32,093 nucleotides of DNA from Oscillospiraceae bacterium (GTDB taxonomy: Bacteria > Bacillota > Clostridia > Oscillospirales > Oscillospiraceae), in NCBI GenBank assembly GCA_015067945.1, contig SVLM01000022.1, positions 1-32,093 of the forward strand, read 5' to 3'. The position numbers and the translations under genes are program-made. The notes under the pieces are model-generated. The model saw nothing but the letters and a program-made list of their open reading frames with translations, had not been told where the DNA came from and searched no databases. Shown here piece by piece: positions 1 to 32,093 of the stretch (positions are counted from its first letter, which is position 1; the number at the start of each line of letters is the position of its first letter).

Positions 1-25
1 TCTTGTTTTCAGATTCGTACATCAT
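1..25 (-). CDS. Start of an unidentified gene running off the left edge
   Basis: On the minus strand a GGGAGGTG ribosome-binding site (complement of 30-37) is followed four bases later by ATG ATG, and the frame stays open to the window edge. Only eight codons are visible (MMYESENK), too few to identify the product. The next gene upstream on the same strand is the sigma-like regulator, so the two may belong to one mobile-element operon. The start could be either of the two adjacent ATG codons; the first has the better spacing. Confidence 0.55.
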
Positions 26-37
26 TTTTCACCTCCC

Positions 38-73
38 GAAGGCGGCTTGGGTTTCGCTGTGCGACCCGCCTTC
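38..73 (-). promoter_or_regulatory. Stem-loop directly upstream of the left-edge gene's ribosome-binding site
   Basis: GAAGGCGG at 38-45 pairs with CCGCCTTC at 66-73 around a 20-base loop. On the minus strand the stem ends immediately before the GGGAGG ribosome-binding site of the left-edge gene. No U-tract follows, so it is not a normal terminator. It may affect translation or RNA stability of that gene; this is inference from position only. Confidence 0.4.
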
Positions 74-119
74 ATCTACTTGGGAAAAATGTCAACCCCC
101 TCCGGGAGGTGCGATGTAC

Positions 120-674
120 TTAGCCCTCGTCCATCTCTGCCATCAGCTTTGCGAGGCGGGTGTGGATCTTCTTGAGCCGGTTGTTGATGGCCTGGCGGGA
201 TACCCCTTGTTCACGAGCCACATCTGCCCCGAACTTCATTTCGCCGTAGATGGCGTAAATCAGATCGACCTGGTCGGGGGTCAGCTGCTCCATTGCCAAG
301 AGAAGCTGTCCGACACGGGGATCTTCACGCAGGGCATCCTCAAAGGAGCGCTGGCGACATTGCGGAAGCAAATCCATCGGATTGGGGGTGTGACCGCTTT
401 TGTCGGCGCTGTGTGCTTGCTTCTTGCCGTCAAAGACCTTGTCCATGTGGTGACTGTCGGCATCCAGGCGGCGCTCCTCTTCGGCATCCATCTCATCCAA
501 AAGGGAGCGGATTTCCGGGGAGATGCTTTCACCGACCACGCACACTTCGAGACGATAGCAGCGGTTTTCTTCATCCCAGACACGGTATACGTAGTTGCCG
601 TCTGCATCTACAAAGGTCTGGCGGTCGGGGTTGTACGGAGCCTTACGCTCGTACTGATTGTCTTTGCTTGTCAT
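120..674 (-). CDS. Sigma-70 region-4-like regulator of a mobile element
   Basis: This 184-residue protein has an acidic, charged N-terminal two thirds. Its C-terminal 60 residues resemble sigma factor region 4: 'LTPDQVDLIYAIYGE' is followed by 'DVAREQGVSRQAINNRLKKI', a helix-turn-helix. Proteins of this size and layout are common in clostridial integrative and conjugative elements beside recombinase genes, where they are annotated as sigma-like or phage-type transcription factors. The start is fixed by GGAGGAA six bases before ATG. That site lies inside a hairpin of the long upstream leader, suggesting control at the RNA level. No region 2 is visible, so it is more likely an activator or DNA-binding regulator than a complete sigma factor. 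Confidence 0.75.
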   Translation of the reverse strand: MTSKDNQYERKAPYNPDRQTFVDADGNYVYRVWDEENRCYRLEVCVVGESISPEIRSLLDEMDAEEERRLDADSHHMDKVFDGKKQAHSADKSGHTPNPMDLLPQCRQRSFEDALREDPRVGQLLLAMEQLTPDQVDLIYAIYGEMKFGADVAREQGVSRQAINNRLKKIHTRLAKLMAEMDEG

Positions 675-902
675 AAAAAATTCCTCCGTTTGACGATTTC
701 TCGAAACGGAGGAACTCGGTCGGCTGCAAAATGGGCGCAGTGAAAGAACCGCAGTCCTAACGGAATTTCTCCGTTTCGGAATGCGGCTAACCCGCTCAAT
801 GGGCAGCCGTGGTATTTACTTGTCCGCCGGATACCGTTGAGCCATCGGTGATCAAATGATGCGTTACCAGGCGGTCAGTTGGCGGTGGTTCCGTCAAACT
901 GT
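675..902 (-). promoter_or_regulatory. Structured 5' leader with ribosome-binding-site-sequestering terminator hairpin
   Basis: From a likely start near 902 to the ATG at 674, the minus-strand transcript would carry about 228 untranslated bases. The last element is a perfect 11-bp stem, TTCCTCCGTTT (714-704 on the minus strand: same sequence) with AAACGGAGGAA (691-681), around a 12-base loop. It is followed by six U residues and then the ATG. The 3' arm contains the GGAGG ribosome-binding site, so the same hairpin is terminator-shaped and hides the site. Further upstream AAACGGAG (776-769) can pair either with TCCGTT just after it (764-759) or with CTCCGTTT of the 5' arm (711-704), a possible switch. 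The ligand or trigger is unknown. Confidence 0.5.
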
Positions 903-908
903 ACTTAG

Positions 909-914
909 ATTATA
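909..914 (-). promoter_or_regulatory. Probable -10 box for the leader and sigma-like gene
   Basis: The minus strand reads TATAAT exactly at 914-909. No good -35 box is seen at the usual distance. The expected -35 position (about 932-937) meets the edge of a GGACAC/GTGTCC palindrome, so a protein bound there could activate or repress this promoter. Confidence 0.4.
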
Positions 915-935
915 AAAGAAAGAACATCATTTGAC

Positions 936-952
936 CCGGACACAGCGTGTCC
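936..952. repeat. Palindromic operator-like repeat, copy 1
   Basis: CCGGACACAGCGTGTCC contains the inverted repeat GGACAC-AGC-GTGTCC. An identical 17-base copy lies at 1058-1074, and a related dyad at 1109-1126. Together they fill the spacer between the minus-strand leader and the plus-strand operon, which suggests binding sites for a dimeric regulator or recombinase. Confidence 0.6.
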
Positions 953-981
953 GACGGTTTTGGGGTATAAAATGCAAAAAT

Positions 982-1019
982 CCCCCTCCAAACGGGCAAT
1001 TTTGCCCATCGGAGAGGGA
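982..1019. other. Stem-loop in the spacer between the two operator copies
   Basis: GGGCAA (994-999) pairs with TTGCCC (1002-1007), and outside it CCCTC (984-988) can pair with GAGGG (1014-1018). The hairpin lies between the two identical GGACACAGCGTGTCC palindromes. No U-tract follows on the plus strand, while AAAAA precedes it at 976-980, so it could act as a weak terminator for minus-strand transcription. No gene is visible in 915-1294. Confidence 0.35.
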
Positions 1020-1057
1020 AATGTACGGAGGAGGATGCGTGGAAACACCCGATTTTG

Positions 1058-1074
1058 CCGGACACAGCGTGTCC
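1058..1074. repeat. Palindromic operator-like repeat, copy 2
   Basis: This is an exact 17-base match to 936-952 (CCGGACACAGCGTGTCC) in the same orientation, 122 bases downstream. It is followed by a very AT-rich stretch leading into the promoter of the restriction-modification operon. Confidence 0.6.
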
Positions 1075-1108
1075 ACCAACAGAAAAAATTTTTATTTTTT
1101 TGAAAAAG

Positions 1109-1126
1109 TGTCCGTTTTATCGGACA
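1109..1126. repeat. Third, diverged TGTCCG/CGGACA dyad
   Basis: TGTCCG at 1109-1114 and CGGACA at 1121-1126 are separated by TTTTAT. The half-sites match the arms of the two upstream palindromes, but the order is reversed and the spacer longer. It lies about 95 bases upstream of the operon's -35 box. Confidence 0.45.
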
Positions 1127-1220
1127 GCATTTGCGATACTATTACACTGATACGAAGCACTCTTTGAATATCGCAAATATCATAAAATAGCGGAAAACAC
1201 AAGAAATATATCAAAACACC

Positions 1221-1249
1221 TTGAAAAAGACACAAATATCTGTTATAAT
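1221..1249 (+). promoter_or_regulatory. Promoter of the restriction-modification operon
   Basis: TTGAAA (1221-1226) and TATAAT (1244-1249) are separated by 17 bases, close to the sigma-A consensus. The first gene begins 46 bases later, after a GAGGTG ribosome-binding site at 1282-1287. No other convincing promoter or terminator is seen until 9737, so this one may drive all seven genes. Confidence 0.7.
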
Positions 1250-1294
1250 ATAAAAGCGAAACTGCGCAAACACACAAAGACGAGGTGTACGAAT

Positions 1295-1486
1295 ATGTCA
1301 ATTTTAATTAATGAGAACTATATCAGTATTGAAGATGCAGCGTTGTTTCTTAACATTAAGCCCGTGACTTTACGCAAATGGATAAAGGACAAAAATGTGC
1401 CCGCTCATAAGATTGGCAAACAGTGGAAGTTCAAGCGCTCTGAACTAGAGGAGTGGGTAAAAAGCGGAAAAAGTGCTATGGATTAA
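1295..1486 (+). CDS. Small excisionase-family helix-turn-helix protein
   Basis: The 63-residue protein is a single winged-helix domain of the MerR/excisionase type. 'ISIEDAALFLNIKPVTLRKW' is the helix-turn-helix, and 'HKIGKQWKFKRSELEEWV' is the typical wing and closing helix. Such proteins are recombination directionality factors or small regulators. As the first gene of a restriction-modification operon, 25 bases ahead of the methyltransferase, it may act as a controller (C-protein-like) delaying restriction, or as an excisionase of the host element. The spacer palindromes at 936-1126 are candidate binding sites. Start chosen from GAGGTG seven bases before ATG. Confidence 0.75.
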   Translation: MSILINENYISIEDAALFLNIKPVTLRKWIKDKNVPAHKIGKQWKFKRSELEEWVKSGKSAMD

Positions 1487-1511
1487 GCATTAGTAGAAAG
1501 GAACAAATAAT

Positions 1512-2240
1512 ATGTCTGACGTGATACTTTATAATAGCGATTGCATCCAGGCAATGACGGGGATTGCAGATCGTTCGATTGACTTGATACTGACTGATCC
1601 GCCATACAATCTTGGTAACTTTATGATTAGCAGAGATACCAATCTTAAAAAAATGCGTGACAATTTTTTTGGGGCTGCCGGATGGGATAATCTCGAATAT
1701 GATGAGTGGACAACTGCTATGGATGGTTTTTTTGAGCAAGCTTCTCGTGTTATGAAGAAGGGCGGTTCCATGATCGTGTTTATGGCGGCTATCAAAGTTG
1801 AGACAACCATCGCCTTGGCTGAAAAACACGGATTTTACTATAAGACAACTGGAATTTGGCACAAACTAAATCCGATGCCGCGTAATATGCACTTACATTT
1901 TGTGAATTCTACAGAAACCTGGGTTTATTTTACATATAAAACACGCACGGGTACGTTTAACAATAACGGAGCTGTGCTACACGATTTTATTGAAACTGCG
2001 GTAACCCCCGCAAGCGAGCGCAAATTCGGGAAACATCCCACACAAAAGCCGGAAAGCCTTATGAGTCATTTTGTTGAAGTTCTTTCCAACGAGGGTGATT
2101 GGGTTTTAGATCCTTTTATGGGGAGTGGAACATCTGGAGTTGTAGCAAAAAGGACTGGTCGAAAATTTATTGGAATCGAACTGGATAAGGCTTATTTCGA
2201 TATGGCTCAGAAACGCATCGAAGGGAGATTAAATGAATGA
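1512..2240 (+). CDS. Site-specific DNA amino-methyltransferase (probably N6-adenine), beta class
   Basis: This transfers a methyl group from S-adenosylmethionine to an exocyclic amino group of a target base. The catalytic motif DPPY is at residues 29-32 and the cofactor motif DPFMGSG at 200-206, the beta-class order (catalytic motif first). DPPY favours adenine over N4-cytosine, where SPPY is commoner. At 242 residues it is compact, with little room for a separate target domain. The stop codon overlaps the start of the C5 methyltransferase by ATGA, so the two are probably translationally coupled. Two different methyltransferases would suit an asymmetric target whose strands carry different modifications. 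Confidence 0.88.
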   Translation: MSDVILYNSDCIQAMTGIADRSIDLILTDPPYNLGNFMISRDTNLKKMRDNFFGAAGWDNLEYDEWTTAMDGFFEQASRVMKKGGSMIVFMAAIKVETTIALAEKHGFYYKTTGIWHKLNPMPRNMHLHFVNSTETWVYFTYKTRTGTFNNNGAVLHDFIETAVTPASERKFGKHPTQKPESLMSHFVEVLSNEGDWVLDPFMGSGTSGVVAKRTGRKFIGIELDKAYFDMAQKRIEGRLNE

Positions 2241-3304
2241 AACCTACAGTTATTGACCTTTTTGCGGGAGTCGGTGGTTTGTCGCTTGGTTTTGAACAAG
2301 CGGGTTTCCAAGTTGTGCTTGCCAACGAATATGATGAGGAAATCGCCGCCGCATATCGAGAGAATCACCGCTCAACTCAAATGATAGTAGGTGACATCAC
2401 CGCTTTAGATCTCCAAGATGTATTTGGAAGATATACGGGGAAAATTGATGTAATTGTAGGAGGCCCTCCGTGCCAAGGCTTCTCGCAAAAAGGTCAGCGG
2501 AAAACAATCCATGATGAGCGCAATTTTCTGTTTAAGTATTATGTTAAGGTTGTGGAGTTGGTTCGTCCCAGGTATTTTGTAATGGAAAATGTCCCTAATC
2601 TCCTTACCGCGGAGAATGGATATTTTAAGAAAGAAATTGTTGATTTATTTAACGGAATGGGTTACCAACTGAATTCAGGGGTTCTCAATGCTGCAGACTA
2701 CGGAGTGCCACAAAACAGAAGGCGCGCAGTTATTATTGGTAAACGAGACGGCGTTGCCCCCGCTCTGCCAACAAAAACCGAAGAGCGAGTTACCATTTGG
2801 GATGCTATTGGTGATTTAGCATATCTTGAATCTGGCGAGGGTCAAGAAGAGCAACAGTATATAAACTCGCCACAAAGCGATTACGCAAAGTCGTTGAGAG
2901 GGAATATGACAGTACTTCATAACCACGTAGCAACAAAACACTCTAAATTGGCACTGGAAAGACTGGCGTTGATTCCCCCCAATTGTGGAAAGGAAGTTTT
3001 GCCAGAGGAACATCTTACAAAGTCCATTTATAGTGGTACTTGGTCTCGTATGATAGAGGATGACATTTCCGTAACTATTACTACAAGGTTTGACACGCCG
3101 TCATCTGGCCGTTTCACACACCCTTACTTGAATCGAGCCATTACAGTCCGCGAAGCCGCCCGTATTCAGTCTTTTCCTGATAGTTTTGTTTTCACTGGTA
3201 CTAAAAGCTCCCAAATGAAGCAGGTCGGGAATGCAGTTCCCCCTCGGTTGGCAAACGCTATTGCTACAGTGATAAAAAGAGATATGGAGGATAATGAATT
3301 ATGA
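2237..3304 (+). CDS. DNA (cytosine-5-)methyltransferase
   Basis: All key motifs of a C5-cytosine methyltransferase are present in order: motif I DLFAGVGG (7-14), motif IV GGPPCQGFS (75-83) with catalytic Cys79, motif VI ENV (117-119), motif VIII QNRRRAVIIG, and near the C-terminus GNAVPP (motif X). At 355 residues it is a normal single-domain enzyme. The target-recognition region is between motifs VIII and IX and gives no clue to the sequence read. It overlaps both neighbours by ATGA. In LlaJI both methyltransferases are C5 enzymes; here one is replaced by an amino-methyltransferase. Confidence 0.93.
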   Translation: MKPTVIDLFAGVGGLSLGFEQAGFQVVLANEYDEEIAAAYRENHRSTQMIVGDITALDLQDVFGRYTGKIDVIVGGPPCQGFSQKGQRKTIHDERNFLFKYYVKVVELVRPRYFVMENVPNLLTAENGYFKKEIVDLFNGMGYQLNSGVLNAADYGVPQNRRRAVIIGKRDGVAPALPTKTEERVTIWDAIGDLAYLESGEGQEEQQYINSPQSDYAKSLRGNMTVLHNHVATKHSKLALERLALIPPNCGKEVLPEEHLTKSIYSGTWSRMIEDDISVTITTRFDTPSSGRFTHPYLNRAITVREAARIQSFPDSFVFTGTKSSQMKQVGNAVPPRLANAIATVIKRDMEDNEL

Positions 3305-5526
3305 TTAGGCCAGAATCAGCACCTATATATGACCAAATAGATTTAAAGTTGGGGATCAAATCGTCACTACCGGCTGTAAAACCCACATTGGCTCTGTTGT
3401 TTCTTATGTGGAGAGAAATGGGAAAGCCTTCCGAGTTAGAGTATTCGGATGCACAGGGTAATTCAATAGTTTTACGCCAGGATATTGAGGAAACCCTATA
3501 TCACAAATTACAAGAACTTACCGATGGCATAACTTTAGAGCAGTTCCGTGATAAGGTAAATAATAACTTAATGCTGAAAGCGCAACTTGAAGCACTTTTA
3601 GTCGCATTTGAACTTGTATGGAAAGTAGCAAAAATCAGATTTTCTGATGGCCGCTCCAACAGTGCCGAGCGTACTGGAGGTTCTCGCTTCCCTAAAAAAG
3701 TGTGGTTTACGCTTAACATGGACTTGCTTGATGCAGTATGTGGCGATGATGCCGAATACTTAAAAGTGCTTTTTGCCTGGCTTGGCTTTGATTTGAATGT
3801 TGACAGTGAAACAGAAAACACTATAATCCGCTTCCTTACAGCAATTTCTGAAACAGCTTACTATAAGCTTGTCGATGGCGAATCTGATGTGGTTTTCAAC
3901 CTTGAAACTGTTTATAAAGCGGTTCTGTCAAATACTGAGCCAGTTGATGTGTCAGGCGATAAAGAAGCAAAAGGCCCTCTCCGTATTCTGAAATCAGCAT
4001 TGTCAGAGAATTTATTCGCCTTCCTGGCTGCACGGAATAATGGCGTGACCGCAATTAATCCTGACGCGCTACGTGAGTATTCTGCTCGTGTTTCTACGTT
4101 CCATCAATTGAACCCTAAAATGTATCAGTTGGTGGATACTCCTGACGAAGAATTGAATGGTGAAAACAACGAAGAATCTTTCAAAACATGGCTTTCTGGG
4201 ATTACCAAGGCAAATGGTGAACCTTATTCCGAAAACACACGAAATCAATATATTAGTGCTTTGAAAGCCGTAGGGGTAACTTTTGCGGAATCAATCGCTC
4301 CGTTTACATCAATTTTTGAAATTACAGATGTAACCACGTTTGAAAGAGCAGAATCTGCCATAAAATCTGATGCCGGTTATGAAGAGTTTAATCGAAACAG
4401 AGGTAATGGGTCGCTATCTGCTGGTCTTGATTTGTATAAAAGATTTTTAGACGAACGAGAAGACCACTGCACAACTACACACGGTATTCGGTATAGGACT
4501 AATTACTCAAGCACCTTTGCAAGAAATCGCATTTTGTTCGGCGCCCCCGGTACAGGCAAGAGTTATACCCTTAATGGCGATCGCAAGGAACTCTTATATG
4601 GTGATCGTACCGTAGATGAAGACAGTATTGATTGTAGTGATTTTGGTGAATATGAGCGTGTGACTTTCCATCCAGACTACTCCTACGCTAATTTCGTGGG
4701 TACATATAAACCCGTGCCTTGCAAGGATGACCAGGGGCACGACGCTATCACCTATGCCTATGTTCCCGGCCCGTTTATGCGTACCTATGTAAAAGCCCTT
4801 CAGAACAGCAGAACAGATGCACCCAAGCCGTTCCTGCTCGTGATCGAAGAAATCAACCGAGCCAATGTTGCTGCAGTGTTCGGTGATGTGTTCCAGTTGC
4901 TCGACCGTGGGAATGATGAGGTCAGTGAGTATCCGATCCAAGCCTCCGAGGACATCAAAAAGTACCTGGCAGGCGAACTCGGAGGTAATCCCGACGACTA
5001 CTCCGAAATCCGCATCCCGGACAATATGTTCATTTGGGCTACTATGAACAGTGCCGACCAGGGCGTTTTTCCGATGGATACCGCTTTCAAGCGTAGATGG
5101 GACTTTACCTACCTCGGAATCGATGACAGTGAAGCCGGAATCGTTGGTAAGAAGGTCGTACTCGGTCAAGGCGAGTATCGCCGTGTGGTTGAGTGGAACG
5201 CTCTTCGCAAGGCCATTAACAGTGAGTTGCTCACTTATAAGGTGAACGAGGACAAACTGATGGGTCCGTACTTCATTTCGAAGAAGAATCTGCCGGAAGG
5301 TGATACTATCGATCCGGCGGCGTTTACTCGTATTTTCAAGAACAAAGTCCTGATGTACCTGTTTGATGATGCTGCAAAACAAAAGCGTCCGTCTCTGTTT
5401 GCAGGGTGCAAGGATGAAAACAAGAACCTTTATTCTCAAATTTGCAGAGAATTCGACACAAAGGGTGTTTTTATCTTCTGTACCAAAATCAGTGATTGCT
5501 TCTTGCCAGAGGATGATGGAGAATGA
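3301..5526 (+). CDS. McrB-like AAA+ NTPase subunit of an LlaJI-type restriction enzyme
   Basis: The C-terminal half is an AAA+ domain of the McrB group: Walker A GAPGTGKS (414-421), Walker B region FLLVIEEINRAN (511-522), and the sensor region ATMNSADQGVF near 580 followed by TAFKRRWDF. McrB proteins form nucleotide-driven rings that translocate DNA and recruit the nuclease partner. The classical McrB signature MNxxDR reads MNSADQ here, so whether it uses GTP or ATP is open. The N-terminal 400 residues show no familiar motif and probably hold target recognition. Overlap by ATGA with both the methyltransferase before and the nuclease after supports a single complex. R1 of LlaJI is the closest described counterpart. 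Confidence 0.85.
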   Translation: MIRPESAPIYDQIDLKLGIKSSLPAVKPTLALLFLMWREMGKPSELEYSDAQGNSIVLRQDIEETLYHKLQELTDGITLEQFRDKVNNNLMLKAQLEALLVAFELVWKVAKIRFSDGRSNSAERTGGSRFPKKVWFTLNMDLLDAVCGDDAEYLKVLFAWLGFDLNVDSETENTIIRFLTAISETAYYKLVDGESDVVFNLETVYKAVLSNTEPVDVSGDKEAKGPLRILKSALSENLFAFLAARNNGVTAINPDALREYSARVSTFHQLNPKMYQLVDTPDEELNGENNEESFKTWLSGITKANGEPYSENTRNQYISALKAVGVTFAESIAPFTSIFEITDVTTFERAESAIKSDAGYEEFNRNRGNGSLSAGLDLYKRFLDEREDHCTTTHGIRYRTNYSSTFARNRILFGAPGTGKSYTLNGDRKELLYGDRTVDEDSIDCSDFGEYERVTFHPDYSYANFVGTYKPVPCKDDQGHDAITYAYVPGPFMRTYVKALQNSRTDAPKPFLLVIEEINRANVAAVFGDVFQLLDRGNDEVSEYPIQASEDIKKYLAGELGGNPDDYSEIRIPDNMFIWATMNSADQGVFPMDTAFKRRWDFTYLGIDDSEAGIVGKKVVLGQGEYRRVVEWNALRKAINSELLTYKVNEDKLMGPYFISKKNLPEGDTIDPAAFTRIFKNKVLMYLFDDAAKQKRPSLFAGCKDENKNLYSQICREFDTKGVFIFCTKISDCFLPEDDGE

Positions 5527-6995
5527 TTTCAGTATTTTTACGAGAACAAAAACGCTATACCCAGGAAGACCTGGTTAAAGAGTTTCGTTGCTCCGAGGAA
5601 AAGACTGTCCGCATTCTGAAGCGTCTGAAGGAATATGGCGTGCTGAAGGCCGTAAAAGCAAATGACACCCAAAAGGATCTCACCGATCTGTTGGATGAGG
5701 ACATCGAAATTGCCGATGTTGAGGTGGGAGAAAATGAGTACCTGTATGTTTTTACCTTTGTAGGTGTCATCACCATTGAGGGGCGTGTGCTGAAGTGCTA
5801 TCCCAAATATTTGTTTGATGCCACAGCCCCAAAGGCGGAACTGAAACAGGTGTTGAAGGTTCTGGAGAAGTACAATTCCAAGGAACAGATCATTCGTATG
5901 TACAACGACACGAGTGATAGCAGTGCGTTTAATATGTTGGCTGTTATGTTGTTCCTCCTTCAGGATTATTTTGAGTATGGTGCTTATACCAACACGCAGG
6001 ACATCATCGAATCCAATGGAGCCGGTGATATTCTGTGGGATAAAACCATAAACGAAACATTTACACTCCTCAGCAATAACCGCCCGTACTACCCAGAATT
6101 GCTGACCATGAAGCGTGTAAATGACGATTTTGATTTTTTCAAGCGGTTACACGAATGTATCCTCACTCGCTGCACAGAGGAATTAAGAGATGCCGATCTG
6201 TTAGATCTGTTTGATATCATGGGCGTCGACATTTCCGATGAGGCGATCGAGGATTTCGGTGACAAGGAATATGTCCTGGAGCGTATCGTTAAGGAACTCA
6301 ATGTTCAGTTCAATACCCGAAAGCAGCTTTTATTGAAGACCCTGTATGCCTATATAGCCAATAGCAGTGCGTTGGACGATTTAGACTGCTTTAGTATGTT
6401 CGGCACAAACAGTTTCAATCTGGTGTGGGAAAAAGTCTGTTCAGAAGTGATGGACAACCAGTTGCAAAAGCCAATCGGAGGACTGCGCCTGCCTGTGCCG
6501 CTTGCAGAGCAATACCGAAATATGCGGCACAAGAAACTCATTGATTTGATCGACAAGCCACAATGGTCTGGAACCGCACCAAGCGGAGAAACATACACAA
6601 AGCAGGCGGAGGATACACTGATTCCCGACCTTATTTCTATTGTCAACATCAACGGTGAGTGTCAGTTTATCATTTTCGACGCCAAATATTACAATCTTCA
6701 GTTGGAACACAATAAAAAACTGCGTGGTCAACCAGGCATTGAATCCATTACCAAGCAGTATCTGTACCAACTGGCATATCAGCCGTTTGTGGAAGCACAC
6801 CAGATTAATGTCGTCCGTAATTGCTTCCTTATGCCTACGGCGTCGGCAGACATTGTCCCAATCGGTACGGCTGCCCTCGCTATGCTGAGTAATTTGGGGT
6901 TGCAGGACATCCAAGTTAGATTGTTGCCTGCGGAACTGATGTACCGGCACTACATTGAAAACACAAAACTGGATATCAAATCCCTAAATTTGTAA
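5523..6995 (+). CDS. LlaJI-type restriction endonuclease subunit (PD-(D/E)XK nuclease)
   Basis: The 490-residue protein begins with a winged-helix-like segment (about 10-45, 'TQEDLVKEFRCSEEKTVRI'). It ends with a nuclease core: PD at 368-369 and DAK at 386-388 in FIIFDAKYY, the PD-(D/E)XK pattern. The overall layout and its place after an McrB-like gene match the LlaJI R2 family, the nuclease partner equivalent to McrC. It should cut DNA when the preceding AAA+ subunit meets an unmethylated site, in contrast to McrBC itself, which needs methylated DNA. Start ATG overlaps the stop of the preceding gene. Family assignment comes from context and motifs, not a search. Confidence 0.8.
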   Translation: MISVFLREQKRYTQEDLVKEFRCSEEKTVRILKRLKEYGVLKAVKANDTQKDLTDLLDEDIEIADVEVGENEYLYVFTFVGVITIEGRVLKCYPKYLFDATAPKAELKQVLKVLEKYNSKEQIIRMYNDTSDSSAFNMLAVMLFLLQDYFEYGAYTNTQDIIESNGAGDILWDKTINETFTLLSNNRPYYPELLTMKRVNDDFDFFKRLHECILTRCTEELRDADLLDLFDIMGVDISDEAIEDFGDKEYVLERIVKELNVQFNTRKQLLLKTLYAYIANSSALDDLDCFSMFGTNSFNLVWEKVCSEVMDNQLQKPIGGLRLPVPLAEQYRNMRHKKLIDLIDKPQWSGTAPSGETYTKQAEDTLIPDLISIVNINGECQFIIFDAKYYNLQLEHNKKLRGQPGIESITKQYLYQLAYQPFVEAHQINVVRNCFLMPTASADIVPIGTAALAMLSNLGLQDIQVRLLPAELMYRHYIENTKLDIKSLNL

Positions 6996-7011
6996 AAAAG
7001 GAGGTAGCGCC

Positions 7012-7812
7012 ATGGCCCCCGTCGCTTCCCCTAAACCGGCAAAAAAGAAGGACAATACCGATGGCCGTGTCTTTGCCGAAAAGCGTGTCTTACGCATTCC
7101 AAAGGAATTAGTGCTTTCGTACTATAATCGCCATTCCGATTTCCGCAGAGCCGTCGATAGTGGAAAGTACATATACATCGATGGTCTCTTTGTCCTTCGT
7201 CCTATTGCAACTATCCTATTGGAGCATCACATCGATGTTCACGCATTTTTTCGCTCCAAAAAACTCTTTGCAAACAAAAATGGCTTGACGGCTTTCTGCT
7301 TGTGCGAAGAACACCTCTTCGTTGAGCGGAAGCCCAAGCCCGATGAGTTATATCATTCCGCAAGAGAATATAAGGGCAGGCGGATAGCTCACGCTGAAAA
7401 AATCGCTTCAATCGATACCATTTCTAAAGAAATGTTCCTGGGTTTTGTGTCTGGTGGCGGTCAAGAACCTCCATTAGATTTTAGCGGGATGCTAACCTTC
7501 TTCATGAAACAAAAAGATGTTACTGAAGAGGAACTCGCTGAATTGACTGGCATTTCCGATCGAACAATTCGTCGATATAAGAATGATGAAGGTGAACGCC
7601 CTACGCTCGAAAATGTCGTTGCAATAGGCATCGCTTTACATTTGTTCCCTCACCAAATTATGGGGTTACTTGGTGCGGCGGGATACCAGTTGCGGAGGAC
7701 ACCCAAAGAACGTGCATATCAGTATCTCATTGATGCTGCATACAACAATACAGTTTACGAATGCAATCTATTCTTGAAAAAGTCAGGAATGCAACCGTTA
7801 ACAAATCTATAA
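7012..7812 (+). CDS. HTH protein sharing a module with the downstream peptidase; function unknown
   Basis: This 266-residue protein has no peptidase motif. Residues about 35-60 include SGKYIYIDGLFVL, resembling KGSYIYVDSHMCL in the middle of the next gene's product. From about 165 on it has an XRE-like helix-turn-helix ('EELAELTGISDRTIRRYKND'), then a helical tail containing HQIMGLLGAAGYQLR and ending NLFLKKSGMQPL. The same HTH-plus-tail order closes the next protein. It thus looks like a paralogue of the downstream gene without the zinc peptidase half. Start ATG follows AAGGAGGT at a good distance, 16 bases after the nuclease gene. It may be a regulator, a cleavage substrate or a partner of the peptidase; the sequence does not decide. 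Confidence 0.75.
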   Translation: MAPVASPKPAKKKDNTDGRVFAEKRVLRIPKELVLSYYNRHSDFRRAVDSGKYIYIDGLFVLRPIATILLEHHIDVHAFFRSKKLFANKNGLTAFCLCEEHLFVERKPKPDELYHSAREYKGRRIAHAEKIASIDTISKEMFLGFVSGGGQEPPLDFSGMLTFFMKQKDVTEEELAELTGISDRTIRRYKNDEGERPTLENVVAIGIALHLFPHQIMGLLGAAGYQLRRTPKERAYQYLIDAAYNNTVYECNLFLKKSGMQPLTNL

Positions 7813-7827
7813 GAAGGAGGGATTTCT

Positions 7828-9720
7828 GTGGCTGATCGTTCGTTTAAGGAATACATTGGCAGCAGATTTTATGATCAGTTTTTCACTGTATTAAAATCAT
7901 ATGTCATCCAACATCGCCATAATATCGAATTGAATTCACGTACGGTCAGTAGCCCCGATTACGCAGAACTCTCCGATTTCACTATTAAGTCTGTGGGGAT
8001 TGATGACCGCGAGGGAATGGGTATCGCTTTCGACGTTATCGTGGAGGCGGAGGTTTATGTTAAAGAACATCATCGACATCGTGATGTTGATGATGATACC
8101 TGTTTCCCGTGGTTCATTCTCTCCTGCACAGCGGATCTATCCGAGAATATGGATGACCTCCGTATTCATCGGGTCGAGACGTACAATCAGAAAAACAAGC
8201 AAAACAAACCTTTGTCAGATTCCCTTGTTCCAATCAGCTACAAAATCGATCTCGATAAGATAGCTACGGAATTTTTAAGGAAACATTACCCGGAAGCCCT
8301 CGCCACTCCTATGCCCGTTGACCCTATGGTTCTTGCCGACAGGCTCGGCCTTTCGGTTGTTACCCAGGAACTGACAGAGGATTTTTCCGTATTTGGGCAG
8401 ATTTTCTTCCAGGACTGTGCAGCAGAGGTGGTCAATTCGCAAACAGGCAAAAAGGAAACTGTCCTTTTTCCTGCAAAGACTATCGTTGTTGACCCCAAGG
8501 CATTCCTTTTGAGGAACTTGGGATCGGTTAACAACACCATCGTACATGAATGTGTTCATTGGGACCGCCACCGAAAAGCGTTTGAATTAGAGCGCTTGTA
8601 CAACCGTGATGCAACACAGATAAAGTGCCTGGTTGTTGGAGGCTCAAAAGGGTCATCTGACCGAACTGCTGCCGATTGGATGGAGTGGCAGGCTAATGCT
8701 TTGGCGCCACGCATTCAAATGCCTGTGGGTTCCTTCAAAACAAAGGCAGCCGAATATATCCGCAACTTCCAGAGAGAAATGAACGCGGCTCACATCGTAG
8801 ATGTTATGGAAGCGGTTATTGATGCTCTTGCTACCTTTTTCGTTGTTTCGCGCCACGCTGCGAAAATGCGTATGGTGGATGTAGGCTATGAGGAAGCCAT
8901 CGGCGCATTTACCTACATCGATGGCCACTATGTTAAACCCCACGCATTCAAAAAAGGCAGTTTGCGGAAAGATCAAACATACTGCATCAGCGCAGAAGAC
9001 GCCCAGATTATTGCCTTCAGCGATATGCGGCTTTTCTCTCAAGCACAGAAAGGTTCATACATATATGTTGATTCGCATATGTGTTTGAACGATCCGAAGT
9101 ATGTCACCAGAGATGAAAACAATGCTGTGCAAATGACCGATTATGGTCGTCTGCACGTAGATGAGTGTTGCCTGGTATTCTCACTGAAGGTAAAGGCGAC
9201 CAATAAATATGGCGAGGAATTTTACAAAGAGTGCGTTCTCTTTAGAGACGTAGACTCTGGCATTGTATTCCAGACCACCTTTTCAAAAGAGGTCAGTGAC
9301 GATGTCATGGGGAAAGCGGACGCCATTCTCGCACGAGAAACGGAAATCCAGAGAGTTCTCCAGGAACTTCCTGCACAGTTTGGCGCTGCACTTATTTACC
9401 TCATGGAGTGGGTCGATATTTCCGAAGAAGCCTTGGCGGAGAAGGCTCTTGTTTCTACAAAACTGGTTCAACGTCTGCGTAACAATCCGCAATACCCGAA
9501 GAATGTGGACTGTGTGGTCGCCATTTGCATCGGTATGAATTTGCCGCCGGAATTGAGCAAGGCGCTCATTGACAGATCCGGCTTCACCTTGCGATTGGCT
9601 CAAAATGAAGCACACTTGATATACAATTTCTTCCTTAACCATTTGTATATGGGGTCCATCCACGATTGCAATGATATGTTGGTATCAAAGAATTTGCCAG
9701 TGATGACTGGTACAGAATGA
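7828..9720 (+). CDS. ImmA/IrrE-type zinc metallopeptidase fused to a C-terminal HTH module
   Basis: The 630-residue protein carries an HEXXH zinc site, HECVH at 240-244, and a likely third ligand Glu286 in MEWQANALAP, the arrangement of ImmA/IrrE peptidases that cleave HTH repressors. Residues 1-150 are unfamiliar. The middle (about 340-500) includes KGSYIYVDSHMCL, and the C-terminus has an HTH-like region ('EEALAEKALVSTKLVQRLRN') plus a tail with DCNDMLVSKNLP. The last two parts are shared with the preceding protein. The start is GTG, set by AAGGAGGG seven bases upstream. It is the last gene before a terminator. A role in sensing stress or infection and relieving repression is plausible but inferred. 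Confidence 0.82.
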   Translation: MADRSFKEYIGSRFYDQFFTVLKSYVIQHRHNIELNSRTVSSPDYAELSDFTIKSVGIDDREGMGIAFDVIVEAEVYVKEHHRHRDVDDDTCFPWFILSCTADLSENMDDLRIHRVETYNQKNKQNKPLSDSLVPISYKIDLDKIATEFLRKHYPEALATPMPVDPMVLADRLGLSVVTQELTEDFSVFGQIFFQDCAAEVVNSQTGKKETVLFPAKTIVVDPKAFLLRNLGSVNNTIVHECVHWDRHRKAFELERLYNRDATQIKCLVVGGSKGSSDRTAADWMEWQANALAPRIQMPVGSFKTKAAEYIRNFQREMNAAHIVDVMEAVIDALATFFVVSRHAAKMRMVDVGYEEAIGAFTYIDGHYVKPHAFKKGSLRKDQTYCISAEDAQIIAFSDMRLFSQAQKGSYIYVDSHMCLNDPKYVTRDENNAVQMTDYGRLHVDECCLVFSLKVKATNKYGEEFYKECVLFRDVDSGIVFQTTFSKEVSDDVMGKADAILARETEIQRVLQELPAQFGAALIYLMEWVDISEEALAEKALVSTKLVQRLRNNPQYPKNVDCVVAICIGMNLPPELSKALIDRSGFTLRLAQNEAHLIYNFFLNHLYMGSIHDCNDMLVSKNLPVMTGTE

Positions 9721-9736
9721 AGAGGCATAACATGAC

Positions 9737-9777
9737 AAATGCCGGGCTGATGCTCATTTTGCACCAGTCCGGCATTT
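9737..9777 (+). terminator. Terminator of the restriction-modification operon
   Basis: AAATGCCGG (9737-9745) pairs with CCGGCATTT (9769-9777), with an additional CTG/CAG pairing inside, and six T residues end the hairpin. It lies just after the stop of the peptidase gene and just before the end of the convergent XRE gene. Confidence 0.8.
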
Positions 9778-9778
9778 T

Positions 9779-10093
9779 TTATTCATTATCGTGGCTCATT
9801 GCTTTGAGCATCTGTAATGCAGCTTGTTTCTGCGATGGTTTCAAACAGATCCAGGCGTCAAAAACTTCCTTCATATCGGGAGTCAGTTCCACCATATCGG
9901 TATCCGCGAAGAACTGCGACATAGTGATGCCGAAGCCTTTACATATCGTCTCGAGGGTTGCTACGGAAGGAACTGTATTTCTTCGGAAAATATTGCCGAT
10001 AGTGGACTGTGCTAACCCACACTCTTTTGAAAGTTTGTACTCCGTCCATCCGCGTTCCCGCAATAACTGCTGGAGACGAGCGTGCGTATCCAT
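9779..10093 (-). CDS. XRE-family helix-turn-helix repressor
   Basis: The first 60 residues form a Cro/C1-type HTH: 'LRERGWTEYKLSKECGLAQS' followed by TIGNIFRRNTVPSVATLETI. The remaining 40 residues are a helical tail (MKEVFDAWICLKPSQKQAAL). Such 104-residue proteins are usual repressors in mobile elements and could be substrates of ImmA/IrrE peptidases like the neighbouring one. It is convergent with the operon and divergent from the SLOG gene, with which it shares a 126-base promoter region. Start ATG follows AAAGGTGGTG. Confidence 0.85.
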   Translation of the reverse strand: MDTHARLQQLLRERGWTEYKLSKECGLAQSTIGNIFRRNTVPSVATLETICKGFGITMSQFFADTDMVELTPDMKEVFDAWICLKPSQKQAALQMLKAMSHDNE

Positions 10094-10145
10094 GGCATCA
10101 CCACCTTTCTCATATCTATTTTACTTCCAAAGTGAGCAATAAAAT

Positions 10146-10175
10146 ACATACGAGTTGAAACGAAAATAGGTATGT
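10146..10175. promoter_or_regulatory. ACATAC/GTATGT inverted repeat over the SLOG promoter
   Basis: ACATAC at 10146-10151 and GTATGT at 10170-10175 are inverted copies flanking the -35 box of the SLOG gene. They lie in the region shared with the divergent XRE gene, so they could be its operator. Two short arms could also arise by chance. Confidence 0.3.
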
Positions 10176-10183
10176 GGTATGAT
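10155..10183 (+). promoter_or_regulatory. Promoter of the SLOG-family gene
   Basis: TTGAAA (10155-10160) and TATGAT (10178-10183) are separated by 17 bases; a TATAAT overlaps slightly downstream. The ATG follows at 10220 after a GGAGGGG ribosome-binding site. Confidence 0.6.
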
Positions 10184-10219
10184 ATAATCTTAGAGAAGTA
10201 AAACACGGAGGGGACGTAT

Positions 10220-10708
10220 ATGACCGAAGCTGAGAAGCGAATGAACCGAGTATGCTTTACGGGACACCGCCCGGAAAAGCTTACACGATCCGAATGGCTT
10301 ATAAAGAGGGCTTTGAAAAAAGAAATCCGCCAGGCAATTGCTGACGGAAAGAATGTCTTTATATCGGGTATGGCACGAGGGGTTGATATTTGGGCAGCAG
10401 AGATTGTCTTGATACTGCGTGATGCCGGACAGCCCATAAAACTTATGTGTGCTTGTCCCTACGACGGCTTCGAGCAAGGATGGAGACAAGAGTGGCAGGA
10501 ACAATACCGTGCGATTCTGTCTGCGTCTGATTTTGTGAAATATGTCTGCCCGGCTTACAGCCGATCCTGTTTCCAGATCCGCAACGAGTGGATGGTTGAT
10601 CACGCATCCAGGGTTATCGCTGTTTTCAATGGAGAGAAAAGTGGAACGAAGAATACCATAGATTACGCTGCAAAGGTGGATGTCCCGGTTGTGTGCATTG
10701 AGGGATAA
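10220..10708 (+). CDS. SLOG-family (DUF1273/YpsA-like) nucleotide-binding protein
   Basis: The 162-residue protein is one Rossmann-like domain. It begins CFTGHRPEKL, the GHR signature of this family. Then come ISGMARGVDIWAAE, a glycine-rich nucleotide-binding turn, CACPYDGFEQGW, and a terminal DYAAKVDVPVVCI. SLOG proteins are thought to bind nucleotides or nucleotide-derived signals and are frequent in mobile elements and some defence systems. No effector domain is attached. The divergent XRE gene is the likely regulator. Exact ligand and role are unknown. Confidence 0.82.
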   Translation: MTEAEKRMNRVCFTGHRPEKLTRSEWLIKRALKKEIRQAIADGKNVFISGMARGVDIWAAEIVLILRDAGQPIKLMCACPYDGFEQGWRQEWQEQYRAILSASDFVKYVCPAYSRSCFQIRNEWMVDHASRVIAVFNGEKSGTKNTIDYAAKVDVPVVCIEG

Positions 10709-10713
10709 TCTCA

Positions 10714-10864
10714 CAATGAAACTTTTCCTCTGACAATGAAACTATTCTAATCACGCTGAAACTTTTCCTTTGAAATAGTTTCAGCGTGATTTCTTTTGGA
10801 CCAGAAAACCGCATCTAAACCCTTCTCCAAGTGGCGTTGCGGACACCACAATGAAACTTTCCAA
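10714..10864. mobile_element. Possible IS-end remnant: repeated TGAAACTTTTC units and a 15-bp hairpin
   Basis: Four copies of a short unit close to CAATGAAACTTTTCC occur at about 10714, 10732, 10752 and 10848. A perfect 15-bp stem, AATCACGCTGAAACT (10749-10763) with its complement at 10777-10791, surrounds a 13-base loop and is followed by TCTTTT, so it may also terminate the SLOG transcript. Multiple short repeats near each end are a feature of IS21-like elements. No transposase is present here, so this could be a deletion remnant; the family is a guess. Confidence 0.35.
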
Positions 10865-10910
10865 AAAACAGAAAAAGCCGTAAACCCCTGTCTTACAAGG
10901 ATTTTCGGTA

Positions 10911-10965
10911 AAAAAATAAGCACTACAGTTTCAATACCAATGGTATCAAAATTGTAGTGCTTATT
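10911..10965 (-). terminator. Terminator of tRNA-Pro
   Basis: On the minus strand a 13-bp stem (10965-10953 with 10927-10915, AATAAGCACTACA type) begins immediately after the tRNA's CCA and is followed by a run of T residues (10916-10911). The loop contains a smaller ATACCA/TGGTAT palindrome. Confidence 0.8.
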
Positions 10966-11041
10966 TGGTCCGAGTGGGGAGATTCGAACTCCCGGCGTCT
11001 TGAACCCAAATCAAGTGCCCTACCAACTGGGCCACACCCGG
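10966..11041 (-). tRNA. tRNA-Pro (anticodon UGG)
   Basis: The 76-base gene folds fully. Acceptor CCGGGTG pairs with CACTCGG, followed by A and an encoded CCA. The D-stem is GCCC/GGGC around AGTTGGTA, the anticodon stem CTTGA/TCAAG encloses TTTGGGT with anticodon TGG, and the T-arm is GGGAG-TTCGAAT-CTCCC. It lies where the AT-rich island meets the GC-richer chromosome, and two truncated copies follow upstream, so it is a likely integration target. Its anticodon stem differs from that of the two truncated copies. Confidence 0.93.
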
Positions 11042-11211
11042 ATATTAAGTTTTTTGTAGAAAGAGTGCGAAAAAGAAGATTTCGCAGTTCTGGTCAAATA
11101 TGTGGTCAAACCGATTTTGTGGGTTTTGCAAACTCCCAAATGCTCGTAAATGCTCCGTTTTTCTCGCGTTTCCTCACTTTTTACATAGGGGGAAGGGGGC
11201 CTAACCACTAG

Positions 11212-11250
11212 CTCCCAAAGCAGGCGCGCTACCAACTGCGCTACACCCGG
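11212..11250 (-). pseudogene. Truncated 5' half of tRNA-Pro (copy B)
   Basis: The minus strand starts CCGGGTGTAGCGCAGTTGG, runs through a proper D-arm and the 5' anticodon stem CCTGC to TTTGGGAGC, then departs from any tRNA sequence. The anticodon 3' stem, T-arm and acceptor 3' strand are missing. The break lies just after the anticodon loop. Confidence 0.75.
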
Positions 11251-11371
11251 ATAGGTGGGGATATGAAATTAGATTGTGGGGAATATGGGAATTGCTTTGG
11301 TCGCCCGGTTTGCGGTGCCCGAAAAAATCATCGGGCTTACGCTATTCCTCGATTTTTTCGACCGCTGCACA

Positions 11372-11416
11372 CAAAACGCCTCGCTGTATCTGCCCCCGGC
11401 AGCGCTCGGCGTTTTG
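11372..11416. repeat. 45-base palindrome abutting a tRNA fragment
   Basis: CAAAACGCC (11372-11380) and GGCGTTTTG (11408-11416) form a perfect 9-bp stem. Inside it TCGCTG can pair imperfectly with CAGCGC. The palindrome ends two bases from the truncated anticodon loop of tRNA-Pro copy C, as though it had inserted there. Confidence 0.5.
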
Positions 11417-11417
11417 G

Positions 11418-11454
11418 CCCAAAGCAGGCGCCCTACCAACTGGGCCACACCCGG
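11418..11454 (-). pseudogene. Truncated 5' half of tRNA-Pro (copy C)
   Basis: The minus strand matches the intact gene for its first 25 bases (CCGGGTGTGGCCCAGTTGG onward), continues GCCTGCTTTGGG like copy B, and then stops being a tRNA. Only acceptor 5' strand, D-arm and half of the anticodon arm remain. Confidence 0.75.
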
Positions 11455-11627
11455 ATACTTGGGGTATTATACACGATATCTTCGAAAAAAGCAATCATAA
11501 AATGGGACTTTTTTTGCAAATCTGTGTTAGAACTGATGATCGGTTGACAAAAGCCATTATCTGGTTGGCACTTAGTAAAAAATAAGACGTAAAAGAAAAA
11601 GACCTACAATTTTTTGTGCATTCTATA

Positions 11628-11656
11628 TTGACAAATGGAAATAACTGTGCTATAAT
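11628..11656 (+). promoter_or_regulatory. Promoter of the small unknown gene
   Basis: TTGACA (11628-11633) and TATAAT (11651-11656), both perfect consensus boxes, are 17 bases apart. The gene starts 31 bases later. This predicts strong constitutive expression. Confidence 0.85.
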
Positions 11657-11687
11657 TGAACCATCAAAGAAATGGAGGTACTAAATC

Positions 11688-12077
11688 ATGAAAACACAGG
11701 AAATCATTCGCGCGATCGATCGGGATTTTGCCAAAACTTATAGAAATGCCGTGCCGTTTGTGGGGTCCGGAGCGCTGTGGGATTTTTGCATGGAGACTAT
11801 TGCGGATCCCATCTCCATGAGCTGCATTGCCTTTGCCAACGATATGGGCATCCCGCCGGTGAAGTCGCTGATCACCTTGTATGCCCGCAAGTATCAGCCG
11901 GAAAAGGAGTTCCGCTTTTCCGGCCAGGAGAGTCAGTGCATGGGTGCGCTGATGGGCTTTGTATTCAAATTTGTCCTGGGCTACCGGCAGCAGAAGGACC
12001 GCTGCACCGTGCAGGAATGGGGCATCAAAACGGCTGCCCGGTTCCTGGATGGGCCGGTTACCACCTTTGAGGTATAA
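11688..12077 (+). CDS. Small conserved-looking protein of unknown function
   Basis: I do not recognise this 129-residue protein. It is soluble-looking, has a mixed charge, and contains two Cys in MSCIAFANDMG and SQCMGALMG. It has no signal peptide; MGALMGFVFKFVLGY is only moderately hydrophobic. It is real by several signs: a perfect promoter, ATGGAGGT ribosome-binding site, good codon use, and a terminator right after its stop. It is the first gene of the GC-richer chromosomal part and is transcribed alone. Confidence 0.75.
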   Translation: MKTQEIIRAIDRDFAKTYRNAVPFVGSGALWDFCMETIADPISMSCIAFANDMGIPPVKSLITLYARKYQPEKEFRFSGQESQCMGALMGFVFKFVLGYRQQKDRCTVQEWGIKTAARFLDGPVTTFEV

Positions 12078-12078
12078 A

Positions 12079-12116
12079 AATCCCGCGCTTGCTGATTTTT
12101 CGGCAGGCGCGGGATT
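12079..12116. terminator. Terminator between convergent genes
   Basis: AATCCCGCGC (12079-12088) pairs with GCGCGGGATT (12107-12116) with further pairing inside. It stands between the stop codons of the small unknown gene and the NUDIX gene, and can serve both; the A-run on the left gives a U-tract for the minus strand. Confidence 0.8.
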
Positions 12117-12129
12117 CTGTTCGCATTTG

Positions 12130-12855
12130 TTAGAGAATGGCCCGGCAGGCAGCCACGGTGTCCGGGAAAAGGTAGGTTGCCAATTCTTCCGCTTTGACCC
12201 ATTTGCAGCGTTCGATTTCGCCTTCCCGGGGCGTGGGGTCGCCGGTGACCTGGGCGGGGAAAAACAGCACCTCTTTGCGGCCAACCGTGAAAATGGGGTA
12301 TTCCACCCTGGCGGGCGCCACATCGTCCAGCCGGGCGGTGAGGCCGGTTTCTTCCCAAAGCTCCCGCAGGGCAGCCTGGGTTTCTGTTTCACCGGGTTCC
12401 ATGCGGCCCTTAGGCAGGCTCCAGCATTGGGAGAATTGCTCGTAGACGATCAGGTATTCCCGGCTGTTTTCCGTCTCCCGGTAGGGCAGTACACCGCAGG
12501 ACTTTTGGTAGAGGGAATGGATATAGCTGTCAAAAAACTGCTCCTGGAAATGCACTGCTTCGGCGATTTCCGCCTGGTGTAGGCGCAGACCTGTGGGGGC
12601 CACGATTAGTTTATCTTCGCAATCATTTTTGCGCTCCACTGCGCCGATGACTATGCCCTCGAATTCTGCCAGCGGCGTGGCTATGCCCAGAATGTAGGCA
12701 TCCTGCTCCTCACCGTCCCCGGCCAGGGTGCCGGGGAGATAACCGTAGTTGACCAGGTAGAGGATGCCGTTGTGATTGTAGCCGACGGGACGGTCCACCA
12801 CCACGCGCACCGTTTGCCCCAGGTATTCCTGCAAGATTTTTCTGCGATTGTTCAT
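12130..12855 (-). CDS. Inorganic-pyrophosphatase-like domain fused to a NUDIX hydrolase
   Basis: Residues about 8-105 look like a short family I inorganic pyrophosphatase: VNYGYLPGTLAGDGEEQDAY matches the NYGY...DGDxxD metal-binding segment, and KNDCEDKLIVAP matches the later Asp/Asp/Lys site. The stretch that holds the first Glu/Lys/Arg of the long enzymes is missing. Residues about 115-241 are a NUDIX domain with a complete box beginning GRMEPGETE and ending LWEETGL; SLPKGRMEPGE recalls diadenosine tetraphosphatases. The protein could hydrolyse a nucleoside diphosphate derivative and then the released pyrophosphate, but substrates are unknown. It follows the Crp/Fnr gene by 15 bases, so they form an operon. 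Its ribosome-binding site is GAAAGGATG. Confidence 0.88.
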   Translation of the reverse strand: MNNRRKILQEYLGQTVRVVVDRPVGYNHNGILYLVNYGYLPGTLAGDGEEQDAYILGIATPLAEFEGIVIGAVERKNDCEDKLIVAPTGLRLHQAEIAEAVHFQEQFFDSYIHSLYQKSCGVLPYRETENSREYLIVYEQFSQCWSLPKGRMEPGETETQAALRELWEETGLTARLDDVAPARVEYPIFTVGRKEVLFFPAQVTGDPTPREGEIERCKWVKAEELATYLFPDTVAACRAIL

Positions 12856-12870
12856 GGTTCATCCTTTCAC

Positions 12871-13530
12871 TCAGGCATCGGCCAGCGCTTCCAGTTTGTT
12901 CTTGTTTTTGATTTCAATGCAGCCCCGGGTGAGGGCTACGAGTCCTTCGCTCTGGAAATAGCGCAGCATTCGGGTTACGACTTCCCGGGCGGTGCCCATA
13001 TGGGAGGCAATCTTTTCATGTGTGATCTTCAGCAGGCTGGACTCCTCCAGACGGCTTTCCTCCAGTAAAAATGCGGCCAGGCGCTTATCAAAGCTTTTCC
13101 ACATGATCTGTTCCATCAGCCACATCACCTCGGAAAAATGACTGCTGAGCAGGCTCTGGCTATAGTTGGAAACCGCCAGGGATTCATCCACTAAGTTTTT
13201 AAACAGACATGCGGGAATGCTCCAGAATTCTGTATCTTTCTCTGCTTCGATCATAACATGAAATTGAAGGTCCGGCATGACGCAACTGGCGCTGAGCAGG
13301 CTGACATCATAAGCAAACAGGCGGCTGATGGTGATTTCCCGACCGTCCTCAGACAGAATATAGGTGCGCAGCTGACCGCTTCTGACCAAAATCAGCCCCA
13401 GACATTCAGCACTGCTGTCATGGATCTGGGCGCCTTTACCAACTTTGTGATATGCAATGATCCCGGCGATCCGCTGCTGCTGCTCGGCTGTCAGCTTGTT
13501 CCATATGGGCAGATATTCAGAAAAATCCAT
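12871..13530 (-). CDS. Crp/Fnr-family transcriptional regulator
   Basis: The 219-residue protein has the family layout: a cyclic-nucleotide-binding-like beta barrel (about 15-120, with LILVRSGQLRTYILSEDGRE), a long dimer helix, and a C-terminal winged helix with ITHEKIASHMGTAREVVTRM. There is no N-terminal cysteine cluster of the Fnr type. Cys residues occur at about 43, 85 and 108, but in no recognisable iron-sulfur spacing. The effector is therefore not predictable; many clostridial members respond to redox or small molecules. It heads the operon with the pyrophosphatase/NUDIX gene and is divergent from the PP2C gene. Confidence 0.92.
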   Translation of the reverse strand: MDFSEYLPIWNKLTAEQQQRIAGIIAYHKVGKGAQIHDSSAECLGLILVRSGQLRTYILSEDGREITISRLFAYDVSLLSASCVMPDLQFHVMIEAEKDTEFWSIPACLFKNLVDESLAVSNYSQSLLSSHFSEVMWLMEQIMWKSFDKRLAAFLLEESRLEESSLLKITHEKIASHMGTAREVVTRMLRYFQSEGLVALTRGCIEIKNKNKLEALADA

Positions 13531-13558
13531 GATGTTACCCCCTGTATCCTTTTAAAAT

Positions 13559-13587
13559 AGTATATTCCGAAACGGGGCTGCTGTCAA
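13559..13587 (-). promoter_or_regulatory. Promoter of the Crp/Fnr-NUDIX operon
   Basis: On the minus strand TTGACA (13587-13582) and TATACT (13564-13559) are separated by 17 bases. The start codon lies 29 bases downstream. Confidence 0.8.
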
Positions 13588-13639
13588 TCCGGCAATATGG
13601 GGAAAAAGGGGGTTTTGTGGGAATTTAGAGGCTTTTTAC

Positions 13640-13667
13640 TTGACAAAGTGGGTAATACCTATATAAT
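13640..13667 (+). promoter_or_regulatory. Promoter of the phosphatase-kinase operon
   Basis: TTGACA (13640-13645) and TATAAT (13662-13667) are both perfect, with a 16-base spacer. The PP2C start codon follows about 60 bases later. Confidence 0.8.
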
Positions 13668-13730
13668 GATAGTAGCAAAACATAATGTGGGGAGTTCTGC
13701 ACTGCAGGTACTTCCCAGGGGAGAGTATTC

Positions 13731-14492
13731 ATGAAAATGAGGCTTGAGGCGGCGTGCAGTTCTGACATGGGCAGAATTCGCACCAATAATGAGGATAACT
13801 TCTTCTTTGACGGCAAATGTCTGGAATTGGAACACAATGGAAAAATTCAAGTGCTATCCATGTCCCGGGAGAACCTGAGGGACACGTTCCTGGCGGTATT
13901 TGACGGCATCGGAGGAGAAAATTACGGCGAGGATGCTTCCTACTATGCGGCAAGAGCAGCGCAGGATGTTCGTAAGACTATGGGCGATTTGTTCCGCAGC
14001 ACGGAGAAATATTTAGCACTTCAGATGGAGCGGCTAAATGCTGCCGTGCTGGAAGCCAAGCGTGCCCGCCGCACGGATCGCATGGGTACCACGGTGGTAT
14101 CCCTGTATTTCGATGAGAAATTTGCCTATGTCTGCAATGTGGGCGACAGCCGGGCTTACCGCATTCGCTGCGGTGAGATTCAGCAGATCTCTTGGGATCA
14201 TGTGGCCCGCTACCCGGGCAGAAACAGCAAGAAGTGCCCCATCACGCAGCATTTGGGCATGGATCCTGCGGATGTGAAGATGGAGCCCTACATCGCCAAG
14301 TATCCCCTGGAAAAGGGAGATCGCTTTGTGATTTGTAGTGACGGCTTGACGGATATGGTGGAAGATGCCGGCATTCTGCAGATCATGAATGCCAACGCGG
14401 AGCCTCAGGCCTGTGTACAGGCGTTGATCCGGGCTGCACTGGAAGCAGGCGGACGGGACAATGTGACTGTGGCTGTCTGCCAAGTATTGTGA
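13731..14492 (+). CDS. PP2C-family protein Ser/Thr phosphatase
   Basis: The 253-residue enzyme would remove phosphate from Ser/Thr residues and oppose the neighbouring kinase. PP2C motifs occur in order: SDMGRIRTNNED near the N-terminus, FDGIGGENYGEDAS, NVGDSRAYRI, CSDGLTDMV, and GGRDNVTVAV at the end. The Asp residues in NNED, FDGIGG, SDGL and RDN are the expected metal ligands. No membrane segment is seen. It precedes the kinase by 16 bases, the usual pairing of PrpC/Stp with PrkC/Stk. Confidence 0.93.
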   Translation: MKMRLEAACSSDMGRIRTNNEDNFFFDGKCLELEHNGKIQVLSMSRENLRDTFLAVFDGIGGENYGEDASYYAARAAQDVRKTMGDLFRSTEKYLALQMERLNAAVLEAKRARRTDRMGTTVVSLYFDEKFAYVCNVGDSRAYRIRCGEIQQISWDHVARYPGRNSKKCPITQHLGMDPADVKMEPYIAKYPLEKGDRFVICSDGLTDMVEDAGILQIMNANAEPQACVQALIRAALEAGGRDNVTVAVCQVL

Positions 14493-14508
14493 GAGGAGGG
14501 CGGATTCA

Positions 14509-17241
14509 GTGACCATAGATTTTAAGCATGTGCCTATGCTCAGAGGCTGGGAAATTGGTGAAGTTCTCGGCAAAGGCAGCTTTGGTACAGTGTACGAGAT
14601 CCGCAAGCGTATCGGCAATTTTGTGGATTGCAGAGCGCTGAAGGTGATCAGTCTGCCCAAAGAAGATTCTGATATCAATGATATGCGGCAGGAAGGCATT
14701 GATGAGGAAAGCATTATTGCCACCTTCCAAAGCAAAAAGAATAACATCCTGCACGAGTATGAGATGCAGGCGCAAATGGCAGGCACTGCCAATATCGTCA
14801 ACTGTGATGATATTGATGCGATTCCGCACCCGGATGGCATTGGTTGGGATATCTTTATCCGCATGGAGAAACTGACAACCTTGCAGGATTCGCTGCCCGA
14901 TGCTACCAAACCGGTGCCGAATGAAACGGTGCGGAAATTGGCAGAGGATATGTGTAAGGCGTTGATTCTGTGCGGACAGCATGGAATCGTCCACCGGGAT
15001 ATCAAACCGCAGAATATTTTCATCTCCAAGAACGGAGACTACAAGCTGGGCGACTTCGGTGTTGCCAGAACCATTGAAAGCGGAACAGTGGGAACTGTGA
15101 CCGGTACGCCGCCCTACATGGCCCCCGAGATTGCCAGAAATGAGAAATATGACCGCCGTGTAGATATCTACTCGCTGGGCATTGTGCTTTACTGGCTGCT
15201 GAATTACCGCCGTCTGCCGTTGATGCCGCCCTACCCCCAGAAGATCAAGCCGGGCGACAGAGAAAATGCGGTACAGGCCAGAATTTCCGGTACGCCCGTG
15301 CCGCCGCCCCCTTGTGGCGATGAAGTGCTGAAGCGCGTTGCCCAGAAGGCCTGTGCTTTCAAACCGCAGGATCGTTACCAAAGCGCGGAAGAAATGCTGA
15401 AGGCACTGCATGAAGTTGGCGGCGGTAGCGGTAATGGTGGTAAGGTCGATCCCGATAACCACCATGAGCGCATCGAACAGTTCCCCAATCTGGAAAAAGT
15501 GGTGATTCGCAGCAACGGTTATGTGGCGGTGGAGCGTCCTATGGGTTACGATCTGGAAGGCACTGCAGTACTTAAGCCCATTGTGCTGACCCCAAAAACG
15601 GACAATGTCAAGGCGTTGGATGTCAATAGTTTGGTCGTGGCGCGCACGATTTATGGCGTGATTGCAGTGAAGTATCCAGATGGGAAATATTGGGGTGTGA
15701 ACCATCAGAATAATCGCGTCTCCTTTACACCCGGTCAGTTTGAAGAGATTTTGAAGGATCCTAACACGATTGTGCGTGGCAAGCAGGAAGAGAAGAAAAA
15801 GAAAAAGAAAAGCATATTGCCCCTGATTTTGGGCGCAGGTGCAGCCGTGGTGGCGATCGTGTTGGCAGTTGTGCTGCTAGGCGGTGGCGGAGAGGGTCCG
15901 GATACCAAGCCAAATGTGCAGAATCCCTCTCAGACACAAACGACCGGAACCAAACCCCAGGGTACTACCCAGGGGGGGCAAAGCCAGACTACCACCCCCA
16001 CAACGCCTACAACGACTCCGACAAAGCCTACAACTCCTCCTCCACCCACCACAACAACTCCGCCTCCCACCACCACAGTTCCTGAGACGAAGCCGCCCGT
16101 GTTTGCGGTGCTGAATGTCCAGGGCCAGCTGGAGTCTGAGGCGAAGAAGGCGCTGGAGAATCAGGGTTTCGTGGTGGTTGTTACCACTGAGTATAACGAT
16201 TCTGTGACTGAGGGACGTGTGATCCGACAAACGCCTGCTGCCTCCTCCATGGAGCAGATTGGTACTGAGATTCATCTGGTCGTCAGTTTGGGCAAAGATA
16301 CCGTGCAAGCCCTGGAAATGGTGACCACGCCGGACAAGAATGTGTACATTGAGGGCGATACGCTGGATGCTACCGGTATCTCCTTGCTGGCAACCTACGC
16401 CAGTGGAAAGGCGGAAACAGTAACCACAGGCTTTACCTGTAGCATCACCACTTTGTCCGGCTCCGGAAATGTAACGATTACTGTGACTTACGAGAATGCG
16501 AAGGCTACCTTCCAGGTAGAAGTAATCGGCGATTTGCTGGCATCCGGCATCTGCGGCAGCAATCTCCGCTGGGCGCTGCAAAAGAATGGCACCATGACCA
16601 TTTTGGGCACTGGCAGCATGAGCAATTATGCGGAAGGCAGCACGCCCTGGAAGAGTCATGTCAACCAGATCAAGCGGCTGGATGTACGGGAGGGCGTTAC
16701 CGGAATTGGTAATTACGCGTTCACCGGTTGTACCCAGTTGAGCCAGTTGACGTTGGCGGAAGGCGTTGCCACACTGGGCAAAGCGGCGTTCTCCGGCTGC
16801 ACCAAGCTGACAGAAGTGTATGTGCCTGGAACTGTTACCACAGTGGGTGACGAGTTGTTTAAGGCGTGCACCGGATTGACCACTGCGGTGCTGGGCGAGG
16901 GCATTGCCATTGCCAGCAAGTATATGTTCGCCGGTTGCACTGGTCTGACCGCTGTGACATTGCCGGAAAGCTTGACCAGAATTGATAATCGTGCCTTTGA
17001 AAAGTGTACCGGTCTGACGCAGATCCGGATCCCTGCCGGCGTGAAGATGATTGGCCAGCGTGTGTTTGGTGATTGCGACAGTCTGAGCCGTGTGACTGTG
17101 CTGAATGCGGAGTGCTTTATCACCTCTGGCATATCTACGCTGGGTGTGCCGGGCATTACTGTGGTGTATGGTTATGAGGGCTCTACAGCCCAATCCTACG
17201 CCGAAAAGAACGGCTTCACCTTTGCTGCTTTGAAGGGCTGA
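14509..17241 (+). CDS. Membrane Ser/Thr protein kinase with PASTA, Ig-like and BspA-type LRR ectodomain
   Basis: The cytoplasmic kinase (about 14-300) is complete: LGKGSFGTVY (20-29), Lys45, HRD (162-164), DFG (182-184) and APE. A second intracellular region (about 320-425, VVIRSNGYVAVERPMGYDLE) is unfamiliar. A lysine run and one membrane helix (about 436-458) follow. Outside the cell come a long Thr/Pro-rich stalk, one PASTA-like domain (about 531-600), an Ig-like bacterial domain (about 603-675) and five or so BspA-type leucine-rich repeats (about 685-905, e.g. VTGIGNYAFTGCTQLSQLTL). PASTA normally senses peptidoglycan; the LRRs may bind another ligand. The start is GTG after GAGAGGAGGG; it is cotranscribed with the PP2C gene. 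Confidence 0.93.
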   Translation: MTIDFKHVPMLRGWEIGEVLGKGSFGTVYEIRKRIGNFVDCRALKVISLPKEDSDINDMRQEGIDEESIIATFQSKKNNILHEYEMQAQMAGTANIVNCDDIDAIPHPDGIGWDIFIRMEKLTTLQDSLPDATKPVPNETVRKLAEDMCKALILCGQHGIVHRDIKPQNIFISKNGDYKLGDFGVARTIESGTVGTVTGTPPYMAPEIARNEKYDRRVDIYSLGIVLYWLLNYRRLPLMPPYPQKIKPGDRENAVQARISGTPVPPPPCGDEVLKRVAQKACAFKPQDRYQSAEEMLKALHEVGGGSGNGGKVDPDNHHERIEQFPNLEKVVIRSNGYVAVERPMGYDLEGTAVLKPIVLTPKTDNVKALDVNSLVVARTIYGVIAVKYPDGKYWGVNHQNNRVSFTPGQFEEILKDPNTIVRGKQEEKKKKKKSILPLILGAGAAVVAIVLAVVLLGGGGEGPDTKPNVQNPSQTQTTGTKPQGTTQGGQSQTTTPTTPTTTPTKPTTPPPPTTTTPPPTTTVPETKPPVFAVLNVQGQLESEAKKALENQGFVVVVTTEYNDSVTEGRVIRQTPAASSMEQIGTEIHLVVSLGKDTVQALEMVTTPDKNVYIEGDTLDATGISLLATYASGKAETVTTGFTCSITTLSGSGNVTITVTYENAKATFQVEVIGDLLASGICGSNLRWALQKNGTMTILGTGSMSNYAEGSTPWKSHVNQIKRLDVREGVTGIGNYAFTGCTQLSQLTLAEGVATLGKAAFSGCTKLTEVYVPGTVTTVGDELFKACTGLTTAVLGEGIAIASKYMFAGCTGLTAVTLPESLTRIDNRAFEKCTGLTQIRIPAGVKMIGQRVFGDCDSLSRVTVLNAECFITSGISTLGVPGITVVYGYEGSTAQSYAEKNGFTFAALKG

Positions 17242-17251
17242 TATGAGAATT

Positions 17252-17285
17252 GCGCCCCTGCCGATGTTGGCAGGGGCGCTTTTTG
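17252..17285 (+). terminator. Terminator of the phosphatase-kinase operon
   Basis: GCGCCCCTGCC (17252-17262) pairs with GGCAGGGGCGC (17269-17279) around a six-base loop and is followed by TTTTT. Confidence 0.9.
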
Positions 17286-17342
17286 CGTGGAGAGATAGCG
17301 GTCTATACGCCCTTGGCGTTGTATAGCTGTCCCGGAAGGTGC

Positions 17343-17381
17343 AAGAAAAAGAGAACGGTGCAGCCCGAAGGCTGCACCGTT
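17343..17381 (-). terminator. Terminator of the surface-protein gene
   Basis: AACGGTGCAGCC (17354-17365) and GGCTGCACCGTT (17370-17381) form a 12-bp stem with a four-base loop. On the minus strand it is followed by CTCTTTTTCTT. It lies 36 bases beyond the stop of the surface-protein gene. Confidence 0.85.
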
Positions 17382-17416
17382 TTAGGATTTATTGAGAATG
17401 ATCCGGTCAGAACAGA

Positions 17417-19123
17417 TTAGTTTCTCTTCTTCAGAACCACCAGAGCGGTGCCGGAAACAGCCATCAGAGCGACTACGATGCCGAAGATATCGCCGGTATC
17501 GGGAGCGCCGGGCTCGACGGGCTCAGTGGGAGCGGGTTCGGTGGACTGAGGCTCGGTGGGAGTGGGCTCAGTGGGAGTGGGCTCCTCGGGAGCGGTCTCG
17601 AAGGTGAAGCCTTCCAGAGCAGCAGTCTTGCCGCAGTCGCCACGCATGCTCAGCGCGATCTTACGGGCATCATTGCTGCCACCGTCGTTGGGGATGATGA
17701 TCAGGGTTTCGCCGTCCTGCAGCTCAGCCCATGCGGTGGTTGCGTAGGTGTTAGCATTGAAGTGCGCGGAAGCAGCCTTGCCCTCAGCGGTCCAGAAGCC
17801 GACGTTTGCGCCGTCATAAACTCTGACCAGAGTGCCATACTGATCCAGAACCAGGGCCACGCCGTAGCCGTTGGTCTCGAAGGTGCCGGCATAGTTCTTG
17901 TCGAACACGATCATGGTGTAGCCAGAAGTGGTCTCCTTGGTGACTTCGGTGTTGTACAGCCACTTGCCGCCTTCAGCGGTGATGACCTTGTCACCGATGG
18001 ACAGAGTCTTGGACTCTGCGGGCTCTTCGATGACGGGCTCGGACAGAGTGAAGGTGATGGAGATGCTCTGTGTAGCAACGAAGGTAGTCAGATCGATGGG
18101 AGCTTTCTTGGAGGCGGTAACACCGGCCAGCATGTTGCTCAGCTCGATGACGTAGTTGTTGGTGGAGCCTTCCACAGTGCTGTGGTAGACATAGATGGAG
18201 TTCTCAGGAGCGTCGGCATAGTCATAGGGATTGACATAAGCCACGTTCTGGTTCACAGCGATTTCGGTGCCGTCCAGAGAAACATGGACATCGGACAGAA
18301 TCATATCCTTCAGAGCGTCATAAGCATCCACGATTTCCACGTAGAACAGGTAAGCGCTGACAGCGGTGGAACCGGGATTCAGGGTGTAGTTGATGGTATA
18401 GGTGCCAGCACCGGGAACAACGCCCTTGGCATCGGTCTCGATGTAAGCGCCGCCCATGGCAGCAACACCGTCATAGCCGTTCTGGGTCCAGCAGGAGTAG
18501 GTGGTGTCGCAGAACTGCAGGTAAGCGGCATAGCCAGCGGGAGCAACAGGGGGCTCAACAGGAGTCTCGGCAGCAGCCTCGGTGACTTCCATCTTGAACA
18601 GGTAGTTGGAGCCGTCAGGAGTGCCCAGGTAGTAAGTACCGGCAGCTTCCAGAGTCAGCTCGGAGATGCACAGAGCATTCTTTTCCAGGGTATCGTTGGT
18701 TCTGGTGACTTCCTCGCCAGCCTCATTCAGGATTGCGAACTGACGGTTGTCGTCGCCACCCTCAACCCACCACAGCTTAATGGTGGCAGCACCGGAGGTG
18801 GTGAACTTAACAGCGGGCAGGATGACGCCTGCGTCGTTAGCCTTGGTCTTGTGCTGGAAGTTCAGACGCTGGGTGGCCTGATAGCCATCGTCAAAGGTCT
18901 TCTTGCTGGAGTCAATCTTGGTCTTTTCGCCCACGATAACGGTGAAATAGTCCTTGACGACGATTTCCTTACCGTTATTGGCGGCATCGGCAGCCATAGC
19001 TTCCAGATCGGTGGACACATCCAGAACATGGACATTGTCTTCAGCAGCAAAAGCGGCGGGCAGCATCAGCAGCACCATGACCAGTGCCAGCAGGGATGCC
19101 AGAATCTTGCGGGTCATTTTCAT
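17417..19123 (-). CDS. Wall-anchored surface protein with a module shared with the PL9 lyase
   Basis: The 568-residue protein has a signal peptide (MKMTRKILASLLALVMVLLM, cleaved near AFA-AED). Residues about 33-185 form a module containing LWWVEGGDDNRQF, also found twice in the PL9 pectate lyase of this locus. Two further beta-rich regions (about 195-375 and 380-510, the latter with MIVFDKNYAGTFETNGYG) are unfamiliar. A Thr/Glu/Pro stalk leads to PDTGD (541-545), a hydrophobic helix and KKRN, a sortase sorting signal. No catalytic motif is seen, so it probably binds polysaccharide, likely pectin, or displays the shared module. It is downstream of the methylesterase gene but has its own promoter. 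Confidence 0.85.
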   Translation of the reverse strand: MKMTRKILASLLALVMVLLMLPAAFAAEDNVHVLDVSTDLEAMAADAANNGKEIVVKDYFTVIVGEKTKIDSSKKTFDDGYQATQRLNFQHKTKANDAGVILPAVKFTTSGAATIKLWWVEGGDDNRQFAILNEAGEEVTRTNDTLEKNALCISELTLEAAGTYYLGTPDGSNYLFKMEVTEAAAETPVEPPVAPAGYAAYLQFCDTTYSCWTQNGYDGVAAMGGAYIETDAKGVVPGAGTYTINYTLNPGSTAVSAYLFYVEIVDAYDALKDMILSDVHVSLDGTEIAVNQNVAYVNPYDYADAPENSIYVYHSTVEGSTNNYVIELSNMLAGVTASKKAPIDLTTFVATQSISITFTLSEPVIEEPAESKTLSIGDKVITAEGGKWLYNTEVTKETTSGYTMIVFDKNYAGTFETNGYGVALVLDQYGTLVRVYDGANVGFWTAEGKAASAHFNANTYATTAWAELQDGETLIIIPNDGGSNDARKIALSMRGDCGKTAALEGFTFETAPEEPTPTEPTPTEPQSTEPAPTEPVEPGAPDTGDIFGIVVALMAVSGTALVVLKKRN

Positions 19124-19187
19124 TGTATTTTCCTCCTATAATAATTTACCTTGAGACATGAACAATGTTCATCGTTTCAATATAGCC

Positions 19188-19216
19188 ATTGTAACGGAAT
19201 TGTGAATATTTGTCAA
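19188..19216 (-). promoter_or_regulatory. Promoter of the surface-protein gene
   Basis: On the minus strand TTGACA (19216-19211) and TACAAT (19193-19188) are 17 bases apart. The spacer ends TTCCGT, giving TTCCGTTA across its junction with the -10 box, as in the methylesterase promoter at 24436-24464. The two genes may therefore share a regulator. Confidence 0.75.
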
Positions 19217-19304
19217 TAGAACTTTTGGATAAAATTAACAATGTGCATGCAGAATATGGATGCGATTTTACATAAACTGAAATTTGCACACCGAATATAA
19301 AGAG

Positions 19305-19330
19305 CCGGCCGCACCAGGTGGTGCGGCCGG
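19305..19330 (-). terminator. Terminator of the pectin methylesterase gene
   Basis: CCGGCCGCACC and GGTGCGGCCGG form an 11-bp, very GC-rich stem just after the methylesterase stop codon. The following minus-strand sequence CTCTTTATATT is only a moderate U-tract. Confidence 0.65.
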
Positions 19331-19347
19331 ACAGGGTAATGAGAATA

Positions 19348-22300
19348 TCAGAACATTTCGCGCTTGCGCAGCAGAACCACCAGAGCGCTGGCGGACAGGA
19401 ACATGGCAGCGAAAACCAGGAAGGTCAAGTCGCCGGTCTTGTCAGCATCGGCGGGAGTCTCGATGACATCAATGGTCATCAGACGGAAGCCGCGGTTGTA
19501 ATCGCTCTCGGGGGAGACGATGCGGTAGGTGCCGGGCTTCAGACCCTCGACCACCAATTCGGTGGAGTCTGTGGAGGACACGTCAGCGCTGAGAACCACT
19601 TCGCCGGTTGCCGCATTGATAATGGCAACTGCGGAGGTGTTGGAGCCGCCGGTGGAGGAGACCACGATGGTCACTTTGCCCTCGCCGCTCAGGGTGAACT
19701 CGATGGCACCGGTGCCGTTCTTACCGATCTCAATGGCGTACACGCCGCCCTTGCTATCCTTGTAACGCTGGGTGACAGCGCCGATGACGGTGAAGAAACC
19801 GTCAGCGAAGGTGGTGCCCTCGGGGATGGCAGCCTTATCTTCGGTGGAGCCGGTGTTTACATCGGTCAGAGAGTTGAAGTGGTGCTCCACAGGCTCGGCG
19901 GGAACGTCGGGATCATCGGGGATGATGGGATCGTCGGGCTCTTCCTTGGGAGAATTGTCGATCTTCTCGGTGGGGATGACGATGGTCAGATCCTTGCCCT
20001 CGAAGGCATTCCAATCGCCCAGGAAAGCCTCGATGGTGATGGGGGAGCCGTCGGCCAGGAATTCGGTTTCGAAGACGGTGGACCAGCCTGCACGGTTGCC
20101 GATATTGTCGACGCCCAGCGCGTACTCATAGGTGCCGTACTCGCCGCACAGAGCGGATTCGCCGCTGAGGGTGCTCAGCCAGCCTTCGGGACGGATCAGG
20201 GATGCGCTGATGTTGTACCAGTAAGCATCGGTTGCGTCAATGATGGTGTTGTAGAACACAGCCTCGCCGGTGTTGGAGGCCCAGGGACGGCCGAAGTAGC
20301 CGGGCTTGGAGGTGTACTTGGAAGCGGTGTCCACACCGGGGGTGGTGGAGGTGATGCGACAGTTGTACATCAGGAAGCCGCGGCCGGAGGACTGCTGGGC
20401 AGCGGTGATGTAACCGGCATCGTTGTTGTTCTCGCTGGTGTTGAACACCAGGTCGCACTTGGCGAATACTGCGGTCATGCCGCCATAAATATAGTCAGTG
20501 CCGCCCAGGATGGCGCAGTCATAGAAGGCAGCGGTGGTGCCAGTGCCGCCGTACAGAGTATCCTGACGGCCAATGAACTTGCAGTTCTCAAAGTAAATTT
20601 CCTTGCAGTTATTGGCAATGGCCAGGGCGCCTGCGCGCTCGACGTATGCCTTATCCTGCACCAGAGTGGAACCGACTTCCATATCGGCGCGGGCAACGGA
20701 GCCTTCCTTGGCACCGTTCTGCTTGACCAGAATATCGTTGGCAGCAGCCTCGGAAATATACTGGTTGAAGGAGTTTTCAAAGATGATGCCCTCAGCCTGG
20801 AAACCGCTGGCGTAGATGACTACGGTGGAGTTCCAGTAGCTGCCGCTGGTGGTGCCGGCGCCGGGGTTGGTGAAGGAAGGATAGCCGTTTTCCTTATTGA
20901 CCTGCAGGATATCGGCGTCGAACTTGCAATCGGAACCCATGGAGTAGTAGGTGTAGCCATGGCCATAGTACCAGGTGATGCGGACAGCGTTTTCTTCAAT
21001 ATCCACACCGCTGTTGGTCAGACCGATGGAGGGATTCTCACTGGCGTTCTTCAAGGTGACGTTGGGGATATCGATGACCAGCATCTCTTCGTAGTTGCCG
21101 GGCTGGATCAAAATGGTGACACGCTCGCCACCGGGGCGGGCCATTGCCTTGATGGCATTCAGCGCGGCATTGATGGTGGTGTAATCGCAACCCTCGGCAC
21201 CAACGGTGACGGTATCGTGGTATTCTACAGGTTCGATCACTTCAATCTTGGTGATGTAGCTCTGGCCCAGAACCTTCAGTTCCACAAAGCCGGCTTCACC
21301 GGTGTAGATGAAGGTAAAGGTGTCGATCTGGCTGGTGGAGCCGGTCTTCTGGTCCACGGAAGCCTCGTCCTCAGAAACGAAGTAGAAGGAGTACTGGTAG
21401 CAGGCACTGACCTTAATCTGACAGCCGCCCTTGACGGGGATGGAAATGGTGCCGTCCTTGGCAAGCAGGTAGGTCTTGTTCTTGACTGCGTTGGTCCAGG
21501 TCAGGCCCTGGAAGTTGCCGCCTTCGCCGGTAAAGTCGGGGTTGGAGAAATCCCAAACGGTGATATCATCGGTGAAGCGGATGGTCTTGGTGACAGCGCC
21601 GCCCTCGACCTTGACATTGGAGGTCAGTTTCTGGACAAATGCGCCGGAATTGGTAACTTTAACAGCGTAGACACCGTCACGCAGGGCGATGTTCTCGGTG
21701 CCGATGAAGGTGTAGACATAGCCTTCTTCGTTCAGGTTGGTGAAAGTGAAGGTGGCGCCGGCCAGATCGGCAGCGGTGGCACCCTCGGGGGCAATGGTGA
21801 TGGCGTAGGTGGGCTTGGCTTCCAGTACGATGTCTGCAGCAGTGTCAGCATCATAGCACAGGGTTGCCGCGCTTGTCAGGAAATAGTCGTTGACACCGCC
21901 GATGGTCAGCGTATAGGTCATACCCTTTTCCAGAATGGCGGTGTAGGTATTGCCGGAGATGGAGATCTGGGGAATATAGATGGCGTCGGCAGAGAAGTTC
22001 AAGCTGATCTTTGCCAAAGCATCCTCGCTGATACCCACAATATTACCGGTGACGGTCACCAGATCCACGGGCTCAATGGTAATATCAGCAGCTGTGTTGC
22101 CGCAGCCCTTTTCGAAGGTCAGCTGGCGCTCGCTGGCGATGACATAGCCATTGGCGTTCAGCAGAGCCAGGTTATAGCTGTAGCCATCCAGCAGGCGGAT
22201 GGAGTAAGCACCGTCGCGGACAGTGGTTTCAAACTTGGCGCCGCTGAGAGTGTTGGTGAACTCGATGGTATAGTCGCTCAGGGTCTCGGGGGCTTCCACT

Positions 22301-24369
22301 TTGCCGGAGATGACGATCTCGTTCATAGCCTCGCGGGTGATGCGGGCCAGAACCAGCTTTTCGGTGGTGGAGTAGATCTTGTACTCGCCGGATTCGGTGG
22401 GATAGAAGGTCAGCAGCTGGATCTTGGCGCCGCCGGACGTAAATTCGCCGGTGGCAACAGCGCCGCTGGGGGACTCGAAGTTGATGAGGCTGTCGCCGCC
22501 GTTGGAGCCCACTGCCAGGGTGACCTTTTCGCCGGCGTTGACCTTGATGGTCACGTAAACAGTGTCGGTGCTGCTGGAGTTGGAGTAGATGTAGCCGGTG
22601 TAGACGTTGCCGGCCTCATCGGTCAGGCTCTTATTGTCGTAGCGGATCAGTGCTTCGTTGGTGGAGCGCAGACGGTGGGTGGAAGACTTGCCGCCGTCGT
22701 TGAAGCCGATCAGCGTATCGGAAGACTGGAAGGTGGCAAGGTTAACGCCGGTGCCAACAGCGGTGCCCTCGGCATACCAGCTGTTGATCTCGTCCACAGT
22801 CAGCATATTGACGATATTCTCGCCGACCAGCTGCTCTGCGCCGAAGTCCCAAACATAGATCTTGTTGGGATCCAGAGCGGGAACCTCGGAAACGTCCTTG
22901 GCGACCACTTCGATATACTTGATGTAAGAGGTGAATTCTTCACCTACGGTGATATCCACGATGCCGGCTTCGCCCATGTAAATGTAGGATACCACGATAT
23001 CACCGCTGTCGGTGTTATCCTTGTGCTGGGTGCCGTCGGGGAAGGTGATGTCCCAGTTGTAGCCCACGGAAACGAAGATCTCGCTGGGGCCGGCAACGGG
23101 AACGGAAATGGTGCCCTTGGCGATGGCCATGCCATAGGTGGCGCCGTGCTTCTTGATGTTGCCGGTCATTTCCAGACCATTGTAGGAGGTCTCGCCGGTG
23201 TACTCATCCAGGCGGAAATCCCAGAAGGTGGCGGGCTCTGTGTTGGGAATGACCTCGATATATTTAATGTAGGAAGTGAATTCACTGCCAACGGTGATGT
23301 CCACGGTGCCGGCTTCGCCGGTGTGGGCGTAGATCACCTCAATGTCGCCGCTGTTGGTCTTGTCGGCGTACTGGGTGCCGTCGGGGAAGGTGATGTCCCA
23401 GTTGTAGCCAACGGCCACCTTCACCTCGCAGGCACCGGCAACGGGGACAGAAATGGTGGCACTGCTGACGGCCAGGCCGTACTGGGCACCGTGCTTCTTC
23501 AGCTTGCCGGTCATTTCCAGGCCATTGTAGCTGTTTTCGCCGGTGTACTCGTCCAAGCGGAAATCCCAGAAGGTGACCGGCTCTGCTTTGGGAATGATTT
23601 CGATGAACTTGATGTAGGAGGTGCACTGGTCACCAACGGTAATGGTAACGGTGCCGGCTTCGCCTTCATGGGCGTAGCTGAGTGTGATGTCACCGCTGTT
23701 GGTGTTGTCGAAATAGTTGGTGCCGTCAGGCATGGTGACATCCCAATTGTAACCAACGGCTACCTGCACATCGCAGGCACCGGGCACAGGCACTTCGATG
23801 GTTGCGTTCTTGATCTGCAGGCCGTACTGGGCACCGTGCTTATTGAAAGAACCGGTCAGCGCCAGGCCGTGGTAATCGGCTTCGCCGGTGTACTCATCCA
23901 GGCGGAAATCCCAGAAAGTTGCAGGAGGCTCGATGGCGGTGATTTCGATGAACTTGATGTAGGAGGTGCACTGACCGCCAACAGTCAGAATGACCGTGCC
24001 TGCCTCACCGGTATAATCCCAGGAGACTACCTTGTCGCCACTGTTGGTGGCATCATAATAAGCGGTTCCGTCGGGGAAGGCGATATCCCAGTTATAGCCC
24101 ACGCTGACATCAATGCGGCTGGGGCCGGAAACAGGGATGGCGATGGTTGCGTTCTTGATCTGCAGGCCATAAGCCTCACCGTGCTTACCGAAGTTGCCGG
24201 TGATAGTCAGACCGTTGTAGGAATCCTGACCGGTGTATTCTTCGGTCCGGAAATCCCAGAGGGTAACGGGCTCTGCTTCCTCGGCAAATACGCCGACGGG
24301 CAGCATAGCTGCCACCATGGCAAATACCAGGATGGCGGTTAAGATTCTGTGGACAGATTTCGATTTCAT
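19348..24369 (-). CDS. Wall-anchored pectin methylesterase (CE8) with tandem WDF repeats
   Basis: The 1673-residue protein removes methyl groups from pectin at the cell surface. A signal peptide (1-29) is followed by four tandem modules of 115 residues starting at Trp38, 153, 268 and 383, with diverged relatives at Trp507 and Trp939. Unfamiliar beta-rich regions lie between. The CE8 domain spans about 1050-1465: GRQDTLYG carries Gln1269 and Asp1270, GGTDYIYG carries Asp1292, and GRPW carries Arg1361 and Trp1363. These match the catalytic Gln, two Asp, Arg and Trp of plant and bacterial pectinesterases in order and spacing. A short terminal module precedes DKTGD, a hydrophobic helix and RKREMF, a sortase signal. 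It is divergent from the PL9 lyase. Most of the chain is probably carbohydrate binding or spacer. Confidence 0.93.
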   Translation of the reverse strand: MKSKSVHRILTAILVFAMVAAMLPVGVFAEEAEPVTLWDFRTEEYTGQDSYNGLTITGNFGKHGEAYGLQIKNATIAIPVSGPSRIDVSVGYNWDIAFPDGTAYYDATNSGDKVVSWDYTGEAGTVILTVGGQCTSYIKFIEITAIEPPATFWDFRLDEYTGEADYHGLALTGSFNKHGAQYGLQIKNATIEVPVPGACDVQVAVGYNWDVTMPDGTNYFDNTNSGDITLSYAHEGEAGTVTITVGDQCTSYIKFIEIIPKAEPVTFWDFRLDEYTGENSYNGLEMTGKLKKHGAQYGLAVSSATISVPVAGACEVKVAVGYNWDITFPDGTQYADKTNSGDIEVIYAHTGEAGTVDITVGSEFTSYIKYIEVIPNTEPATFWDFRLDEYTGETSYNGLEMTGNIKKHGATYGMAIAKGTISVPVAGPSEIFVSVGYNWDITFPDGTQHKDNTDSGDIVVSYIYMGEAGIVDITVGEEFTSYIKYIEVVAKDVSEVPALDPNKIYVWDFGAEQLVGENIVNMLTVDEINSWYAEGTAVGTGVNLATFQSSDTLIGFNDGGKSSTHRLRSTNEALIRYDNKSLTDEAGNVYTGYIYSNSSSTDTVYVTIKVNAGEKVTLAVGSNGGDSLINFESPSGAVATGEFTSGGAKIQLLTFYPTESGEYKIYSTTEKLVLARITREAMNEIVISGKVEAPETLSDYTIEFTNTLSGAKFETTVRDGAYSIRLLDGYSYNLALLNANGYVIASERQLTFEKGCGNTAADITIEPVDLVTVTGNIVGISEDALAKISLNFSADAIYIPQISISGNTYTAILEKGMTYTLTIGGVNDYFLTSAATLCYDADTAADIVLEAKPTYAITIAPEGATAADLAGATFTFTNLNEEGYVYTFIGTENIALRDGVYAVKVTNSGAFVQKLTSNVKVEGGAVTKTIRFTDDITVWDFSNPDFTGEGGNFQGLTWTNAVKNKTYLLAKDGTISIPVKGGCQIKVSACYQYSFYFVSEDEASVDQKTGSTSQIDTFTFIYTGEAGFVELKVLGQSYITKIEVIEPVEYHDTVTVGAEGCDYTTINAALNAIKAMARPGGERVTILIQPGNYEEMLVIDIPNVTLKNASENPSIGLTNSGVDIEENAVRITWYYGHGYTYYSMGSDCKFDADILQVNKENGYPSFTNPGAGTTSGSYWNSTVVIYASGFQAEGIIFENSFNQYISEAAANDILVKQNGAKEGSVARADMEVGSTLVQDKAYVERAGALAIANNCKEIYFENCKFIGRQDTLYGGTGTTAAFYDCAILGGTDYIYGGMTAVFAKCDLVFNTSENNNDAGYITAAQQSSGRGFLMYNCRITSTTPGVDTASKYTSKPGYFGRPWASNTGEAVFYNTIIDATDAYWYNISASLIRPEGWLSTLSGESALCGEYGTYEYALGVDNIGNRAGWSTVFETEFLADGSPITIEAFLGDWNAFEGKDLTIVIPTEKIDNSPKEEPDDPIIPDDPDVPAEPVEHHFNSLTDVNTGSTEDKAAIPEGTTFADGFFTVIGAVTQRYKDSKGGVYAIEIGKNGTGAIEFTLSGEGKVTIVVSSTGGSNTSAVAIINAATGEVVLSADVSSTDSTELVVEGLKPGTYRIVSPESDYNRGFRLMTIDVIETPADADKTGDLTFLVFAAMFLSASALVVLLRKREMF
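22894..24258 (-). repeat. Four tandem 345-bp repeats in the methylesterase gene
   Basis: Units begin at 24258, 23913, 23568 and 23223, each exactly 115 codons with no insertion or deletion between them. Conserved blocks include WDFRLDEYTGE, KHGAQYGL, VGYNWDITFPDGT, TNSGDI, GEAGTV and CTSYIK(F/Y)IEV. The first unit is the most diverged of the four. The pattern points to recent internal duplication and selection for multivalent binding. Confidence 0.9.
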
Positions 24370-24435
24370 GGTATCATCCTCCTGTTTTTACCGGGCTTGC
24401 TTGCACAAACCTTTGGTTAATTTTTCCACACTCCT

Positions 24436-24464
24436 ATCATAACGGAAAAGTGGATATGCGTCAA
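24436..24464 (-). promoter_or_regulatory. Promoter of the pectin methylesterase gene
   Basis: On the minus strand TTGACG (24464-24459) and TATGAT (24441-24436) are 17 bases apart. The spacer pattern ATATCCAC..TTCCGT resembles ATATTCAC..TTCCGT in the surface-protein promoter. Confidence 0.8.
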
Positions 24465-24538
24465 CAATCCGAAAAGAAAAAAATCCGGATTGCACATATA
24501 TTGGACCGCTGAGGTTATAACAAAATAGACAAAACGAG

Positions 24539-24567
24539 TTGAAAAAAAGATGATTTTGTGCTATAAC
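24539..24567 (+). promoter_or_regulatory. Promoter of the PL9 pectate lyase gene
   Basis: TTGAAA (24539-24544) and TATAAC (24562-24567) are separated by 17 bases. The ATG lies 65 bases downstream after AAGGAGGAA. It is divergent from the methylesterase promoter, about 75 bases away, and its spacer shows no TTCCGTTA block. Confidence 0.7.
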
Positions 24568-24631
24568 ATATACAAATAAGCTGCGGTCTGCGGAAGAAAG
24601 ACCGCATCTGAAATACAAGGAGGAATGACCT

Positions 24632-27600
24632 ATGACGAAACGTATCCTTTCCGCAGTGCTGGTTTTGGTTATGCTGGCGGCAATGCTGCCTGCGTTCCCG
24701 TTCCAGGCCCGTGCTGAAGAAAATACTTATGTGCTGGATGCTACGGCGGATTTGGCTCCCATGAGTGCCGGAACCAAGCAGGACGGCGATTTTGATACCG
24801 TCGGTACAGATGGTTACTTCACGCTGATCTATGCGGCAAAAACCAAGATCGACAGTTCCAACAAGACCTTCGATGATGGCTATACTGCTTCTCAGCGTAT
24901 CAATTTCCAGTCCAAGACCAATGTGGAAAAGGGCATGGTACCTGCTATCAGCTTCACCACCTCTGCCGCTGCCACTATCAAGCTTTGGTGGGTCGAGGGC
25001 GGCGATGACAACCGGCAGTTTGCTATCTACAACAGCACCGGTGAGATCATTGCCAAGACCGAAGAGACTTTGGAGAAAAATGCGCTATGTATTTCTGAGC
25101 TCAGTGTGGATGCGGCAGGCACCTACTTCCTGGGTGTACCTGACGGCTCCAACTATCTGTTTAAGATGGAAGTGACCGAACAGGCGGCAGAGCCTGTCAT
25201 CATCACGAACACCCTGGACGCCACCGCCGATCTGGCACCTATGAGCGCCGGAACCAAGCAGGACGGCGATTTTGACACCGTGGGCACCAACGGCTACTTT
25301 ACGCTGATTTATGCTGCCAAGACCAAGATTGACAGCTCCAACAAGACGTTTGAAGATGGCTACACCGCTTCCCAGCGTATCAATTTCCAGTCCAAGACCA
25401 ATGTGGAAAAGGGTATGGTGCCTGCCATCAGCTTCACCACCACCGGCCCTGCCACTGTGAAGTTCTGGTGGGTCGAGGGCGGCGATGACAATCGCCAGTT
25501 CGCACTGTATAACAGCACAGGTGAGATCGTTGCCAAGACCAATGAGACCCTGGAAAAGAATGCACTGTGCATTTCTGAGCTTACTGTGGATGCAGCCGGT
25601 ACCTACTTCCTGGGCGTTCCTGACGGCTCCAACTATCTGTTCAAGCTGGAAGTGACGGAAGTTTCCGGCGGCCCTGTTGTGGAAACCCGTAAGGATTGGT
25701 CTGAGGTGGCTGCCCCGGTTATCACCGCCGCGACGGATGACGGAGAGGGCAGCATGCACGTGACCGTGAATGCCGTTGTGGGCAAGGATGGCGGCGATGA
25801 GCTGTTTGTCACTATGTATGACGCACAGGGCAACGAGATCGCGACCCGTCGTTCCATTGCGGAAAAGGGTGAGCATGCGCTGCTGTTTGAGCCTGAAAAT
25901 TCCGGTGAATATACCTTCAAAGCGGTGCTGCTGCGAGAAGAGCAGCCGCCCAAGGAGTCTGATGAATCTCTGACCGCTTATTTCAAGCTGGTGCTTACCG
26001 ATCCAATTCTGATCAGCGCTACCAGCAAGGGCGGTGGCACTGTGGAACTGGTTTGGGTTGGTGCCAAGGAGGCTACTGCTTATGAGATTTATGCCGGTGA
26101 GACTCTGCTGGGCACCACTTCCGGCACGATTTATATGGCTGAGGGTCTGACCGTGGGACAGGAATACGCTTTCACCATCGTCGCGGTTCGCGGCGAGGAC
26201 CGTACCACCTCTGCGCCTGTCAGCACCAAGGTGACCCAGGAAGCACAGCAGACCTGGGGCTTTACCTACTATGGTCCTTCTACAAACGCGGCCGGCAATG
26301 GCTATGTTGGCTCTGTGAATGAGGATGGTTATGTTACCGTCTATTCTGAGGGTGGCAAGGGTAAGATTCAGCCCAAGAGCCTGGATGGCCTGGCATTCTA
26401 CTACACAGCCGTCCCCGCTTCTATGAACTTCACCCTGCGCGCCAAGGTCACCGTAGACAGTTGGGAATTGTCCAATGGTCAGGAAGGCTTTGGCTTGATG
26501 GCGGCCGACCGCTTGGGCACCAGCGGCGATTCCGCCGGCATTTGGAACAATGCCTATATGGCGCTGGCCTCCAAGATTGAGTATAAGTACGAGGGCGGAG
26601 AGGACAGCCTCCACGTTTACGACACCAGTTACGACGGCGGCACCAAGATCACCATGAAGATGGGTCTGGGCGCACTGTCCAAGACCGGCATCACTAAGGA
26701 AAATCTGCCTGCTTTCGAGGCGGGCGACACCACCGTCATTAACCGGGATCTGCTGAGCCTGACAATGCCTCTGGAATGGGCTGCTGCCGAATGGGGCAAG
26801 GAAGCCGGCACTTATAATGTAATCGGCAACTACACCCAGGCCCCCGGCGGCGATATCGAGCTGGAAATGCTGACCAGCTTCATTCTGGAAATTCAGAAGA
26901 ACAACACCGGTTATTTCATTACTTACTACGATGATGCCGGCAATATCCTCTGCCGCCAGAAGTATTACGATACAGAAGCTTTGAGCCAGCTGGACAACGA
27001 GTTTGTGTATGCAGGTTTCTTTGCCTCCCGTAATGCCCGGGCTACATTCTCTGATGTGTATTTTGCCACTATCGATCCCAAGGACGATGCACCCGCGGAG
27101 GAAAAGCCCGTTACCAAGATCCAACCTTCCATTACGTTCGCTACGGATACAGTCTGCAACAGCCTGAACTATCAGATGATGATTGATGCCAATGTCAGCG
27201 GTACCGCTAAGGTCACGGTGGCAGGCAATACTGTGCTGGAGAATGTGCAGATTATGGCCAACCAGCGCGCTTATCTGGATATTCCGCTGGCTACTTACGG
27301 CAAGAACCGCGTTCAGGTCATCTTCACACCGGATCCTGATCAGGATCTGGGCCCTGACACGGTGCTCAGCTCCACCAAGGATGTGACCGAAACTCTGGAG
27401 ATCATTGCTAACAAGGGCAACTATCACCAGAAAGTGATCTATGCTTCTCCCACCGGCCTGCCCACCGGCAACGGTACCAAGGAACAGCCTTATGATATTT
27501 ACACCGCAGTGGATAACGCGGTGGCAGGTCAGACCATTGTACTGCTGGAAGGCACATATAAAATGCTTTCCTCCCTGCGTATTAAGCGTGGATTTGACGG

Positions 27601-29029
27601 CACCGAAGATGCCCGCATCAACATGATCGCTGATCCCGAGGCGGCCACCCGTCCTGTGATTGATTTCCAGGGACTGTACAGCGGTATTACCCATGGCGGT
27701 GATTACTGGTATTTCTATGGTTTTGATGTAACCGGTTCTGTGGATGGTCAGAAGGGCTTCCAGGTTTCCGGCAACAACAATATCCTTGACCAGATCAATA
27801 CCTATTATAATGGTAACACCGGTATCCAGATCAGCCGCTACAACGGCAAGGACCTGATGCCCGATTGGCCTGCCAACAATCTGGTCCTCAATTGCACCTC
27901 CTACTGCAATTACGACAAGGGCTTTGAGGACGCTGACGGCTTCGCTGCCAAGCTGACCTGTGGCGAGGGCAATGTATTTGACGGCTGCCTGGCTTACAAC
28001 AACGCCGATGATGGTTGGGATCTGTACGCCAAGATCGAAACCGGTCCCATTGGTGCGGTTACCATCCGCAACTGCGTGGCTCATTCCAATGGCTGGGTGC
28101 CCGGTGTGGAAGGTGAAGGCAACGGCAACGGCTTTAAGATGGGCGGCGATAGTCTCACCGGTTATCATGTGCTGGAGAATTCGTATGCCTTCTTCAATCG
28201 ATCCAAGGGCATCGATTCCAACTCCTGCCCCGATATCCAGGTTTACAACTGCGTTTCCTACAATAACGGCAGCTACAATGTGGCGTTCTATACCAACAAC
28301 GCTGCCAATACCGACTATTTTGCAACAGGCATTATCTCCTTTAAGGACAGCACCAATCCCCACGCTGACGGCATGGTACAGGAGCAGCTGAAGCCCAAGG
28401 GAACCCAGGATACTGCCAAGATTCAGGGCTTGACCAACTATTACTGGAATGGCTCTGCTACGGTCAATTCTGCAGGTGATGCCATCACGGCTGATCTGTT
28501 TGTCAGCCTGCAGTTTGGCGGTATTACCCGAAATGAGGACGGTTCTCTCAACCTGCAGGGCTTCCTGCAGATGAGCGAAAACGGACCTGCCGATGCCGGT
28601 GTTCCTGCCGGTGCTGGCTCTCCTTCCCGGAATCCTGCTGTTCTGCCCGAGAATTTGGCCCACAACCTGCCCGATGCATGGAGCTATCTGGATCAGCTCA
28701 GCGGCCACTGGCGTGAGTGTGATTGTGGCTTCAAGGCGGAACTGGCTGCCCATACCTACAAATGGGTCATTGATCGGGAGCCCACCCCCACCGCCAGCGG
28801 CGAAAAGCACGAGGAGTGCACTGTTTGCGGCTACAAGGCACCTGCTGTGACGACCTATTATGAAGGCAGCACGGAACCTTCTGAGCCTGCTACACAGCCT
28901 ACCAATCCGACGACCTCCGCGGAGCCCGATGGCGGCAATGTGGTTGTGATCGTAATTGCGGTGGTTCTGGTTGTGGCAATCGGTGCGTTTGTGGTGTTCA
29001 AGTTCGTCATTAAGAAAAAGGAAAACTAA
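24632..29029 (+). CDS. Membrane-anchored pectate lyase, polysaccharide lyase family 9
   Basis: The 1465-residue protein cleaves polygalacturonate by beta-elimination outside the cell. After a signal peptide (1-28) come two near-identical 160-residue modules with WWVEGGDDNRQF at about 119 and 279, then two Fn3-like domains (about 350-545), a laminin-G-like region (about 550-820) and the parallel beta-helix lyase domain (about 935-1330). PL9 residues are clear: Asp1102 in DADGFAAKL, and Asp1126, Asp1127 and Asp1130 in ADDGWD. They are spaced exactly like the four calcium ligands of Pel9A (209, 233, 234, 237). Lys1169 in NGFKMGG fits the catalytic lysine. After a small HEECTVCGY metal-ribbon-like module, a Pro/Thr stalk and C-terminal membrane helix with KKKEN anchor it, without a sortase motif. 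Confidence 0.93.
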   Translation: MTKRILSAVLVLVMLAAMLPAFPFQARAEENTYVLDATADLAPMSAGTKQDGDFDTVGTDGYFTLIYAAKTKIDSSNKTFDDGYTASQRINFQSKTNVEKGMVPAISFTTSAAATIKLWWVEGGDDNRQFAIYNSTGEIIAKTEETLEKNALCISELSVDAAGTYFLGVPDGSNYLFKMEVTEQAAEPVIITNTLDATADLAPMSAGTKQDGDFDTVGTNGYFTLIYAAKTKIDSSNKTFEDGYTASQRINFQSKTNVEKGMVPAISFTTTGPATVKFWWVEGGDDNRQFALYNSTGEIVAKTNETLEKNALCISELTVDAAGTYFLGVPDGSNYLFKLEVTEVSGGPVVETRKDWSEVAAPVITAATDDGEGSMHVTVNAVVGKDGGDELFVTMYDAQGNEIATRRSIAEKGEHALLFEPENSGEYTFKAVLLREEQPPKESDESLTAYFKLVLTDPILISATSKGGGTVELVWVGAKEATAYEIYAGETLLGTTSGTIYMAEGLTVGQEYAFTIVAVRGEDRTTSAPVSTKVTQEAQQTWGFTYYGPSTNAAGNGYVGSVNEDGYVTVYSEGGKGKIQPKSLDGLAFYYTAVPASMNFTLRAKVTVDSWELSNGQEGFGLMAADRLGTSGDSAGIWNNAYMALASKIEYKYEGGEDSLHVYDTSYDGGTKITMKMGLGALSKTGITKENLPAFEAGDTTVINRDLLSLTMPLEWAAAEWGKEAGTYNVIGNYTQAPGGDIELEMLTSFILEIQKNNTGYFITYYDDAGNILCRQKYYDTEALSQLDNEFVYAGFFASRNARATFSDVYFATIDPKDDAPAEEKPVTKIQPSITFATDTVCNSLNYQMMIDANVSGTAKVTVAGNTVLENVQIMANQRAYLDIPLATYGKNRVQVIFTPDPDQDLGPDTVLSSTKDVTETLEIIANKGNYHQKVIYASPTGLPTGNGTKEQPYDIYTAVDNAVAGQTIVLLEGTYKMLSSLRIKRGFDGTEDARINMIADPEAATRPVIDFQGLYSGITHGGDYWYFYGFDVTGSVDGQKGFQVSGNNNILDQINTYYNGNTGIQISRYNGKDLMPDWPANNLVLNCTSYCNYDKGFEDADGFAAKLTCGEGNVFDGCLAYNNADDGWDLYAKIETGPIGAVTIRNCVAHSNGWVPGVEGEGNGNGFKMGGDSLTGYHVLENSYAFFNRSKGIDSNSCPDIQVYNCVSYNNGSYNVAFYTNNAANTDYFATGIISFKDSTNPHADGMVQEQLKPKGTQDTAKIQGLTNYYWNGSATVNSAGDAITADLFVSLQFGGITRNEDGSLNLQGFLQMSENGPADAGVPAGAGSPSRNPAVLPENLAHNLPDAWSYLDQLSGHWRECDCGFKAELAAHTYKWVIDREPTPTASGEKHEECTVCGYKAPAVTTYYEGSTEPSEPATQPTNPTTSAEPDGGNVVVIVIAVVLVVAIGAFVVFKFVIKKKEN
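24734..25675 (+). repeat. Two tandem 480-bp repeats in the PL9 gene
   Basis: Copy 1 starts at 24734 and copy 2 at 25214, 480 bp (160 codons) apart, with long stretches of identical protein sequence, including KTKIDSSNKTF, QRINFQSKTNVEKGM and NALCISEL. Many codons differ at third positions, so the duplication is not brand new and the protein is conserved by selection. A third relative lies in the surface-protein gene. Confidence 0.9.
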
Positions 29030-29037
29030 TCTCCCAT

Positions 29038-29075
29038 AAACCCGGGCTCGGGCAAATTGCCTGAGCTCGGGTTTT
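29038..29075 (+). terminator. Terminator of the PL9 gene
   Basis: AACCCG and CGGGTT close a long GC-rich stem with GGCTCGGGC and GCCTGAGCT inside, ended by TTTTGTTT. It lies nine bases after the stop codon. Confidence 0.85.
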
Positions 29076-29144
29076 GTTTGTGGGGGAGCGGCAAACATGG
29101 AAGGCGATGCGATTGCGTAGCTTTTTGCCTTTCCAAAAAAACTG

Positions 29145-29173
29145 TTGACGGATGGAGTAAAATGGTGTATGAT
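29145..29173 (+). promoter_or_regulatory. Promoter of the esterase-AraC operon
   Basis: TTGACG (29145-29150) and TATGAT (29168-29173) are 17 bases apart, using the same two box variants as the methylesterase promoter. The spacer itself is different. Confidence 0.75.
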
Positions 29174-29245
29174 ATTAAAAATTTGGAAAATAAATATGGA
29201 TGATTCGGGCACCGAATATGACTAAAACAGCGGGAGGAAACTAAA

Positions 29246-30091
29246 ATGGAACTAAAAACCGTGGATTTATATCAATATTTTGGACTGCCTAAGTCGGACA
29301 ATATGGCGGGCATTTTGACTTGCTATATTCAGAAAACGGATATGGAAATCAGTTCCAAACGGCTTCATCCCGCTATGCTGATCCTGCCCGGTGGCGGCTA
29401 TGAGCATGTTTCTGCCAGAGAAGGGGAGCCGGTGGCACTGCGGCTGCTGCCTGCCGGCTTCAGCGCATTTGTATTGCGGTATTCCGTGGCGAATGTCCGC
29501 TTTCCTGTGGCGCTGCGGGAAGCTGCAATGGCCATGCGCTACATCCGGGAAAATGCAGCCGAATTCCAGGTGGATCCTGCGCACGTTGCCGCTATGGGTT
29601 TTTCCGCCGGTGGCCATCTGTGCGGCACACTGGGTATGCTCTATGATTGCCCGGAGATAGCGGATATTGGCTCTGCACAGCTGCTGCGGCCGGATGCCCT
29701 TGTGCTGTGCTATCCTGTGGCGGTCAGCTGGGGCGCTACCCATGAGGGAAGCTTTATGAATCTGTGCGGCGATGATTTGGTGCTGCGGCAGCGGTTGAGT
29801 TTGGACCGCTTGGTCCGAGAGGATATGCCGCGGGTATTCCTGTGGCATACCCGCCCGGATGATTGTGTGCCTTGCCGGAACAGTTTGATCCTTGCCAATG
29901 CGCTGGCAGAGAAAAATATCGATTTTGTGCTGCATGTGTATCACCAGGGTTGTCACGGCTTGTCTACCGCGGACAGCCAGGTCTATCCGGTGGGGCAGGT
30001 GCCTTCCAGAAGTGAGAATATAACCGGCTGGATAGAGACTATGCTGCAGTTCCTGAAGGAATTGGATTTCGTTTCGCGCGACGGAGTGTGA
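29246..30091 (+). CDS. Alpha/beta-hydrolase esterase, probable (acetyl) esterase of pectin or xylan
   Basis: The 281-residue enzyme has the esterase/lipase fold. ILPGGGYEHVS forms the oxyanion loop, GFSAGGH holds nucleophile Ser120, WHTRPDDCVP carries the likely catalytic Asp, and YHQGCHGLS the His. No signal peptide is present, so it acts in the cytoplasm, probably on imported acetylated oligosaccharides. Proteins of this type are often annotated as acetylxylan esterases or endo-1,4-beta-xylanase-like esterases. In this pectin locus acetylated galacturonides are the more likely substrate (inference). It is followed six bases later by the AraC gene. Ribosome-binding site GGGAGGA. Confidence 0.85.
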   Translation: MELKTVDLYQYFGLPKSDNMAGILTCYIQKTDMEISSKRLHPAMLILPGGGYEHVSAREGEPVALRLLPAGFSAFVLRYSVANVRFPVALREAAMAMRYIRENAAEFQVDPAHVAAMGFSAGGHLCGTLGMLYDCPEIADIGSAQLLRPDALVLCYPVAVSWGATHEGSFMNLCGDDLVLRQRLSLDRLVREDMPRVFLWHTRPDDCVPCRNSLILANALAEKNIDFVLHVYHQGCHGLSTADSQVYPVGQVPSRSENITGWIETMLQFLKELDFVSRDGV

Positions 30092-30097
30092 GGTAGT

Positions 30098-30859
30098 ATG
30101 AACTCAATTTTGTTTGTGGGAGAACATTCCCGAACCTATGATGTTCAGTGGCATCACCATGAGCATTGGGAACTGGTGTATTGCACCAGCGGGGAAGGTG
30201 TGTTCCAGTTTGAAAACGGCGCAACGATCCACTACCAGGAGGGCGAGGCGGTGGCCATTCCCCCAAGGCTGCGCCATACCAACGTCAGTCGGGAGGGGTT
30301 TACCAATATTCACGTGCGCATGGATGATCCTGCTTTCTCCGACCGCACACCGTTTCGAGTGGCGGATGACGATGAGCGGCATTTGAAAGAAGCCTTTTTG
30401 CAGGTGAAGTACTACTACCTGGCGGATATCCATAAGCGGGAGCTGGTGCTGAACGCCCTGGGAGAATTGATTGCCAGCTATCTGGTGGTATATCGCAGCA
30501 ATTCCGAGTTTTCTGAGCCGGTGGAGCAGATTCGCAATATGATCATCCGCAACTATGCGGAGCCCAGTTTTGCGCTGGATGAAGCAATCCGGACGATGCC
30601 GTTCCATTACGATTATCTGCGAAAACTATTCCGCAAGGAAATGGGAATCACACCGCTGGAATATATGACTGGTTTGCGCATGAAAAAGGCTGAGGTGATG
30701 CTGGGTGCCATGTGGACGAAAGATTATTCCGTTACGGAAATCGCGCAGCTTTGCGGCTATGAGGATGCGCTGTATTTTTCCCGGGTGTTCAAAAAACATT
30801 TTGGCTGTGCACCAACTGCGTATACCAAAAATTACAAAAACCGAAATCAGGACATGTAA
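30098..30859 (+). CDS. AraC-family transcriptional regulator
   Basis: The 253-residue protein has an N-terminal cupin sensor (HHHEHWELVYCTSGEGVFQF, with AIPPRLRH) and a C-terminal double HTH of AraC type: 'DEAIRTMPFHYDYLRKLFRK' with MGITPLEYMTGLRMKKAE, then TEIAQLCGYEDALYFSRVFK and the closing GCAPTAYTKNY. Members with this layout usually bind a sugar or sugar acid and activate nearby carbohydrate genes. It is cotranscribed with the esterase and sits between the lyase and the uronate-catabolism genes. It is the best candidate regulator of the pectin locus. Confidence 0.92.
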   Translation: MNSILFVGEHSRTYDVQWHHHEHWELVYCTSGEGVFQFENGATIHYQEGEAVAIPPRLRHTNVSREGFTNIHVRMDDPAFSDRTPFRVADDDERHLKEAFLQVKYYYLADIHKRELVLNALGELIASYLVVYRSNSEFSEPVEQIRNMIIRNYAEPSFALDEAIRTMPFHYDYLRKLFRKEMGITPLEYMTGLRMKKAEVMLGAMWTKDYSVTEIAQLCGYEDALYFSRVFKKHFGCAPTAYTKNYKNRNQDM

Positions 30860-30865
30860 ATAGAA

Positions 30866-30896
30866 GCAAAAAGCAGGGGCAGCCCTGCTTTTTTGC
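30866..30896 (+). terminator. Terminator after the AraC gene
   Basis: AGCAGGG (30872-30878) pairs with CCCTGCT (30883-30889), extended by AAAA/TTTT, and ends in six T residues. It can function in both directions. The 230 bases that follow hold no gene; a TATAAT at about 31071 may be a -10 box for the next gene, but no good -35 is seen. Confidence 0.8.
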
Positions 30897-31125
30897 TTTG
30901 TGTACCTGTGCGTGCAAGCAACGCTGCGGCTGTGTGCTGGCGGGCTTTTTCCACAACCGGTATCAAAACGATTACAGAATGAAAACAAGTGTCCTGCCGG
31001 AGAAAACCAGGAAATCCGTTTTGTGAATAATGTGTGTCGGATATGGTATAGCTTTCGGCAAAGTGCTCATGTATAATCACTTTGTACAACTATAATTGTC
31101 TATTTTGACAAGAGGAGGTGTTGGA

Positions 31126-31965
31126 TTGAAGCTGTGCATTCGTGCCCATGATCTGGGAGGAAAGGGAACAGAGACTATTCTGCGGCAGCTGGATGAACTG
31201 GGTATCGACGGCGTACAGATGGTTTGCTACAAAGCGTATGACGACGTTGCTTATGTTCCCGGTGCAATCTCCCGGGAGAAGGCAGCTGAGATTGGCAAGG
31301 CGTTTGCGGATCATGGCAAAATCATTCCTTTGGTTGGCGCATATTTCAATCCGGTACATTCCAATGTGGAAAAACGGGAGCGGTGCTTTGCGGTGTTTGC
31401 CGATTATCTGCGGTGCTGCAAGGCGATGGGCTGCCAGTATGTAGGCTCTGAGACCGGTTCTTACAGCGATGATCCCTGGGTCTATCATCCACAAAATCGC
31501 ACCGAGGAAGCCATTGCGGCTACTGCGGCTGTTTTTGCCAAGCTGTGCCTGATCGCAGAAGAAGCGGGTAGCACCGTGGCGGTGGAGGGCGCAGCCGGGC
31601 ATGTGTGCCACAATGTGGCGGCACTTCAGAAGGCCCGGCAGCTGATCGGCAAGCCCACCAAGGTGATTTTTGATCTGTATAATTATCTGGACGGAAGCAA
31701 CCAGTTTGATTACCTGTCCATTTTGGATGAGGGCCTGCGCACCTTTGCTGGAGAAATTCTGCTGTTCCACATGAAGGATTGCCTTCTGGTGGAAGGCGGC
31801 GAGCCCAAGCAGGTTCCGCTGGGCACCGGCGATCTGGACATGGAGGCGATTCTGCGCCGCATCAAAGCGTATGACGAAAACGCCGTGCTGACCTTAGAGG
31901 GCACCACTGGCGACGATATTGCCCACGCTGTGGCAACAATAAAAACGATATGGGAGCGTGTTTAA
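31126..31965 (+). CDS. Sugar phosphate isomerase/epimerase-like TIM-barrel protein
   Basis: The protein (279 residues from the chosen start) belongs to the xylose-isomerase-like TIM-barrel superfamily. Typical parts are IDGVQMVCYKAYDD near the N-terminus, a metal-site region QYVGSETGSYS, VAVEGAAGHVCHN, VIFDLYNYLDGS, LLFHMKDC and VLTLEGTTGDD at the end. The Glu, Asp, His and Glu in the last four of these fit the metal-binding set of the family. The start is most likely TTG at 31126, because AGGAGGTG sits five bases before it; a frame extension upstream to 31096 lacks such a site. It directly precedes kduI, so it probably handles an intermediate of uronate breakdown; the exact reaction is unknown. 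Confidence 0.85.
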   Translation: MKLCIRAHDLGGKGTETILRQLDELGIDGVQMVCYKAYDDVAYVPGAISREKAAEIGKAFADHGKIIPLVGAYFNPVHSNVEKRERCFAVFADYLRCCKAMGCQYVGSETGSYSDDPWVYHPQNRTEEAIAATAAVFAKLCLIAEEAGSTVAVEGAAGHVCHNVAALQKARQLIGKPTKVIFDLYNYLDGSNQFDYLSILDEGLRTFAGEILLFHMKDCLLVEGGEPKQVPLGTGDLDMEAILRRIKAYDENAVLTLEGTTGDDIAHAVATIKTIWERV

Positions 31966-31966
31966 C

Positions 31967-32093
31967 ATGAATTTCGATGTACGATATGCCAATCATCCTG
32001 CCGATTCCAAGCGGTATGACACCCAGGAGCTGCGCAAGCACTATCACATTTCCAATTTGTTTGAAGCGGATCAGATCAATCTGACCTATTCTC
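31967..32093 (+). CDS. kduI: 5-dehydro-4-deoxy-D-glucuronate isomerase (KduI), N-terminal fragment
   Basis: The frame opens at ATG one base after the preceding stop and runs off the window. The 42 visible residues, VRYANHPADSKRYDTQELRK then HYHISNLFEADQINLTYS, match the conserved start of KduI. KduI converts 5-keto-4-deoxyuronate, made spontaneously from the unsaturated galacturonate that pectate lyases release, to 3-deoxy-D-glycero-2,5-hexodiulosonate for KduD. Its place at the end of this locus joins extracellular pectin cleavage to central metabolism. Only the window edge truncates it. Confidence 0.88.
   Translation, partial: MNFDVRYANHPADSKRYDTQELRKHYHISNLFEADQINLTYS

Follow-up and report, generated by a model that had tools for sequence, protein, structure and literature searches.

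The stretch of Oscillospiraceae DNA analysed here (the window, 32,093 nucleotides) carries a restriction-modification operon of seven genes on the + strand, the last two of which encode a predicted zinc protease, p630, preceded by a smaller protein, p266, which resembles its C-terminal part. The question raised by this locus is what a protease and its peptidase-less relative do at the end of a restriction operon.

The operon and its last two genes

ORFs were called mechanically, and the features of the locus are collected in Table 1. A LlaJI nuclease subunit (R2) and a McrB-like AAA subunit (R1), the latter predicted from its sequence to be the specificity/motor subunit, are encoded side by side, as in LlaJI-type systems; the restriction operon recognised in the initial annotation is thus confirmed, with the correction that its nuclease genes are the LlaJI-type pair R1 and R2. 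In the available part of its description, LlaJI of the Lactococcus plasmid pNP40 is a four-gene operon with two C5 methylases (PMC1459862), and the window operon is similar to it in that genes for two methylases are joined to those for a McrB-like AAA subunit and a LlaJI nuclease subunit (PMC1459862). However, both methylases are C5 enzymes there, whereas here one is C5 and one N6/N4, so that the window operon is a LlaJI-like variant and not LlaJI itself; moreover, the same part of the description names no such protease or HTH protein (PMC1459862). In another Lactococcus plasmid, pUCCL629C, a truncated p630 relative of 413 aa follows a LlaJI gene.

Table 1. Positions of the features of the window operon and its surroundings
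Feature	Position	Strand	Evidence or remark
Promoter-like site TTGAAA-17-TATAAT with extended -10	1221..1249	+	11/12 consensus matches
63-aa HTH_17 protein at the head of the operon, possible controller	1295..1486	+	Pfam HTH_17 3.6e-16
N6/N4 DNA methyltransferase	1512..2240	+	Pfam N6_N4_Mtase 1.1e-42
C5 cytosine DNA methyltransferase	2237..3304	+	Pfam DNA_methylase 8e-80
R1, McrB-like AAA protein	3301..5526	+	Pfam AAA_5 8.5e-7; PADLOC REase_II PDLC03448 1.6e-114
R2, LlaJI-family restriction endonuclease subunit	5523..6995	+	Pfam RE_LlaJI 2e-52; PADLOC REase_II PDLC03447 5e-183
p266, 266 aa, free-standing module, no peptidase	7012..7812	+	ATG start
p630, 630 aa: N-terminal domain, IrrE-like zinc peptidase, p266-like module	7828..9720	+	GTG start
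HECVH zinc-binding motif of p630, residues 240-244	8545..8559	+	third ligand predicted at E286 (8683-8685)
p630 module, residues 384-627	8977..9708	+	common to p266 and three HsdR tails
XRE repressor gene nearby	9779-10093

The gene joints of the operon are overlaps or gaps of 15 to 25 bases, with 16 bases between the LlaJI nuclease gene and p266 and 15 between p266 and p630, all on the same strand. Since the joints are this tight and a ribosome-site-like sequence lies 5' of both p266 and p630, the two are probably co-read with the restriction genes. The promoter-like site is weak when taken alone, the region having fewer such sites than its own shuffles, but the stretch is conserved in two phage copies, L004 and L005, in which the HTH_17 protein is 97% identical. 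R2, p266 and p630 are under purifying selection, with dN/dS of 0.02-0.09 (22 of 24 gene comparisons computable, dS above 1 in several), and can therefore be regarded as real genes.

As annotated initially, only the second gene of the pair has a peptidase, the HECVH motif being present in p630 and no such motif in p266. All 84 aligned homologues have H240, E241, H244 and E286, the arrangement of an HExxH motif with a downstream glutamate which characterises M78. Pfam M78 (PF06114) is the sole Pfam match of the whole protein, at 13 bits and below the curated cut-off of 22 bits, and the predicted model of p630 matches the IrrE/PprI fold from the peptidase (135-136) to residue 421-487. Foldseek returned nothing in the PDB at E 0.001 or better, and only two short or partial matches at that level among viral models; PHROG 4031, whose function is unannotated, is matched across nearly the whole length. 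Motif and model together make p630 a predicted IrrE-like zinc protease. Its likeness to PprI/IrrE, the protease acting on DdrO in Deinococcus, lies in the catalytic motif and the match of predicted fold; it differs from PprI/IrrE by an extra N-terminal domain (1-135), by an extra XRE HTH and tail (516-620), by an M78 score below the Pfam cut-off and in that no DdrO was recognised beside it. The N-terminal domain has weak NTF2-like Foldseek matches.

The relationship between the two proteins had been proposed from a common middle segment and a common HTH with tail, and it is real. p266 consists of an alpha/beta segment, an XRE HTH and a helical tail, and its residues 26-265 align with residues 384-627 of p630 in a profile-profile comparison (hhalign, probability 99.9%, E 2.1e-34), in which SGKYIYIDG of p266 and KGSYIYVDS of p630 are in register. 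By BLASTP only the HTH-plus-tail part is related (28% over 116 aa, E 7e-15), the middle segment being missed and the remaining segments being at chance level; the loss of the shared segment that would have refuted the relationship did not occur in the profile comparison. In the AlphaFold2 models a helix-helix-strand-strand unit occupies 31-40/42-49/53-56/59-62 in p266 (mean pLDDT 79) and 389-398/400-407/411-414/417-420 in p630 (mean pLDDT 87), so that the order of elements is the same when the element lists, not superposed structures, are compared.

Restriction genes around members of the p630 family

Protein searches returned 28 proteins with p266, itself included, and 1,932 with p630 at E 0.001 or better, most of the best 120 covering at least 97% of the query. 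The relatives of p630 are found in phages, plasmids and chromosomes, mostly in phages; in a class sample of 391 genomes, 17 had a match, 13 after omission of the window and three peptidase-only genomes.

Restriction or methylase genes were found within 6 kb upstream of p630 in 62 of 75 non-redundant loci and downstream in 2 of 91 (109 non-redundant loci, sides under 4 kb being dropped). As a control, ordinary M78 genes were taken from 29 genomes in which p630 also occurs; restriction genes lay to their left in 4 of 37 cases and to their right in 2 of 28, the control set being redundant, scored by left and right instead of upstream and downstream, and including four (of 37) central ORFs without a plain HExxH. 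Because the profiles used for restriction-modification genes had been built from p630 neighbourhoods, a Pfam check served as an independent test, for which 92 of 141 listed p630 neighbours (the two nearest per locus, L026 dropped) and 68 of 99 control neighbours were scanned. The 92 upstream neighbours contained C5 methylase (8), AAA_5 (7), LlaJI (5), HsdR N-terminal (5), N6/N4 methylase (5), HsdM-type methylase (4), McrBC (4), Eco57I (3) and HsdS (3) matches and one each of Eco29kI, NgoFVII and BpuSI, whereas among the 68 neighbours of ordinary M78 genes HTH_3 leads (22) and no restriction family occurs in the 25 of 41 families listed. The restriction partners of the family thus include LlaJI, type I, McrBC, Eco29kI, NgoFVII and GmrSD systems. 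In the class sample, 11 of 13 p630 contigs have restriction genes; four of the 13 (L275, L281, L283, L286) overlap the earlier set, and 7 of the 9 new ones are restriction-positive (in L289, p630 lies at the contig edge and was missed by the ORF caller). The tie to restriction suggested for the pair in one operon is therefore stronger and broader than had been supposed, and the neighbourhood survey rules it out as an accident of one strain. Chance pairing, like decay into pseudogenes, is ruled out by the profile match, the restriction linkage and the purifying selection.

The association is not obligatory. No restriction gene was recognised upstream of p630 in 13 of 75 loci and in 2 of 13 in the class sample. 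Conversely, 5 of 6 other LlaJI genes in the class sample had no p630 in the stretch examined (one of the six being just under the Pfam cut-off), and since this also holds for 7 of 11 restriction-bearing phages (see below), p630 is dispensable.

In many loci p630 is followed by a sigma-like protein, DUF2800, an Enc34 ssDNA-binding protein and PolA, and one of the last three follows it in 62 of the 92 locus groups for which 6 kb downstream were available. This setting recalls ImmA, which controls lysogeny by cleaving a prophage repressor, and the least probable of the readings considered here is that p630 does the same, the restriction genes being mere cargo of the insertion spot; phage early genes on one side of p630 and restriction genes on the other are what it would predict. 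The window copy, however, has no recognised phage replication gene beside p630 in the flanks scanned (9779-10093 and 10220-10708). Furthermore, when phages were chosen by DUF2800 (24 of 80 phage contigs, with 7 kb upstream and DUF2800 on the + strand), four had p630 and restriction genes, seven restriction genes without p630 and 13 neither. p630 is thus present in 4 of 11 phages with recognised restriction genes versus 0 of 13 without (one-sided Fisher 330/10626 = 0.031), a value whose true weight is less because several rows are near relatives and the four positives were already in the set. A plain phage core gene is rejected as the whole story by the same comparison.

Carriage by phages and plasmids would also suit a role in anti-restriction, in which p630 would shield an incoming element from the restriction of the host, like the plasmid protein ArdC, which, in the accessible part of its description, likewise has a metalloprotease domain similar to IrrE linked to a DNA-binding domain (PMC7213743). 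Such a role is very improbable, as in 46 of 83 loci p630 lies behind the restriction genes of the element itself and is read in the same direction, and its presence in the DUF2800 phages tracks restriction genes; in addition, the ArdC effect is described there as independent of its protease activity (PMC7213743).

The module as free partner and as nuclease tail

In Sporosarcina luteola (L059) and in a Clostridia MAG (L068), an HsdR gene of 1,322 and 1,306 codons, respectively, lies directly before p630, and the last ~255 residues of both HsdR proteins are the module shared by p266 and p630. When proteins between 0.55 and 1.75 times as long as these HsdR proteins were searched with the tail, three module-tailed HsdR proteins were found and nothing else, the adjacency to p630 being known for two of the three, for which loci were available. 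Other HsdR proteins encoded beside p630 have about 1,005-1,094 aa and no tail. Between nuclease and protease, therefore, the module is either free or fused to the nuclease.

A second full copy of the module stands beside p630 in 8 of 110 locus groups (90% identity grouping), the group of the window included. A sensitive search of the slot before p630 gave full copies only in loci already known, together with a partial one in L080, located three genes past p630, and remnants of disrupted p630 genes, the rest being HTH-only; a viral scan with p266 found three p266 genes (L171, L092, L172), all adjoining a p630. The suggestion of a two-protein sensor unit needs changing, since the unit is not mainly a pair: it is p630 that is constant, and the second copy is, judging by these neighbourhoods, an accessory, which can be free, as p266 is, or part of the nuclease HsdR.

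In a tree of 91 module rows, the p266-like sequences (14 rows) cluster in a single supported group and the three HsdR tails in a second one, separate from the p630 proteins of their own loci, although the bootstrap had not settled, several branches are long and the rows of L093, L172 and L080 are elsewhere or unplaced. This speaks against the idea that the neighbouring p630 gave rise to p266 or the HsdR tails by recent duplication of its module. Macrodomain-HTH-tail proteins of Clostridia (~340 aa), frequent in the order, have ends that match the last ~115 residues of p630, i.e., the HTH and tail (in L222 and L274 the macrodomain was assigned by eye); they differ from p630 in having no peptidase and, by profile, no middle segment, and two of them form a long separate branch in the tree.

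Comparison of related operons points to a swap of p266. Set against phage NatCom_11393, the window shows identities of 97, 90, 90, 80-83 and 94% for the five genes preceding p266 and of 90% for p630, as against 34% for p266, and in steps of 60 bases the drop in DNA identity starts and ends at the borders of p266. In Intestinibacillus (L011) the methylases are other ones, and R2, p266 and p630 are kept at 92, 85 and 89%. Two p266 alleles, 34% identical to each other, thus occur in operons whose R2 and p630 share 89% identity or more. A swap of p266 due to a swap of nuclease or methylase is contradicted by L004 and L012 (R2 97%, p630 95%, p266 32%) and by L004 and L005, in which the methylases differ and p266 is 98% identical; R1 varies between 73 and 98% with no pattern matching p266, and among the operons compared no correlate of the swap was found. 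From the swap pattern and the supported 14-row group, p266 is therefore an old partner that exists in at least two deeply diverged alleles and that, in the pairs measured, is under purifying selection.

PrrC kills or arrests the infected cell when a phage disables restriction. The available text on Lit describes a prophage metallopeptidase that kills infected cells (PMC3506569), and p630 could by analogy be a toxic guard, silenced by the intact restriction complex via the module and freed when a phage disables restriction. The genomic coupling to restriction would be equally expected of such a guard, a module common to nuclease and protease suits a holding complex, and an arms race with phage inhibitors could account for the two deep alleles of p266 in operons that are nearly identical. 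The position adjoining p630 is occupied in single loci by GmrSD (L087), Abi_C (L070) or an HTH-M78 protein, neighbours that also fit. However, no toxic target is known or predicted and the relatives PprI and CapP are regulatory, which makes the guard an improbable reading.

CapH-type repressors have an N-terminal HTH and a C-terminal multimerisation domain. The main rival of the reading preferred below is a switch of the CapP/CapH or IrrE/DdrO type, in which an HTH protein (p266 or the small HTH protein encoded first in the operon) would repress the operon and cleavage by p630, triggered by DNA damage or infection, would raise restriction. CapP/CapH and the window pair are alike in that a peptidase and an HTH protein lie beside a defence system, with weak PADLOC matches to capP (3.5e-5) and capH (0.005), and small HTH genes are present in 39 of 82 p630 loci and in 16 of the 17 where the restriction genes run the opposite way; the window, left out of this search, has one at 1295-1486. 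On the other hand, none of the seven genes of the window operon is a CBASS gene, and p266 lies at the operon end, is paralogous to the C-terminal half of the peptidase itself and has its HTH toward the C-terminus (155-224 of 266), whereas the HTH chains of solved CapH and DdrO structures are N-terminal domains. Fusion of the same module to an HsdR of about 1,050 aa would be odd for a repressor, and HTH_3 is found in 2 of 92 p630 neighbours versus 22 of 68 neighbours of ordinary M78 genes (both counts for proteins of at least 100 aa, small HTHs falling below the cut). Mainly because the module is free or fused to HsdR beside p630, a physical partner of the nuclease is preferred to a repressor, and the switch is considered unlikely.

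Proposed restriction alleviation borne by the element

Because p630 adjoins many unrelated restriction systems and its module is common to the partner and the HsdR tails, p630 is likely an off-switch that would spare the cell's own DNA from restriction, as far as its sequence and neighbours can tell. The family is read in terms of restriction alleviation because it combines unrelated restriction-modification partners, carriage mostly by elements that come into unmethylated hosts, likeness to the ssDNA-gated PprI and a module shared with a nuclease subunit. Our preferred reading, held tentatively and with somewhat less than even confidence, is that p630 is a DNA-gated, IrrE-like protease that restrains the nuclease of its own operon, with p266 as adaptor or substrate. 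By analogy with PprI, p630 would be gated by ssDNA or broken DNA; the module would be a homotypic docking device that brings p630 to the nuclease complex, free p266 doing for the LlaJI nuclease what the fused tail does for HsdR. p630 would then cleave p266 or the nuclease subunit bound to it, and the nuclease would be disarmed until methylation catches up, either when the element arrives in a cell with a still unmethylated chromosome or when self DNA is damaged. Substrate and trigger are the weakest steps of this reading.

According to the available parts of two reports, proteolysis of the HsdR nuclease of EcoKI by ClpXP spares unmodified self DNA (PMC4231737; PMC12707154), and p630 may be the element-encoded counterpart of this host-dependent alleviation. 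The likeness would be one of proposed outcome only: ClpXP is an AAA+ protease of the host, whereas the single-chain zinc peptidase p630 comes from the element and has a proposed effect.

Several observations stand against alleviation. The restriction partners are structurally unrelated, and docking on all of them would be hard without an adaptor, while a second copy of the module is as rare as stated above; the remaining HsdR neighbours are tailless, and 13 of 75 loci lack a recognised upstream restriction gene. p630 is dispensable to most of the LlaJI genes and restriction-bearing phages compared, and the small HTH genes, above all those beside divergent restriction genes, suit a transcriptional switch better. 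Tight docking of p266 on R2, moreover, is argued against by a swap of p266 alleles with little change in R2.

Regulation by a protease and an HTH protein is already known from IrrE/DdrO and CapP/CapH. Coupling of such regulation to restriction at large, and a module common to the protease, a free partner and HsdR, were not found in the searches of the open literature and appear to be new; no title or abstract opening listed in these searches deals with the p630 family either. A less probable generalisation is that p630 represents a dedicated class of alleviation proteases of mobile elements, with many unrelated restriction-modification clients, swappable adaptor alleles and a portable HTH module for client recognition, present on the protease, on a free adaptor such as p266 or, as the HsdR tail, on the nuclease.

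It is a long-standing question how a restriction system on a mobile element gets through the first minutes in a host that is not yet methylated. For type I systems ClpXP of the host is one known answer; solutions belonging to the element itself, and those for other restriction-modification types, are less clear. A family of proteases that accompanies restriction genes of many kinds and has a module in common with one class of nuclease makes this question directly testable, and, if the proposed role is true, restriction would join the systems under the control of IrrE-like proteases.

Genes preceding relatives of p630

In five loci the relative of p630, the 630-aa predicted IrrE-like (M78) zinc peptidase that ends the operon, directly follows a gene whose product, ~403 aa long, is listed in the table as the second protein. 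That gene is itself preceded by one of 241–244 aa, and in L056 the second protein is an HTH + M78 protease. In five further loci (L045, L061, L063, L064 and L066), genes of 209–500 aa separate the nuclease or methylase genes from the p630 relative, and a Pfam scan of four of these loci identified the intervening gene as Eco29kI in L061 and found a SEC-C motif in that of L045, with no Pfam match for those of L064 and L066.

In the Streptococcus suis phage phi-SC181 (L008), a 628-aa relative of p630 is flanked by resistance cargo and phage replication genes, and no restriction gene was recognised adjoining it. Another locus, L277:3814-7070, carries a LlaJI operon of the window type followed, in place of p266 and p630, by other genes, which by eye have the appearance of an OLD-like ATPase and a reverse-transcriptase-like protein.

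Sequences around the operon

Features before relatives of p630 and in the window
Feature	Location	Remark
Second protein, ~403 aa	L056:8678-9886; L127; L128; L131; L290:7624-8835	immediately 5' of p630 relative
Inverted repeats	window 937-953, 1059-1074, 1109-1126	upstream of operon
tRNA-Pro gene	window 10966-11041	
Two partial tRNA-like copies	within window 10966-11460	after tRNA-Pro; by eye
Three large ORFs (568, 1673, 1465 aa)	window 17417-29029	

Two of the three inverted repeats have the form CGGACAC...GTGTCC and the remaining one TGTCCG...CGGACA, and they are partly conserved in the phage copies of the operon (L004 and L005); they are candidates for an operator, a terminator or the end of an element. 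The tRNA-Pro gene and the partial copies after it are possibly an integration scar. The three large ORFs look secreted and repeat-rich by eye.

The module tail in probable macrodomain proteins

The HTH-plus-tail part of the module common to p630 and its peptidase-less paralogue p266 also forms the C-terminal end of proteins of about 340 aa (L220–L234; L274, at G000:C27:24351-24785), two of which (L222 and L274) were read by eye as macrodomain proteins. A vWA-like protein adjoins the macrodomain-HTH-tail protein in the window's own genome. The ~340-aa proteins with this ending are common within Oscillospirales.
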